A stretch of DNA of 55,076 nucleotides from a virus, in the IMG/VR virus record IMGVR_UViG_3300025132_000049, positions 1 to 55,076 of that record; one strand, written 5' to 3'. Below are positions 1-55,076 of this stretch, in pieces. Position 1 is the first letter of the stretch, and every line of letters starts with the position of its first letter. A program made the translations under genes and the position numbers. The notes beneath the pieces were generated by a model. That model saw only the letters and a list, made by a program, of their open reading frames with translations, did not search any database and was not told the origin of the DNA.

Positions 1-2241
1 AACAGTAACTAGATTTTGAGTACCAGAAGCCCCATCCGGTACAGTAATAGTACCTGTAAATGTAGGAGCAGACATTGTAGGACTTGTAAACATAGTTGCT
101 TTACTTTCATTAGTTACATTATTCAACGATAATGTGCTTTTTACTGCTGCTGCATTTGCTGCTGTAATAAGTCCTATCATCGGTGTAGCAATAGCAGAAG
201 CAACCCCTGTATTAGCAGCCGTTCTACCTATTATTGTTCCACTAGCAATATCAGCAATCTTAGCCATTGTAACTGCACTATCTGTAATATCACCTGTATT
301 AACACTAGTTAGATATGTATTAGTATCAACGCTATAACTACCTGCACCTGTTCTTTTAAGTAAACCATTACTGCTGAAATCACCATCCATTAATGCCCCT
401 GCTGCTGCTACATTTGTTGCATCTGTAACATCAGCACCGCTTTCTGGTAATGTAGCAAATACTTTTCCAGAACCCGCTAATTGAGAAGAAGTTATTTTTT
501 CTAACATTTGGTCTACTCTAACCTTTTTGTATGTGTCAGCATCAGCATCATAAACAGTTAAGAAATCTGAACCTATTGTTGTACCCGTACCTAAATCTGT
601 TAAAGCATTAAAGTTTAGAGATATAGTATCGCTTGAATTAACTAACCCTGTTGCGAATGTTAAAGCACTTTGTTTAGCATTCCATGTTGCAGCACTAGCA
701 ATTCTAGCATCTGCAAAAGTACCAGATGTAATTTTAGAGGCTGCTAAACTAGGAATATCAGAAGCAGACAAACCACCATCTAATACATTTAATTCTGTTG
801 TGCTTAGAGTAGCACCTTCAAGAATACCTAATTCTGTTTCCGAAACATTAACAGAACCAATACCTATTTCACCTGTAAAGGTAGGATTTGCTATTGGTGC
901 ATATGTTGAAGCAGCAGTAGTAGTTGCCAATTTAGCATCCATTTGAGTTTGAATTGCTGATGTTACACCATCAGTATAATTTAGTTCTGCAACAGTAGCA
1001 GTTACTCCTAAGTTAGTTAATACATTTGTTTTTTGTGTATTAGTTAAAGATTGATTGTTTACATCTATTCTTAATCTGTTACCTAAAGCAGTAGAAGTTG
1101 TTGTAGCAAAGTTTGCATCATCTCCTAATGCTGCCGCTAATTCATTTAAAGTATTGAGAGCAGAAGGTGAAGAATCAATTAATCCCGAAACTTGACCGTC
1201 AACATATGCTTTTATTGATTGTTGACTCGCTGCTGCTGTTGCACTATCAGTAGCCATATCATCTTCATCTAATAGAGATAGTTGTGTATTTGCTGCTGCA
1301 ATAGTTAGATTTGACCCGCTAGGTGTTACTGTAATATTTGAACCCGCTACAATTTTCAAGTCTTGAGTACCACTAGAAGCACCGCTTTTTGTTAATCTAA
1401 GTAATGCGTCATTTGAATCATCTACCCAAGAAGAAGTAAATACGTTTTGTGTATTATCATTAGCAGTCATATCATTTACTACTAAATCAATAGTATTATC
1501 AGATGACTCATATGTAGCCGCAATTCTTGTTTCGGTGTTACCTGTAAACATAGCACCTACTAAGGCTTTTATTTCTGCATCTGTTCTTAGCGATACTGTT
1601 CCACTTGCATCTGGAACATTTATTGTTCTATCAGCCGAAGCATCAGCAAATGCTAATTTTGTGTAATAAGCGTTTGAAGTGTTATAGGAATATATATCTC
1701 CATCACTACCTTTTATTTCTAATCTCTTTCTGAAATCACCGCTATTATCATCACCTGCTGTCAAGGTTCTTGAAGTCGTTTTAATACCTACATATTGTAT
1801 TTTTCTTTTTACTCCCGTACCTGTACCTTTTGCTATTTGTACTACACAAATTGGAATATCACCATCTGTTAAATCAGCAGTTTTAGCAGCAGTAGAACCT
1901 AGAGCATTTGTTCCTCTTAATGCAATTGCATCACTTGAATTAATTACAATAAATCCATACCAATCATAATTTGCTGCTCCTGTAAAATCTGAACTGCTTT
2001 GATTGGGTTGCGCCACTAATGTTTTATATTCTCCTTTCTTAAAATAACCACCTGCTGTTATATCGAATGTGCCATCTGCTTGAGCATTAACTTGAAATCC
2101 ATGTGCTATAAAAGAACCTGCATCAGCAGTATTCAATGCTTTAATTATACCAGAATGAACTGCATCTACACCATCTTCTAATTGGTCGCTATTAGACGGG
2201 TCTAATTTCAATGTACTAATGAATCCTGAAAAGTCTGACAT
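1..2241 (-). CDS. Tail fibre protein (C-terminus beyond the window)
   Basis: The frame stays open from an ATG at 2241 to position 1 (747 codons), so the gene runs off the left edge. The protein is rich in Ala, Thr, Ser, Asn and Asp, with short repeated blocks such as TELNVLDG, AELNYTDG, ALGNRLRIDVNNQ and PTFTGEI. These are typical of fibrous, trimeric receptor-binding proteins of marine tailed viruses. The start overlaps the stop of the upstream gene as TAATG, so translation is probably coupled. It lies last in the tail operon, as expected for a host-recognition fibre. Fibre identity is well supported by composition and position; the receptor is unknown. Confidence 0.85.
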   Translation of the reverse strand, partial: MSDFSGFISTLKLDPSNSDQLEDGVDAVHSGIIKALNTADAGSFIAHGFQVNAQADGTFDITAGGYFKKGEYKTLVAQPNQSSSDFTGAANYDWYGFIVINSSDAIALRGTNALGSTAAKTADLTDGDIPICVVQIAKGTGTGVKRKIQYVGIKTTSRTLTAGDDNSGDFRKRLEIKGSDGDIYSYNTSNAYYTKLAFADASADRTINVPDASGTVSLRTDAEIKALVGAMFTGNTETRIAATYESSDNTIDLVVNDMTANDNTQNVFTSSWVDDSNDALLRLTKSGASSGTQDLKIVAGSNITVTPSGSNLTIAAANTQLSLLDEDDMATDSATAAASQQSIKAYVDGQVSGLIDSSPSALNTLNELAAALGDDANFATTTSTALGNRLRIDVNNQSLTNTQKTNVLTNLGVTATVAELNYTDGVTSAIQTQMDAKLATTTAASTYAPIANPTFTGEIGIGSVNVSETELGILEGATLSTTELNVLDGGLSASDIPSLAASKITSGTFADARIASAATWNAKQSALTFATGLVNSSDTISLNFNALTDLGTGTTIGSDFLTVYDADADTYKKVRVDQMLEKITSSQLAGSGKVFATLPESGADVTDATNVAAAGALMDGDFSSNGLLKRTGAGSYSVDTNTYLTSVNTGDITDSAVTMAKIADIASGTIIGRTAANTGVASAIATPMIGLITAANAAAVKSTLSLNNVTNESKATMFTSPTMSAPTFTGTITVPDGASGTQNLVTV

Positions 2242-2588
2242 TAAGGAATCACCACTCTAAAAGTAAAACTAACTGTTTCATTAGATGCTAGTGGCCCAAT
2301 GCTATTAAAATTAACTCTAGTTAACATATCTCCATTGCCCGTAGTAGCATGATTAAACACTCCCATTTCTGATATTACATTAGTTGTTATTTCATCACCT
2401 GTAAATGTAACAGTATATACTATTGTGTTACCTATTACTTGTTTTGAATCAGCCTCTTTTCTTGCTATTTCATGGTCTAATGTAGTTTGACTAGTTGCTG
2501 TATCATCTCCGCCATCACCTACTGCAATGTATAGGAAATCACCTACTATTAAATCGGCTGTTTTGTTCTTCCCTGCATCTGTTATCAT
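2241..2588 (-). CDS. Small tail-tip / fibre-attachment protein
   Basis: This 115-residue beta-rich protein begins MITDAGKNK and contains YIAVGDGG and a T-LDHEIARKEAD segment. That pattern resembles the small 'Y-x-aiGdG...T-x-LxxE-xxR' proteins found beside tail-fibre genes in many tailed viruses. It has a strong GGAGG site, its start overlaps the hub stop (ATGA), and its stop overlaps the fibre start (TAATG). I infer that it caps the baseplate or joins the fibre to the hub. The family resemblance is from memory; the structural role is an inference. Confidence 0.6.
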   Translation of the reverse strand: MITDAGKNKTADLIVGDFLYIAVGDGGDDTATSQTTLDHEIARKEADSKQVIGNTIVYTVTFTGDEITTNVISEMGVFNHATTGNGDMLTRVNFNSIGPLASNETVSFTFRVVIP

Positions 2589-5500
2589 AATTTTATTTCC
2601 TCCGTTGTTGTTGTTTCAGTACCCGGATTATATAAAGTAGACCAACCAATTACAGTAGACCAACCAACATCTGTTCCAACTACGCTACTTATAGAGTAAT
2701 GTAAAGAGGTTTCCTCTATTCCTATTTCACTAAAAGCCATTTGACTAGTAGTAGAAACTGAAACATTCTTATTCAATAAAGTCACAAAACCACCTTCTCT
2801 TTCAATATTCATTTCTGCTAATCTTTCAGCAATTGTTTTGTTAAATGTACCAACTTGTATTTTAGATATATTAGCCATAGCATTTTCTATTTCAAATATA
2901 ATATAATCATCTGGTGGAATACCATGATTAGGGAAGTTTAATGTTATTAAATCGCCCGGCTTCATTAACTTCATATTTCCTTCTCTTTCTATTTCTATTG
3001 TTACTTTAATAGCGGGAGTATTATGTAATGCCAATAGTTGTTCTGCCTTTATTTGTGCTTCTTTAGCATACTTAATATTAGAATCAATATGTTTGATAGT
3101 ATTTGTATTTCTCGTAGTAGGCATTTCAGCAGTCGCCTTAACATTGTCTCCTATTACTATGACTTTATTTGCTGCATCGAATAGACTAGTATTATTTTCT
3201 ACACTCAAAAGATTTTGTCCGTCTTTATATCTTAATGAATATTTTCTTCTTGTAGTATAATCATCTACATCTCTGATAAGTATCTTATCTTTATTGAATA
3301 CATATTCTAATCCTTTCTTGCTTGCTAAGAAATTAACTGCTGTGAATACATCATTTTCAGCAAACCTTGTATTTAGAATAAATGGTTTTCTATTGTATTT
3401 AACAAGTTCTTCACCTGCTTTAGGTTTGTAAAATATATCTGCTGTTGATGTTTCATTATCATAATCTACATCCTTTAATACTAAAGTAGTGGATGTATTT
3501 CCAGATGCAACTTCTCCTATGAGTTTACCTTCGTGATTATATAATACATCACCAACTGCTATTGAAGCAACTGCTGCTGATAAAGAAATAGTAAGACCTG
3601 TTGTATCACTAGCAACTATTGCACCTGTATAGGTTAAGTTTCTTTCTGATGTATCTAAATCAATTCCACTATCTTCTAATATTTCTTCAATTGCTTTTTC
3701 TGCATCTGTGCCTATCGAAAAACTACTTCCAATATACGCTGTATCTTTTATGTCAAGAGCATTTGAGGTAGTTATAGTAAATGTTTCTCCAAAAGAAACC
3801 ACCCCATTTCCTGTAAGTGTTCCTTCATAATCAAATCTTAAAGGAGTAGCAGTAGTTTTAGTTACAGTTAGTGTTTTTCTTTGTGTATTTTTACCATCTG
3901 TAATATAGCAATCTATTGCATCTCCATCACTAAACATTGCATTAGCATTGGCAACAGTTAATTTTTCAGGTAAGTTATTTGAGTTAGTAATTGCTCTATC
4001 TGTTTCTAATAATATATACATTGATTTAATACCTTCTGCATAATTGTCTGTATTAGAAGTATCAATAGCACCTGTTCTAATATTTGTAGGTACAATATCA
4101 TACTGTAATCCTGAATGTATTAATTTATTTATTTCTATAAAATCGGGAGTATCTTCAAATGCTGTTTCAGATATTTTCATTAATCTATATATTGAATTAA
4201 TATCAAAGTTTGCATTTAATGTTAAAGTGTGTACCGAAGGACTACCAGTAGTCGCTACATGGTTTATTATTTTTAATGTAGATGAGCCATCTTGTTTTGT
4301 TAAATAATAACCTGTAAGGTTAGGTACATAATGAATCCAACTATGTTTATTTGTAGCATTCATTGTAATTTCAATAGAAGAAGAAGCAGTCCCCCCTGTA
4401 TTTATTTGAGGTTTAATTAGCATCTGTGTTTGATAGATTTCTCCTGTTGTTACACCTGCATCTCTGTGATTGTATTCCTTTCCATCTGCTGTATACCCTT
4501 CTTCTGAACTAAAAGGTTCAGTAAATGTCTCTACATTATCCTCTCTACTTGTAGTTTTAGTACCTACAAATGCTGCACCAGAAGAACCACTAACAGATAT
4601 TTTACTTATTCTCATATTCCTACTGTGTTGTTGGTCGTGTCCTTGATTTGTGCTACTTAAATCACTTCTTCTATCAGTAAAATTACTAGATGAATCTAAC
4701 GCCAATGGACTAGAAGTTAAAGAAATATTTCTTTCATTACTTCCTTGAGATTCTTGTATTGACCCTTTAAAATGTTTAAAAATTGCTACACAATTACTGT
4801 ATAAATCCGCACCTCTATCAGCATGATATTGAGAAGGGCTATTATTACTACTACTAAATGTAGGCATTTGTAATGCGTTGATTACTCTTGATAAGTGCCA
4901 ATATTTAGTTGCATAGTCATTACTATCAGGCCAACTTCCAGAACCATCAAAATCTATTTGCCAATCTCCTTCTTCGTGGAATGGTGAGTTGGTAAAATTA
5001 TCGTTATTTGCACCACTACCTGCTTGAAATGCTTCTGCTATTATTGGCAAATAGATGTTATGACTGTTAAATAAATCACTATTACCAATTCTAGGAACGT
5101 GTTCTAAATAACTTTTATCAATTTCTTTAATTAAAAGATATGCGTTAATGTGTCTCATTTTACTAGTATGTGCTAAAGTATCTATACCAAAGCCATCATC
5201 AGCAAGCATATCCCAAAGTAATACGTTAGATACAAAACCTGCCTCTCCACTACTAATAGTTTGAAAAATGGTTATATTAGAACTTACAGTTCTAGCACCA
5301 GATAATAAACTATGGTCGGCATCAAATCTAGCAACTAATGTACCATCTTGTTTGTATATCATATCATCCTTTTTAAATGAATATGTGTTATTACCACTAA
5401 ATGTAATTGATGAACTTGTTGTAGTAAATGTAAATGCTAAATTAACAGGAGTTTTAAATCTAGGATATGAAAAATTATCAATTGTAGGTAGATTGGTTAT

Positions 5501-8500
5501 GTCCTTTAATGACTCAGCATCAACAGGATTAAAATGCCAATCAAATGTTGCTTCTACTAATCTCATAATACCCCATCTTTTGACAGCAGTTGGTGCAATA
5601 GAGGCAGTATCTATTTTACTCATATCATAACTATTTTCTTTTCTTAGTAATTCAAAAGAACTCCCCGTATAATTAGTATGAGACACATTATTACCCTTCT
5701 GAGGATTTGCTTCTGTTAATATTCCAAAAGATGAAAAATCTGATTGATTCAATAAATTATTATATCTTAGTTTAGATTCTGGAAATAAATCTCCTACTGA
5801 TAATAATTCATATTTTTTAGTCCTGTAATCTCTTTGATTTAAATTAAATGCTTTAGTTGAACTAGTTGTGCCTGTTCTACTAATAGGAAACTCTTTTGGT
5901 AAACCTAAAGCATCTCCATTACCATCATTAGTAGATGTTAATTTATCTGGGCCTGTATAACTAGCATCGTGATAATTACTACCCCAATAAGGAGAATCAG
6001 TAAGAGTTGCTGTCAATGTATTAGTAGCACCTGTCGCTTTAATACAATAAGCAGGTGCAGCACCCATAATTTTTTGTGTTTTTAATCCTTCATTTAATAC
6101 AGAATCAAAGGTTTGTTTTATCTCTCCTTCTGAAATATGTTGTAAATCTAAATATCTATACATTTGGCTAGAAGTATATATCGCATCATGTTCATGTTTT
6201 AGTCTATGTATAAACCCTGCACTAGGAATATTTCTATTAACTAAATACAAATACGCATTATTTTCACTTGAAAACCTGCTGTCAGAAGTATTTGTTTCAA
6301 CACTACCTAACACAATAGGAAAAGTAGGTGCAAGAGTAATAGTGCTAGATTCTCCTTCCATTTTTATACTATCTACTATATTGAATCCGGTAGTTATGCT
6401 AGGAGAAACAATAGAAGAATAAGTAGTCTTAGAATCTTTTTCTAAACCTAATCTAAATGAAAACTTAGAGTCTTTAGTTCCTATTGAATCTACATCTAAA
6501 ATATCATATCCTAAAGAACCATCTTGACCGTAACCAAAAGTAGCAGAAGTATATGCCAAATCACTATAAGTTACAGCATTAGTATCACTATATACTACCT
6601 TTTTACCATCAACAAATACTACACCTTTATCACCTGTTGAGTCTAAATCAGTAGGTGAAGAGGTTGCTTGAGGATTCTTACTCAATGCTTTAAATGATGA
6701 TTGATAATTAGATGTTCTAGGTTGCCAAAGTTTAACTGTACTGCCCGTACTTATTTCTGTTTCAGTAATATTAGCACAAGATAAAGTAATAGTATAATCT
6801 CTATAAGAACCCAAAACCTGAGAGGCCGCACCAACATTACTTATTTCACCGACTAAATTACCACTACTATCTAATAAAACATCATACGGTTTTGGTATTA
6901 TTCCTAAATCGTGTTGAGCATCAAGTATTCTTAATCTTGTCTCTGTTCCTGTGGCAGTCAAAGTTGTCGTTGCCGTTGTTACATCAATTGTATCAGTAAG
7001 TACAGGAATCAAACTAGAATATATTACATCATCAGTATGATTCAAGTTTTTAGTTGTTGTATCGCCTAACAATTTAGATAATTTATCTCTACCAGATATT
7101 TCAAAACTAATCATACCACCTTTATTTACTGAGTTTATATCCTCTACACTACCAGAAAATATTTCCTCATCAATAGCATAATTACCAGATAAATAATACA
7201 TCATAGATATAGGAGTGCTTTGATAGTATTTTTTAGAAGTAAAGTCTGATGATAATTTAATCTGATTATGTACCGAATCCCCATAGTCTATTGTTATTTC
7301 ATGGTTGACTAATTCTGGTGTAAGTAATACTACTCTATTATCATTTAAACTAGATTTTGTTTTATTTATTGTTTCACCATTAATAGTTAATCGTTTGAAA
7401 GTATTACTAGCATATACTGCTTCTGTATCTATTGGAAAATCTCCTACTAGTCCACCATTCCATGACCTAACATACATATCAGCATTACTAAAAGACTCCA
7501 TAGTAGATATACTGCTAAACTTTAATGCACCATCGGTTTTAGTTAGACTAACAGTAATTTCTTGCGCTCTTGCATTATCTATATCAGTAGGGGCAGCAAT
7601 AGAATCCACTACATAATAATTATTATTTACTTGTATTATATCGTTTGCTTTTATAAAATTATCATTTCTAACATCATAACTTTCTGTTATATTATTTATT
7701 TTAATTTTATGTGTTCCACTAGAAGAAACACTATTGACAGTATACGGTATTTTATATTTACCTAGTGTAGCAGAATGTATAGAGTTTCTAATAACAAACT
7801 TGTCATTTTGTTTTAGTTTCAAATGCTGAATACCTGAGTAGTCTAGCACTTTTACTCTTGCTATCTGACTCATTTTATTTCTAGGATAATTTACTGTTGC
7901 ATCCATTATAGGGTCTACAATATTATTTTTTAAATGTGAAGATTTATAATATAAATGTCTTTTAGCACCTGTCAATTCTCCATAAAACTTTCCATAATTT
8001 GCAGTATAAAAACTAGTATGTGCTGACGTTCTATCAGATGTATTTCTTTTATAATTTCTAATAGCCCTATCCCATCTATCGGGAGTAAATGTATATGTAG
8101 CATCAGTATCATAATCCTTAGTATTACCACTTTCTAAAACAATGTCTTTATTTCTAATATTATCTACCAATAAAGCATCTTGATTCATAGCCCCTAAATC
8201 ATTAATGATATTACCATATTCTTGTTCTGTTAAGAATACCGTATGGTGTAAGTCTCTACCTTGATATGCGTCAAGAGCAGTACCTAATCCACCATTTACT
8301 GTAACTCTATTAGCATCTAAAGTTATTTCATTAGTGCCAGAATCTTCATCTGTTATTATACCAAGAAAGTCTTTATTATTACCTACCCATAAACTTCTTC
8401 CTACATCAGTAGCGGAAAATGTATAAGTATTATATACTTCACAGTTTTCAGTATAAGCATTAATAGCACTATTAGTAGTAGAAATAACTGTATTTACTTG

Positions 8501-9322
8501 CGCCCAATCCTTATACCATCTACAAGTAGTCAATAAGTATTTAGTATTGTAATCTAATTGGTTTTTATTTACTAATCTATCTTCATAGAAATACCAAGTA
8601 GGTCTACTAACTGTACTACTTACATCATATTTATCATTAATAACACCAGATGTACTATCAGTTAATCCTCTGAGACCGTAAGATACTGCTACTACATTTA
8701 TATCTGTTTTTGCTGGCCCTTGATAGATTTCAAAGTTAGTACCTTTAGGTATAGATGAAGGATATTTAGGCTCAAACTCTATCCCATCACCATAGTAATC
8801 AAAAGTAGTTAATTGTTTTATTTTAGCAAAATGTGGTCTAATTGATAATGCACCATCATCCCCTTTAATTTCTGGATTAATTAAAACAAAGTAGTCATTA
8901 GTTTCTAAATCAAGGCTTTCAGCCCCACCAACAGCAGACAATAGTTGACCTGCAACGCTTGCCTTTGGGTCATAAACTCTTAATTTATATGAAGGAGTTT
9001 GTTGTTTATTAGTTGCATAATTTGCTAAAACATTTGAATTACTAGAAGGTATTATTCTATTTACTATTCTATTTTTTCCATGTGCTGAAATATCTGGTTC
9101 AGTAGTTACACCATAACTAGTTGGTGCGTTTCTTATTTCAAAGAAATTGGCCGAGTTTTCTACCGGACTAGTAGGTAAACCCGGATTTTTTAATACAGGA
9201 TTTACAGAAGTATTAGAAAAAGCAACATCTGGAAATGCGTTTTTTCTATTAGCATAGGTATAATTTAATGTTTCAGTATGTGTTTTATTATTATTTAAAA
9301 CATAGACATAATTATCAGGCAT
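2585..9322 (-). CDS. Giant tail hub / baseplate protein (2245 aa)
   Basis: This is the largest gene in the window. The C-terminal 280 residues or so (ILIRDVDDYTTRRKYSLRY, then NKVIVIGDNVKATAEMP and MKLMKPGDLITLNFPNHGI) match the pattern of gp27/gpD-like tail hub domains, with the usual 'metal-path' beta-barrel. The rest is long beta-rich sequence with several short modules of the type GD-x-LY-xx-G-x-L-[IV]-G near residues 307, 811, 1317 and 1922. No lysozyme or peptidase motif was visible. The start is ATG with GGTGAT upstream, overlapping the previous stop. It probably forms the tail tip and carries lectin-like insertions for host contact. Confidence 0.8.
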   Translation of the reverse strand: MPDNYVYVLNNNKTHTETLNYTYANRKNAFPDVAFSNTSVNPVLKNPGLPTSPVENSANFFEIRNAPTSYGVTTEPDISAHGKNRIVNRIIPSSNSNVLANYATNKQQTPSYKLRVYDPKASVAGQLLSAVGGAESLDLETNDYFVLINPEIKGDDGALSIRPHFAKIKQLTTFDYYGDGIEFEPKYPSSIPKGTNFEIYQGPAKTDINVVAVSYGLRGLTDSTSGVINDKYDVSSTVSRPTWYFYEDRLVNKNQLDYNTKYLLTTCRWYKDWAQVNTVISTTNSAINAYTENCEVYNTYTFSATDVGRSLWVGNNKDFLGIITDEDSGTNEITLDANRVTVNGGLGTALDAYQGRDLHHTVFLTEQEYGNIINDLGAMNQDALLVDNIRNKDIVLESGNTKDYDTDATYTFTPDRWDRAIRNYKRNTSDRTSAHTSFYTANYGKFYGELTGAKRHLYYKSSHLKNNIVDPIMDATVNYPRNKMSQIARVKVLDYSGIQHLKLKQNDKFVIRNSIHSATLGKYKIPYTVNSVSSSGTHKIKINNITESYDVRNDNFIKANDIIQVNNNYYVVDSIAAPTDIDNARAQEITVSLTKTDGALKFSSISTMESFSNADMYVRSWNGGLVGDFPIDTEAVYASNTFKRLTINGETINKTKSSLNDNRVVLLTPELVNHEITIDYGDSVHNQIKLSSDFTSKKYYQSTPISMMYYLSGNYAIDEEIFSGSVEDINSVNKGGMISFEISGRDKLSKLLGDTTTKNLNHTDDVIYSSLIPVLTDTIDVTTATTTLTATGTETRLRILDAQHDLGIIPKPYDVLLDSSGNLVGEISNVGAASQVLGSYRDYTITLSCANITETEISTGSTVKLWQPRTSNYQSSFKALSKNPQATSSPTDLDSTGDKGVVFVDGKKVVYSDTNAVTYSDLAYTSATFGYGQDGSLGYDILDVDSIGTKDSKFSFRLGLEKDSKTTYSSIVSPSITTGFNIVDSIKMEGESSTITLAPTFPIVLGSVETNTSDSRFSSENNAYLYLVNRNIPSAGFIHRLKHEHDAIYTSSQMYRYLDLQHISEGEIKQTFDSVLNEGLKTQKIMGAAPAYCIKATGATNTLTATLTDSPYWGSNYHDASYTGPDKLTSTNDGNGDALGLPKEFPISRTGTTSSTKAFNLNQRDYRTKKYELLSVGDLFPESKLRYNNLLNQSDFSSFGILTEANPQKGNNVSHTNYTGSSFELLRKENSYDMSKIDTASIAPTAVKRWGIMRLVEATFDWHFNPVDAESLKDITNLPTIDNFSYPRFKTPVNLAFTFTTTSSSITFSGNNTYSFKKDDMIYKQDGTLVARFDADHSLLSGARTVSSNITIFQTISSGEAGFVSNVLLWDMLADDGFGIDTLAHTSKMRHINAYLLIKEIDKSYLEHVPRIGNSDLFNSHNIYLPIIAEAFQAGSGANNDNFTNSPFHEEGDWQIDFDGSGSWPDSNDYATKYWHLSRVINALQMPTFSSSNNSPSQYHADRGADLYSNCVAIFKHFKGSIQESQGSNERNISLTSSPLALDSSSNFTDRRSDLSSTNQGHDQQHSRNMRISKISVSGSSGAAFVGTKTTSREDNVETFTEPFSSEEGYTADGKEYNHRDAGVTTGEIYQTQMLIKPQINTGGTASSSIEITMNATNKHSWIHYVPNLTGYYLTKQDGSSTLKIINHVATTGSPSVHTLTLNANFDINSIYRLMKISETAFEDTPDFIEINKLIHSGLQYDIVPTNIRTGAIDTSNTDNYAEGIKSMYILLETDRAITNSNNLPEKLTVANANAMFSDGDAIDCYITDGKNTQRKTLTVTKTTATPLRFDYEGTLTGNGVVSFGETFTITTSNALDIKDTAYIGSSFSIGTDAEKAIEEILEDSGIDLDTSERNLTYTGAIVASDTTGLTISLSAAVASIAVGDVLYNHEGKLIGEVASGNTSTTLVLKDVDYDNETSTADIFYKPKAGEELVKYNRKPFILNTRFAENDVFTAVNFLASKKGLEYVFNKDKILIRDVDDYTTRRKYSLRYKDGQNLLSVENNTSLFDAANKVIVIGDNVKATAEMPTTRNTNTIKHIDSNIKYAKEAQIKAEQLLALHNTPAIKVTIEIEREGNMKLMKPGDLITLNFPNHGIPPDDYIIFEIENAMANISKIQVGTFNKTIAERLAEMNIEREGGFVTLLNKNVSVSTTSQMAFSEIGIEETSLHYSISSVVGTDVGWSTVIGWSTLYNPGTETTTTEEIKL

Positions 9323-10416
9323 TAGTTATCACCAAACCTATAATAGAATACTATATCACTATATCCAACAGATAACGTGCTGCTTCTTGCACTAGGTTCT
9401 CTTCTACCATGTAAACAAATCTCATACATTTCTCCCATAAATTGAGTAGTTGTGCTTTCTGTATATGTATAAGACCCACCGCTTTCTGTTCTAACTTTAC
9501 CCTTACCAATCCAAGTATCGCTAGGGTCAAAATAAAATCCATCTGTTAAAGTAACATTTTCTGAGGCTATTTCTACGTTATTCAAATACAATTTTAAAGC
9601 GTCTCCTGTAAAGGAACAAGACACTTTGTAAGTTGAATCAATATACAATGCCTCTCTAGGTTGCGAGTAATATATATCTGAGGTATAATTAGCAGCAGTA
9701 AAATTAGTTGCTGATAAAGTAATATCATTAGAGTTTATAGATGCAACAGTACCTATTAGTTTCCCTGTATTTCCATAAATACTTTCACCAACACCAATTA
9801 AATTAGTTTCGTTTGTTGTCATCTGGCTAATTACTCTAGTACTACTATTCAAAGAAGTACTAGAATCTAATTGTCTTAATGATGTAGTTATCCCTTCATA
9901 TAACTGAGTATTAGTACCACTATAATAGCCATGTAATACATTGTTAGGTTTGATTACAGTATCAGAAGTAGAAGTAACTTTAGTAGTATCATCTTGATGT
10001 ATCTTAGCAACTATTCTATATTCCGCAGGTTGATTTATATTAATAGTAGTAGTATTTTCAAGATATAATTCAAAGTTTTTATTGTAATATAACATCATCT
10101 TGTGAGCATATCTATCGCTTGTATATTTATTTGATTGATAATGTGTAGTGTTAGAAGTAACAGAAGTATTCAAACTAGGAATTGTTTTTTCAGAATCAGT
10201 TATCCCCGACCCTGTTGTTTTAGAACCAAATCCATTAATGTCATAGGGAGTTATAATCATCTCTAAGGTAAATCCTTTAGTAATACCCCAATGGCCTTGT
10301 CTGAGAGCCAAAGAAGTGTTAGTAGGGTTAGTATTACCATACGTTTGTTTTATGTAGCCATCACTAAGTATAGGGAATACTAATGACTTTGTTTCTCCTA
10401 CATATACACCGGGCAT
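9322..10416 (-). CDS. LamG/concanavalin-like tail protein
   Basis: The 364-residue protein starts MPGVYVGETKS after an AGGTGATTAA ribosome site. Residues from about 30 (HWGITKGFTLEMIITPYDI) and from about 250 (YKVSCSFTGDALKLYLNNV) fit a LamG / concanavalin A-like jelly-roll interrupted by a small insert. The C-terminal GEMYEICLHGR and YSDIVFYYRFGDN strands close such a fold. The insert (GESIYGNTGKLIGTVAS) strongly resembles a module in the neighbouring giant hub. A carbohydrate-binding or adhesion role at the tail tip is likely. The sugar target cannot be told from the sequence. Confidence 0.65.
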   Translation of the reverse strand: MPGVYVGETKSLVFPILSDGYIKQTYGNTNPTNTSLALRQGHWGITKGFTLEMIITPYDINGFGSKTTGSGITDSEKTIPSLNTSVTSNTTHYQSNKYTSDRYAHKMMLYYNKNFELYLENTTTININQPAEYRIVAKIHQDDTTKVTSTSDTVIKPNNVLHGYYSGTNTQLYEGITTSLRQLDSSTSLNSSTRVISQMTTNETNLIGVGESIYGNTGKLIGTVASINSNDITLSATNFTAANYTSDIYYSQPREALYIDSTYKVSCSFTGDALKLYLNNVEIASENVTLTDGFYFDPSDTWIGKGKVRTESGGSYTYTESTTTQFMGEMYEICLHGRREPSARSSTLSVGYSDIVFYYRFGDN

Positions 10417-10424
10417 TTAATCAC

Positions 10425-11186
10425 CTAAAAACTAGAATTAATGAAGTCTGAAACTCCTGTTGAAGCATTGGTGAATGTTAAACTAAATGTTATTGAAGGT
10501 ACTTGGTCTCCCGCCCAATCACAAGAAAAATCATTTATGAATCCTGTAACCCCTGCTATCTCATTATTTGTTGATAATAAAGCATCAGGAAAAGGAGTAG
10601 TACCCCAATCTAATTTAGTACCATCTATTGAAGGTATGTCGAAATCTCTATTACCCCAATGGAAAGGAATTAAAGGTAAATCTGGTAATTCTGTATTCTC
10701 ATGTGTATCACCATTAGCCTTTGTACGATAATCAAAATTAGTATCTGCACGACTAGGATATAATATAATTAATTTAGTTAGATTCTGGTCTTCATGTAAG
10801 AAAGAAGAATCTACATATGAATGAATTAATTGTGCTATTTCATATCCTGTTAATACTACACTTTTTTCTCCAGATTTATTTTTCTTAACTATCTGTTGGT
10901 CTTTAATTACTCCTTGTAATGTAATAGTTTTAGTAGCCAAACCCATATCTAATGCTAATGTTGTTGACTCTCCTGTTACTACACCTGAGAAAGGTACAGG
11001 AAACGCTAAAGATTGTTTATTGGTAGATATTGATATAGAGTTAACTAATAACCCTATTCTATTTTGATGAAGTGGAGATTCTGTTGTTTCTCCAGATATG
11101 TCGGGTTTAGTGTCACCAGAACCTCTTCTTGCTAACTCTAACATAACATATGTTGCTGCACCTAAATCATTTCTATAACTAACCAT
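10425..11186 (-). CDS. Distal tail protein candidate
   Basis: I prefer the ATG at 11186 (253 residues, MVSYRNDLG), which sits just after GGTGCGTAAA and overlaps the end of the tape-measure gene. The sequence has an N-terminal beta section (ISISTNKQSLAFPVPFSGV, then KTITLQGVIKDQQ) followed by a larger beta domain ending IPSITFSLTFTNAS. Its place between tape measure and hub, and the 'TLQGVI' strand, fit a Dit/gp58-like ring that joins the tube to the hub. No close family could be named by eye. Confidence 0.55.
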   Translation of the reverse strand: MVSYRNDLGAATYVMLELARRGSGDTKPDISGETTESPLHQNRIGLLVNSISISTNKQSLAFPVPFSGVVTGESTTLALDMGLATKTITLQGVIKDQQIVKKNKSGEKSVVLTGYEIAQLIHSYVDSSFLHEDQNLTKLIILYPSRADTNFDYRTKANGDTHENTELPDLPLIPFHWGNRDFDIPSIDGTKLDWGTTPFPDALLSTNNEIAGVTGFINDFSCDWAGDQVPSITFSLTFTNASTGVSDFINSSF

Positions 11187-11187
11187 T

Positions 11188-12666
11188 TTACGCACCTATT
11201 CTACTAGAACCAGAACGGTTCATCCTTAAATTAATTTCTCTAGCAACTTTATTTGCTATATCTCTTATCTCAGAATCAGAAGCACCTACTCTACCATTGA
11301 CATGAACGTGTATTGTATTTCCTCCACCCATTCTTCTAGTATCAGTATTAGAATATACTCTTGAACCCGCAGGTAACGATACTAATTCTGGCCCATTTTC
11401 ACCAACCATTGCTAATCCTCCTCTAGTTATACCACCTGTTTGATAACCTTTTATTTTGAGCCTAGTATTATCACCGAATATACCTGTAACTAATCCATTC
11501 CAAAGACCAGATACTATTCCTACTAGTAAAGAACCTAATGTAACTACTAACCCTGCTAAGACATTACCTATTAATAATACCACATTCCCAAATATATCAA
11601 GGACTACTATTTTAATTGCACCTATTACATCTCCTCTAAAAATTGCTCCGAATAATTTGAATACACCGACTAATATTCCTAATATGTTACCCAATGCAGA
11701 TTTGAAAAACTTAAATGCTGTACCTAACATTGATGACATTATAGGCCACCCTTTCTTAATAATAGCAGCCAATATTGTTATACCTAATACTATCATTAAG
11801 AAATACATAGCAAACTTACCAAGACCTGCTACTGCCAATGTGCTAAACTTACCAAGTTTACCAATTAATTTTTTACTTTTTATTTTAGTCATTAATTTCT
11901 TGAGACCGCTAGCATTTTCTTTATTTAGTTTAGACCGCATATCAAGACCACCATCTTTTCTTATCCTTCCAAGTGGCCCTTTATCAACAAAAAAATCTTT
12001 AGTTTTATTAAATACATTCATCATAGGAGAAGATTTTCCAAGCACTTCATCAATTATGAATTGACCTGCCTTTCTTCCTTTACTAGTTTTATGTTCTCCC
12101 GCCCCTATACCATATTTACCTTTAGGTATAAACATATACGCAGACATTGCATCATAACGCTCTCTCATTGATGGCCCTTTAGCCATTTTTTTCTTGAGTC
12201 TTTTACCAGATTTTGCTTGTTGTTTCTCTATTTGTTCCATTGTTCCTTTATAATACTCTAATACTTCTTCTCTTGCCTTGTCTTTATTAACGCCTTGACC
12301 TACTAACATATCAAAAATAGGATTATCAGTATTACCCGATAACATTTGTTTTCTCGCCATTTTTAATTTCTTTAAAGAATCAGCCATTTTTAGATTTGCT
12401 TCTAATCCTTCAATCATTGATTTTTTTTGTTTATCACTATTATCAGTAAAGGCTTGAAACACATTGCTTACTGCTCTAATTCTGTTTTGTAGTTTCCAAA
12501 GACCACTACCAGAAGTAACTCTAGCAAAAATAGTCCACCATTGATTACCTGAATCACCTAATTCACCAAAACTTCTAGCCCAACTCTCTTGAGCAGTAGT
12601 TAAACGATTAATAGCAACGGTTAAGTCATTAGTAAACTCTATTGGATTATCCCCACCCATTACCAT
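11188..12666 (-). CDS. Tail tape-measure protein (short)
   Basis: The 492-residue protein has a helical N-terminal half, a cluster of strongly hydrophobic segments (about residues 270-400), and a C-terminal GGITRGGLAMVGENGPELV sequence. The latter is a hallmark of siphovirus tape-measure proteins. It follows the chaperone frameshift genes directly, and its ATG lies behind AAGGTGATAGT. Tape-measure length scales with tail length at roughly 0.15 nm per residue, so a tail near 70 nm is implied if the whole protein spans the tube. The hydrophobic stretches may insert in the host membrane at DNA ejection. Confidence 0.85.
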   Translation of the reverse strand: MVMGGDNPIEFTNDLTVAINRLTTAQESWARSFGELGDSGNQWWTIFARVTSGSGLWKLQNRIRAVSNVFQAFTDNSDKQKKSMIEGLEANLKMADSLKKLKMARKQMLSGNTDNPIFDMLVGQGVNKDKAREEVLEYYKGTMEQIEKQQAKSGKRLKKKMAKGPSMRERYDAMSAYMFIPKGKYGIGAGEHKTSKGRKAGQFIIDEVLGKSSPMMNVFNKTKDFFVDKGPLGRIRKDGGLDMRSKLNKENASGLKKLMTKIKSKKLIGKLGKFSTLAVAGLGKFAMYFLMIVLGITILAAIIKKGWPIMSSMLGTAFKFFKSALGNILGILVGVFKLFGAIFRGDVIGAIKIVVLDIFGNVVLLIGNVLAGLVVTLGSLLVGIVSGLWNGLVTGIFGDNTRLKIKGYQTGGITRGGLAMVGENGPELVSLPAGSRVYSNTDTRRMGGGNTIHVHVNGRVGASDSEIRDIANKVAREINLRMNRSGSSRIGA

Positions 12667-12670
12667 ACTA

Positions 12671-13239
12671 TCACCTTAACTTACTTGTTTGTTTTGAAAT
12701 CTCTTCTACTTTTAACTGTTCCACTTCTGAATGTATTTTCATCATATCTAATATTATTTGTGCGGGCGTATTGTATGCTTCCATTGGACTAATACTAAAC
12801 GCCTTTGAATATGTATAAATTAATATTCGTGAGGCTAAAGTTGGTTCTATTTCACCACCTTTAAGACCTCTACGAATATCCTTTAATTTCCCGTATCATC
12901 CCCTAAGAAATCATCAAAAGGATTTGGCAGTATATCTTTCAACTGCGCCCCTACATACGGAGACAACCTTAACAACTCTAATGATGTTAATGTTGGTTCT
13001 GTTTTTTCAACGAAGTTTTCGACCATAAACCTATACATCTTATTTAGGTCTAATCCCATACTTCCTTGTTCTGCGTTAAGGCTCATCACCACAGATAACG
13101 CTTGTTCTACTTGAAGCCATGTGGGTTCTTTAATCCACACTTTCAATATATCACCTGAAGTTTCGTCTACTTTCAGATGATGGCATTTTGTTTCTACTGT
13201 TGAAAACAGTCTGTTCTTATCACTTACTACATTTTCCAT
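12671..13239 (-). CDS. Tail assembly chaperone, -1 frameshift form (GT-like)
   Basis: Shifting -1 at GGGAAAT (12886-12892) bypasses the TAA at 12883-12885 and opens a second frame of 71 codons (LKDIRRGLKGGEIEPTL... ending KQTSKLR) to a TGA at 12671-12673, five bases before the tape-measure ATG. The fused product would be about 189 residues. The extension has no ribosome site or good start of its own, and the 210-bp stretch would otherwise be an unexplained gap in a tightly packed operon. Phage lambda uses GGGAAAG at the same place for G/GT. Confidence 0.8.
12883..13239 (-). CDS. Tail assembly chaperone, short form (G-like)
   Basis: The preferred ATG is at 13239 (118 residues, MENVVSDKN), following AGGTGGAAAATAAA; a GTG 12 nt upstream sits inside that site and is less likely. 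The core (DILKVWIKEPTWLQVEQAL) matches tail-assembly-chaperone proteins that sit between tail tube and tape measure. The last codons contain the heptamer GGGAAAT immediately before the stop, which lets a fraction of ribosomes shift -1 and make the longer G-T form. It should bind the tape-measure protein and recruit tube subunits; it is not expected in the finished virion. Confidence 0.8.
   Translation of the reverse strand: MENVVSDKNRLFSTVETKCHHLKVDETSGDILKVWIKEPTWLQVEQALSVVMSLNAEQGSMGLDLNKMYRFMVENFVEKTEPTLTSLELLRLSPYVGAQLKDILPNPFDDFLGDDTGN
12886..12892 (-). promoter_or_regulatory. Programmed -1 ribosomal frameshift site
   Basis: Read on the minus strand the heptamer is G GGA AAT in the zero frame, a canonical X XXY YYZ slippery sequence, followed at once by the TAA stop. 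After slippage the tRNAs pair with GGG AAA and reading continues TTA AAG GAT. Its position in the tail-chaperone gene is the classic one. Confidence 0.8.
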
Positions 13240-13262
13240 TTTATTTTCCACCTACAATTAAT

Positions 13263-13286
13263 ACTAACAAACAAACGATTGTTAGT
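13263..13286 (-). repeat. Hairpin upstream of the tail chaperone gene
   Basis: ACTAACAA (13263-13270) and TTGTTAGT (13279-13286) form a perfect 8-bp stem around an 8-base loop, 24 bases before the chaperone start. There is no clear poly-T tract after it. It may be an attenuator or an mRNA processing or stabilising structure separating tail-tube from chaperone expression. Confidence 0.45.
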
Positions 13287-13305
13287 GGAATATATTTAAT
13301 TAAAG

Positions 13306-13389
13306 TTAAACTCTTTTAACTCCTCCGAAAACGCCTTTAATGTGGCGTATTGCCTCTAGCAGACCCCTAAGTTTCAGGAATCTTAGCAT
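13306..13389 (-). CDS. 27-residue cationic peptide ORF
   Basis: An ATG at 13389 follows ATAGGAGGACAATTTT, one of the best ribosome sites in the window, and reads 27 codons to TAA at 13306. The peptide begins MLRFLKLRGLLEAIRHIKG and ends VKRV. It is strongly basic (many Lys/Arg, one Glu) and would form an amphipathic helix. It occupies most of a gap between tail tube and chaperone that otherwise has no gene. I do not recognise it. It could be a small structural or membrane-active peptide, or a leader whose translation affects the downstream hairpin. Confidence 0.5.
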   Translation of the reverse strand: MLRFLKLRGLLEAIRHIKGVFGGVKRV

Positions 13390-13452
13390 AAAATTGTCCT
13401 CCTATTCTGATTAAAATGTTCTTAAACCTCATAAAACGATTTTAAGGGGGTA

Positions 13453-15012
13453 TTAGCCTTGAATAATCCATTTGCCGTGATATTTACATTCATGTAGAGT
13501 CCTCGCGGAAAGAGTTAACGCGACATCTAGCATTCCTTTATCGTCTGGGAATGGTATATCTACTGTTTGCACAATATAATCTTTTAATGTTAAAGTTATC
13601 TTATCTGTATCTGCTGTATCATTCTTATCAAAAGTAATTACTATATTACTTGCAGATATTTCACCTTGCTTTCTTAACTCATCCCAAATAGTTCTATCAG
13701 TAACCTGTAAGTTTAATTGTACATCATATAATCTTTGACCTGTTGAATGAGCAGATATAATAGACCTATCATAATTACCTATGAATCTTTGAGGTGTAAT
13801 ATTATTAGTGATAGTTAAACTTCCACTTTTAACTCTAGCCAATGTTTGACCGAATGCTTCAAGATGTCCATCTGAAAACATGAATGGTAAATTATCTGCT
13901 TCTGCATTATAATTAAATAATGAAGATGGTGTCCTTACTTTTCTTTTTGGTGTATAATCCGGTAAACTATCATATGCTCTCCTAGTAACAGCATCAATAG
14001 TAGCCTTTACTTCTTGACCTTCTTCAAAGTTCATTGTAAATGTATTTACTTGACACCCTGTATATATTCTTGAAAACATATTTTCATCATTAGCATCTTG
14101 GTAATAATCAGCATCAAGAACATTACCTTTTTCATTAGTTATTTCTAATGCAAAAGAAGGTAAATTACCCGATTCTGATTCTGTAAAAGTATAATCTATT
14201 TTACTGTCAGCAGTTAACTTTAACATACTTGTATCAGCCGTTCCATATGTTTTAGGTGGGCTTATTGTTCCAGATTCTCTTCTGTGGAATGTTTTATTTG
14301 TATTATCATAATATACACTACCATTACTTGCTGCATTAGAAAGCGTATTACTACTATCTTGTGTAGCAGTAAATGTCATATTACCTAAAGCATAGTATAA
14401 CCATGAGCCATTATTTAAAGATACATCAATAGAAGCAGAACCGTATGATTCCGCACCTTTGTATTGTATTCCAAAGTTTCTTGTTCCACCTAATGCTAGA
14501 TTTACTTGTTTCATCTCAGCATCTACTGTTGGTGGAGTTATTGTATTAACTAAACCTAACCAATTATCTGATAATAAATTATTTTTTCCACTAATAACAG
14601 CAGGTGAAAAGGAAGGTGTTCCAAAACCAAGTATAGTCAATTCAATTATATCTGTATCTGTGCTACTTAACTCTTGATTGAAAGTAATTTGATATGCTGT
14701 ATTAGATTTAATAACTAATGTTGTTGTAGTTTGTAATACATTACTACTATTATAAACTCTTACTTCTGCTGTACATCCTTTATAGATATTAGCAGGTAAT
14801 TTATTTGTAGCATGGGCTGAACCGCCTGTTGCATCAACACCCCATGAAATAGTTGTTCTATCTATTGTACCGCTTGCTGTGTTTTTATATCTAAAACCAA
14901 GTCTATTCGTTCCATTAGAAGCAATACCTAATTGCATTCCTATATTATAATCCATTTCCGGCACTAACGTAGCCGATAACCCTGCCCCTGTATATACTTC
15001 ATTACTTGTCAT
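13453..15012 (-). CDS. Major tail (tube) protein
   Basis: This 519-residue beta-rich protein (MTSNEVYTG) lies between the tail terminator and the chaperone pair, the standard place for the tube protein. The C-terminal third (VKSGSLTITNNITPQRFIG, then DIPFPDDKGMLDVALTLSA) looks like a tube fold. The N-terminal half carries extra beta domains (about residues 30-200), making it longer than a minimal 200-300 residue tube protein. The ATG follows AAAGGTGGTTAA. Extra domains probably decorate the tail surface. Identification rests mainly on order and fold-like pattern. Confidence 0.75.
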   Translation of the reverse strand: MTSNEVYTGAGLSATLVPEMDYNIGMQLGIASNGTNRLGFRYKNTASGTIDRTTISWGVDATGGSAHATNKLPANIYKGCTAEVRVYNSSNVLQTTTTLVIKSNTAYQITFNQELSSTDTDIIELTILGFGTPSFSPAVISGKNNLLSDNWLGLVNTITPPTVDAEMKQVNLALGGTRNFGIQYKGAESYGSASIDVSLNNGSWLYYALGNMTFTATQDSSNTLSNAASNGSVYYDNTNKTFHRRESGTISPPKTYGTADTSMLKLTADSKIDYTFTESESGNLPSFALEITNEKGNVLDADYYQDANDENMFSRIYTGCQVNTFTMNFEEGQEVKATIDAVTRRAYDSLPDYTPKRKVRTPSSLFNYNAEADNLPFMFSDGHLEAFGQTLARVKSGSLTITNNITPQRFIGNYDRSIISAHSTGQRLYDVQLNLQVTDRTIWDELRKQGEISASNIVITFDKNDTADTDKITLTLKDYIVQTVDIPFPDDKGMLDVALTLSARTLHECKYHGKWIIQG

Positions 15013-15025
15013 TTAACCACCTTTA

Positions 15026-15571
15026 CTAACTTACAACGGTTCTTCCGAACCTTTTCATGGTAACAGACATCTTATAACCTAATAAACGCTTACCTCTATC
15101 ATTAGCCTCACTTCTGCCTGTTAATTGAATTAGTTCTGCACTACCCTCTAAATTGTCGCTTCCGTCAAAAACTTTGGGTCGCAGCCCCTTCTTCTCTAAG
15201 ATGTAGCGGGTGATTTGGTATAAACTTTGCAGTCTATCCCTTGAATATGTTAGCACCGACCAATCTTTTTGATGCAACACTCTTAAATGTATTGTGAAAG
15301 TATAATCCTCATTTCTAATACTCCAATCTATTGTAGGTAAAGACATTGATGCACTATCTTCATATACAACAATTACGGCATTTTGGTCTGCGTCAAACCT
15401 TCTACCTTTACCTGCTTCTAATGACCTTACATCTACAAAGGTAGGAGTAACTCTATGGTTAGCCAAACCCGGTGTATTATCTCCAAAACCATTTTTACCG
15501 TTACCGTCAGAAGATGCTGCGGTACTCCAATTATCACTTAATAATCGTATTACAAATGTGACTTCATCCAT
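15026..15571 (-). CDS. Tail terminator / completion protein
   Basis: The 181-residue alpha/beta protein starts MDEVTFVIRLLSDNW, has central strands (AVIVVYEDSA, DYTFTIHLRVLHQKDW) and a helix LQSLYQITRYILEKKGL, and ends YKMSVTMKRFGRTVV. This order and size fit gpU/gp17-like proteins that end tail-tube growth and join the tail to the head. It overlaps the end of the upstream small gene and lies directly before the tube gene. The motif match is by pattern only. Confidence 0.6.
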   Translation of the reverse strand: MDEVTFVIRLLSDNWSTAASSDGNGKNGFGDNTPGLANHRVTPTFVDVRSLEAGKGRRFDADQNAVIVVYEDSASMSLPTIDWSIRNEDYTFTIHLRVLHQKDWSVLTYSRDRLQSLYQITRYILEKKGLRPKVFDGSDNLEGSAELIQLTGRSEANDRGKRLLGYKMSVTMKRFGRTVVS

Positions 15572-15765
15572 GCTTTACCTACTATTTCATTAAACTTTTT
15601 TGCTGATGCTTTTAATTTAACCATTACTAAATATTTGTCTAATGCTTCTCCTTCTAATCCAAAATCAGCCATTTCTTCTTCTCTTAATTTATCTCTTGCT
15701 GCTATTGATTTACCATAATTATCTATTGCTCTTGTCATAGCCTTAACATTTTCAATTTCATCCAT
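15550..15765 (-). CDS. Small helical protein in the connector region
   Basis: Using the ATG at 15765 (behind GAGTGATAGC) gives 71 residues, MDEIENVKAMT. It is predicted almost wholly helical, with heptad-like hydrophobics, many charged residues and a basic C-terminus (VGKAWMKSHL). It overlaps both neighbours, showing translational coupling. Its position between a head-tail adaptor candidate and the tail terminator suggests a minor connector or assembly factor; I do not recognise a family. Confidence 0.6.
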   Translation of the reverse strand: MDEIENVKAMTRAIDNYGKSIAARDKLREEEMADFGLEGEALDKYLVMVKLKASAKKFNEIVGKAWMKSHL

Positions 15766-15773
15766 GCTATCAC

Positions 15774-16886
15774 TCAATCAATTAAATGTAACATAACTTG
15801 TTTGCCTTTAATTATCTTATTTGCTTCTTCAACAAGTATATCATGTTTAGTTTTCAAATCTATATTAGAACCTGTTTCAGCAATTAGAATAGTATTATCA
15901 TCATGTACCAATATTTCTGCTGCTACTAGTTTAGTTGCTGCTTCATGTATCTCAGCAGGTACTCTTGACTTACCCCTAACATAAGTAACTCTAATAGAAT
16001 GATTTTCATAATAAGGATAATTTTGTCTAAAGAAGATTTTACCTTCATCTCCTATAACCCAATAATCTTCCTTTCTACCTGCTGATTCATTATCAACAAA
16101 TGATGTAGAAGAAGTTGGACTACCATGTGTTGCTGCAACAGTACATATAGTACCTGCATCAGAAGGTAATAGAGAAGTAATTGTTACTGATTTTCCATCA
16201 CTTGATGGTGAAGCATAAAAGAAATCAGATACATTTCTAGTAGTGCCACCGTTATCGGGTGCATCTGTTGTAGTTTTAATTGCAGTTTCACCTGTAAACT
16301 GTGCTGTTTTGTGAGGAAATACTTCATTAATAGCAGCACATATTTGTAACACAGTAGTTTTTTGACCGAATGTATCATAAAAACCATTTGCATTTCCTTT
16401 AGTTAATACAAATCTATAACCTGTTCCTGTATCTCCTACTCCTAAAGTAATTGTAAATGTTCCATTAGTAGCAGATTCCGGTGGAGTATATTTGATACTT
16501 GCAGATGCTAATTCTACATACTCACTACCTTGATAAACTTCTAATTTAATTATTTTTCTAATAGACTCACTATTTAATTGAATAAACCCTAAATAATCAT
16601 TCCAACTTTGTACGGGATATGCTGCCATATTCATTGTTTCAAAGTTATGAACCTCATCTTTTATTATTTCTGGCCTAAAAGAAAGTTTAACGCTATTATC
16701 TATTTTACCTTCTACTCTTTTTATTATCTTACCAACCATTGCTATACTAGGTACAGAAGAATTACTAAATGCACCTACTTGAAGTAAATCTGATACTTCG
16801 CTATGTGATGTGTAATATCCTCTACCTGATGAATAATCTGGTAGATATGTCATTGTATAGTCGCTTTCTGATGCTAATTTACCCAT
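15774..16886 (-). CDS. Head-tail adaptor candidate
   Basis: The 370-residue protein (MGKLASESDYT) contains an N-terminal helical section (SDLLQVGAFSNSSVPSIAM, then GKIIKRVEGKIDNSVKLSFR) that resembles gp6/gp15-type head-tail connector domains, a central beta domain of about residues 110-270, and a helical C-terminus (EIHEAATKLVAAEILVHDD to the end). Connector proteins often have such a split helical core with a beta insertion. It is preceded by GAGAGGTATATAA and overlaps the upstream gene. The assignment is inference from order and pattern. Confidence 0.55.
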   Translation of the reverse strand: MGKLASESDYTMTYLPDYSSGRGYYTSHSEVSDLLQVGAFSNSSVPSIAMVGKIIKRVEGKIDNSVKLSFRPEIIKDEVHNFETMNMAAYPVQSWNDYLGFIQLNSESIRKIIKLEVYQGSEYVELASASIKYTPPESATNGTFTITLGVGDTGTGYRFVLTKGNANGFYDTFGQKTTVLQICAAINEVFPHKTAQFTGETAIKTTTDAPDNGGTTRNVSDFFYASPSSDGKSVTITSLLPSDAGTICTVAATHGSPTSSTSFVDNESAGRKEDYWVIGDEGKIFFRQNYPYYENHSIRVTYVRGKSRVPAEIHEAATKLVAAEILVHDDNTILIAETGSNIDLKTKHDILVEEANKIIKGKQVMLHLID

Positions 16887-18696
16887 TTATATACCTCTCT
16901 AATTTTCTTAGTTGTCTTTTTATTGAAGAATGAAATGTTCTTCCTGTAATACTAACATCTGATATTGCACCACCTTCTAACTCTCTACTTCTTCCATCTT
17001 TTGTTGGTCTACTATATCCACTAATTTTCGGCTTACTACCCATTTCAGAATTATATGAAGTAGGTTGATGCTCAAAGTATTCAACAAAGAACACCTTTCT
17101 ACCTTTATATTTAGTAGTATTAAGTTTATAAACATTCCATTTTTCATCTAATAGTGTTTTATGATTTCTTTTATGTTCTTCTGAACTGATACCACTAGCC
17201 ATTGTTGGTCTATCAAGAGTGATTTCAAGTGCCTTAACACTAGCCTCTGGTACTTTTCTTACTTTTATTTCCCATCTATGTAACCCTATATTTCTTGGGT
17301 CTAACATGGCTTCATAGTTATCCTTTAATGTTTTATTTTTTTCTGAAATATCTTTAAATCCTGTTTTAGAAACATTTGGTATTTCCCCAATAGGTTCGTC
17401 AAATAATTTAATATCTCCTTTACTACTTGCATCGTCAGCATGAATTACAATATCCATTACGCTTTCACTTTTTGGCTCTACTAATTCAGAATATATTTTT
17501 TGTTCTAATTCATTAGTAAATGGTTTTTTATCATCTCCACGTCTTTTGTCATCAACATATTTTTTAATGAACCTTTCTTCTTTATTAGATAAACGCTTTT
17601 TACCTATGGTGTTTCGTTCTGTAAGATAATCATTTAACTGTTTGCGAGATATAATATTAGCATTAAAACAATTTAAGATAATTTCTTCTTCTCTAGAATC
17701 TAATAAATCATATTGTGTTGTCGCTACATCTTCGTATATGTCATTCCATAACAATTTAAGATTTATTTCAATTAGATATTCTTCTATTTTAGAATCCTTA
17801 TTTGCTTCCTCTTCTAAGTCTGATGGTAGCCAAGGTAATTCTAATTCTTTCTTTAAATCAGATAATTCTGGATAAGTAGGAGTGATATTAATATTATCTG
17901 GGTTATCACTAAAATCTTCTTTTAGACTTTCTAAAGTAACTTCTGCCTTGCTTATCTTATCCTTTTTAGGATTAATACCTGCTGCATCAAATATATCATT
18001 AAACATTTTTTCTGTATCTATTGTTAACTCATAAACTATATCCATAGCAGGTGTATTATTGTAATCTCCTCCACCTACTTCTTTAGATTTAATTACTTTA
18101 ATTTCAGTATATTCATGTAATTTTTCTGTTGCATCATTATATACTGCTCGTCTTTTTCTACTTGCTCCTTGAGCAGACTGAGCAACACTTCTAAGTTTAC
18201 TACCTGCCGAAGAGGTTCTACTAACACCTATAATACTATTAAATGTTCTAGTATTTAGATAACCTGATACTTTAACATCAATGTCTTTGACGTTTCTCAA
18301 TACTCTTTGTAAATCTTCTTGGTCGAAGGAATCTTCATGTCTTTTGAATCTCAATTTTCTCATTATCTGTTCTTGTAGTAGTTCTTCTATATCCATTTGC
18401 ATTAATGTATTGTAAGCATCCTTAACATATCCATCATACTCATCCCTAGACCATTCCATTTCTGTCATTTGTTCTTCTGCATTATTTAAAAAATCATAAT
18501 CAAAATAATGCCGTAAGTTTCTTTCTATGTTTAGGTAGTCTCCTTTAGCAGAAGGACTAACTAAAAACTTAACCATTAATTTAAATAAATCGTTAGACGT
18601 TCCTTTGTCACTTTCATCTAATTTTAATGTATTGCCATCTAAAGAATAATCATTACTATCATCATCTAATATTAACTTAGAAGGAATAGTAATCAT
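16879..18696 (-). CDS. Large protein of unknown function, head-tail region
   Basis: A 605-residue acidic, mostly alpha-helical protein (MITIPSKLILDDD) with a more basic and beta-rich C-terminal domain from about residue 475 (HRWEIKVRKVPEASVKALE to KRQLRKLERYING). I recognise no catalytic motif. It lies between the GTPase/membrane set and the adaptor candidate, so a structural role at the vertex, neck or tail completion is plausible. The start follows GAGTGAGTTAA. Confidence 0.75.
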   Translation of the reverse strand: MITIPSKLILDDDSNDYSLDGNTLKLDESDKGTSNDLFKLMVKFLVSPSAKGDYLNIERNLRHYFDYDFLNNAEEQMTEMEWSRDEYDGYVKDAYNTLMQMDIEELLQEQIMRKLRFKRHEDSFDQEDLQRVLRNVKDIDVKVSGYLNTRTFNSIIGVSRTSSAGSKLRSVAQSAQGASRKRRAVYNDATEKLHEYTEIKVIKSKEVGGGDYNNTPAMDIVYELTIDTEKMFNDIFDAAGINPKKDKISKAEVTLESLKEDFSDNPDNINITPTYPELSDLKKELELPWLPSDLEEEANKDSKIEEYLIEINLKLLWNDIYEDVATTQYDLLDSREEEIILNCFNANIISRKQLNDYLTERNTIGKKRLSNKEERFIKKYVDDKRRGDDKKPFTNELEQKIYSELVEPKSESVMDIVIHADDASSKGDIKLFDEPIGEIPNVSKTGFKDISEKNKTLKDNYEAMLDPRNIGLHRWEIKVRKVPEASVKALEITLDRPTMASGISSEEHKRNHKTLLDEKWNVYKLNTTKYKGRKVFFVEYFEHQPTSYNSEMGSKPKISGYSRPTKDGRSRELEGGAISDVSITGRTFHSSIKRQLRKLERYING

Positions 18697-18705
18697 TTAA
18701 CTCAC

Positions 18706-19422
18706 TCATGCCAACCAAGCCGCCCATGCAGCCCCTTTCTGTATCATCTTACCTAGACCCATTCCAGAACCCGGAGGTGTATACGATGGTTGTCCGGTGG
18801 CAGGGTCTATCCAATATGGATTACCCATTGTATCTGTACCTGCCGGAGGTACAGGATAACCAGAAGGATTGTTAAATGCCTGTTGTTGTTGCATCATCAT
18901 ATTATTTGCTTGAACCATAGGGTTTCCTCCACTAATTTGTGAAGGGTTTAATCCACCTGCATTAGGTACTCCTTGTTGTGGCATACTTTGTGGTATACTT
19001 TGTGGTGTAGATGTTTGTGCAGTAGAAAATCCTTGTGCTTCAAGATACTGTTGTTTAGCCATCTTTCTTTGCATAATAACTTCTGTATTTAATGCAGCAG
19101 CCACTATTGATTGAATATCTAATTCTATGTTCTCAGCAGTAATTCTTTCATATTCTCTTAATGAATTAGGCTCTACTTCTAAATCACCATTAGTATTATT
19201 AATAAACTTTAATTTTGTTAACATTTGACTTACTACTCTTTCAGTAACATCTTCTAGCAGTTTTTCAAATGCTGTTAGAAATTGTACGCCATGATATTGA
19301 AAAAACTCTTCTACATGGTTTTCTTGTAAAGTCAATAAATTATTTACTGCTTTAAAATCGGCAGCCCCTTGCTGCGATATTTGATTCGCTATACTTGTAT
19401 TACTTGTTCCAAAAACACCCAT
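18706..19422 (-). CDS. Q/P-rich protein of the GTPase-membrane module
   Basis: The 238-residue protein (MGVFGTSNTS) has a helical N-terminal half (about residues 1-125: FFQYHGVQFLTAFEKLLED, VTERVVSQMLTKLKF). A low-complexity Gln/Pro/Met/Asn region follows (about 130-215), then a short hydrophobic end (IQKGAAWAAWLA). The sequence NPYWIDPATGQPSYTPPG recalls WW-like or flexible linker segments. AAGAGGTGGAATAAA precedes the ATG. The hydrophobic tip may touch a membrane. No family recognised; it is adjacent to and probably acts with the zinc-ribbon and GTPase genes. Confidence 0.7.
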   Translation of the reverse strand: MGVFGTSNTSIANQISQQGAADFKAVNNLLTLQENHVEEFFQYHGVQFLTAFEKLLEDVTERVVSQMLTKLKFINNTNGDLEVEPNSLREYERITAENIELDIQSIVAAALNTEVIMQRKMAKQQYLEAQGFSTAQTSTPQSIPQSMPQQGVPNAGGLNPSQISGGNPMVQANNMMMQQQQAFNNPSGYPVPPAGTDTMGNPYWIDPATGQPSYTPPGSGMGLGKMIQKGAAWAAWLA

Positions 19423-19423
19423 T

Positions 19424-20095
19424 TTATTCCACCTCTTGTTCTATTGTTTCTTGTTGTATTATTCTAGTTCCTTTTGTCATTAATTCAATTACTCTTTTAT
19501 TAATTGCTTGACTTTCTATTGTTAATCTAAACAGTTCATCCTCTTTTGATACGTCTAACATTTTAGGTGGTCTTATAGTCCAACCTGCTGCTGACAATGC
19601 TTCGATGTCTTGTTGCCTTAATGAAGTTAGCGGCCCAGATTGTAACATCTTAGGCATCTTAGGTTTAGGTATATATTGGTTAAACTCTAAACCATGTTCT
19701 TCTGCAATGATTTGTTGTTCTAACATTTCATATTGTTTGTATAACGCTGAATGTTTATTACAGTAAGTACCTCTCATTGGATAACCTTTCCTTACTTTAT
19801 GTAAAGGTATAGTTGGTCTCATTGGGTCTGATACATCCCATACCTTATGTGTACCACATACTACACATCTATCTTTAGTATTAAACTTAAATCCATGTCG
19901 TATTTTCAATGTCTTTTTCTTTTCTGGTAAAAGTACCTTAATCATTTCTTTCAATTGTTTTTTTGGTTTATCACTTTTATATTCATATTTCATTATAGCC
20001 CCTGCTGCTCTAGCAAACTTCAATGGGGGCATGAACGGGTTTGCTACTGTTGCATTAGTAGCACCTATCAAACTTGGCGGTGTATATCCTATCAT
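19424..20095 (-). CDS. Zinc-ribbon protein next to the GTPase
   Basis: The 223-residue protein starts MIGYTPPSLIGATN behind AAGGAGGAAATAAA. Around residues 84-120 it has CVVCGTHKVW and, further on, YCNKHSALYKQY, giving a C-x2-C...C-x2-H zinc site. A basic segment (SDKPKKQLKEMIKVLLPEKK) comes before it, and helices with Gln/Glu repeats end the protein. It may bind nucleic acid or another virion protein. It sits between the GTPase and the Q/P-rich protein and is only separated from the former by a 22-codon ORF. Confidence 0.7.
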   Translation of the reverse strand: MIGYTPPSLIGATNATVANPFMPPLKFARAAGAIMKYEYKSDKPKKQLKEMIKVLLPEKKKTLKIRHGFKFNTKDRCVVCGTHKVWDVSDPMRPTIPLHKVRKGYPMRGTYCNKHSALYKQYEMLEQQIIAEEHGLEFNQYIPKPKMPKMLQSGPLTSLRQQDIEALSAAGWTIRPPKMLDVSKEDELFRLTIESQAINKRVIELMTKGTRIIQQETIEQEVE

Positions 20096-20160
20096 TTTAT
20101 TTCCTCCTTACATTCTTTACATTGACACATTAGTGCCATTGAACAATTATTTGTTATCAT
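20092..20160 (-). CDS. 22-residue Cys-rich mini-ORF
   Basis: An ATG at 20160 overlaps the GTPase stop (TAATG) and reads 22 codons to a TGA overlapping the next ATG (ATGA). The peptide contains six residues spanning CQCKEC near its C-terminus, plus another Cys at position 6, so it could bind metal. The coding overlap at both ends argues for real translation or for coupling only. It has no strong ribosome site of its own. Confidence 0.4.
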   Translation of the reverse strand: MITNNCSMALMCQCKECKEEIK

Positions 20161-20828
20161 TAGTAATCCTCTATCATTGTTGCTATTCCTCTATATACCA
20201 TTTCTGAATCTGACTTTGCACTTACTATATATTTGTAGCATGGTATTCCTTTATCATTTAATTTTTGCATTCCATCTTTAAAAGCATCAAATATTGGGTG
20301 ATTTTGTATATCATCATATTCATATGTATCTTTCCATAAATCAAACTTATTAGCCCATAAACCTACTGCTACCGGATAATCATGGTTTTTCTTTTTTTGT
20401 CTCCTATTAATATTATCCCAATAACGTGAACATATTGTATCTACTAAAAATGTCCAACATAATTGTTGTTCTATATCATAGTGTTTATCCATGTGTCTAT
20501 CATCAATCATAAAAATAATGTATTTAACTTTACGGTTTTTCATATCCTTTAGCCACTCACCCCAATAAACTGTTTCTCCTCCTATATCTGCATTTTTTAT
20601 TGTATGTTGGTCTCCATCAATTTTAATAGTTTTTCTTGTTGCTCTACCTCTGCCAACGGTTCTTTGTTTAATTTTTGGCACTTCTCCTCTTGTTCTTAAT
20701 TGATGATTTAAAGTTGTTTTTCCTACCCTAGTTGCACCATATATACCAAAAGGTACTGCATGAACCTTTTTCCACATTAAACCAATTTGTTCTGCCATTA
20801 TAATGACAAATCCTGTCATCACCGACAT
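20160..20828 (-). CDS. Ras/Arf-like P-loop GTPase
   Basis: All classic GTPase motifs are visible in 222 residues: G1 GATRVGKT (31-38), a G3-like DIGGE (81-85, compare Arf DVGGQ), G4 NKFD (160-163) and G5 SAKS (about 203). A hydrophobic N-terminus (TGFVIIMAEQIGLMW) may anchor it to a membrane. Candidate switch I threonines lie in the basic segment around 57-67. It starts behind TGAGGTTATGTT and stands directly downstream of two small membrane-protein genes. Small GTPases are rare in tailed-virus structural operons. It probably switches a membrane or assembly step; the partner is unknown. Confidence 0.8.
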   Translation of the reverse strand: MSVMTGFVIIMAEQIGLMWKKVHAVPFGIYGATRVGKTTLNHQLRTRGEVPKIKQRTVGRGRATRKTIKIDGDQHTIKNADIGGETVYWGEWLKDMKNRKVKYIIFMIDDRHMDKHYDIEQQLCWTFLVDTICSRYWDNINRRQKKKNHDYPVAVGLWANKFDLWKDTYEYDDIQNHPIFDAFKDGMQKLNDKGIPCYKYIVSAKSDSEMVYRGIATMIEDY

Positions 20829-20837
20829 AACATAACC

Positions 20838-21062
20838 TCAGAATAAATGGTGATAAAAAGCCCAAAAGCCCTCCCACGCTTCTTGAAAGAAATTAATTCC
20901 AATTAAAGGTAAGGCATGACCTATTAAAAATCCACTAATTGTTGATATAACACCCCAAAAATAAAACCTTGCTCTTAGAAACCATATATCAGCAGAATGC
21001 GCTCTTTGCATATCATACGCTAAAGAGGTTTCATCCATACCAAATGCTATGGTTTCTAACAT
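20838..21062 (-). CDS. Small membrane protein of the GTPase module
   Basis: With the ATG at 21062 (GAGTGATTTAT upstream) the protein has 74 residues, MLETIAFGMDE. Residues from about 35 form one long or two short hydrophobic helices (FWGVISTISGFLIGHALPLIG), and the end is aromatic (EGFWAFYHH). It could be a minor virion membrane-interacting protein or act at lysis or ejection. It overlaps no gene but is only four to ten bases from its neighbours, so it is co-translated with the GTPase. Confidence 0.7.
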   Translation of the reverse strand: MLETIAFGMDETSLAYDMQRAHSADIWFLRARFYFWGVISTISGFLIGHALPLIGINFFQEAWEGFWAFYHHLF

Positions 21063-21067
21063 ATAAA

Positions 21068-21472
21068 TCACTCAAGTTTTGCCAAAAATGACGGAGTAAT
21101 ACTTTGTTGTTGTGGTTGCTCAACTTGTTGTTGCATATATTGTTGAGGCATAATATTAGGAGACCTATACGCTTGCATACTTTGACGTATCTTCTCTCTT
21201 TGTTGGTCGTCTCTTTGTCGTTTATTCCAATAGGTTGCTATTTTCCTATCTAATAAAGTCATTTCTATATAATCATTCAGCAATAAATCAAAGATTGCTT
21301 TCATTGCTAGTATACCACCAACAGTCATTAATCCAAAGACTAATGCGTGTGCATAATCATTGAAGGCAATCATATCTCCATACTTCGCATAGAAGTATAC
21401 ATTTGTTCCACTAATAGCACCAACGAATAATATCGTCATTACTAACTTTGTTTCTTTTTCCAACGCGGGCAT
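21068..21472 (-). CDS. Two-helix membrane protein of the GTPase module
   Basis: The 134-residue protein (MPALEKETK) has two predicted transmembrane helices: about residues 10-30 (LVMTILFVGAISGTNVYFY) and about 42-65 (ALVFGLMTVGGILAMKAIF). A basic cytoplasmic-like helix (DRKIATYWNKRQRDDQQRE) and a Gln/Pro-rich tail follow. The arrangement resembles a membrane anchor presenting a soluble tail. GAGTGAATTAA precedes the start. It could be a holin by topology alone, but its position inside the head-tail operon beside a GTPase argues for a dedicated structural or membrane role. Confidence 0.7.
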   Translation of the reverse strand: MPALEKETKLVMTILFVGAISGTNVYFYAKYGDMIAFNDYAHALVFGLMTVGGILAMKAIFDLLLNDYIEMTLLDRKIATYWNKRQRDDQQREKIRQSMQAYRSPNIMPQQYMQQQVEQPQQQSITPSFLAKLE

Positions 21473-21481
21473 TTAATTCAC

Positions 21482-21775
21482 TCAGAAGAACTCCACAGAA
21501 TATTCTAACGCACCGCTTTCCACAACATAAATACCTTCTGCTACTATTGCACCATGAAAGTCAAAATCATAATTGTGTGGAGCAGCACTAGCACCAACAT
21601 ACATTTTAGTAAATACTTTTTTACCAGATGTTGTTGCTGCATTAGAATCGTAAACCGTAATACTTCCGGCAGTATCTCCCGTAGTAAATACCTTTATTGA
21701 CGCTATCCTTGCTTTCCCAACATACACAAGTTTAGTTGCGTTTAATACGCCTGTTGTGTTACAGCCACTTACCAT
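21482..21775 (-). CDS. Small beta-barrel head protein candidate
   Basis: The 97-residue protein (MVSGCNTTG) is a continuous run of beta strands: ARIASIKVFTTG, GSITVYDSNAATTSGKKVF, HNYDFDFHGAIVAEGIYVV. This resembles small jelly-roll proteins often found after capsid genes in marine tailed viruses, thought to decorate the head or form minor fibres. GAGAGGGAAATGGA precedes the ATG. The role is inferred from pattern and position. Confidence 0.5.
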   Translation of the reverse strand: MVSGCNTTGVLNATKLVYVGKARIASIKVFTTGDTAGSITVYDSNAATTSGKKVFTKMYVGASAAPHNYDFDFHGAIVAEGIYVVESGALEYSVEFF

Positions 21776-21787
21776 TCCATTTCCCTC

Positions 21788-22162
21788 TCAATTTTCCGAA
21801 GTAATGTTTGCCTTATCAACCTTGCCTGTCTGCTCTATTTCTTTAGGAACAACAGTTTTCTTGATTGTCTTAGTAATTTTTTTTGGTTTAGGTTTAGGAA
21901 ACATAGTGTTAATTAAATCACTATCTGAGCCTTTAACATTAAACTCTTGTTTCAATAATTCCTTTGTATAAGAAGAAGAATTACTAATATCTTCCTTATC
22001 CTCTAATGAGAAACTTACTTTATACCCTGTTGCTCCAATGTAGCCAATAGCGATTAAAGCAGGTACTTTAGTTTTCTCTCCGTATTTAAACACGTATTCA
22101 TCACCGTTAGGCATATACTGCGAAACGGACTTTCCCTTTTTACTTAATTCTAAAAATGCCAT
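21788..22162 (-). CDS. Small protein after the capsid genes
   Basis: The 124-residue protein starts MAFLELSKKGKSV behind TTAAGGAGAGTTTATA. The first 75 residues look like a compact beta-rich domain (EYVFKYGEKTKVPALIAIG, YKVSFSLED). The C-terminal part is Lys/Pro-rich and probably disordered (PKPKPKKITKTIKKTVVPK). A strong hairpin separates it from the decoration-protein gene upstream. It may be a head-completion or tail-neck accessory protein; no family recognised. Confidence 0.65.
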   Translation of the reverse strand: MAFLELSKKGKSVSQYMPNGDEYVFKYGEKTKVPALIAIGYIGATGYKVSFSLEDKEDISNSSSYTKELLKQEFNVKGSDSDLINTMFPKPKPKKITKTIKKTVVPKEIEQTGKVDKANITSEN

Positions 22163-22188
22163 TATAAACTCTCCTTAAAATATAGTAG

Positions 22189-22216
22189 CCTTGACACTAC
22201 TTTCATAGTGTCAAAG
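22189..22216 (-). terminator. Hairpin after the capsid/decoration genes
   Basis: TTGACACTA (22191-22199) and TAGTGTCAA (22206-22214) make a perfect 9-bp stem with a 6-base loop, extendable by one G-U and one G-C pair. It lies in the only sizeable gap between the decoration candidate and the next gene, and is followed on the minus strand by CTACTATATTTTAA. It could be a partial terminator or an RNA-stability element that raises capsid mRNA over downstream genes. Confidence 0.55.
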
Positions 22217-22230
22217 ACCACATTTTATCT

Positions 22231-22584
22231 TTAAAGGTTGCCCCAAACTCTAACTCTTACAGAACCACCATTCGCATCATTAGCCAAAGTAGCGTTAGTA
22301 CCATCTAGTGCTGTAAACATAAGAGCAAACGATGTTGAACTCTCATAAGCACCTGCTGCACTAACCTCTACTAGAGGCAATACTGCGTTAGCGTTATCTG
22401 AACCACAAATTGTAACACAATGAACCGATGATAGGCCAAGAGCCGTAGCAGGTATTACTGAACCTGCTGCGACAATTGACGTTACATCTATCAAAGCATC
22501 AACAACGTACTCATCACCAACAGCCTTTGGAAGTGTAACTCCCTTATGGTCTGCAAGCAATGTTACGGTATATGCTAATGCCAT
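22231..22584 (-). CDS. Head decoration protein candidate
   Basis: The 117-residue protein (MALAYTVTLLADHKG) is hydrophobic and beta-rich, with Ala/Val/Thr strands and an end (GGSVRVRVWGNL) typical of small capsid proteins. It lies immediately after the major capsid gene, with a strong GAGGTGATTAAGT site, consistent with high expression. A trimeric decoration role as in lambda gpD is possible, but no direct homology is claimed. Confidence 0.55.
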   Translation of the reverse strand: MALAYTVTLLADHKGVTLPKAVGDEYVVDALIDVTSIVAAGSVIPATALGLSSVHCVTICGSDNANAVLPLVEVSAAGAYESSTSFALMFTALDGTNATLANDANGGSVRVRVWGNL

Positions 22585-22595
22585 ACTTAATCACC

Positions 22596-23957
22596 TCATG
22601 CACTCTTTAGGTTGGTAATTTTACCTTGACCCTTAAAGAAAGAACAACCTGTTTCTGCAATGGTTCTATACATTGCTTGGTTTCCTAGTGTTCCTACTCC
22701 GAATGGGTTTCCGTTATCAATTCCATCTTCAAAGTATTGTGTTGGCTTCATAACGCTCATCCAAAGATGGTCGGTATCAAGTATCAACATATCGCTTAAT
22801 GTGTTTGTAGCACTACTGTGTGATGTTTTAGGCATATCCTTACATGGGATAATTGGTATGTCAAAGTAAGTAGCGACTCTAAAGCCGACTTCTGAACCCT
22901 TAACTCCTCTTACACCATTGTGTGTAGGAATAATTTCCTTTCTATCCATAAATCTTTCTTGTGCTTGTAGCAAGTCACCAAGATGCTGAATTGTATCATA
23001 TCCTGTTAAGATAACTTTAGGACTACCACCATTTTGACGGATTCTTCTTAACATATCATTTAAGATAGTTAAAGTCATAACCCTACAATTAGCAGCAGCA
23101 TATCCATCACCATAATCTACTTCTGAATCTAAGAAAGACGCAGAAGCAGCACCACTAGACAATTGACGGTCAGTTGCACCGAAAATGGTCGTAATAGTTG
23201 TAGGTAGAGTATTTGCCGCAGCAGATGTTGCTAGAAGTCCAGCGTCATTCAATGCGTTTAACTCAGCACTTGAAGCAACTATCTTCAATAAAGAAGTATA
23301 TTGTCTACCAAGGTTTGTTACAGTATTAGCCTCATCGTATTTCTCAAGAGGCATTAGTAGCATCTTGTTTTGTACTTCTGCGTGGTGTTTACCCATATCT
23401 TCACGGATTAACGCTCTTAGGTCTCCAACACCGTCATCAATTTTAGCCATTTCTAGCGCAATTTCTGAAAACTCAAACAAATGAGCAACGGTTTTTGGGC
23501 TTGTAAACAAGGTTGTGTATTCTGGTGTAATAGCCGGAATATCATTTCCTGTTCCTAAAGAAGCATTTTCTGCAACAGCACCAATTAAATCTGCTCTTGG
23601 TGTTGCAGTACCTCTTGTTGTTCCTACTCCTGAACCACCAAGAGCAAAAGTAGAACCGCTTCCACCTTCTGCTCGGCTTTTCAAGATACGCCATCCACTT
23701 GATGTATATGGTCTCTTAGGTAGTATAGCCAAAGCATTAACTTCTTGGTTAAGCATAGACCATACTTTTTGTCCGTATATTTTGTTGTATAGTGAAGATA
23801 ATCCACTAGCACCACTCATAACTGATGTTGAAGCATCGTGAGCAGTATGTAGCCCACCAACAACACCTGCGCTCTTTAATAGAGCATTTCCTGTACCGCC
23901 CCTAATTCCATAGGAAGCAGCCTCTAAATCTTTCATTGTTTTAATATATCCACTCAT
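22596..23957 (-). CDS. Major capsid protein (HK97-type)
   Basis: The best start is the ATG at 23957 behind GGAGTGAGTTTA, giving 453 residues (MSGYIKTMKD). It follows the prohead protease directly, as in most HK97-like heads. The N-terminal 50 residues or so are Gly/Ala/Ser-rich and could be a cleavable delta-like arm. A body follows with LYNKIYGQKVWSMLNQEVN (E-loop side), NKMLLMPLEKYDEAN and PKVILTGYDTIQHLGDLLQ (P- and A-domain-like segments). Its codon use and ribosome site fit high expression. Identity rests on order, size and pattern. Confidence 0.85.
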   Translation of the reverse strand: MSGYIKTMKDLEAASYGIRGGTGNALLKSAGVVGGLHTAHDASTSVMSGASGLSSLYNKIYGQKVWSMLNQEVNALAILPKRPYTSSGWRILKSRAEGGSGSTFALGGSGVGTTRGTATPRADLIGAVAENASLGTGNDIPAITPEYTTLFTSPKTVAHLFEFSEIALEMAKIDDGVGDLRALIREDMGKHHAEVQNKMLLMPLEKYDEANTVTNLGRQYTSLLKIVASSAELNALNDAGLLATSAAANTLPTTITTIFGATDRQLSSGAASASFLDSEVDYGDGYAAANCRVMTLTILNDMLRRIRQNGGSPKVILTGYDTIQHLGDLLQAQERFMDRKEIIPTHNGVRGVKGSEVGFRVATYFDIPIIPCKDMPKTSHSSATNTLSDMLILDTDHLWMSVMKPTQYFEDGIDNGNPFGVGTLGNQAMYRTIAETGCSFFKGQGKITNLKSA

Positions 23958-23962
23958 TAAAC

Positions 23963-25174
23963 TCACTCCTCAAATTGTGCTACATAATTATTTATTTCAT
24001 TCCAAGACATTCCACTAACATCAGGTACATCAATTTCCATTGTTTGTGCCTTTGCTATTGTTTCTGTTTGTTCTGAAAGAGACTTTCTCAAGGTAGCAAA
24101 CTCTTCTTTAAGTGCCTCAACTTCATTTTTAGCATCATATTCGCTTCTAGCAACACTAGCCTTACGGACAGTTGTTTCTTCTGCGAATCGTTGTGCGAAT
24201 TGTTTCTTTAGAGAATCATATGCCATTTTCTCTAATTGTTCCGCTTTAAACGCTTCATACGCTTTTTCTACATTACCTGTTGAAAGGTCTAAAGTAGAAA
24301 ACTCATCGTCATTCCACTCTTTATATAGAGAACCTAGTTGACCTGCTTGTTCATGCTTTTTGCCTTGTGTTTCTTCACCTGCACCTGCATTTTCAACAAA
24401 TCCTTCTGGCCCTGTTCTGCCTTTCATTTCAGTATCAGAGTAACTCATTTCAACATCATCTTCTTCTTCATCAAAATCTGCTGCTTCTTTGTCTTTACCC
24501 ATTTCTTCTAATGATTCATCCATCCCATCCATATTTTCAATGTCTAGTTCAGGTTCATCACCCTTTTCTTCTTCTTTCTTAAAATCGTTTAATTGACTCA
24601 TAAAGCCATTTAACTCTTCTAACGCTTTTTCCAATTTTTCACTCATTTTTTCTTTCTCCTCTTTTAAAATATCAAACTTTGCTTCTGGATTTATACCTTT
24701 CTCACAAACTGTTACCTCATGGAGTTCTAACTTGTCAATTTCATTATATTCGCCTAATTCTTCACTAGTCTTTTTTCTTTTACTTAAGGCTTGACCACCT
24801 ATACTAAATGAACGCAATGTTCCTTTTCTTATACCTCTTGAAATCTCTTTTGCTTTTTCTATGTCATCTCTTAATTTAATAACAACATAAAACCCTACAT
24901 CATCTACTTGTGTTCTATGGAGATTACCATGTTTATCTCTATATTTTTCTATTACATCTCCTACTTGAACATTTGAATGATTTGACATTACATTTCTATA
25001 TTTAGGGTCTTTCATGTATTTAACTACTGCTTCTTCTAATGCTTTTAATGTGATTAAATCATTTTGTTTATCTACTATTTCTATTGAAGCATAACCACCA
25101 ATAACTAAATCATCCGATTTAAGTATATTAAACTCAGTATCTTCCCCTGACTTCAACAATATTGCTTCGGACAC
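23963..25174 (-). CDS. Prohead protease fused to scaffold domain
   Basis: Residues 1-180 fit the S78/herpesvirus-assemblin-like prohead protease: GGYASIEIVDKQNDLI, a catalytic His in MSNHSN (H66) and a catalytic Ser in RSFSIGG (S124). Residues from about 180 to 403 are acidic and helical, like a scaffold; the first part is Glu/Asp-rich and the last part coiled (KNEVEALKEEFATLRKSL). The last 15 residues include MSWNEIN, a motif shared with the N-terminal tag on many other proteins here. The start appears to be GTG (25174). It should shape the prohead and cleave itself and other head proteins. Confidence 0.85.
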   Translation of the reverse strand: MSEAILLKSGEDTEFNILKSDDLVIGGYASIEIVDKQNDLITLKALEEAVVKYMKDPKYRNVMSNHSNVQVGDVIEKYRDKHGNLHRTQVDDVGFYVVIKLRDDIEKAKEISRGIRKGTLRSFSIGGQALSKRKKTSEELGEYNEIDKLELHEVTVCEKGINPEAKFDILKEEKEKMSEKLEKALEELNGFMSQLNDFKKEEEKGDEPELDIENMDGMDESLEEMGKDKEAADFDEEEDDVEMSYSDTEMKGRTGPEGFVENAGAGEETQGKKHEQAGQLGSLYKEWNDDEFSTLDLSTGNVEKAYEAFKAEQLEKMAYDSLKKQFAQRFAEETTVRKASVARSEYDAKNEVEALKEEFATLRKSLSEQTETIAKAQTMEIDVPDVSGMSWNEINNYVAQFEE

Positions 25175-25213
25175 AACGGCACTTCCACACTTTACTATAT
25201 TAACTCAGCGACA

Positions 25214-27724
25214 TTAATCAATTTGCATGGTTAATTTTTTAAACCTATCTTGGGTAATATCCCATAAATCTTCCTTATCAGACCTTTCTAACATTGTTTG
25301 TTTTATTCCTGTCCAAGCAAGCCATGTTTTCTGGTTTTTAACAGGTATTACTCTCATATGTAATCTAGTATCAAACTTATCACCTTCTAATTTATATTCG
25401 TGATAACCATGCTTTTGCACACCAAGTAGTATTTTACCACTATCAATTAAATTATCCTTTTGTACGCTTCTAGATATTTCAGCAGGGTATTTACCAGATT
25501 TACCAAATAAGTTATAAATGTCTTTAGTTGAATCAATGTTTATAGTCCATGCTATTGTTTTATCTTTATATTCAATTATTAAATCTAAATTATCATCTTT
25601 TCTATCATATATTTTAAATGAACCATATCTGTTTTCATTTTCATCTTTATCTTTAATTATCAATTTACTATTAGCAGCAAACTTTTGTCTACCAATAGGA
25701 ATAAAGGCATCCATATCATTCATCCAATTTTTTAATTTTTTAGGTTCATTATCAAATAATGCTTCTGTTAATTCTGAATCATCTTTAACTAAAAACTCAA
25801 ATATTTCTTTAATGTGTAGTCCTTCTTCTTTAGGGTCTTTATCTTGAAGGAATTGTTTTATTTTAACTACTGCTTCTCCAGATTTGGCTTTATTTATTTC
25901 AGATAATTGGTCTTTCCATAAATCCATATCAGCAATAGCATTCTTTTCCATTAGACTATCTCCCACTACTCCATATACATTAAATCCTTCATAATCAGAT
26001 TTTAATAATATTTCAGCAGTACCGTGTATTCCATCAGTAATAGTATATTTCAAAAGTGCTTCTTCAACATTATACTTTAATGACTTTCTACCATCTTTAG
26101 CAAGTAATTCTAAAGTAACTACTTTTTCAGGTGTTTCAACTTCTGGTATCTCAATTACTTTTGCTGAGTATAAACTAAAGCCCTTCCCTGCCCTTCTGAC
26201 TTCATCAACTTTAACTCTAACAATAGAACCAATATTCACATTCTCTTTGGTATTCAATGCTTTACCTACTTTCAAATATGTTTTACCTTCGTATTCTGTA
26301 CCATCATATGTCCTAGTATCTTCTCCGTTTAGTGGCCCAATTCCAACAGTATAGGAGTATAAATTAGATTTTGTTTTTCTTTTTTCTAACACTATAACAT
26401 CTAAGTCAACAAACTTCTTGTATTTAATCCACTTAGGATTTTTCTTAACTCCAATGTAATAGGTAGATTCTATATCTTTGATGACTACTCCTTCTGATGT
26501 AGGAGATTCCATAATATCTTTAGCATACTTACTAATTTCCTTTAATGAGTCTGCCGTTCTAGTATTCTTTTTATTAGGAAACTCTAATTCATCTTCTGAA
26601 TGTTGTGCTAACTGATATTGTAATATGTTAATTCTTTCTCTAAGCGGATTATCCGCATGACTAGAACCATCGTGGCTCATTATATCAAATACTTTAGCCT
26701 TCAATGTAGCATCCTTGTATTTATTTTTAAATAAATGTGCTATTGTATCTGCCCTATGTAATGGTTCATCTCCATCATATAGTATTAATTCAGCATCTAA
26801 TATCATTTCACCAAACTTCTTTTGTTTCATTATCTTAATTATTTTCTCACATTTATCAGAAATATCCTTTTCATTATATGTAAATACTTTAACACTATTA
26901 TTATTCTTATGTATCTGGATTCTAATGCCATCATATTTTTCTTGGACTATCCATTCTCCGCTAAATCCTTTCAAATCTTTAATATCATCTACTTCAAATA
27001 TTCTATACATTGGTTTATTAGGTACAATAAAATCTATTTCTGATTTCTCTTCATCACTTTTCTTTAATTCTATCTGGGCTAATTCTTCCCATTCTTCCTC
27101 TGTTTTGTATTCTAAAAACACTTTTTTCAATAATTCTAATGCTCCTTTAAACTTACTTTCTATTCTTTTAGAATCTTTATTGTCGCCATAGTGTTCTATA
27201 ATATACAAAGGTACATCTTTTATTGATATATCTAATCCTTCTATATTATTAGTTAGTTTATCTGGTTTCAAGTCATGTTTTTCCCATGCTTTAGCGGGAA
27301 TACTTTCAGAATCAGAACGTAATGCGTAATGAATAAATATAGCAAATAAATTACTACTTCTAATTAAATTGGGTATTACTTCATCACCCATCTGTCTAGC
27401 AAAGGGGTCATTCAATTCATCAGAATTAAATCTCAATTCTTTAATAGAATCAAATAATTTCTTAGCATCATAAGATTGTGGATTCATTACCTCTTTACTA
27501 AATACATTATCTTCTTCTAAAAACTTTTTTAATGCGCTAGCAAAATCACCTAGTCCGTCAAAATCCTCTCTTATTTGTTTAACAGAAGTAATCCAATTAT
27601 TTCTATATTGCTTTGGTTCTTCTTTTGCTGAAAGATAATTATATCTAACATCCTCGTAAAAATCTAATATACGCTTCGCCAATGCTTTACTATCCTTACC
27701 GACAAAAGCATCTTTTAAAAGCAT
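25214..27724 (-). CDS. ATP-dependent DNA ligase with extra domains
   Basis: Ligase motifs are clear: motif I EKYDGIRIQ with adenylated Lys263, motif III LDAELIL (about 310), IIIa KVFDIM (about 347), IV SEGVVIKD (410-417) and V WIKYKK (432-437), then an OB fold to about 540. A 240-residue helical N-terminal part and a 290-residue C-terminal part flank the core, making 836 residues. The end (GYHEYKLEGDKFDTRLHMR, then TWLAWTGIKQ) is beta-rich and may be a phosphoesterase-like or nucleic-acid-binding domain. It lies between two scaffold-like genes and the protease, an unusual place for a repair enzyme. It could seal genome nicks at packaging or on entry. Confidence 0.9.
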   Translation of the reverse strand: MLLKDAFVGKDSKALAKRILDFYEDVRYNYLSAKEEPKQYRNNWITSVKQIREDFDGLGDFASALKKFLEEDNVFSKEVMNPQSYDAKKLFDSIKELRFNSDELNDPFARQMGDEVIPNLIRSSNLFAIFIHYALRSDSESIPAKAWEKHDLKPDKLTNNIEGLDISIKDVPLYIIEHYGDNKDSKRIESKFKGALELLKKVFLEYKTEEEWEELAQIELKKSDEEKSEIDFIVPNKPMYRIFEVDDIKDLKGFSGEWIVQEKYDGIRIQIHKNNNSVKVFTYNEKDISDKCEKIIKIMKQKKFGEMILDAELILYDGDEPLHRADTIAHLFKNKYKDATLKAKVFDIMSHDGSSHADNPLRERINILQYQLAQHSEDELEFPNKKNTRTADSLKEISKYAKDIMESPTSEGVVIKDIESTYYIGVKKNPKWIKYKKFVDLDVIVLEKRKTKSNLYSYTVGIGPLNGEDTRTYDGTEYEGKTYLKVGKALNTKENVNIGSIVRVKVDEVRRAGKGFSLYSAKVIEIPEVETPEKVVTLELLAKDGRKSLKYNVEEALLKYTITDGIHGTAEILLKSDYEGFNVYGVVGDSLMEKNAIADMDLWKDQLSEINKAKSGEAVVKIKQFLQDKDPKEEGLHIKEIFEFLVKDDSELTEALFDNEPKKLKNWMNDMDAFIPIGRQKFAANSKLIIKDKDENENRYGSFKIYDRKDDNLDLIIEYKDKTIAWTINIDSTKDIYNLFGKSGKYPAEISRSVQKDNLIDSGKILLGVQKHGYHEYKLEGDKFDTRLHMRVIPVKNQKTWLAWTGIKQTMLERSDKEDLWDITQDRFKKLTMQID

Positions 27725-27730
27725 CTAATA

Positions 27731-27970
27731 TTATTCCTTTCCAAACTCAGGTCTAATTCCTTCTAATACTTCTAACTTTTCTTCCGCAGGTTTTTTCTTA
27801 GGTTTAGTAAGTTTAACTTCTTCTCCTTCTGTTTCTACGGTTTCTTCTAATGGTAATTCATTATAATTAATAATTTCACCTACTGCTTCTTTTGCTTTAT
27901 TTACAGCATCTACTAGTAACTCTTCCATTTTTTCTTCCTTTGTTATTTTTTTAGGTAATAAATCATCCAT
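27731..27970 (-). CDS. Small acidic protein in the scaffold region
   Basis: This 79-residue protein (MDDLLPKKITKEEK) is highly charged and helical at the N-terminus, with a Glu/Lys/Pro-rich tail (VKLTKPKKKPAEEKLEVLEG). GGAGGTTATTGA precedes it and its start abuts the previous stop. Charge and position suggest a scaffold or assembly accessory protein. No tag motif and no family recognised. Confidence 0.65.
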   Translation of the reverse strand: MDDLLPKKITKEEKMEELLVDAVNKAKEAVGEIINYNELPLEETVETEGEEVKLTKPKKKPAEEKLEVLEGIRPEFGKE

Positions 27971-28204
27971 TCAATAACCTCCTTCTATTTTATTTACCAT
28001 AGCATTGATGTCTTTCCAATCCATCTTTGCTATCTTATCATCTGAAACATCTGTTGTACTAGATATTGCAGGTGCAGGTGTAGTTGCAACTACAAACCCC
28101 GACTTCATCAGTATATTATCATCATTATATACTGTATTTTCTAACTTTTTTACTTTATCTACTAATTCTTTTAGTAGCATTAACATTTCATTTTCTTCAC
28201 TCAT
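27971..28204 (-). CDS. Small scaffold-like protein with C-terminal tag motif
   Basis: The ATG at 28204 (MSEENEMLML) is best placed behind AGGAGATGAAAAAA; an ATG 9 nt upstream lies within that site. The 77-residue protein has an N-terminal coiled coil (LLKELVDKVKKLENTV), a Ser/Thr/Ala/Pro linker, and ends with KMDWKDINAMVNKIEGG. That end matches both the N-terminal tag of the accessory proteins (MSWKDILK) and the end of the protease-scaffold protein. A scaffold or tag-receptor role is inferred. Confidence 0.65.
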   Translation of the reverse strand: MSEENEMLMLLKELVDKVKKLENTVYNDDNILMKSGFVVATTPAPAISSTTDVSDDKIAKMDWKDINAMVNKIEGGY

Positions 28205-28541
28205 TTTTTTCATCTCCTAATTTTCCTTTACTTTTTGGATATACCGTTCCTCTTAATTGACGGTATAGAATCTCATAATCCTTTCTTAATTCAGAGGCAG
28301 CAGTAGTCAATGCTAAATTAGCCTCATCTATTTTATTTATTTTTTTATTCAGTTTTTTATCTGATTTCATTACACCTAATGTTTTCAGTTCTTTTATTAA
28401 ATCATCTAATTTAGTAAAATCTTGCCCCATATATTCACTAGGTTCAGAAGATTGAAGTAATTTCTTAATCTTCTTTTTTTGTTTGGGCGATACTTTCTGA
28501 AAGATACCATTATCATTTTTAATTAATTCATATTCCCACAT
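28197..28541 (-). CDS. Basic helical protein with tag-like start
   Basis: The 114-residue protein starts MWEYELIKNDNGIF behind AGGAGTGATTAATA. The start keeps Trp, two aliphatics, Lys-Asn-Asp, so it may be a divergent form of the M-x-W tag. The rest is Lys-rich and helical (KKKIKKLLQSSEPSEYMGQ, then KLNKKINKIDEANLALTTA). It overlaps the next gene by 8 bases. A role in head assembly is likely from position; no family recognised. Confidence 0.65.
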   Translation of the reverse strand: MWEYELIKNDNGIFQKVSPKQKKKIKKLLQSSEPSEYMGQDFTKLDDLIKELKTLGVMKSDKKLNKKINKIDEANLALTTAASELRKDYEILYRQLRGTVYPKSKGKLGDEKNE

Positions 28542-28547
28542 TATTAA

Positions 28548-29066
28548 TCACTCCTGATAGTTTATTCTTCCGGTTCTTCTATTAAACCTCTCTTCGTTGA
28601 ATTGTTGATTGTCATCATAGTCTGATTGCCTCCTAGCGTCATCATATTTAGTATTATCAAAATTATGACTACCTCGTATAGTTTCTCCTACCAGTTTACC
28701 ATTCCTAGTTAATACTTTATAATGAACTTCACATACTCTAAAACCGCACTTTCCACTATCAGAATATTCATCAGTATAACTTACATCACACCAATATTCT
28801 GCTTCATTCTTACATTTGCCGGGGTGGTCTGGATTACTTTTTGCCAACTCTCTATCAGCCATAGAACCATCATTAATATATTCACATTCAACCTTATCCC
28901 CTGTTTTAACTTTAGTCTTCATGCTTTGAGGTTGAGCCATTGAAGCAGGTGATGCTTGCCACGCTATATTTCTTGCTTTATCACTATCATCTTCTTTAGG
29001 CATCATAGTTTCTGGTCTTAGGTTTTTAAGAACCTCTTTCCAATCACCTTCACAAGCATTACACAT
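28548..29066 (-). CDS. Cys-rich protein with offset tag
   Basis: The protein starts MCNACEGDWKEVLKNLRPE. After a short C-x2-C leader comes DWKEVLKN, a good match to the tag, seven residues later than usual. Further on there are several Cys/His pairs (KCKNEAEYWCDVSYTDEYS, KCGFRVCEVHYK) that could form a treble-clef or zinc-ribbon domain. The C-terminus is polar and Arg/Asn/Asp-rich. GAAGGTGTAGAATA precedes the ATG at 29066. Probably an internal head or assembly protein; function unknown. Confidence 0.65.
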   Translation of the reverse strand: MCNACEGDWKEVLKNLRPETMMPKEDDSDKARNIAWQASPASMAQPQSMKTKVKTGDKVECEYINDGSMADRELAKSNPDHPGKCKNEAEYWCDVSYTDEYSDSGKCGFRVCEVHYKVLTRNGKLVGETIRGSHNFDNTKYDDARRQSDYDDNQQFNEERFNRRTGRINYQE

Positions 29067-30835
29067 TATTCTACACCTTCTTGTTCTATTCTTAGTTGGA
29101 GAATATCTCTTTTTTGTTCTATTAAACTTAACCTAGACCCGTCTAAGTCTACTGAGTCCATTGAAGGAGAAGCAGCCTTTCCACTTAATCGTTGCTCTAT
29201 ATTAGGTAATCTCGCTAATAAATCATCAACTAATTTCAATGCTGCATCATAATAGAAGAAGTATTCCTTTTTTTCATCCTTAAGATTTTCTGAGTATTTA
29301 AGTTCAAAAGACTTTTTAGCCTCTTCAAATATACTACTTGCTTTATTAGACAACTTTCTGAAATCGCTCACATTGAATCGTGAAGGGTCTTTCATAACCA
29401 AATGTCTTAGTTTCTTAATACTAGTCTTAGCACTTTGTAGATTTCTCATAGCATTCTTTAAATTAGTTTTACTAGTTATTTTCATTTTAGGATTAATTTC
29501 TTTAAGAGTACTTACTAATTCTTCATACTTAGGGGTAACAGAATCGTTATCCCTTAATTGATTTATTATGTCTGGATGGATGTTATTACGTTCTCCTGTT
29601 ATATTTTCTTGTAAATTATATAGAAACTGATTAGTTAATATACCATGAGTTTTAAGTCTAATCTTAGTTTCTCTAGTGATTTCTTCTTTACCTAACTCTT
29701 CTAATAATTTTAATAAAGCATTTTCTGCATCGTTAGGATAAGTTTTTCTTGAAGTTACTTCTTTTTCTTTAGGTGTAAATAACTGAACGATTTCTTCTTC
29801 ATAAGTAGGTAGTTTTAATTGCTTTATTGATTCAATTATTAATGGTTTTGTTACCTTACCTACCGGAGAGAGTATCATTGGTTTATCTTCACTACCTGTT
29901 TTAATTTTTAATTCTAATTCTGCTTTTCTTCTTTTCCTATTAGCATTACTTGCCTTTGTATTAATAGGTCGTTTGCCTATTTTCTTATACTGTTCTATTC
30001 TTTTCTTATATTCATCAAGGGTTCTAGGTTTCTTAGATACATTAGATTCATCCTTTAGTTTTTCTTCTGGTAATATAGGTTTATATTCAAATGTTCCTTT
30101 AAAAGCATTATTTAGAGTAGTCTTTGCTTTTTGATATTCAAGTATAGGATTCTCCGGTTTTTCTAATTCTTTTATTTTCTTACCATAACCTAATGATTCT
30201 AGTTTATTATTTCTATCTGCACGAAGTTTTTCTATATCTCCTTGTAAATCTTTTCTTTGGTCGTCTGCTTCTTTACCTTTAGCACCTTCTAACTCTTTTA
30301 TTTTACTGTTAATTTCAGATACTCGCTTCTTGTAATCTCTTTCTATTTTCTTAGAATCTTTTTCTTCAAGTGATAATAACTTATCTACTTTCTTATTCCA
30401 ATCAGCATCTATTTTTTCCCCCACTTGTTCTTGTAAAACATCTAATTGTTGTGAGTTCATCTCTTTAAATCTAGCAACACCATCATCATTTACTATTGCT
30501 GTTAATTTCTTAAGTCGCTCATATTGATTTGTTAAGGATTTGATTCTGTCGCTATGTAGAGAATATTCCTTTCCTTTAGCACTACCTTGACTTAATAATT
30601 CTTTTAATTCTTTTTCGGCTTGTTCTCTAACTTTATCAGAGCCTTTTCCGCTAAAATTAGTTATTGCTTTATCAATTTCTTCTATAATTGTAGCAGCAGG
30701 CACAGATAAATTATCATTTTCTTTGTTTAATGTACGTTTAACAGATGATAATATAGGATGAGCAACAGTATGTGCCTTTTGTATATCTTCTCCCTGTATT
30801 TCAACAGGTATTCTTAAGATATTCATAAAAGACAT
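29066..30835 (-). CDS. Long coiled-coil protein with tag-like start
   Basis: From the ATG at 30835 the protein is 589 residues and begins MSFMNILRIPVE, a tag variant with Phe for Trp and Arg for Lys. Residues of about 90-240 form long charged coiled coils (ERDYKKRVSEINSKIKELE, RKDLQGDIEKLRADRNNKL). The rest is helical with a basic central part (RPINTKASNANRKRRKAEL). It may be an internal head or core protein like those around the portal. The start overlaps the upstream stop. Confidence 0.7.
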   Translation of the reverse strand: MSFMNILRIPVEIQGEDIQKAHTVAHPILSSVKRTLNKENDNLSVPAATIIEEIDKAITNFSGKGSDKVREQAEKELKELLSQGSAKGKEYSLHSDRIKSLTNQYERLKKLTAIVNDDGVARFKEMNSQQLDVLQEQVGEKIDADWNKKVDKLLSLEEKDSKKIERDYKKRVSEINSKIKELEGAKGKEADDQRKDLQGDIEKLRADRNNKLESLGYGKKIKELEKPENPILEYQKAKTTLNNAFKGTFEYKPILPEEKLKDESNVSKKPRTLDEYKKRIEQYKKIGKRPINTKASNANRKRRKAELELKIKTGSEDKPMILSPVGKVTKPLIIESIKQLKLPTYEEEIVQLFTPKEKEVTSRKTYPNDAENALLKLLEELGKEEITRETKIRLKTHGILTNQFLYNLQENITGERNNIHPDIINQLRDNDSVTPKYEELVSTLKEINPKMKITSKTNLKNAMRNLQSAKTSIKKLRHLVMKDPSRFNVSDFRKLSNKASSIFEEAKKSFELKYSENLKDEKKEYFFYYDAALKLVDDLLARLPNIEQRLSGKAASPSMDSVDLDGSRLSLIEQKRDILQLRIEQEGVE

Positions 30836-30837
30836 AC

Positions 30838-31050
30838 TTACCACTTATTTTCACTTCTTCTCTTTTGTTTCTTTGGTAAACCGATATAATCTGGTATGTC
30901 AGACATACCCGGCTTATCTTTCTTTATGGTCTTTGGGTCTGGCCCAATATAATCAAGATTTCTATTCCTAGTAATCTTATGTTCACTTTTTTCTTTTCTT
31001 CTAGCGTTGGCTAATTCTTTCTCCAACTGTCTTACTGTTTTTTCACTCAT
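30838..31050 (-). CDS. Small basic protein with DYIG repeats
   Basis: The 70-residue protein (MSEKTVRQLEKELAN) has a charged N-terminal helix and two similar segments, LDYIGPDPKTIKK and PDYIGLPKKQKRR. It ends in basic residues. GGAAGGTTTAAACA precedes the ATG. It lies between two head-region genes. Possibly DNA-binding or a portal-associated factor; no recognised family. Confidence 0.6.
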   Translation of the reverse strand: MSEKTVRQLEKELANARRKEKSEHKITRNRNLDYIGPDPKTIKKDKPGMSDIPDYIGLPKKQKRRSENKW

Positions 31051-31053
31051 TGT

Positions 31054-31803
31054 TTAAACCTTCCAAGTTAATTTTCTTAGTTGGTATATATTATACCAAT
31101 CAAGAGTTTTACGATTCTTCATAATTCTTTTTACAACCAATTCACTTTTAGTTAATTCTGCGTCTGGAGTGTTAAGTAATTTCATTGCATATTCATATTC
31201 CTCTTCGCCTAACTCTCTTTTAAGTTTTTTAAAGTAGAACGTATCACGCTTATTTCTTCTTTCATCATTATTTATTTTAGAATAGTGATGAGTATAGGGT
31301 AGACTACTCATATCCGATAACATATTATGACGAAGACTACCAGATGAATATTTACTTCTTTTAGCGGAACGGTCTATATTATTCCAAATCTCAGATACTA
31401 GATGTCGCAACCTAGGCTTATCTCTATCAAAGATTGCGTTTCCTGAATAGAAAAGTTTTTTCATACTAGTATTCAATTCTTCTGTACTTATTTTTTTTAA
31501 TTTATCAAATGTGGCAATTCTATCTATTTCATCCAGAAACATACCCGTTGTGAGATTACTGTAAGTAGCATTAGAAAACTTAAACTCAATAGAACCTTTC
31601 ATGTCAAGAGTTAGTGCCTCATAATGGTTGAAAATATTTCTTAATGCCGTGTGGTTAGCATCTGTCATCTCATCTTCTGTTAAGTATAAAACATTAAATC
31701 TATGACTTCTTTCATCAACAGGTTTGAGGAAACGATGTAAAAAAAGTATTAATTTAGTTGCTTCCGGCCATTCATTAGATGATTTTAATATTCCCATCCA
31801 CAT
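31054..31803 (-). CDS. Portal-adjacent protein with tag-like start
   Basis: The 249-residue protein starts MWMGILKSSNEW, a one-residue-shorter variant of the tag (Trp at 2, Ile-Leu-Lys at 5-7). It is helical and basic (SEIWNNIDRSAKRSKYSSG, KLKRELGEEEYEYAMKLLN). Its start overlaps the portal stop as TAATG. Proteins in this place often form minor head or injection components (for example Mu gpF/SPP1 gp7 position), but no sequence match to those is visible. Confidence 0.65.
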   Translation of the reverse strand: MWMGILKSSNEWPEATKLILFLHRFLKPVDERSHRFNVLYLTEDEMTDANHTALRNIFNHYEALTLDMKGSIEFKFSNATYSNLTTGMFLDEIDRIATFDKLKKISTEELNTSMKKLFYSGNAIFDRDKPRLRHLVSEIWNNIDRSAKRSKYSSGSLRHNMLSDMSSLPYTHHYSKINNDERRNKRDTFYFKKLKRELGEEEYEYAMKLLNTPDAELTKSELVVKRIMKNRKTLDWYNIYQLRKLTWKV

Positions 31804-33470
31804 TAACCAACCCTCCTCTCATTTCTTTTGTCTACATTTTGATTACCTGCTTCTTGAGGTAGACCTGTAAACCTTTTATCTGGCCCAACACTCATACTTG
31901 GTTTATTTCTTGTTTTAGGTGGCTCTGTTGCTTTAACAGATGCAGGTTGCCCCGCTTCTTCTTTAGTTGGTCTATTACCTTGTTCCATCATTTGACCTAA
32001 TTGTGATTGGTCTATGTTTGTACCTGCATAAGGGTCTGTTTCAAACTTTTCATCTTTGCCTTTTTCTTTACCCTGCATTTCTTCTGGTTTAGGTTTAGTA
32101 TATACAAATCTGCCTTCATCATCCATATCAACTTCAAACCCTAGATTCTTTATTGAACCTGCTATATTAACTTCCATTTCTCTCTTTCTTAATCTAGCAA
32201 TATCATCTTCTTCTTCTGACGGGGGCAGTTTAAGTTGCCAATCTGTTATTCCAAACTCATTTGTGATAAAGGGCAATACATATTCATTCCAAATAGTCTG
32301 AGCCATTTCTACGGCTCTATTAGTAACAAGTATCTGCATACCTTCGTTATTCAATCCACCACTTGCTGAATTATCAGACATAAATATTTTACTTACTCCA
32401 TAGAAAGCAGATATTCTATCTCTTAAATCATCTTTAACAGCAACATAATCCATTTCTTTAAGGCTATCCATAAACTTAATCCATTCAATAGAACCCTTAC
32501 CGTTTTCTGCTTCTATTCCCATTACAGGAATAAAATGAGGGTCTTGTTCCATCTTTTCTTTAACGCCTCTCCAAAAAGATTTCATCGAGTCAATATTTCT
32601 TGTCTGAACAGCCAATAGACCTCTAGGCATTCTACTCTTAGAATAAGAAGAATTAACATAATTTTCCATAGCAAGCAAAGTAGTAATGTTATTCCATAAA
32701 GTAAGTACAGGAGATAAACCATATAACCTACTAGGATTATATTTGCTAAAATGCAATACTTCTCCTTTAATATAATATTGCTCATGTCCATTTACTCTAT
32801 TAACATAATGAACAGGGTACATTGTGTCTCCACATATTTCACATTCACCTATTGCATCTTCTGTTATTTGGTCGCGGTGTTTAATACAAGTAAATCCAGA
32901 ATTACCTTTATCTCCTTTTTCATCTGAATAAATGTGCATAGTTACAGGGTCGCCACGATAGATTTCTTTTATTTTGTGCATCCTTATATTACCTGCATTA
33001 TCAATAAAGTATTCTTTAACTAAAATAATATAAGCATCATCCATTATATTCAAATCATCTTCTAATTCTTTTAGAACATCAATAAATAACTGCTCAGAAT
33101 TATTTACATATCTATCTAAAAACTTATGTGCATATTTTAATTGTGCTTTATCTGGCTTTTTTAGATTAGTTGAACCGCAATCAGAACATTCAGGCACAGC
33201 ACTCTTGTGTTCATTACCACAATCAGAACATTTACTTACAAACTTTTCATCCCAAGTATACCCTCTTCTGAATATCTCGTTTTTTAATTGGGTTGTGCAA
33301 GTTCTAACAATTACAGATGATTGAGCAACATGATAAAGTATAGGTGAAGTTATCATATAACTTGTATCTTTTTCTTGAATACCCGGATTAAATATTCTTC
33401 TATCTTCTGGTACAGGTGTACCTCTTCTAAATAGATTTGTTAAAGAGAATCTTCTTCTTGGTTCTACCAT
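31803..33470 (-). CDS. Portal protein with two zinc ribbons
   Basis: The 555-residue protein follows the terminase region and has a portal-like core: EQYYIKGEVLHFSKYNPSR, SPVLTLWNNITTLLAMENY, KEMDYVAVKDDLRDRISAF, YGVSKIFMSD. The tail is Pro/Gln/Lys-rich and disordered. Two zinc ribbons interrupt the clip region: CSDCG...CSDCG (about residues 80-100) and CIKHRD...CEICGD (about 195-215). Zinc sites in a portal are uncommon. The start follows GGAGGTATAAGTAA. It should form the dodecameric DNA gate at one vertex. Confidence 0.85.
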   Translation of the reverse strand: MVEPRRRFSLTNLFRRGTPVPEDRRIFNPGIQEKDTSYMITSPILYHVAQSSVIVRTCTTQLKNEIFRRGYTWDEKFVSKCSDCGNEHKSAVPECSDCGSTNLKKPDKAQLKYAHKFLDRYVNNSEQLFIDVLKELEDDLNIMDDAYIILVKEYFIDNAGNIRMHKIKEIYRGDPVTMHIYSDEKGDKGNSGFTCIKHRDQITEDAIGECEICGDTMYPVHYVNRVNGHEQYYIKGEVLHFSKYNPSRLYGLSPVLTLWNNITTLLAMENYVNSSYSKSRMPRGLLAVQTRNIDSMKSFWRGVKEKMEQDPHFIPVMGIEAENGKGSIEWIKFMDSLKEMDYVAVKDDLRDRISAFYGVSKIFMSDNSASGGLNNEGMQILVTNRAVEMAQTIWNEYVLPFITNEFGITDWQLKLPPSEEEDDIARLRKREMEVNIAGSIKNLGFEVDMDDEGRFVYTKPKPEEMQGKEKGKDEKFETDPYAGTNIDQSQLGQMMEQGNRPTKEEAGQPASVKATEPPKTRNKPSMSVGPDKRFTGLPQEAGNQNVDKRNERRVG

Positions 33471-33474
33471 TTAC

Positions 33475-34764
33475 TTATACCTCCATTTTACTATTCTCTT
33501 CTAATTTGGTTATATTATCTATATCAATATCCCATTTATCCCAATCAAACTTTGTATTATCGCTATGATTATAGTATTTCATTAATTTAAATAACTCATC
33601 TTTTCTTTCTTTATACCAATCTTCTTTCTTATTTTCTTTCTTTATTTTAATTAATTCTAGTAAAGTATTAGCATTATTTCTTTTTAGTTTAAAGTGAGGT
33701 AAACATTTGGTTAATAGTTTCTTAATGTCTGCCCCTGAATAAAAGTTAAGTCTATTAATTAATCTAGTATCTTGAGGAGATTTTTGGTCTAAATGTAACC
33801 TACCCATACCTAATGATTTGTGCATCTCTAACATAAACGCTTTACCTCTATTACCTGTTGCTACTAATCCTACTCTTGGGTTATGATTTTTATCCATTGT
33901 AATATATCCATCAGAATCAATAAACGCAGCAGTATAAGCCCATATATTCTTTTTAATCTCATCATTTATTTTATAATAAGCCCCATCAATATTAGTTATA
34001 TTTTCTTCCTTTGCTAATTTTGCTATAATTTGTGGAGAACTTCTTTTAAGTAATTTAGATGGTAAAGATTCATATATTTCTCTTGAAGAAATGCCCGGAT
34101 TAACACATACTGAGTTAAGTATAGATTTCCTAATCTCATCTTTTGGTGAGGTACTTATAGTGGTTTCCTTCAATATAGCCTTAAATGCCTTTTTTTGGTT
34201 AGCCATCTCCTTAGTCAATTTAGAATACTCTTTACCATACTGCACATCTTTTCGCTCTAGGCTTGATTCCCAATATTTACATAACGCATCTACTGCCCTC
34301 CTACGTCTATCTTCATCCTTGATTAAGTATAACTTGAATAATTTGTTTTCGTCTAATACCATATCTTTTAGAGGAGTCTTATATTTTTTAATCCAATGAA
34401 TACTATCAACACACTTATTCAAGTGTTCAGTATATCCATCTATCAAATCATCAATAGATTTAGTAAACTCTACCTTACTATCCCCTTTCAAAGTCCTTCG
34501 ATATTTTCTCATCTTTTTAACAATATCTGGAACACTATATCCTTTGATAGTATATTTATTTGGATAACTAAATAATACCTCCTTTGCTTGAGTTAAATTA
34601 ATGTCTCTTTCTGATGCAAACAATTTAATTAATTCATCATCACTACGCAAAGGTTTATCATTTAACCAATCAGATAATTTGATTTCTTCAAGCATTTCTT
34701 CTGCTTCTTCTACATCTTCTACCTTATCCGCATAGTCTCTAACTGCCTCTGCTTTTTCACCCAT
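33475..34764 (-). CDS. LAGLIDADG-type homing endonuclease, fused
   Basis: The 429-residue protein has one LAGLIDADG helix (AYTAAFIDSDGYIT, about residue 283). Matching strand and helix segments follow (PRVGLVATGNRGKAFMLEM, LTKCLPHFKLKRNNANTLL). A single motif implies a homodimer. Before it lies a winged-helix-like section (PGISSREIYESLPSKLLKR) and a 200-residue charged helical region. The gene sits between large terminase and portal behind a strong AGGAGGTGAAATA site. It could be a free-standing mobile endonuclease, or a packaging or regulatory protein that absorbed one. Confidence 0.8.
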   Translation of the reverse strand: MGEKAEAVRDYADKVEDVEEAEEMLEEIKLSDWLNDKPLRSDDELIKLFASERDINLTQAKEVLFSYPNKYTIKGYSVPDIVKKMRKYRRTLKGDSKVEFTKSIDDLIDGYTEHLNKCVDSIHWIKKYKTPLKDMVLDENKLFKLYLIKDEDRRRRAVDALCKYWESSLERKDVQYGKEYSKLTKEMANQKKAFKAILKETTISTSPKDEIRKSILNSVCVNPGISSREIYESLPSKLLKRSSPQIIAKLAKEENITNIDGAYYKINDEIKKNIWAYTAAFIDSDGYITMDKNHNPRVGLVATGNRGKAFMLEMHKSLGMGRLHLDQKSPQDTRLINRLNFYSGADIKKLLTKCLPHFKLKRNNANTLLELIKIKKENKKEDWYKERKDELFKLMKYYNHSDNTKFDWDKWDIDIDNITKLEENSKMEV

Positions 34765-34775
34765 TATTTCACCTC

Positions 34776-36215
34776 CTAAAAATTAAGTCCTGATATACCC
34801 GAAGGCATTCCAATTTGAGCCGTAGTTGGCCCATCAAATATCTCCATATCATCTAAGAGTATAAACGATGCGGTTGGAGTCTGAGTAGCAGCATTGGCTA
34901 AAGCAAGAGCCATAACCAAATCGTCATGTGCGCCAACTCCTTCAAACTTACCCGATTCTGTGATAGAAAACATAGATAATTCTTCTATAATATTCATTGT
35001 CATCTTTCTACTGTTATTATCACCATAAGGTAGACTTATTTTGTTGTTTTCAAAGTTCATTTGTAGTCCCAATATGATTTCTTGCTTCTTTCTTCTAGTA
35101 GTATTGAAATCTCTAATGTTTAAATCAGTAACACTTCTCAATTCTTGAGTAAATGCCTTAGCAAACGTATTAGTTTCATAAAGTACGGCTTCTGGCTCAA
35201 ATATTTTACCAATTAACTGTAATTTTTGGATATTTTCTCTAAATTGCACATTTTTTGCTCTATCTATGTGAACAATAGACTTATTTTTGTTTTCATCCAC
35301 CTCTAAAACGCAAATTACATTGTAATCTCCATCTGTTGATATAGCAGGGTCTACTCCAACATAATATTTGTAGCCTTTTTCTTTTCTATGCCCTAATTTT
35401 AAGATTATATGCTCATTTTTAGCATTTTCAAGATGTTCTTGTCCAAATAATGCTGTACCTGTTGAAATTGGTATACAAAGATATTCTCTTGTAAACTTTA
35501 ATGACCCAATTTCTGCTTTTCTTTGCATTAGTGCTTCATAATCCCATCTTTCAGGCCAAAGAGGGTCATTATTAGAATCTAAACAAGGATATTTTCTAAC
35601 TGTATATGCACTATTCTCTTCTAACTGTGTAAATATATCAGTATAAGTAAAAGGAGTACCTATCATTCTAAGGTTAGCAGTATGGTGAAGTGTTGGTATC
35701 ATGTCTCCAAAGAACCAATCTGTAACTCTATTAATACCTGTCAAACTAAACTCTTTCAAAGGGTCGTCAATAATAATTTCTTGAGGGTGAAGTCCTCTAA
35801 TCTGAGAACCAACAGACCTTTCTAATATAGAATTACCATTAGTTAATGTAATGTTACCAATAGCCCATCCTCTTGATGGTCTAAACTTCTTTAATTGTGG
35901 TATGTTGAAATATCTGTCAATTTCTCTCATATGAACTAAAGTCTGCTTTTGATTAGAAGATATATATAGCATTTGAAAAGGTGGTTCTTTAAACACAAGA
36001 TTCCATACTACCCAACTGTGCATAAATACAGATTTTCCGTGGTCTCTTGAGCAAATAATTACTGTTCTATCTGTGTTTTCCATTGTTTCTAACCACTCTT
36101 GCATATATGGTGGAAACATTAGACCAAGGACATTCTGAAAAAAATATGGAAATGAGTTCTTAGATAACTCCATATCCATTTGATGAGTAAAATTATATTC
36201 ATTTAACTCAGACAT
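34776..36215 (-). CDS. terL: Terminase large subunit
   Basis: The 479-residue protein has the packaging ATPase Walker A variant CSRDHGKS (55-62), Walker B EIIIDDP (146-152), and the downstream coupling motif GTPF near 195. The RNase H-like nuclease starts at YYVGVDPAISTDGDY (about 285-300), continues at AVLYETNTFAKAFTQEL, and ends at HDDLVMALALA near 440. These are the standard acidic centres. It drives DNA into the prohead and cuts it. GGAGTTAAT precedes the ATG. It has no N-terminal tag, unlike the genes just upstream. Confidence 0.95.
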   Translation of the reverse strand: MSELNEYNFTHQMDMELSKNSFPYFFQNVLGLMFPPYMQEWLETMENTDRTVIICSRDHGKSVFMHSWVVWNLVFKEPPFQMLYISSNQKQTLVHMREIDRYFNIPQLKKFRPSRGWAIGNITLTNGNSILERSVGSQIRGLHPQEIIIDDPLKEFSLTGINRVTDWFFGDMIPTLHHTANLRMIGTPFTYTDIFTQLEENSAYTVRKYPCLDSNNDPLWPERWDYEALMQRKAEIGSLKFTREYLCIPISTGTALFGQEHLENAKNEHIILKLGHRKEKGYKYYVGVDPAISTDGDYNVICVLEVDENKNKSIVHIDRAKNVQFRENIQKLQLIGKIFEPEAVLYETNTFAKAFTQELRSVTDLNIRDFNTTRRKKQEIILGLQMNFENNKISLPYGDNNSRKMTMNIIEELSMFSITESGKFEGVGAHDDLVMALALANAATQTPTASFILLDDMEIFDGPTTAQIGMPSGISGLNF

Positions 36216-36216
36216 A

Positions 36217-36540
36217 TTAACTCCATTTTTTAGAATCTAACATAGTTAAATCTTCATTGCAGTCAATATATTTATCGTGTATTGCTTCTATCAATTCGTA
36301 TGCTTGCCCTATCATCTCATCGTGCATTGGAGCATTAGCATATTTTAACATTGCACTTTCACCGATACTAAGAATCCTTTCTATTTCTGGTACTAACTCA
36401 CTACATTCCTTTTGTTCAGAATATCTAGCCAACTCTATTAATGGGCTTTGAGCAAATGTTGTCATAATATCTTGTGCTAATACTCCACAACATTTGTTAT
36501 CTTCGGTCTTGACATTTTTTAACACATCTTTCCAACTCAT
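36217..36540 (-). CDS. Tagged small helical protein
   Basis: The 107-residue protein starts MSWKDVLKNVKTEDNK, a strict match to the tag. The body is helical and acidic (SEQKECSELVPEIERILSI, EMIGQAYELIEAIHDKYID) with a CC pair near residue 18. It ends one base before the terminase gene. Function unknown. If the tag is a head-targeting signal, this would be a small internal protein. Confidence 0.75.
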   Translation of the reverse strand: MSWKDVLKNVKTEDNKCCGVLAQDIMTTFAQSPLIELARYSEQKECSELVPEIERILSIGESAMLKYANAPMHDEMIGQAYELIEAIHDKYIDCNEDLTMLDSKKWS

Positions 36541-36555
36541 TCTAAATCACAGTCC

Positions 36556-36975
36556 TTATCTTGCTTCTAGTAGGTAATCATATAATTCTTCTAAATCCTC
36601 TCTATAATGTTCTCCCCAACCTTGAGAAGCAATATAATATCCATCCATACCTGTATAAGACCCGATTCTTAATCCATTCTTACCTACATAATCTATTTCA
36701 TAACTAACTGTAATATCATCATCTTCGTCATGTGTATCAGAAGGGCTGATTATTAATTCTCCATTAGGATAATCAATGTATAAACTAAACTCAGAAGCAT
36801 CACGATAACCTTCAAAATCATCATCCCAATCCCCATTGGAAATTACTAATCGTTCATCTAAAAAATCTTTTAGTTTTTTACGAACTTCACGTATTAAATC
36901 AGTAATTGGCATATCCCAATCATTCTCGCTATAATCTATTCCATAACTATTTTTCAATATATCTTGCCAACTCAT
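36556..36975 (-). CDS. Tagged acidic protein
   Basis: The 139-residue protein starts MSWQDILKNSYGIDYSE, a strict tag match. The body is alpha/beta and strongly acidic: IREVRKKLKDFLDERLVIS, EFSLYIDYPNGELIISPSD, DDDITVSYEIDYVGKNGLR. It ends with an acidic helix. The run of Asp/Glu could mimic nucleic acid, but that is speculative. No family recognised. Confidence 0.75.
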   Translation of the reverse strand: MSWQDILKNSYGIDYSENDWDMPITDLIREVRKKLKDFLDERLVISNGDWDDDFEGYRDASEFSLYIDYPNGELIISPSDTHDEDDDITVSYEIDYVGKNGLRIGSYTGMDGYYIASQGWGEHYREDLEELYDYLLEAR

Positions 36976-36989
36976 ATTAATCTTTTCCT

Positions 36990-37163
36990 TTAGCCTTTAC
37001 GCGACATTTCTCTATATATATCTAACTTTTCTTTCATTAGTACAATTAGTTGTTCATGCAATTTGATTTTTTCATCTAGGTATTTAATTTTGACACGAAT
37101 ATCTGCATGAAATGCACCATCATCTCCATATCTTTCTCCTTTTACTATATCTATCCAACTCAT
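36990..37163 (-). CDS. Tagged 57-residue coiled-coil protein
   Basis: I choose the second of two adjacent ATGs (37163), which gives MSWIDIVKGERYGDD and keeps Trp at position 3, with GGGAGG seven bases upstream. After the tag comes one amphipathic coiled-coil helix (IKYLDEKIKLHEQLIVLMK). It could oligomerise. Function unknown. Confidence 0.7.
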   Translation of the reverse strand: MSWIDIVKGERYGDDGAFHADIRVKIKYLDEKIKLHEQLIVLMKEKLDIYREMSRKG

Positions 37164-37273
37164 CATTCTTCCTCCCAAAACTGTAAAAATAATCTATCTA
37201 ATCTAACTTTCTTTTTCTCTCTAAATGCTTCTTCAAACCCTTTTAATTGTGCTTCCCAATATTCCGTGTTCAT
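37163..37273 (-). CDS. 36-residue helical mini-ORF
   Basis: The ATG at 37273 overlaps the previous stop (ATGA), and the TGA overlaps the next start. The 36 residues (MNTEYWEAQLKGFEE...) are charged and helical with a Trp near each end. The start is loosely tag-like, with Trp at position 6. Overlap at both ends in a dense operon supports translation. Confidence 0.5.
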   Translation of the reverse strand: MNTEYWEAQLKGFEEAFREKKKVRLDRLFLQFWEEE

Positions 37274-37539
37274 TTCTTGCTCTGCTCTTTCATAAAATTA
37301 CGGCTTACTTGGCAACACAATCTTATTTTTTGTGTTGATTCCAAAAACCAAAAAGAATCTTTTTCCCAACCAAACTTGTTCTCTACATGATTACATAATT
37401 CACGTCTAGTCATATTTTGTAAATCATCATCAATACTAACATTAAGAATATCCCCTTTAGGATGCTCTAACATTTTGTCTAACCAAACGTAGACATTACC
37501 CATTAATGATATTAGTTTTCTAATTAACCATTGTTTCAT
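37270..37539 (-). CDS. Small basic protein, weak tag-like start
   Basis: The 89-residue protein starts MKQWLIRKLISLMGNVY; Trp is at position 4 and the following helix is amphipathic and more hydrophobic than the tag. Further on is a small alpha/beta part with two Cys (RELCNHVENKFGWEKDSFW, KIRLCCQVSRNFM). It overlaps both neighbours by 4 bases. It could be a membrane-touching peptide or a divergent tagged protein. No family recognised. Confidence 0.6.
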   Translation of the reverse strand: MKQWLIRKLISLMGNVYVWLDKMLEHPKGDILNVSIDDDLQNMTRRELCNHVENKFGWEKDSFWFLESTQKIRLCCQVSRNFMKEQSKK

Positions 37540-37739
37540 TTTTTATCTCTCCTAAATCCTTTTGGTATTATGTGGTGTTTTATCCTACCTTCACCCCTAC
37601 GTCTAGTACAAGTAGCGCACATAGTTACACCCTTTGATGAAGCAGATGGGGTTAATCTTTGTTTATGACAATACTCACAAAGTTTTCTGTCTTTACTTTC
37701 TTTCATTCTTGCCTTAACAAAATCGAACCAACTACTCAT
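37536..37739 (-). CDS. Tagged zinc-ribbon protein
   Basis: The 67-residue protein starts MSSWFDFVKARMKES, the tag with one extra residue. A zinc ribbon follows: CEYCHKQR and MCATCTRRR (two C-x2-C pairs). Then comes HHIIPKGFRR, which recalls the HHxxP of HNH enzymes but without the rest of that fold. The protein is very basic, so nucleic-acid binding is likely. Confidence 0.7.
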   Translation of the reverse strand: MSSWFDFVKARMKESKDRKLCEYCHKQRLTPSASSKGVTMCATCTRRRGEGRIKHHIIPKGFRRDKK

Positions 37740-38075
37740 TTATACCAACTCGTCTAATTTTTGTTTTACTAAAGGCCATAACATATCATTTACTTCCGAC
37801 CAACCAAAGTCAGATAAAGTATATCCCGCGTCTTCTAAGTCTCTAATAAAGTCTGGGTCTGTCTCTATTACTTGCCAAAGGTCATCAATGATTTCCTTTA
37901 TGTGTTCATAAATTGCTATTTTAGCATCACTAGGTATGGGATTACCAAGTGACATTTTAGTTAACTCTACTATAAGTTCCAAAGTATCTCCAAGATTTAT
38001 TATCATATTCTTTTGTAGTGAATTAAACACCCATTCGGTTGCTTCATCATTTTTTAATATTTTTTCCCAACTCAT
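37740..38075 (-). CDS. Tagged acidic helical protein
   Basis: The 111-residue protein starts MSWEKILKNDEATEW, a strict tag match. The body is all-helical and acidic, with alternating helices (NLGDTLELIVELTKMSLGN, IYEHIKEIIDDLWQVIETD). The end (WSEVNDMLWPLVKQKLDELV) is amphipathic. Function unknown. Confidence 0.75.
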   Translation of the reverse strand: MSWEKILKNDEATEWVFNSLQKNMIINLGDTLELIVELTKMSLGNPIPSDAKIAIYEHIKEIIDDLWQVIETDPDFIRDLEDAGYTLSDFGWSEVNDMLWPLVKQKLDELV

Positions 38076-38079
38076 GTTA

Positions 38080-38847
38080 TCACCCTTTTATTCTATTAGC
38101 AGAAGAATTAGATGACTCTCTATATGCTTGCTTATAAGATTCACCAATTTCTTTCATCTTTGGAATCATTTCACCCATTTTAGCATCTACAATCTCTTTA
38201 ACTTTACCTTCTAGTTCTTCTTGATTTAGTTCTTCTAAACCTTCTACCCAACCAGAAATAATAGAGTTTACCGTGTTTTCAAACTTTTTAATAAACTTAG
38301 GAACATATTTGTTAATAATAACTTCTTTTATTTTTGTGTTATCAGAGAACATATACTGCTCGGTTTTACTAGTACTCTGTGCATATACTTCATCTAAAAC
38401 TTGCCATTCTGCAAACTTTTTCACTTGTGTTAAAACGGGTTGGATAGATGAAATGGGTCTATTATATAATATATGGTTTGATACGTCTGATATATAATCA
38501 TTCATCACTATTATTGTCTCCTCGCTAAATTGTTTAGAGCCTTGTATATCTTTTACTGCTCTATGTGCGCTTTCATGTACAGCAGTATCAACAATTTGAT
38601 TTATTATATCTAATTCTATCTCCTCACTTAACTTATTATATTTGTCTAACCACTCTTTAGATTCGCCCCCTGTGATTGTATCTCCTATTCTATTTAAGTC
38701 AGAAAGCATTTCTGCACTAAGACCCAACTGCTCATTAGATAAATTAACCCAATCTTTATTTCTACCTCCTTCACTAAAACCACTAGTTTTCGGTCTTTCG
38801 GGAAAAAAACCAAAATTGGAATCTTTTAGAAGACTAAACCATTTCAT
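38080..38847 (-). CDS. Tagged putative HExxH metallopeptidase
   Basis: The 255-residue protein starts MKWFSLLKDSNFGFF (strict tag), behind AGGTGATATT. After a Gly/Pro/Ser-rich linker, residues 80-100 read IINQIVDTAVHESAHRAVK. H91-E92-x2-H95 is the zincin active-site pattern within a hydrophobic helix. A candidate third ligand is in WQVLDEVYAQS, about 55 residues later. The end is acidic and helical. If real, a virion-carried protease might act on host or viral proteins on entry. The motif is short, so chance is possible. Confidence 0.65.
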   Translation of the reverse strand: MKWFSLLKDSNFGFFPERPKTSGFSEGGRNKDWVNLSNEQLGLSAEMLSDLNRIGDTITGGESKEWLDKYNKLSEEIELDIINQIVDTAVHESAHRAVKDIQGSKQFSEETIIVMNDYISDVSNHILYNRPISSIQPVLTQVKKFAEWQVLDEVYAQSTSKTEQYMFSDNTKIKEVIINKYVPKFIKKFENTVNSIISGWVEGLEELNQEELEGKVKEIVDAKMGEMIPKMKEIGESYKQAYRESSNSSANRIKG

Positions 38848-38851
38848 AATA

Positions 38852-41317
38852 TCACCTATATAATGCTTTGATATGATATATTACATCTTCATTTGTTCCG
38901 TGTTTTTTAGCCAACGAATCTAAACTATCTACTTCTTCAACAATTTTAGTTATATCATTAGCAGTAATATCTAACTTATATTCACTCTTAACCATATCTA
39001 TTGTATCTGATATATTATTAAAAGAACCTAAATCACATACTCCATAATATATTGGTCTATTCATCATTTTTCTAATACCATCATAAGCAACTAATAATTT
39101 TTCTTGTGTAGCAGATAGTTTAATTTTATCTTCAAATGAACTATGTAGTCTCATAAACCTTTCAATCTCTTCTTTCTTATTAGCATCCTTCTTCATTTCT
39201 GATGCAGTAGAATATATTAATCCTATGAGACTTATATAAGTACCTTTTACATCTTCTTCGGTAGTTAACTCACTAACAATTCTACCATTTAGTTTATATC
39301 TTGATAAGTCTATGTTACTATTCTTTCTAGCCATATTGTTTAACCTATTGGCAAAATACTTCATATTTTTTTCAGTAGAGTTAGGGAATATATCATCTAA
39401 TATATTTATTACTTTTTCTACTTTACTTATTGCGTTAGTAATATTAACATCAGAAGGTACATCAACTAACATTTCTCTATAATCATTAATATCTTCTAAT
39501 TCGGCTCTACTAATGAACGCAGTATAATATTCAATATATATTGATTGAAGTAGTTTTGACATTTCATTTTTACCATGAGTAGTGATAGCAGATAAAGACC
39601 TCTTACCTAAAAACATAGGTAAATCCTTAAAAATCAACATATTATCATTAACAGGGTCAGCATAATATTGTTCTGCTAATTCAACTAACATCAATACTTC
39701 ATCTATAAAATCTCCTAAGTCTCTAAGTTGTCCTGTTTTACCTTGTACAGCAGCCTCTAGTAAATTAGAAGTCTTTTTCTCTTCTTCTATTTGTTTGTCT
39801 GTTTTGGCAGACCCGTAACTAGCACTAGCAAAATCTTCCTTTCTCCAATGATAAGGAAGGACTGTTCTCTCAGATGGTACTTCAATCAATTCACTTATTG
39901 CTTTAATTAACCTAACATGAAATGTTTCTATTTTAGTATAATCTGGCGAAACTAATCCTTGTGATTTATATTGTTGAGTCATTTTGAATACTCTATCAGT
40001 TAAAGGAAGATAATAAACATCTTCTTGACTTACTTCGGTTGCTTGGTCTTGAATCTCTTCCAACTCATCTAATAATTCTTCAAAAACTCCTTCTAATGTT
40101 TCATCATCATCTATCAATCCTTCTATTATTACATTAATATCACTAATGAATCTTTCCTTAGACATTTCATTATGTCTATGTTTAACTATATTTGAATCAG
40201 CAGCCATTGCATATATTGGGTCTGCTTGTGACATAGTAGATAGGCCAGATATTTTTTTAGCCCACTCCCTTTCTAATTCATCAGCCGCAGTTTTTTGTTC
40301 TATGTGCATATCCCCTACTCGACCACCTTCTTCTCCATATTGATTAAAGACCCTTACTTCTTTTTCTTCCTCACTCATATCCGCAGCATCTCTTTCTGCT
40401 TCATCCTCATTTAAGTTACTTACTGAGGATGCACTACTTTCGGCTTTATCACTCATAATTTTTTTAATATAAGTGTAAATAATATTACTAGCAATCAAAG
40501 AAGAACCTTCATCTGAATCAGGGTACATTGGAATAGCAACAGGTTTTAATTTAATGATATAATTTAAATTACTATCCATCATATCATAAAGTTTCTTTAT
40601 TTCTTCCAAATCATCGTTTAAGTCATTTAATACTCCATCACCTAAAATTAATTTACCTGTTGGGTTATCTTCTTCATCTAATTCTTCTTCTACTCTATCC
40701 CATTTCAATAATACTTCTTTCATGGTTTTTTTAATTTCATCAAATAACTTATGTTTTTCTTCATAATAACCATATATTTTTTTTCTGGAGGCAGTTAGTT
40801 TAGGGTCAATATCTCCTAACATATCTTCAACACTAATAGTCATTCTTTGTCCATCTTTGACACTAGAATTAACTTTGTCTGTAAAAACACTTAAACTAGT
40901 AACATTAGGATTAAGTCTTTCAACTGTATTAATAACACTCAACACTTCTCTATCACTATAACCTTTAACTCTAGTTAATCTTGATAATGCAATATTACCT
41001 TTAATATCATCAACTGTTAACTCTTTACCGTTATATTTAAAATAAGGAATCAGCCCAGACAAAGCCGCTTCTGAACCTTCTTGTTCTACATCAGTAATGA
41101 ACTTCATAAACTCATTAGTATATCTTGTACTGAATCCTTTTTCATTTAATATTACTTTATATTCACGGTTATCTTTATCATTTTTTACTTCTTCTGATAC
41201 ATGAGAAACATTAAACTTAAGATTAGATACATTATCTATAAACTGTTCTGAGTCATCATACGCTCGTCTAAACTTACGTCTTGACATTGAAATATAATCT
41301 TGTACCTGTTGACTCAT
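38852..41317 (-). CDS. Large helical protein of unknown function (821 aa)
   Basis: The protein starts MSQQVQDYISMSRRK after GAGGTGAGTAG; there is no tag. It is acidic and helical, with coiled regions (EEELDEEDNPTGKLILGDG, RDAADMSEEEKEVRVFNQY) and a C-terminal helix-turn-helix-like end (DSLAKKHGTNEDVIYHIKA). The size and charge suggest a structural core or minor head protein. No catalytic motif seen. It overlaps the next gene by 4 bases. Confidence 0.75.
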   Translation of the reverse strand: MSQQVQDYISMSRRKFRRAYDDSEQFIDNVSNLKFNVSHVSEEVKNDKDNREYKVILNEKGFSTRYTNEFMKFITDVEQEGSEAALSGLIPYFKYNGKELTVDDIKGNIALSRLTRVKGYSDREVLSVINTVERLNPNVTSLSVFTDKVNSSVKDGQRMTISVEDMLGDIDPKLTASRKKIYGYYEEKHKLFDEIKKTMKEVLLKWDRVEEELDEEDNPTGKLILGDGVLNDLNDDLEEIKKLYDMMDSNLNYIIKLKPVAIPMYPDSDEGSSLIASNIIYTYIKKIMSDKAESSASSVSNLNEDEAERDAADMSEEEKEVRVFNQYGEEGGRVGDMHIEQKTAADELEREWAKKISGLSTMSQADPIYAMAADSNIVKHRHNEMSKERFISDINVIIEGLIDDDETLEGVFEELLDELEEIQDQATEVSQEDVYYLPLTDRVFKMTQQYKSQGLVSPDYTKIETFHVRLIKAISELIEVPSERTVLPYHWRKEDFASASYGSAKTDKQIEEEKKTSNLLEAAVQGKTGQLRDLGDFIDEVLMLVELAEQYYADPVNDNMLIFKDLPMFLGKRSLSAITTHGKNEMSKLLQSIYIEYYTAFISRAELEDINDYREMLVDVPSDVNITNAISKVEKVINILDDIFPNSTEKNMKYFANRLNNMARKNSNIDLSRYKLNGRIVSELTTEEDVKGTYISLIGLIYSTASEMKKDANKKEEIERFMRLHSSFEDKIKLSATQEKLLVAYDGIRKMMNRPIYYGVCDLGSFNNISDTIDMVKSEYKLDITANDITKIVEEVDSLDSLAKKHGTNEDVIYHIKALYR

Positions 41318-43287
41318 CTACTCACCTCTACTACTCCGGCTTCTTCTAAGTCTCTAAACATTAAGGAAGATTTTGTATTAGTTTGTCCTGTTTTACGACC
41401 TTCATCATCTCTTCTAAACTCAGTATATACTAATTCATCTTGATATTTTAATGGACTCTTTATTATATCTTCTACCTTTAATCTAACTGCTTCAATAAAC
41501 CCATCTACAATATCTTTGTAATTTTCTTTAGCAGTTTCTACTACTTCTTCAAATTGAATATCATCTTCTTCATAATCATCTGGATTTTTCCAATCTTGAA
41601 CACTATCATGTAGCCCTGTATCAGCATAATACCAATCTAGTAATACTAATGTATGGAATATATCAATAGAAGATATGCCAGAAGTGGTATCATACTCTTC
41701 ATTATATTCTTCTTCAATAATATCCCAAGCAGAATCAGAAGATGCACTAACTGATTCAGAAGATGACCTTAAGTTTCTAAAATCTCTTATCAATAAGTCT
41801 GCCTTTTTCTTATTTGATTCTGTAATATTTAATTTATAAAAATCTCCTATCTTAGTAAATACATTTTTATCTTGTTCATCTGCATCATCTAGTATATTGA
41901 ATAAGGTATTGGCTGAGGCTCTTGGTAATTCTTCTCCATATAATTCTTTAATTGAAGAAATTAATCCACCAATAGACATATCTTCTATATTTGATTTAAG
42001 TTCGTTAATTTTATCTACTTCTGATTGAGTAAATAGATTTTGCTTATTAGTATAATATCCTTTAATTTTATCTATTGCCTCCTTTTCTCTACCACCTAAT
42101 CTACTTATTTGTCTCAAAAACTTAGGCATTTCCATTTGTCTACTTCTTCTTGTTCCTTGAAACTTTGATTTTAATTCATCCATTACTTCTAATGAAATAC
42201 CTGCATCTTCATAATCAAACTCTTCTTGTCCTGTCAAAACTAATCTAACAAAATTAGGCACTAAAGTTTCTTTAGTTTGTTTGACACCTTCTTCCATAAT
42301 AGAATTAATATCCATATTTTGATTTACCAATATTGCTTTCAATGGTGCTGTCAACACCACTTTACCTTGAGGCATCATAAGTCTTTTTCTTGCAGAATTA
42401 ATGGCTGCTTTGGTTTGTATCTCTGGAGTTGGCATAAACATTGAAGATTTATTCCATCCTCTTTTAGTTAAAAGTTTCATATAATTAATAGCATCTTCAC
42501 CTGTTTCTACACTAACAGTATAGTTTTTTCTTTCTTGTGCAGCAACAGCATCCATTCCTTTTTGACTAGTAAGTAAATTGTATATTTTAACTAATGGTGC
42601 AACTTCTAATTTGCCTTTACTTTTGTACGCGTTCCTTTTAGCCATCTTACCTTTCTTAAACCAAGATAGAAACTTTCTATAATCTTCTAAACTTACTCTA
42701 TCTGGCATTTTTAAAATATACCATGTAGGAAAATCGGGATGAGAACCCTCGGTAACTTCACCTTTTACATATTCTGGCGGTTTATCTATTGTTTCATATA
42801 TTCTATTTCTACTATCTACCCAATAAAACTCATCTTCTTTGCCTTCAATGAAATTAATTACTTCATCCTTTTTATCTGTGAATGCCTTAATTTTTTCTTT
42901 TTCATTCGGACTACTCCTTAATCTACCTTCGCCTAATAATTCTTTGAAGGCATCCATATCTTCTGATTCTAGTATACTATCTAATCTCTCAGCAATAGTA
43001 CCTTTAATTTTAGCAGGTTGAGTATTTGATTTCATCTCTCTCAACATAGTTGAAAGCATTTCGTGTACCTTTTTAGCATTAGATATAATTGTCTTTCTTT
43101 GCTCATCAGTCCATCCTTCATTAATTCCCTTACCATCTGATAATTCTTTAGTGGTATTTATTACGGCTTTAATTCCTTTTTTATTCTTTTCAGCCTCTTG
43201 CTCTATATGTGATACACCATCATCGGATAATAGAAAACTCTCTACGTTATCGGGAGTTGGCAATTTTTTAAGTATTGACGACCACAT
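41314..43287 (-). CDS. Large protein with shortened tag (657 aa)
   Basis: The protein starts MWSSILKKLPTPDNV, the tag with one residue missing before Trp. The body is mostly helical with an alpha/beta region around residues 130-220 (EFYWVDSRNRIYETIDKPP, FPTWYILKMPDRVSLEDYR). A polar Ser-rich, acidic section lies near 500-560. No catalytic motif recognised. It would be one of the larger candidate cargo proteins. Confidence 0.75.
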   Translation of the reverse strand: MWSSILKKLPTPDNVESFLLSDDGVSHIEQEAEKNKKGIKAVINTTKELSDGKGINEGWTDEQRKTIISNAKKVHEMLSTMLREMKSNTQPAKIKGTIAERLDSILESEDMDAFKELLGEGRLRSSPNEKEKIKAFTDKKDEVINFIEGKEDEFYWVDSRNRIYETIDKPPEYVKGEVTEGSHPDFPTWYILKMPDRVSLEDYRKFLSWFKKGKMAKRNAYKSKGKLEVAPLVKIYNLLTSQKGMDAVAAQERKNYTVSVETGEDAINYMKLLTKRGWNKSSMFMPTPEIQTKAAINSARKRLMMPQGKVVLTAPLKAILVNQNMDINSIMEEGVKQTKETLVPNFVRLVLTGQEEFDYEDAGISLEVMDELKSKFQGTRRSRQMEMPKFLRQISRLGGREKEAIDKIKGYYTNKQNLFTQSEVDKINELKSNIEDMSIGGLISSIKELYGEELPRASANTLFNILDDADEQDKNVFTKIGDFYKLNITESNKKKADLLIRDFRNLRSSSESVSASSDSAWDIIEEEYNEEYDTTSGISSIDIFHTLVLLDWYYADTGLHDSVQDWKNPDDYEEDDIQFEEVVETAKENYKDIVDGFIEAVRLKVEDIIKSPLKYQDELVYTEFRRDDEGRKTGQTNTKSSLMFRDLEEAGVVEVSR

Positions 43288-43292
43288 CTAAA

Positions 43293-44207
43293 TCACGCTA
43301 AATCTTTAGATGCTCCACCTTCATATCCTGTATATCTTTCATCAGGCTGCTTTTTTACTTTGGCTTTAAAACCGAAAGGTATCATTTTACCATCTGGGCC
43401 TTCTTCCATTTCTTCACTAAAGAAAATTGCTCTAGGCATATCAACTTGCATAGTTGCTTCTCGATAACCTTCCATTGTAATTGTAGGATAACCTCTGTTA
43501 CTCCTTGAAATATCATCTCTATCTGAACCATATTCAACTAATCCTTTTGAATCTAAACTTCTTAGATATTTACTTGGTGATTCTTTTTCTAATGGCCCAA
43601 TACCAAACTCATCAAATAATCTAATTCTTTCTTGTCTTAGTCTTGGTTTTCTTTGTTCTGCAAATATACCTAATATTGCTAATGCTGCGGCTTCACCATT
43701 ATTTAATTCATACTTACCTTGTAAAACTTTTTCAGTTCTTTTCTGACCGAGTTTATTTAATACACTAGATTCTACCGGAATTGTTACTTCTACAACAGGT
43801 GTTCTACCATATAATTTAACTTCAACTCCTATTTGGTTTTTAGTTAATGTAATAGTATGCTTACCCATACCAAACTGAACAGCAGTCTCACTTTGTTCAT
43901 TTCCAGATTGTAAGTATTCTCTAGTATACATTTCTTCCCAACCATCATCAACTAATGCACAAGTTTCAACATTTATTACAGCCCAAAACCCTGCTGCACC
44001 TTTAGCAGCATTAATTCTAGGAGTAAATGAATTATCTTTTCTTAGAAACATTTTTCTAGAAGCAGTAGGCCAAATTGATTCCCAAGGAACTGTTGTTTTA
44101 TTGAGGTGTTCTTCTAAACAAGGGATGTCATCTGGAGCAAAATGCTTCCAAGTATCTCCCTTGTATGTTATAGGAGGAGGTGCTTTAATTACTGTAAACC
44201 AATCCAT
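43293..44207 (-). CDS. Tagged winged-helix-like protein
   Basis: The ATG at 44207 follows AGAGGTAATCAAA and gives MDWFTVIKAPPPITY, a strict tag; an ATG 30 bases upstream would add ten residues but has no such site. Residues of about 170-250 look like a winged helix (EAAALAILGIFAEQRKPRL, SPSKYLRSLDSKGLVEYGS). The N-terminal half is alpha/beta. The C-terminus is Lys/Gly-rich. DNA binding is a reasonable guess. 304 residues. Confidence 0.7.
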   Translation of the reverse strand: MDWFTVIKAPPPITYKGDTWKHFAPDDIPCLEEHLNKTTVPWESIWPTASRKMFLRKDNSFTPRINAAKGAAGFWAVINVETCALVDDGWEEMYTREYLQSGNEQSETAVQFGMGKHTITLTKNQIGVEVKLYGRTPVVEVTIPVESSVLNKLGQKRTEKVLQGKYELNNGEAAALAILGIFAEQRKPRLRQERIRLFDEFGIGPLEKESPSKYLRSLDSKGLVEYGSDRDDISRSNRGYPTITMEGYREATMQVDMPRAIFFSEEMEEGPDGKMIPFGFKAKVKKQPDERYTGYEGGASKDLA

Positions 44208-44212
44208 TTTGA

Positions 44213-44527
44213 TTACCTCTGTAATTGTTTTTGCCATGCCGTAGTTTTTTTATCCTTCTTAGAAAACCAATCAGCCATAACTGTGTTTAAATTATCTAAA
44301 TTATTACCTTGATATTCCATTAACATAGTGTTTGTTTTTTCGTGAGCCTCTTTTAGTGCATCAGTAAGAGGTATTAAAGTAATAATATCACCTCTGCCAT
44401 AATTTTCCATCTTAGGTGGATTATTTTGAAGGTATGAAACCATTTCGGTGTGGCCTTCTCGCTTCAAAAAGGCAAGAATATCCATGTATTCATCGTTATA
44501 TGTACGCATTTTCTTCTTAATTCTCAT
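44213..44527 (-). CDS. Small basic helical protein
   Basis: The ATG at 44527 (MRIKKKMRTYNDEYM) follows AGAGGTTTAAAT and gives 104 residues; it overlaps the tagged 58-residue gene by 11 bases. The protein is helical with basic ends. Its C-terminal part (VMADWFSKKDKKTTAWQKQ) contains DWFSKK, loosely like the tag but at the other end. No family recognised. Confidence 0.65.
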   Translation of the reverse strand: MRIKKKMRTYNDEYMDILAFLKREGHTEMVSYLQNNPPKMENYGRGDIITLIPLTDALKEAHEKTNTMLMEYQGNNLDNLNTVMADWFSKKDKKTTAWQKQLQR

Positions 44528-44693
44528 ATTTAAACCTCTTATTAAGTGTTTCCTTTCTAGCAGCACAATTGCAGTCTTTTCCTGTTTTTTCTGAAAAATA
44601 CTCTACTGCTTTTTTAATACCTGTTCTAGTAGTAACTCTTTCAATAGTGTCACCTAGACCTTTATCTTCTTTTAGTAAATATTTCCAACTCAT
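44517..44693 (-). CDS. Tagged 58-residue protein with GLGDTI motif
   Basis: The ATG at 44693 overlaps the previous stop (ATGA). The protein starts MSWKYLLKEDKGLGDTIER, a strict tag. It continues TGIKKAVEYFSEKTGKDC, NCAARKETLNKRF. The second part resembles a short module common in proteins of marine tailed viruses ('GLGDT-x-x-x-x-T-x-x-TGIKK...DCxCxxRxxxLNxxF'), as I recall it. The C-x-C pair could bind metal. Function unknown. Confidence 0.7.
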   Translation of the reverse strand: MSWKYLLKEDKGLGDTIERVTTRTGIKKAVEYFSEKTGKDCNCAARKETLNKRFKYEN

Positions 44694-45091
44694 TCTAAAT
44701 CACCACCACTAAAATTACCTTTTCTATCCATTTGATAGAGCGTTAAATAAGAACCATTTTCTCTGTAAATATCAACATAAACACTTCCGCCTTCAAGAGA
44801 CAATTTTATGTTTAATGATTTTCCTACCCCATCTAAAGCATTACCATCATTAATATCACGTTGCATAGTCTCTAACTTTTCTTCGTTATAATCATCTTCA
44901 TCAAACAAATAACTATTTAGAAAGTCTTCTAGTTTTTTTTCAAATACTGTAAGAAATTGTTTTTCTTTTGATAAATCACGCAAAGGTCTTTCAGAATCTT
45001 TAATTCCCATCTCTCTCAAATAATTAGAGTGTGCTTGGGTTGGGGTGTCTGATGCTCTAGGGTCATTCTTTAGTATATCTTTCCAACTCAT
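44690..45091 (-). CDS. Tagged protein of unknown function
   Basis: The 133-residue protein starts MSWKDILKNDPRASD, close to the tag consensus. A helical, acidic middle (FEKKLEDFLNSYLFDEDDY) is followed by a small beta part (LNIKLSLEGGSVYVDIYRE, SYLTLYQMDRKGN). Layout resembles the 139-residue tagged protein at 36,556 (tag, helix, beta sheet), so the two may be distant relatives. Function unknown. Confidence 0.75.
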   Translation of the reverse strand: MSWKDILKNDPRASDTPTQAHSNYLREMGIKDSERPLRDLSKEKQFLTVFEKKLEDFLNSYLFDEDDYNEEKLETMQRDINDGNALDGVGKSLNIKLSLEGGSVYVDIYRENGSYLTLYQMDRKGNFSGGDLE

Positions 45092-45092
45092 A

Positions 45093-45392
45093 TTACCATT
45101 CTCCTATAAACACATTTTTTCTTTCTAATGCACGTTTTACATTTTGTTTCATTAGTGCCTCAATTTTTCTAACTACTGCACCTCTAGCGCCTGTTGATAT
45201 AATAAACTTAACAGGTTTACCATCAGGACTTGCTTCACCCTCATAGGTACAATATATTTTAATGTGTTGGGTCTTATTACTGTGATTAATTTTGTCAATT
45301 GTGACTCCTTCTATACTGTTTATGGCTTTTTTAATTCTTTTAAGCACTTTAGAAGAAATATACTTTCCTTTAATTATATCAAACCAACTCAT
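45093..45392 (-). CDS. Tagged HicA/dsRBD-like protein
   Basis: The ATG at 45392 overlaps the previous stop (TAATG) and gives 99 residues, MSWFDIIKGKYISSK. After the tag, the pattern helix (LKRIKKAINSIEGVTI), strands (KTQHIKIYCTYEG, KPVKFIISTGARG), helix (VVRKIEALMKQNVKRAL) resembles the alpha-beta-beta-beta-alpha fold of HicA and small phage nucleic-acid-binding proteins. A catalytic His of HicA could be QH in KTQHIK. Low certainty for a toxin; better for RNA/DNA binding. Confidence 0.65.
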   Translation of the reverse strand: MSWFDIIKGKYISSKVLKRIKKAINSIEGVTIDKINHSNKTQHIKIYCTYEGEASPDGKPVKFIISTGARGAVVRKIEALMKQNVKRALERKNVFIGEW

Positions 45393-45760
45393 TATTTCCA
45401 CGACTCCTCTTCAGGGTATAATTCCATAGCGTGTTCTATATCATCTCTAAAGTTTTCGGCAACTTCTAACCAATCAACATCGGATATTGAATCTCCAATT
45501 TCATCTCTATCATTAACAGGAGACAATAAATCATCCATAAAACCTTGATGATTACTCATTAGTTCGGGCAATTCCTTTGCTAACACATTCAATACATCTT
45601 CAATTACTTCTTCTTTAGACCAATTCCAATCAAGATACCCCTTTACCTTTTCTTTGATTAATTGTATTATTGGAAAATAAGTTGCTTCATCGTTCATAAC
45701 CCATAAATCCGCAGTTCTAGTTGCAGTACTAGTATCTTTCAAAACAGAAAACCATTTCAT
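45392..45760 (-). CDS. Tagged acidic protein
   Basis: The 122-residue protein starts MKWFSVLKDTSTATRT, a strict tag followed by a Ser/Thr-rich linker. The body is helical and very acidic (WSKEEVIEDVLNVLAKELP, VSDVDWLEVAENF-like helix). It overlaps the next gene by one base. Function unknown; the strong negative charge and the same tag recall other members of this block. Confidence 0.7.
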   Translation of the reverse strand: MKWFSVLKDTSTATRTADLWVMNDEATYFPIIQLIKEKVKGYLDWNWSKEEVIEDVLNVLAKELPELMSNHQGFMDDLLSPVNDRDEIGDSISDVDWLEVAENFRDDIEHAMELYPEEESWK

Positions 45761-45773
45761 TGTAACTTCTCCC

Positions 45774-46166
45774 TCACTCGTATTGCCTACCTATATACGA
45801 CATAAACCCTTGCGTCATCTTCCTGTGAGCAAAATACTTAGTTACATCAGGAAACCGATTTTCTGCTTGCCTTAATAATGATTCTATTACCCTAATGCGT
45901 AATCCATTAGTGCGTGTAAACCACCTTGATTCATAGAGCATATCTTCTAAGCGTTGTATTTTTGCCTCCATATCTTTTTCACTACCTATTCTAGATAACT
46001 CAAAAGTCATTTTGTCTAAACCATAATTAAACTTTTCAACAGTATATGGTTTTCCATTTGAACCTATAATATTTCCTTCACTAATAATATCTCTTAAATC
46101 TTGAAAATCCCTAGCACTTTCAATTCGTTGAGTTAATTCGTCTTTAATAATATTAAACCAACTCAT
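45774..46166 (-). CDS. Tagged helical protein
   Basis: The ATG at 46166 follows GGAGGAGAAATTACA and gives 130 residues, MSWFNIIKDELTQRI. Later Met/GTG alternatives upstream lie inside the previous gene. The body is helical (DMEAKIQRLEDMLYESRWF) with a basic end (RLRIRVIESLLRQAENRF). It overlaps the zinc-finger gene by 4 bases. Function unknown. Confidence 0.7.
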   Translation of the reverse strand: MSWFNIIKDELTQRIESARDFQDLRDIISEGNIIGSNGKPYTVEKFNYGLDKMTFELSRIGSEKDMEAKIQRLEDMLYESRWFTRTNGLRIRVIESLLRQAENRFPDVTKYFAHRKMTQGFMSYIGRQYE

Positions 46167-46819
46167 TGTAATTTCTCCTCCATCTTTGCTTTTACATCTA
46201 ACCAAACTTGAGGATGATTCTGTGCTAATACTTCTTGCACTACTTGCATTTGTGCAACTATAATTGTATCTTGTCTCTTGTGTACGAGTTTACCTTTAAA
46301 CTCCATTAAGTATCTTAAACTCTCTCTAATTTCTTTAGCCATCTTAGTTAAACTATCTACATACTTAGGGTGCATTTCTTCTTGTTCAAATAAAATATCT
46401 ATCTTTTCTTCTAATCTAGTAATGGTTCTAGTCAAAGATTCTATCTCATCTACTTCTTTTTTTGCTATTATGTTTGCCGCAGCCTTTTGCACTAAAGGTT
46501 GTAAATGTTTTCTCATGTGCCTTTTTACTTGTTCTTCTGAACAATCAACCATTTGTGCTACCGCACTAGGAGTAATATTACCTTCTTTTAATTGTTCTTC
46601 TACTAATGAACGTAATTCATGCGTACATAGATTACATCTAGGATTTGACGCATCTACATATTCTCCCATATGATTTCTTTGATGTCTTGCTGATGTTCCA
46701 CTAGGCCAATCCATTTGTTTATCTAAATCATCTGGTGCAATAGATAATGTTTCTAACTGTGCTTCTAAATCATCACGCTGCTCATGGTTACAAAGCCTAC
46801 ATCTTCTTCGCTTTACCAT
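46163..46819 (-). CDS. Two-zinc-finger DNA-binding protein; small terminase candidate
   Basis: The 218-residue protein has two related modules: CRLCNHEQRDDLEAQL...ARHQRNHM (about residues 7-51) and CNLCTHELRSLVEEQL...KRHMRKHL (about 63-107). Each is a C-x2-C...H-x3-4-H motif within a helix-turn-helix-like unit, typical of phage DNA-binding proteins. A coiled coil follows (VDEIESLTRTITRLEEKID), suitable for oligomers. No other small terminase candidate is visible, so this is the best one, though it lies 10 kb from terL. GAGGTGTTAGT precedes the ATG. Confidence 0.65.
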   Translation of the reverse strand: MVKRRRCRLCNHEQRDDLEAQLETLSIAPDDLDKQMDWPSGTSARHQRNHMGEYVDASNPRCNLCTHELRSLVEEQLKEGNITPSAVAQMVDCSEEQVKRHMRKHLQPLVQKAAANIIAKKEVDEIESLTRTITRLEEKIDILFEQEEMHPKYVDSLTKMAKEIRESLRYLMEFKGKLVHKRQDTIIVAQMQVVQEVLAQNHPQVWLDVKAKMEEKLQ

Positions 46820-48036
46820 ACTAACACCTCAGCCCATGACTTTTTGAGTTTCTTATCTTTTTTAGCCTCAACTTTTTCTTTCTTTTTAGCCTCAACTTTT
46901 TCTTTTTTCTCTTTAGGTGTAACATATCCTTTCAAATAAACTGGGCCTTTTCTACTTCTTCTAGCACAAAGACCTGTTAACAGAAATAGATTCTTAACCA
47001 TCCCTCTCGTTATATCTAATGAATAGCCTTTTACTTCTGCCTCTAACATTTCTTTAACACCATACACATCTTTAATTCTATTTGATTCTGTTTCATCATC
47101 TACTTTAAAAGTCATTCTTGAAATCATTCTTGTTATTTGGTCATCTCTAATATTACCTGTATTAGGATTTACTCCTCTACCAATATTATCTTTATTACCT
47201 ACTAATTGTAAAATTGTTTCTTTAATGTCATCAATAGAATACAACTCCTTTGATAATCCACCTCTAGGTACTCCTCTTAATACTAGTTTAACGTGTTCAT
47301 TAACTACTTTTTTACCTACTCCTTTAGCAGATTGTAATACTGTAAAGAGTCCGGTTGTTACTAACATACCTTCACCTCCCCCTTCTGCATACAATGCTTG
47401 CCACATAGGAGGTTTAGATGTATTTTCACTTGTTGTAGCCCAACTTTTAGGTACTGCCTCTAACGTCTCAGCATACTCTTTATTTTTGAATACTTTAGAT
47501 TTTAGGTTTCTAAAACTATTATAGTCCTTAGTTCTATAATGCCCATAATGTATCTTTACATTCTTCTTTTTAAATTGAGCAGTTTTTTTATTTACTCTTC
47601 TGAATATAGGAATAGTGAATGGTGTATTTCTAGGGTCAGCATCAGAATCTTTCATTTCATTTAAATGTTCAATATACTCATCTACTTTTTTCTGAAATCC
47701 CTTAGTTAGTATTTTTTTATCATCTTTAACTAATTCACTCATTTCTTTAATTAATGAACCTATACCATCTTCTTCTGATACAGGATTTTTTGCCTGTGGT
47801 CTATTTTCTATCCCATGTTTTTTAACTAATTCAAGTAAATTAATCGCCTTAACTCCTTTTATTCTCATTTGTTCTGGTGTCGCGGCTTTACATTCAGTTA
47901 CCCATTTATTGAATTGTGATTTTAGAACACTTGCATCAAATGTCTGAGTAATAATTACTTTATTACCATCTGAATTGGTAACAGTAACAGTCCTTCTGGA
48001 TTTTTTTGTAGTATCAGTCTTTGGCAATTTCGTCAT
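46813..48036 (-). CDS. Basic protein of unknown function (407 aa)
   Basis: The protein starts MTKLPKTDTTKKSRR. GGAGG lies directly against the ATG, an odd spacing. It is Lys-rich, with an alpha/beta centre (LYAEGGGEGMLVTTGLFTV, EHVKLVLRGVPRGGLSKEL). Near the end an 8-residue tandem repeat (KEKVEAKK twice) comes from a 24-bp DNA duplication. The last residues, KKSWAEVLVW, resemble the tag moved to the C-terminus. No family recognised; nucleic-acid binding is possible from charge. Confidence 0.7.
   Translation of the reverse strand: MTKLPKTDTTKKSRRTVTVTNSDGNKVIITQTFDASVLKSQFNKWVTECKAATPEQMRIKGVKAINLLELVKKHGIENRPQAKNPVSEEDGIGSLIKEMSELVKDDKKILTKGFQKKVDEYIEHLNEMKDSDADPRNTPFTIPIFRRVNKKTAQFKKKNVKIHYGHYRTKDYNSFRNLKSKVFKNKEYAETLEAVPKSWATTSENTSKPPMWQALYAEGGGEGMLVTTGLFTVLQSAKGVGKKVVNEHVKLVLRGVPRGGLSKELYSIDDIKETILQLVGNKDNIGRGVNPNTGNIRDDQITRMISRMTFKVDDETESNRIKDVYGVKEMLEAEVKGYSLDITRGMVKNLFLLTGLCARRSRKGPVYLKGYVTPKEKKEKVEAKKKEKVEAKKDKKLKKSWAEVLVW
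46863..46910. repeat. 24-bp tandem duplication in a coding region
   Basis: Two copies of a 24-base unit beginning TAGCCTCAACTTTTTCTTT start at 46863 and 46887. They encode the KEKVEAKK repeat near the end of the 407-residue protein. Probably slippage in a Lys-rich tail. Confidence 0.7.
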
Positions 48037-48175
48037 CCTCCGGGTAAATATAATCCTTATCTATTTCTTTTTCATCGTCAGTTATTGCAGGTGGGTTTGT
48101 TGATAATAAAGGATTAGCACCATGACCGCCAAATGTTTGACCGCCAGATTCCTTTATTACACTCCACCACTTCAT
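48014..48175 (-). CDS. Tagged 53-residue protein
   Basis: The ATG at 48175 overlaps the previous stop (ATGA). The peptide starts MKWWSVIKESGGQTFGG, a strict tag. The rest is Gly/Pro/Asn-rich and then acidic (TDDEKEIDKDYIYPEDDE), probably unstructured. It overlaps the next gene by 23 bases. A very small tagged protein with no domain suggests that the tag is the main functional part. Confidence 0.7.
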   Translation of the reverse strand: MKWWSVIKESGGQTFGGHGANPLLSTNPPAITDDEKEIDKDYIYPEDDEIAKD

Positions 48176-48465
48176 TCTAATTCCTCAATCCTCATTAATG
48201 AATTAGAAAGCATTTCTAATTGTTCTTTAATTCTAAGAGGCTCTAATTGTTTAGTTCGATTCGCATACAAATCTGCCTCTTCTATCATTTGATTAACCAT
48301 TCCTCTAACATCATTTGTGTTAACATTAGTTTTAAACATTTGAGGATAACTCCTTTGTAATTCTACTAAAGGTTTAATTAATTGATTTAAATCTGGGATT
48401 GGTTTGCTAAATATTTCACCTATTCTAGTCATATCCATTACTTTAATTATATCTTTCCAACTCAT
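48172..48465 (-). CDS. Tagged helical protein
   Basis: The 97-residue protein starts MSWKDIIKVMDMTRI, a strict tag. Helices follow (LNQLIKPLVELQRSYPQMF, RIKEQLEMLSNSLMRIEEL). The first 18 coding bases are identical to those of the tagged gene at 45,091. Function unknown. Confidence 0.75.
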   Translation of the reverse strand: MSWKDIIKVMDMTRIGEIFSKPIPDLNQLIKPLVELQRSYPQMFKTNVNTNDVRGMVNQMIEEADLYANRTKQLEPLRIKEQLEMLSNSLMRIEELE

Positions 48466-49991
48466 TCTTCATCATCATCCTTTAAATTATCCCATTCGCC
48501 CCATCTTTCTACTTCTTTACCTGTTTGTTCTTCTAACCAATCTCTAAATCGTTCACGTTGTTCTTCTACTCTACTAAAAGATTCTGTTGGCTTTCCAATA
48601 CCAAAATCCTTTGATGAATCTTCTTTATAATCCTCAGTCCAACTATTAATTAGTTTTAAGCACTCATTATGTTGTTCCCATAAAGTACTATTTGCTAAAT
48701 TAGGCTTACCCATTTTTTCTGCCAATTCTTGAGATATTACCTTTTTAGGTACAATTAATGACTCTTCTATCTCAAACCTTTTTTGTTGCATCATACGACT
48801 TAATTTATCTGCGTTTATATTTTCTAATGTTCTCCTTATTTCTAATCTAGTTGATTCAGTCCACTCTCCTACATCAGATATAATATATAAATATAATAAA
48901 TCTCTTAACTCATCTGCACAAGGATTTCTAGTGTTAGCCGTCATTCTTCTTTTGTAATATTCACCAACAGGTTGTTTTTGTCCGGGTCTACCTCTTATTG
49001 TTCTAGCCCATCTAGGATGGTTTCTTGCAGCAGTATTATCTGGATTATCTTCATCTTCAACATCATCATCTCTTTCAAATATCTTTAAAATATACTGCCA
49101 TTTAGCCTTTTTAATCACTTTAGGCATTTTAATTAATAGCCCTTCTTTATTAACATCTATTTTATCTAGCAAAGTAATGGCCTCTTGAATTGGTTCTGGG
49201 AAATCTAACATGAACGCTACTTGTTCAGCATCGTCTTGTGGAATCTCTAATTGTTCAAACCCGAACTTACTTTTTAAATACTGCTTGATATTAGGGTTTA
49301 CTATATTAGCAATTTGAAACTTACCTTTAAACTCATCATCATTAATAGTAGACCCAAGAGATAGTTCTACTTTGTCTCCCTTAAAACGTCTAATTAAATT
49401 ATATAATTCTTTTTTATCGCCTGTCATTTCAATAGATTCTAAGAACTTTGATGTATTATATGCAGGGTATCTTTCGTTTAACCATTCTGATAATTCTTCA
49501 GCAGTAGCCTCATAATTAGTATATTCTTTAGGCCAAGGTACATTGGGTTGTTTAGGATTCACTCCCCAATCAATATCTTTATCTCCATAAGATTCCTTAA
49601 CCTTTTCAGCAAATCCTCTAATAGTTATTCTTTTAGAATCTTTATCAGTATTAGAAGTTCTTCCTGAGTTTTTTAATGGTTTACCTTTCAGTCTTTCTTC
49701 AAATGACTGTAAGCCTAAAAATATAATTCCACCACTTATCTTACCATAACATCTTGTGGTTATTGGATAAAACACTCCTTCATGCTCAAAACCATGTGTA
49801 ATAGCATTAATTTTTTCTGGTTTAAAAACTCTAGAAAGCATTGTGCCTTTACTACCTGCTCTAACTCTATCTGTTCCACTCTGACCAGATAAAGGAAATG
49901 CTTGTATTCTACTATAACCGAATGGTTTTAATAAATTATACCACATTGACTGTGCTTCTAATTCAGTAGAACGTCTTTCTATTATATTCAT
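48462..49991 (-). CDS. Protein of unknown function with internal tag-like motif
   Basis: From the ATG at 49991 (GGTGTGAAT upstream) the protein has 509 residues and starts MNIIERRSTELEAQS. It then reads MWYNLLKPFGYSR, a tag-like sequence 15 residues in. A start at that second Met has no ribosome site. The body is mixed alpha/beta with an acidic, helical C-terminus. Residues near 320-350 (RWARTIRGRPGQKQPVGEY) are basic and may bind DNA. No family recognised. Confidence 0.7.
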   Translation of the reverse strand: MNIIERRSTELEAQSMWYNLLKPFGYSRIQAFPLSGQSGTDRVRAGSKGTMLSRVFKPEKINAITHGFEHEGVFYPITTRCYGKISGGIIFLGLQSFEERLKGKPLKNSGRTSNTDKDSKRITIRGFAEKVKESYGDKDIDWGVNPKQPNVPWPKEYTNYEATAEELSEWLNERYPAYNTSKFLESIEMTGDKKELYNLIRRFKGDKVELSLGSTINDDEFKGKFQIANIVNPNIKQYLKSKFGFEQLEIPQDDAEQVAFMLDFPEPIQEAITLLDKIDVNKEGLLIKMPKVIKKAKWQYILKIFERDDDVEDEDNPDNTAARNHPRWARTIRGRPGQKQPVGEYYKRRMTANTRNPCADELRDLLYLYIISDVGEWTESTRLEIRRTLENINADKLSRMMQQKRFEIEESLIVPKKVISQELAEKMGKPNLANSTLWEQHNECLKLINSWTEDYKEDSSKDFGIGKPTESFSRVEEQRERFRDWLEEQTGKEVERWGEWDNLKDDDEE

Positions 49992-49993
49992 AT

Positions 49994-50350
49994 TCACACC
50001 TTGTAATAAGTAGTCTTACCTGTTCTACCAACTGAGGATTGTTGCTTAGTCTTTAAACCATACTCTGAAATCCTATTTTTCAATACTTGTTCTAAATTGT
50101 TTGTATCATATTTCATGGCAGGGTTTAATTCCTTAATTTCCTTAGCAAGGTCTGATAAAGTATACCATTCTTCTTTATCCATTACTTGTTTGACCTGTTT
50201 GCTTAAAGTATCATAAAACTCTATACTTCTCTTGCCATGCTTCTTGCGAATATAATCAAGGTGTTTCATGTCATTAGGTTCTGCATACTTTTCAGCAAGC
50301 AATTCAAACTCCTTCATTTCTGAGGATTTAACTAAATCAAACCAAGTCAT
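49994..50350 (-). CDS. Tagged winged-helix-like protein
   Basis: The ATG at 50350 behind TTGGTGAGAACA gives 118 residues, MTWFDLVKSSEMKEF. Residues of about 60-118 look like a winged helix (YTLSDLAKEIKELNPAMKY, NNLEQVLKNRISEYGLKTK, wing and strand GRTGKTTYYKV). DNA binding is likely. The start overlaps the stop of the upstream gene. Confidence 0.7.
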   Translation of the reverse strand: MTWFDLVKSSEMKEFELLAEKYAEPNDMKHLDYIRKKHGKRSIEFYDTLSKQVKQVMDKEEWYTLSDLAKEIKELNPAMKYDTNNLEQVLKNRISEYGLKTKQQSSVGRTGKTTYYKV

Positions 50351-50355
50351 TGTTC

Positions 50356-50619
50356 TCACCAATCTCTACAAGCCATACATCTAGCAGAGTAATCGCCTCT
50401 TTTGCAGGTAGAACAATTATGCCTCGCCCTAAATGATTTTCTTCTTTTACCCTTTCTTTTGCCAGAAACAGTAACTCCTTTTTGACCCCAATGAACTCTC
50501 TTATATCCACCACTACCATTAGGAACACATTTCATCCATTTCTTACCTTTACGTGTGGATGATGTTTTTTTAGTTGCTCTTGTGCAACGGCCTTCTTTAA
50601 CAATATCAAACCAACTCAT
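50356..50619 (-). CDS. Tagged basic zinc-binding protein (FRARH type)
   Basis: The 87-residue protein starts MSWFDIVKEGRCTRAT, a strict tag. It continues WMKCVPNGSGGYKRVHWGQ and RKSFRARHNCSTCKRGDYS, ending ARCMACRDW. The 'K-V-x-W/F-G...R-x-SFRARH-x-C...W' layout is one I recall from small proteins of many marine tailed viruses. Two C-x2-C pairs and a His fit a zinc site, and the protein is very basic, suggesting DNA contact in the head. Confidence 0.75.
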   Translation of the reverse strand: MSWFDIVKEGRCTRATKKTSSTRKGKKWMKCVPNGSGGYKRVHWGQKGVTVSGKRKGKRRKSFRARHNCSTCKRGDYSARCMACRDW

Positions 50620-50623
50620 TTTA

Positions 50624-50737
50624 TCACTTCTTTATTGGTACGCAATTTGGAACTTGTTTTCCATTTTTGTCTTTCATGCCTATTTGTTCATAACCATCCC
50701 AACAAGGATTTTTCTTAACAACATTAAACCAAGTCAT
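50624..50737 (-). CDS. Tagged 37-residue protein
   Basis: The ATG at 50737 overlaps the stop of the ADP-ribosyltransferase-like gene. The peptide starts MTWFNVVKKNPCWDGYEQI and ends GKQVPNCVPIKK. The 'CWDGYEQIGMKxKNGKxVPNCVP' part recalls a short motif found in many marine virus proteins. Here it is joined to the tag and nothing else. Two Cys could pair or bind metal. Confidence 0.7.
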   Translation of the reverse strand: MTWFNVVKKNPCWDGYEQIGMKDKNGKQVPNCVPIKK

Positions 50738-51156
50738 TTTTTATCCTTCTCCCGTTGTAACTCTCTTAGTTTTTCCATTTGTTCTTTAACATTAGGATTG
50801 TAGCATGGATTATCATAAGTCAAAATATCTTCCAAAATAATCTGATTAGGTTTTACCACTTCATATGTGACATATACTTTAGTGTCAACAGGTGCGCCTA
50901 ATATTCGCAACATCATAAGGCTATGGTCTGATGCAGGGCGATGTGTTTTTGGGTCTGCTTTGTATGGAATAACCATGATTTTTTTTATATCTTGGTTTGT
51001 CATACAAATCCAACTAACAGATAATTCTTTTGATTCAGAAGAATATAACCCATTATAGGTAGGAACAAGCCCTTTAGCCATTATGGAACTCAAGTTAGAA
51101 AACGGAGTAGCATGATAATAAATATCTTCATTCTTTAATAGTTTAGCCCAATACAT
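50734..51156 (-). CDS. Tagged ADP-ribosyltransferase-like protein
   Basis: The 140-residue protein starts MYWAKLLKNEDIYYHATPF; a strict tag runs straight into the domain. IYYHATPFSNLSSIMAKGL (H15) and NGLYSSES (Y38) match the first two elements of H-Y-E class ADP-ribosyltransferase or KptA/DUF4433-like folds. VYVTYEVVKPNQIILED supplies a candidate final strand with Glu. It would transfer ADP-ribose to a protein or nucleic acid, or be a degenerate version. T4 packages the ADP-ribosyltransferase Alt in its head, a striking parallel. GGAGTATAAGTA precedes the ATG. Confidence 0.7.
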   Translation of the reverse strand: MYWAKLLKNEDIYYHATPFSNLSSIMAKGLVPTYNGLYSSESKELSVSWICMTNQDIKKIMVIPYKADPKTHRPASDHSLMMLRILGAPVDTKVYVTYEVVKPNQIILEDILTYDNPCYNPNVKEQMEKLRELQREKDKK

Positions 51157-51157
51157 A

Positions 51158-51550
51158 TTACTTATACTCCCCTATTATAAAAACCCATGACTTTCCGCCT
51201 CCACCAGATATAGATGCACCCCTTCTGATTATTAGATTACCTTTTCTTTCTTCCTCCACTAACGCATTTTGAATAGTCTTATCATACTTACCTCTTTCAG
51301 CATCTTTAAGTCTAGAAGCAGCCCTTAAGATTGAACCAATTCCATGACGAGGTATTTCTGGATTTTGTTTAATATAATTTTCTAACTGTTCTCTTAACAT
51401 TGGCTCAATAGCCCGTCTAATATTTACAAAATAATATGATGCAGGTTGTGCTTGATTAACCCAATTAACTACTGCTTCACGTACTAATGGATTAATAATA
51501 GAATTATTCCAATACTTACTACGGATTTTTAATACGCTATACCATTTCAT
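51158..51550 (-). CDS. Tagged winged-helix-like protein
   Basis: The ATG at 51550 behind GGGAGGTAGAATA gives 130 residues, MKWYSVLKIRSKYWN. The middle is helical (LVREAVVNWVNQAQPASYY, RAIEPMLREQLENYIKQNP) with a recognition-helix-like HGIGSILRAASRLKDAERG. It ends with a glycine-rich strand (SISGGGGKSWVFIIGEY). DNA or RNA binding is likely. The start overlaps the upstream stop (TAATG). Confidence 0.7.
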   Translation of the reverse strand: MKWYSVLKIRSKYWNNSIINPLVREAVVNWVNQAQPASYYFVNIRRAIEPMLREQLENYIKQNPEIPRHGIGSILRAASRLKDAERGKYDKTIQNALVEEERKGNLIIRRGASISGGGGKSWVFIIGEYK

Positions 51551-51768
51551 TATTCTACCTCCCAAAATGGCATATGTTCTACATAGAAAGGATATTTCAT
51601 AGCCAATCTTTTGAACTCTTTTAGGTTAGCCATACTTGCATGATTAAAAACATACTCTTGAAATAATTCATTATCTTCATCGGATATTTTATCCTTATGT
51701 TCAGTAACCCATGCTTTCACATCATCTAAAAACTTTATATCAAACTTTAATATATCTTTCCAATTCAT
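51550..51768 (-). CDS. Tagged small helical protein
   Basis: The ATG at 51768 behind GGAGATGATTGAAT gives 72 residues, MNWKDILKFDIKFLD; a TTG two codons upstream is less likely. After the tag come three short helices with acidic loops (KAWVTEHKDKISDEDNELF, NLKEFKRLAMKYPFYVEHM). Function unknown. Confidence 0.7.
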   Translation of the reverse strand: MNWKDILKFDIKFLDDVKAWVTEHKDKISDEDNELFQEYVFNHASMANLKEFKRLAMKYPFYVEHMPFWEVE

Positions 51769-51784
51769 ATTCAATCATCTCCGT

Positions 51785-53644
51785 TTAGATATTATTACCC
51801 CTTTCTAAAAACTCCTTAATATACAAAGGATTATCAAACTTATCTCCCCTGTTTCCAAACTGCTCTATAAGTTTATTTACATCGTTATAAGATGGTGTAT
51901 CGCTTGGATTACGTTCATTAGTTTGAGGATTTATAGTTTCTACTACAATTTTTATTTCATAACTAATTATTAAAGTCTCTCCATTAAGTAAACCAACAGA
52001 AAACTGTTTTGATAAAGCATTGCCATTTCTAGTTTCTGATACCTCTACCTTATACATAAAATCTTTATCTTTATCATCAAGATAATTTTCTAATGCAGGG
52101 TAATATCCCGCTTGCATCTCTTGCCTCTCGGCAGTAGTAGGTCTTTTCACTTCTTCTTCTCTTTCGGTAGTTTCTCTATCAGAACCAACTGTGCCTTGTT
52201 GATTAACATAAAATGTCTTATTTGAAACAGCACCAATATCACCAAATAACTTCATATCTTTAATAGCATTCAAAACCGCAGGCGGAATACAAATTGCACC
52301 TGCTTTTGGTGTTTTATAACGTATCATTTTAGATGTGTTGTTAGGGCTAAAACCATTTACTTTCATACTCATCATCAGATTGCTATGTATAGTCCTATCC
52401 GAAATAAAAATAACAAACCTGTTTGCCTCTTCCAATTGTTCAAAAATGTTATTTTCCTTTTTTGGGTTCTGATAAAAACTCTTATCACTAGTATTTACTC
52501 CAAAAAACATATCCTCTAAATCTGCATCAGAAAAGGGTGAAAGTTGATATTGTTCGTGATGACCACTATCTACTACCATACTATCAACAATAGTATCAGT
52601 AACATATTGATATAAATCAATGTGTTTTCTAGACTCGGCTGCATTAACATTTCTTACGGTTTCTGTTCTGTTGTATTGAGAACGCGGGGTCTTTGTATCA
52701 CCTAGTTTTTGTTTCACGTTTATATTAGGTTTAAAATTAAATATTTTACCTATCCATATATCGCCTCGATTTCCCAACCCACTATCTAAAGTAGCATTTA
52801 ATTCTTTAAATTGTTGCCTTAAAGAATCGTGTTGTTCTGGTAATGCTAAATCTAGTGATTCATTTAAAATATATTTAGTAGCCTCATAATATAATGAATA
52901 ACTAGATAAATACGTGTTGAATGCTATCATATAATTTGATGAAGGGCGAGACCTGTCACTAGAATCATATTCCGTATTCGTTCTCTCAACGCCAATATCA
53001 CTAAATACATCTCTAAATACTGCCAGTACATATCGCATATGTAAGTTTTCAGGCAACATCTTAATTGCAGGTATCAATATTGATGTCGCAGAACGAAAAC
53101 GATAATTCTGCTTTAACTGTTTACCTGCCGATAGGGTAGCAGACGACCATTCTGTTATTGACGTTCCTAGAACTTTATCAAGACCTAACTCAGTTACTAT
53201 TTTTACTAACGTATCTCTAACCATGTTAGTTGCTTTTTTAAGATTATTTTCGTATTTTTTATATTCCTTTTCGGGATTAATTAACGGTAAGGATAGAATA
53301 GTGTGCATATCCCAATATTCCATTGCATCGCTTAGTTTATCATGTCCTAGGTCATCTTCACAATAATCAGTTAACAACCATAATCTAGAAGACATAGAAG
53401 ATGTAGTCATTATGTTCAAGAACATATCAAATACTTCTGTGCCTCCAATATTCCCTTCAATCATATCAATTATGTGAGATACACCTTCCTCTAAAGCATT
53501 AGGAGGTATTTCTTTCCGAGCCTGTTTTATTGTAATACCTTTAAGTAAATCTTGCTTCATATCGCTAACATTTATTCCCCTAGCATAAAATGAATCAAAA
53601 AGCCGTTCTTTAGGCCTATTCTTAACAACATTCATCCATGACAT
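51785..53644 (-). CDS. Large tagged protein of unknown function (619 aa)
   Basis: The protein starts MSWMNVVKNRPKERL, a strict tag, behind AGGTGTATTATA. The first 300 residues are helical (NLKKATNMVRDTLVKIVTE, RQQFKELNATLDSGLGNRG). Around 410-470 is a beta-rich part (NRFVIFISDRTIHSNLMMS, PKAGAICIPPAVLNAIKDM), and a final alpha/beta domain follows. No catalytic motif is recognised. It is the second gene of the long operon and the largest strict-tag protein. Confidence 0.75.
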   Translation of the reverse strand: MSWMNVVKNRPKERLFDSFYARGINVSDMKQDLLKGITIKQARKEIPPNALEEGVSHIIDMIEGNIGGTEVFDMFLNIMTTSSMSSRLWLLTDYCEDDLGHDKLSDAMEYWDMHTILSLPLINPEKEYKKYENNLKKATNMVRDTLVKIVTELGLDKVLGTSITEWSSATLSAGKQLKQNYRFRSATSILIPAIKMLPENLHMRYVLAVFRDVFSDIGVERTNTEYDSSDRSRPSSNYMIAFNTYLSSYSLYYEATKYILNESLDLALPEQHDSLRQQFKELNATLDSGLGNRGDIWIGKIFNFKPNINVKQKLGDTKTPRSQYNRTETVRNVNAAESRKHIDLYQYVTDTIVDSMVVDSGHHEQYQLSPFSDADLEDMFFGVNTSDKSFYQNPKKENNIFEQLEEANRFVIFISDRTIHSNLMMSMKVNGFSPNNTSKMIRYKTPKAGAICIPPAVLNAIKDMKLFGDIGAVSNKTFYVNQQGTVGSDRETTEREEEVKRPTTAERQEMQAGYYPALENYLDDKDKDFMYKVEVSETRNGNALSKQFSVGLLNGETLIISYEIKIVVETINPQTNERNPSDTPSYNDVNKLIEQFGNRGDKFDNPLYIKEFLERGNNI

Positions 53645-53654
53645 TATAATACAC

Positions 53655-53870
53655 CTATGTAAACATCATACATCTGCCTTGTTTATCTATATTTACAGTT
53701 GGCAACGTACATTTATTGTTTTTATTGTGTTTACACAATGTAGCATTACATACATCTATCTTACAATCGCCACCGCTAGGAAACATGGGTCGGTTTTTAC
53801 CTGCCTTCAAATCATCCTTTAATTGTCGCTGCCAACTATTCTTAACTAACTCCATCGTTTTTGGTGGCAT
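53655..53870 (-). CDS. Small Cys-rich protein (DUF1540-like)
   Basis: The 71-residue protein has the pattern C-x4-C-x4-C-x6-7-C...I-x-I/D...C-x2-F in DCKIDVCNATLCKHNKNNK, CTLPTVNIDKQGRCMMF. This recalls DUF1540-type metal-binding peptides. The N-terminal part (MPPKTMELVKNSWQRQLKD) is basic and helical, with a Trp but not the tag. It is the first gene of the minus-strand operon, next to the regulatory region. The function of such proteins is unknown. Confidence 0.65.
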   Translation of the reverse strand: MPPKTMELVKNSWQRQLKDDLKAGKNRPMFPSGGDCKIDVCNATLCKHNKNNKCTLPTVNIDKQGRCMMFT

Positions 53871-54273
53871 AATATATCAGACCTTTAAAATTGAAAAATT
53901 GGGGTGTCATTTATTTGCTACTTGCGCGTTTTTTTTATTTGTTATTGGCCTATTTCCAGAATAAGCATTGTATAATATTAAATATAGTTTAATGTAGTTA
54001 ATCAAATCATTTAATTCTTTATTGTATTGTTTAATCTATTAATTGTTTTATGTATTCCTTGATGCCGCGAAATTAAATATACCCCTCGTACATAAGGCGT
54101 GTATAGCACCCCCTATATAATTTTAATGTTATACGCACTAAAAAATTATACCACTACAACAATTAAATAAACAATAGGCCAATAAAAAAAATTTCTGCTA
54201 ACGCCATATGGTTGTAGTAACTTGTTGCGTTAAGCAATCGCAAAAAAATAAAATCTGGTTGTCATCTGACAAG

Positions 54274-54317
54274 TACTAAGAGTACCGCAACCATATGGTT
54301 CAGAGTCTCTCTTAGTA
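54274..54317. repeat. Nested inverted repeat around a palindrome
   Basis: TACTAAGAG (54274-54282) and CTCTTAGTA (54309-54317) form a perfect 9-bp outer stem. The palindrome AACCATATGGTT (54289-54300) lies almost exactly at its centre. The concentric arrangement suggests a protein-bound cruciform or operator. Confidence 0.7.
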
Positions 54318-54364
54318 GACAGCGTAGCGAACCACATTTCAAAAATGGGGTATTATAAACATCC

Positions 54365-54396
54365 TCTATTATACAGTTCCCGGACTGAATAATAGA
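54365..54396. repeat. 13-bp imperfect hairpin
   Basis: TCTATTATACAGT (54365-54377) pairs with ACTGAATAATAGA (54384-54396) with one mismatch, around a TCCCGG loop. No T-tract follows on either strand strongly enough to call a terminator. It belongs to the same cluster of symmetrical elements. Confidence 0.6.
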
Positions 54397-54444
54397 TTCC
54401 TCAAATCGTTATTAATACCATATGGTTGCCTACTCATAGTAAGC

Positions 54445-54654
54445 ATGAAATGCCTAAACCTGATATTTAGGGTATCTAAAAAGCGTATACAAGTAGACCC
54501 TTATTATGAACCATATGGTCATGCGTCAGCATATATGACCGCAGATAAGGATAATTTTACGACAGATGAAGCAAGAAAAGAGTTTATGATAGGCTTCCTA
54601 GAAGGAAGCATATTTTGGATAGTATTTATATATTTAATAAACTACTTTTATTGA
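54445..54654 (+). CDS. Possible small membrane protein
   Basis: The 69-codon plus-strand frame (MKCLNLIFRVSKKRI) has a basic N-terminal part, an acidic helix (TADKDNFTTDEARKEFM) and a hydrophobic end (GSIFWIVFIYLINYFY) fit for one membrane helix. It lacks a clear ribosome site, and one CCATATGG copy lies inside it. It may be an early gene on the divergent strand or a chance frame. Confidence 0.35.
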   Translation: MKCLNLIFRVSKKRIQVDPYYEPYGHASAYMTADKDNFTTDEARKEFMIGFLEGSIFWIVFIYLINYFY

Positions 54655-54727
54655 ATCATCTGTCTAAACTACGTTCCAATTACCATATGGTTGGTTAACT
54701 TTGATAATAAACAACCACACATGAAAA

Positions 54728-54806
54728 GAGAGTAAGGGAGAGGCTGCGTACTATCCTCATCTTATTATACACGACTTCGCTGTCAATACCTTACTCTCCA
54801 GAGAGT
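54728..54806. repeat. Structured non-coding segment
   Basis: GAGAGTAAGG (54728-54737) pairs perfectly with CCTTACTCTC (54789-54798) across about 50 bases, and ACTCTC-CA-GAGAGT (54793-54806) is a second overlapping hairpin. The two could be alternative structures. From 54,807 to 55,035 I see no gene. A small RNA or leader for the plus-strand gene at the edge is possible. Confidence 0.4.
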
Positions 54807-55035
54807 GTTGTTGTTGTTGGCTTATCCGACTTCTTAATTACTATCAGAACAGTTGGGCGTTGCAATCTAATCTCTCCCCGACCCTTCAACTAATGTTTCT
54901 TTATACTGTCTGTGTAATGCTGGTTACGGTTTTGGACTACCACCTATTTATGTAGCCTCGCCAACTTTTTTCTTATGTTAAAAACTTTTGAATATAATGC
55001 GTGATAGATAAATAAATTAAAGTGAAGTAAACGCT

Positions 55036-55076
55036 ATGCCTACATTAACTGTAACACTCCTTAAGGTAATGCCAGA
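55036..55076 (+). CDS. Start of a plus-strand gene (cut by window edge)
   Basis: An ATG at 55036 (MPTLTVTLLKVMP) is open to the window end. It follows a modest AAGTGAAG purine stretch. The sequence begins with a beta-strand-like segment. Only 13 codons are visible, so this may be chance; if real it marks a divergent, probably early, operon. Confidence 0.35.
   Translation, partial: MPTLTVTLLKVMP

Follow-up and report, generated by a model that had tools for sequence, protein, structure and literature searches.

The window, a 55-kb record (55,076 nucleotides) of a tailed virus, carries its genes on the minus strand, to which all coordinates below refer. Its head module follows the order terminase, portal, several small genes, an 80-aa protein, an ATP-dependent DNA ligase, a protease-scaffold protein and the major capsid protein. 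The protease-scaffold protein (23963..25174, 403 aa) consists of an N-terminal Peptidase_S78 domain (Pfam PF04586, 5.8e-10), an acidic linker, a long helix, a short linker and a terminal helix, and the 80-aa protein (27971..28213), for which 84 relatives were collected, consists of a coiled coil, an MKSGxVV..TPxP linker and a terminal helix bearing the motif described below; the earlier reading of both proteins as scaffold-type fits this architecture well. The major capsid protein (22596..23966) has an HK97 fold of the SU10_MCP type (Pfam PF17236, 1.1e-6; PHROG 24667, 2.5e-21) and is the suspected docking partner. Two further features of this region may be recorded here: the ligase (836 aa, 25214-27724), which lies between the two scaffold-type genes, has an extra C-terminal part, and a 96-kb relative (G001) encodes a different ligase in its replication arm; and downstream of the capsid gene, adjoining two short membrane-like proteins, there is a protein (20160-20828) with a P-loop GTPase-like stretch, GATRVGKTT.

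The C-terminal end of the protease-scaffold, ...GMSWNEINNYVAQFEE, contains MSWNEI at residues 389-394 (23993..24010), and that of the 80-aa protein, ...KMDWKDINAMVNKIEGGY, contains MDWKDI at residues 64-69 (28007..28024). Both fit the core of a short N-terminal tag found on other proteins of this virus, M-[STDN]-W-x-[DE]-I, as the earlier note had observed for the first six tag residues, and its coordinates and residues for both ends proved correct. Its description of proteins that end with the motif needs a small amendment: the motif lies near the end of each chain and not at its extremity, as 15 residues are counted from M389 and 17 from M64.

Across 14 contigs we read 170 tags with the consensus M-[STNK]-W-x-[DES]-[IVL]-[LIV]-K, on 111 groups of proteins that are non-homologous once the tag is removed, with about 6-20 carriers per genome. 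Within the window, MWMGILKS (31780..31803) adjoins the portal gene, and further N-terminal tags are MSWKDVLK (36517..36540), MSWQDILK (36952..36975), MSWIDIVK (37140..37163), MSWEKILK (38052..38075), MKWFSLLK (38824..38847), MWSSILKK (43264..43287), MDWFTVIK (44184..44207, where the likely start is an internal ATG of the open reading frame 43293-44237), MSWKDILK (45068..45091), MSWFDIIK (45369..45392), MKWFSVLK (45737..45760), MSWFNIIK (46143..46166), MSWKDIIK (48442..48465), MWYNLLKP (49923..49946, at an internal start), MTWFDLVK (50327..50350), MSWFDIVK (50596..50619), MYWAKLLK (51133..51156), MKWYSVLK (51527..51550), MNWKDILK (51745..51768) and MSWMNVVK (53621..53644). An offset tag, DWKEVLKN (29022..29045), lies near the start of a 172-aa protein (28548-29066). 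With positions 7-8 left free, the pattern M[STND]W..[ILV] occurs at 124 protein starts versus 3 of 6155 internal Met sites. Codons within the tag vary synonymously, which indicates selection on the peptide and rules out a codon-level or regulatory-DNA explanation. Tagged genes are bunched in a single arc adjoining the head genes and on the strand of those genes; in 13 of the 14 contigs this clustering exceeds random placement at the 5% level.

Family scans of 72 tagged proteins yielded hardly any matches. The tagged protein at 50734-51156 (IYYHATPFSNLSSIMAKGLVP) recalls ADP-ribosyltransferase-type folds; we do not claim a T4 Alt-like enzyme, as its AF2 model (two sequences) had a mean pLDDT of 44 and no PDB match, and a scan of viral contigs found no relatives. 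One other contig (G004, 11931-13896 of locus L179) holds four tandem related tagged proteins, MTWFSIVKNRLLVKP and MWFSIIKSKLLVKP among them, which is a local expansion of one cargo family.

The presence of two matching C-terminal ends in the window is a real observation. A position-weight matrix trained only on the tags of the thirteen other genomes, over positions 2-6, ranks the end of the 80-aa protein first and that of the scaffold sixth among 16,895 non-tag positions in the window; the offset tag ranks second among such non-N-terminal positions, and the remaining top matches are mostly further real tags. When each protein of the window was shuffled, two or more C-terminal matches arose in 1 of 3000 trials, and the internal background (9 core matches in 257,000 positions) predicts 0.05 C-terminal matches among 65 genes, where two are observed.

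Conservation in relatives is strong evidence for the motif and more decisive than these chance estimates. We collected 133 unique C-terminal ends of S78 proteins, comprising 125 complete ones from the tag-bearing group, one truncated frame and seven tagless outgroups. Among the 125, the tryptophan is present in every one and the strict core in 122, the remaining three reading [ML]SWEQV, with Q in place of D/E; the case that the earlier note had raised, of relatives that keep the tags while their scaffold ends lack the motif, was thus not encountered. Tryptophan and strict core are likewise present in 84 of 84 small-protein ends from tag-bearing relatives, a set gathered partly by demanding the motif, so we take as the unbiased figure that of a protein search, which recovered a homologue of the small protein in 24 of 24 contigs. 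Over the last 25 residues, only W391 never varies among 28 diverse scaffolds, and 16 diverse small proteins all keep M64 and W66; the Met preceding xW is kept in 99 of 122 scaffold ends and 83 of 84 small proteins. Some of these scaffolds are less than 60% identical to that of the window, and the linkers before the motif vary in sequence and length. The core is the most conserved feature of the scaffold and small-protein ends.

The motif also travels with the tags. A DNA pattern for the tag, built with no reference to the capsid gene, matched at least 119 stretches of viral contigs; 38 of the 49 tag-bearing contigs checked encode a Peptidase_S78 protein, and every complete Peptidase_S78 protein read among the tag-pattern contigs ends with the motif. 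Neither tags nor the C-terminal motif occur in the tagless archaeal relatives HVTV-1 (~95% of the genome), vir519 and vir335 (head region only), and the putative scaffold of vir519 ends KMTTEEI, the same helix cap lacking the tryptophan.

The organization of the protease-scaffold gene gives the C-terminal end further context. An AF2 model based on 28 homologues predicts a long helix at residues 299-377, a linker, and a separate helix at 391-399 that begins at the conserved tryptophan; the model is poor overall (pTM 0.21) and only the boundaries of the C-terminal helix were used. A profile of the protein found no match among solved structures. Downstream of the protease domain lies a nested in-frame start codon preceded by an SD-like sequence, and this points to a putative stand-alone scaffold of 227 aa (23963..24646) with the same C-terminal end. 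Start and SD-like sequence are conserved in 77 of 107 unique relatives versus a 20% background, and two relatives (L094 and L121) keep the start as TTG, so that the residue is changed and the start retained. Lambda makes a stand-alone scaffold from a nested start. If such a protein is made here, the nested start could be the main source of scaffold ends.

Scaffold and small-protein ends match each other better within a genome than between genomes: over motif positions 1-10, identity is 45.4% for pairs from the same genome, as against 41.8% when the genomes are mismatched (2 of 5000 permutations, uncorrected for phylogeny). Position 9 accounts for most of the excess, which is missing from most columns immediately ahead of the motif, and in one genome 14 of 21 residues are identical between the two ends. 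This matching supports a common site for the scaffold and the small protein and is silent on the tags.

One family extends the motif to the other end of a cargo-type protein. The 407-aa protein at 46813-48036 carries the tag SWAEVLVW at its extreme C-terminal end (46816..46839), and the family of ~390-aa proteins to which it belongs (the window's member and 12 relatives) does so in 13 of 13 contigs, with ends such as KKSWNEILKVN, KMDWRTVLKGN and SDWRQIVKAVQ. The tag is thus not a feature of start codons and is usable from either end, and this family offers a naturally occurring counterpart of the scaffold ends. In cargo tags, position 7 is hydrophobic in 123 of 124 cases and position 8 is K/R in 119 of 124; at the ends of scaffolds and small proteins, position 7 is instead H/N, a different polar residue or A/G, and hydrophobic residues follow at 9-10. 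The C-terminal family mostly agrees with the cargo-type positions 7-8, so the split, cargo [LIV]K versus scaffold-end [HN]x, depends on what sort of protein carries the motif, whichever terminus it occupies, which defines two subclasses of one motif, with cores that are nearly invariant in both. Most cargo tags at a C-terminal end lack M1, and in MS- and MT- tags the start Met would probably be removed in the cell. In ideal helices built from both classes, the hydrophobic faces have about the same orientation. Most simply, one pocket would take W3 and I6 in both classes, with differing extensions; a different partner for the cargo tags is possible.

We consider scaffold mimicry to be the best reading of these results, with a probability of about 55%: the W-x-x-I core would be a head-assembly docking helix shared by scaffold-type ends and cargo. 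In the protease-scaffold, in the stand-alone scaffold from the nested start and in the small protein with its coiled coil, this short helical element would sit beyond a flexible linker at the C-terminal end and bind to a site repeated along the lining of the growing shell; the inner face of the major capsid protein is the most likely place for this site. Unrelated proteins from genes around the packaging and head module, which carry a related element at the N-terminal end (in one family the C-terminal end), would then enter the prohead by taking up that site or one that overlaps it. Tagged proteins would stay inside once the protease has destroyed the scaffold, and delivery along with the DNA may follow. 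The motif with its conservation, its co-occurrence with tags and its use at either terminus, the conserved signal for a nested start and the predicted terminal helix come from the sequences themselves; we infer the binding partner, the packaging of tagged proteins and their delivery. The capsid wall is favored as the partner on the strength of known scaffolds that contact the shell, by the C-terminal end in herpesviruses, where all scaffolds bind the capsid protein in this way (PMC12474303), and in P22 and 80alpha, and by the N-terminal end in phi29 (PMC12749128). The proposal of the earlier note that cargo enters as a scaffold mimic through a common site thus gains from the shared conserved core, its co-occurrence with tags and its use at either terminus, but the differences at positions 7-8 and at M1 speak against a fully identical site. 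The odds seem about even for a broader form of this reading, in which these widespread marine archaeal viruses use a natural cargo-loading code: a short docking element, at either terminus, common to the scaffold, an auxiliary scaffold and a changing set of passengers, such that about eight added residues would make any protein virion cargo by scaffold mimicry.

A less probable reading, although one that we keep as a genuine minority possibility, places the contacts within the scaffold core, with tags binding the core, the scaffold end binding inside the same core, and the likeness reflecting scaffold-scaffold contacts and not a capsid site. We retain it at that level because the targeting sequence of T4 is described as core-binding: T4 targeting sequences show an affinity for it, and gp22, the core protein, co-purifies with internal proteins (PMC9026906). 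The coiled coils of the scaffold and the small protein could build such a core, and the class difference at positions 7-8 would fit a related but different surface. However, herpesvirus and P22 scaffold ends bind the shell, and the motif comes after a linker in the last part of the chain, as expected of an element that contacts the shell.

M/S/x/x/E/I is also a generic helix-cap pattern, which raises the question of convergence: a common Met/Ser/Asp-x-x-Glu/Asp-Ile cap with a hydrophobic staple could have arisen at helix starts in cargo and scaffold ends that bind unrelated partners. The capped but tryptophan-free end of the tagless vir519 scaffold and the class-specific positions 7-8 would suit this explanation. 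We nonetheless regard it as distinctly unlikely, given that the tryptophan, second after a hydrophobic residue, is invariant in both classes, that the combination is rare inside proteins, and that tagless relatives lack the tryptophan. It is very improbable that the motif is recognized by the head protease and trimmed off cargo and scaffold at maturation; such proteases do remove T4 targeting sequences (PMC9026906) and herpesvirus scaffold ends (PMC12474303), and docking and cleavage are compatible with each other, but the tags have no conserved residues past position 8 and the flanks of the scaffold ends show no consistent cut site. Least probable of all is a host-side function of the tags, for example as a chaperone or localization signal, with scaffold ends matching for some other reason: nearly all tagged proteins have no assigned function, as this would allow, but tags and scaffold ends are deeply conserved and tagged genes adjoin head genes.

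The tag-bearing viruses form a large uncultured ocean group that is probably archaeal. Relatives of the window virus are 92-103 kb in length, the 96-kb relative encodes PolB, RFC and a TFIIB-type zinc ribbon, and the capsid protein matches archaeal viruses only. Magroviruses are tailed-virus genomes of ~90 kb that carry archaeal replication genes and resemble haloviruses (PMC10160649), and on genome size and replication genes the window's group looks like these viruses of marine archaea, with Poseidoniales as a candidate host. A genome search for the host matched only bacterial MAG contigs, which we regard as mis-binned (virus relatives inside MAGs labelled Maricaulis and Altibacter, L327-L330; mis-binning is the most likely explanation). 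One contig of 184.7 kb (L232, G041) has two Peptidase_S78 genes ~91 kb apart and many tags, and represents either two genomes joined in assembly or one doubled genome. The Haloarcula tailed viruses HVTV-1, HCTV-1 and HCTV-5 (Druskaviridae) encode homologues of the capsid protein (25-27% identity) and of the protease (32-34%), arranged in the same order. In HVTV-1, gp115 and gp116 (frames from ~13553 and ~17541, L209) both contain a near-identical YVDSPxxAPEGVQVQQG stretch, possibly a shared element of another kind that haloviruses have.

If scaffold mimicry is correct, it would explain how the head of a tailed virus is filled with many different proteins by no dedicated loader, and virion cargo of uncultured marine viruses could be listed from sequence alone, with more than 100 unrelated proteins in the 14 contigs read. 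It would also supply a minimal peptide for loading proteins into capsids. The parts are already known separately, as targeting sequences in T4 and P1 and as scaffold C-terminal ends in herpesviruses and P22. The open literature searched, which excluded subscription papers, held no earlier report of the motif, nor of natural cargo and scaffold sharing a short element with many carriers per genome.

By analogy, the nearest functional relative of the tag would be the capsid targeting sequence (CTS) of the T4 internal proteins IPI-III, a short N-terminal sequence common to divergent head-internal proteins, much as the tag sits on unrelated proteins in the window's group. In the available part of the source, the CTS is described as core-binding and is cut off by gp21, other proteins of T4-related phages carry CTS-like sequences, and no C-terminal scaffold copy of the CTS is described (PMC9026906), whereas here the scaffold ends share the core and one family has its tag at the C-terminal end. 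In P1, the first 30 residues of DarB suffice for sending a protein to the head, but this concerns one protein, with no separate scaffold known in P1 and no motif common with a scaffold (PMC9024508). The protease-scaffold gene has the layout of those of lambda and the herpesviruses, a protease domain followed by a scaffold region in one frame, with a putative nested in-frame start. Herpesvirus UL26/UL26.5 likewise combines a protease fused to the scaffold, a nested in-frame scaffold start and a short C-terminal element (PMC12474303). The protease here is of the S78 type from a tailed virus, unlike UL26/UL26.5. To our knowledge, no herpesvirus cargo protein carries the scaffold end. In the engineered loading of P22, cargo fused to a truncated scaffold of ~160 residues is packed inside the shell (PMC9962691); that system is man-made, whereas the element proposed here would be natural and six to eight residues long. 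Scaffold mimicry would link, in a way open to test, the targeting sequences known from T4 and P1 with the scaffold C-terminal ends of herpesviruses and P22.
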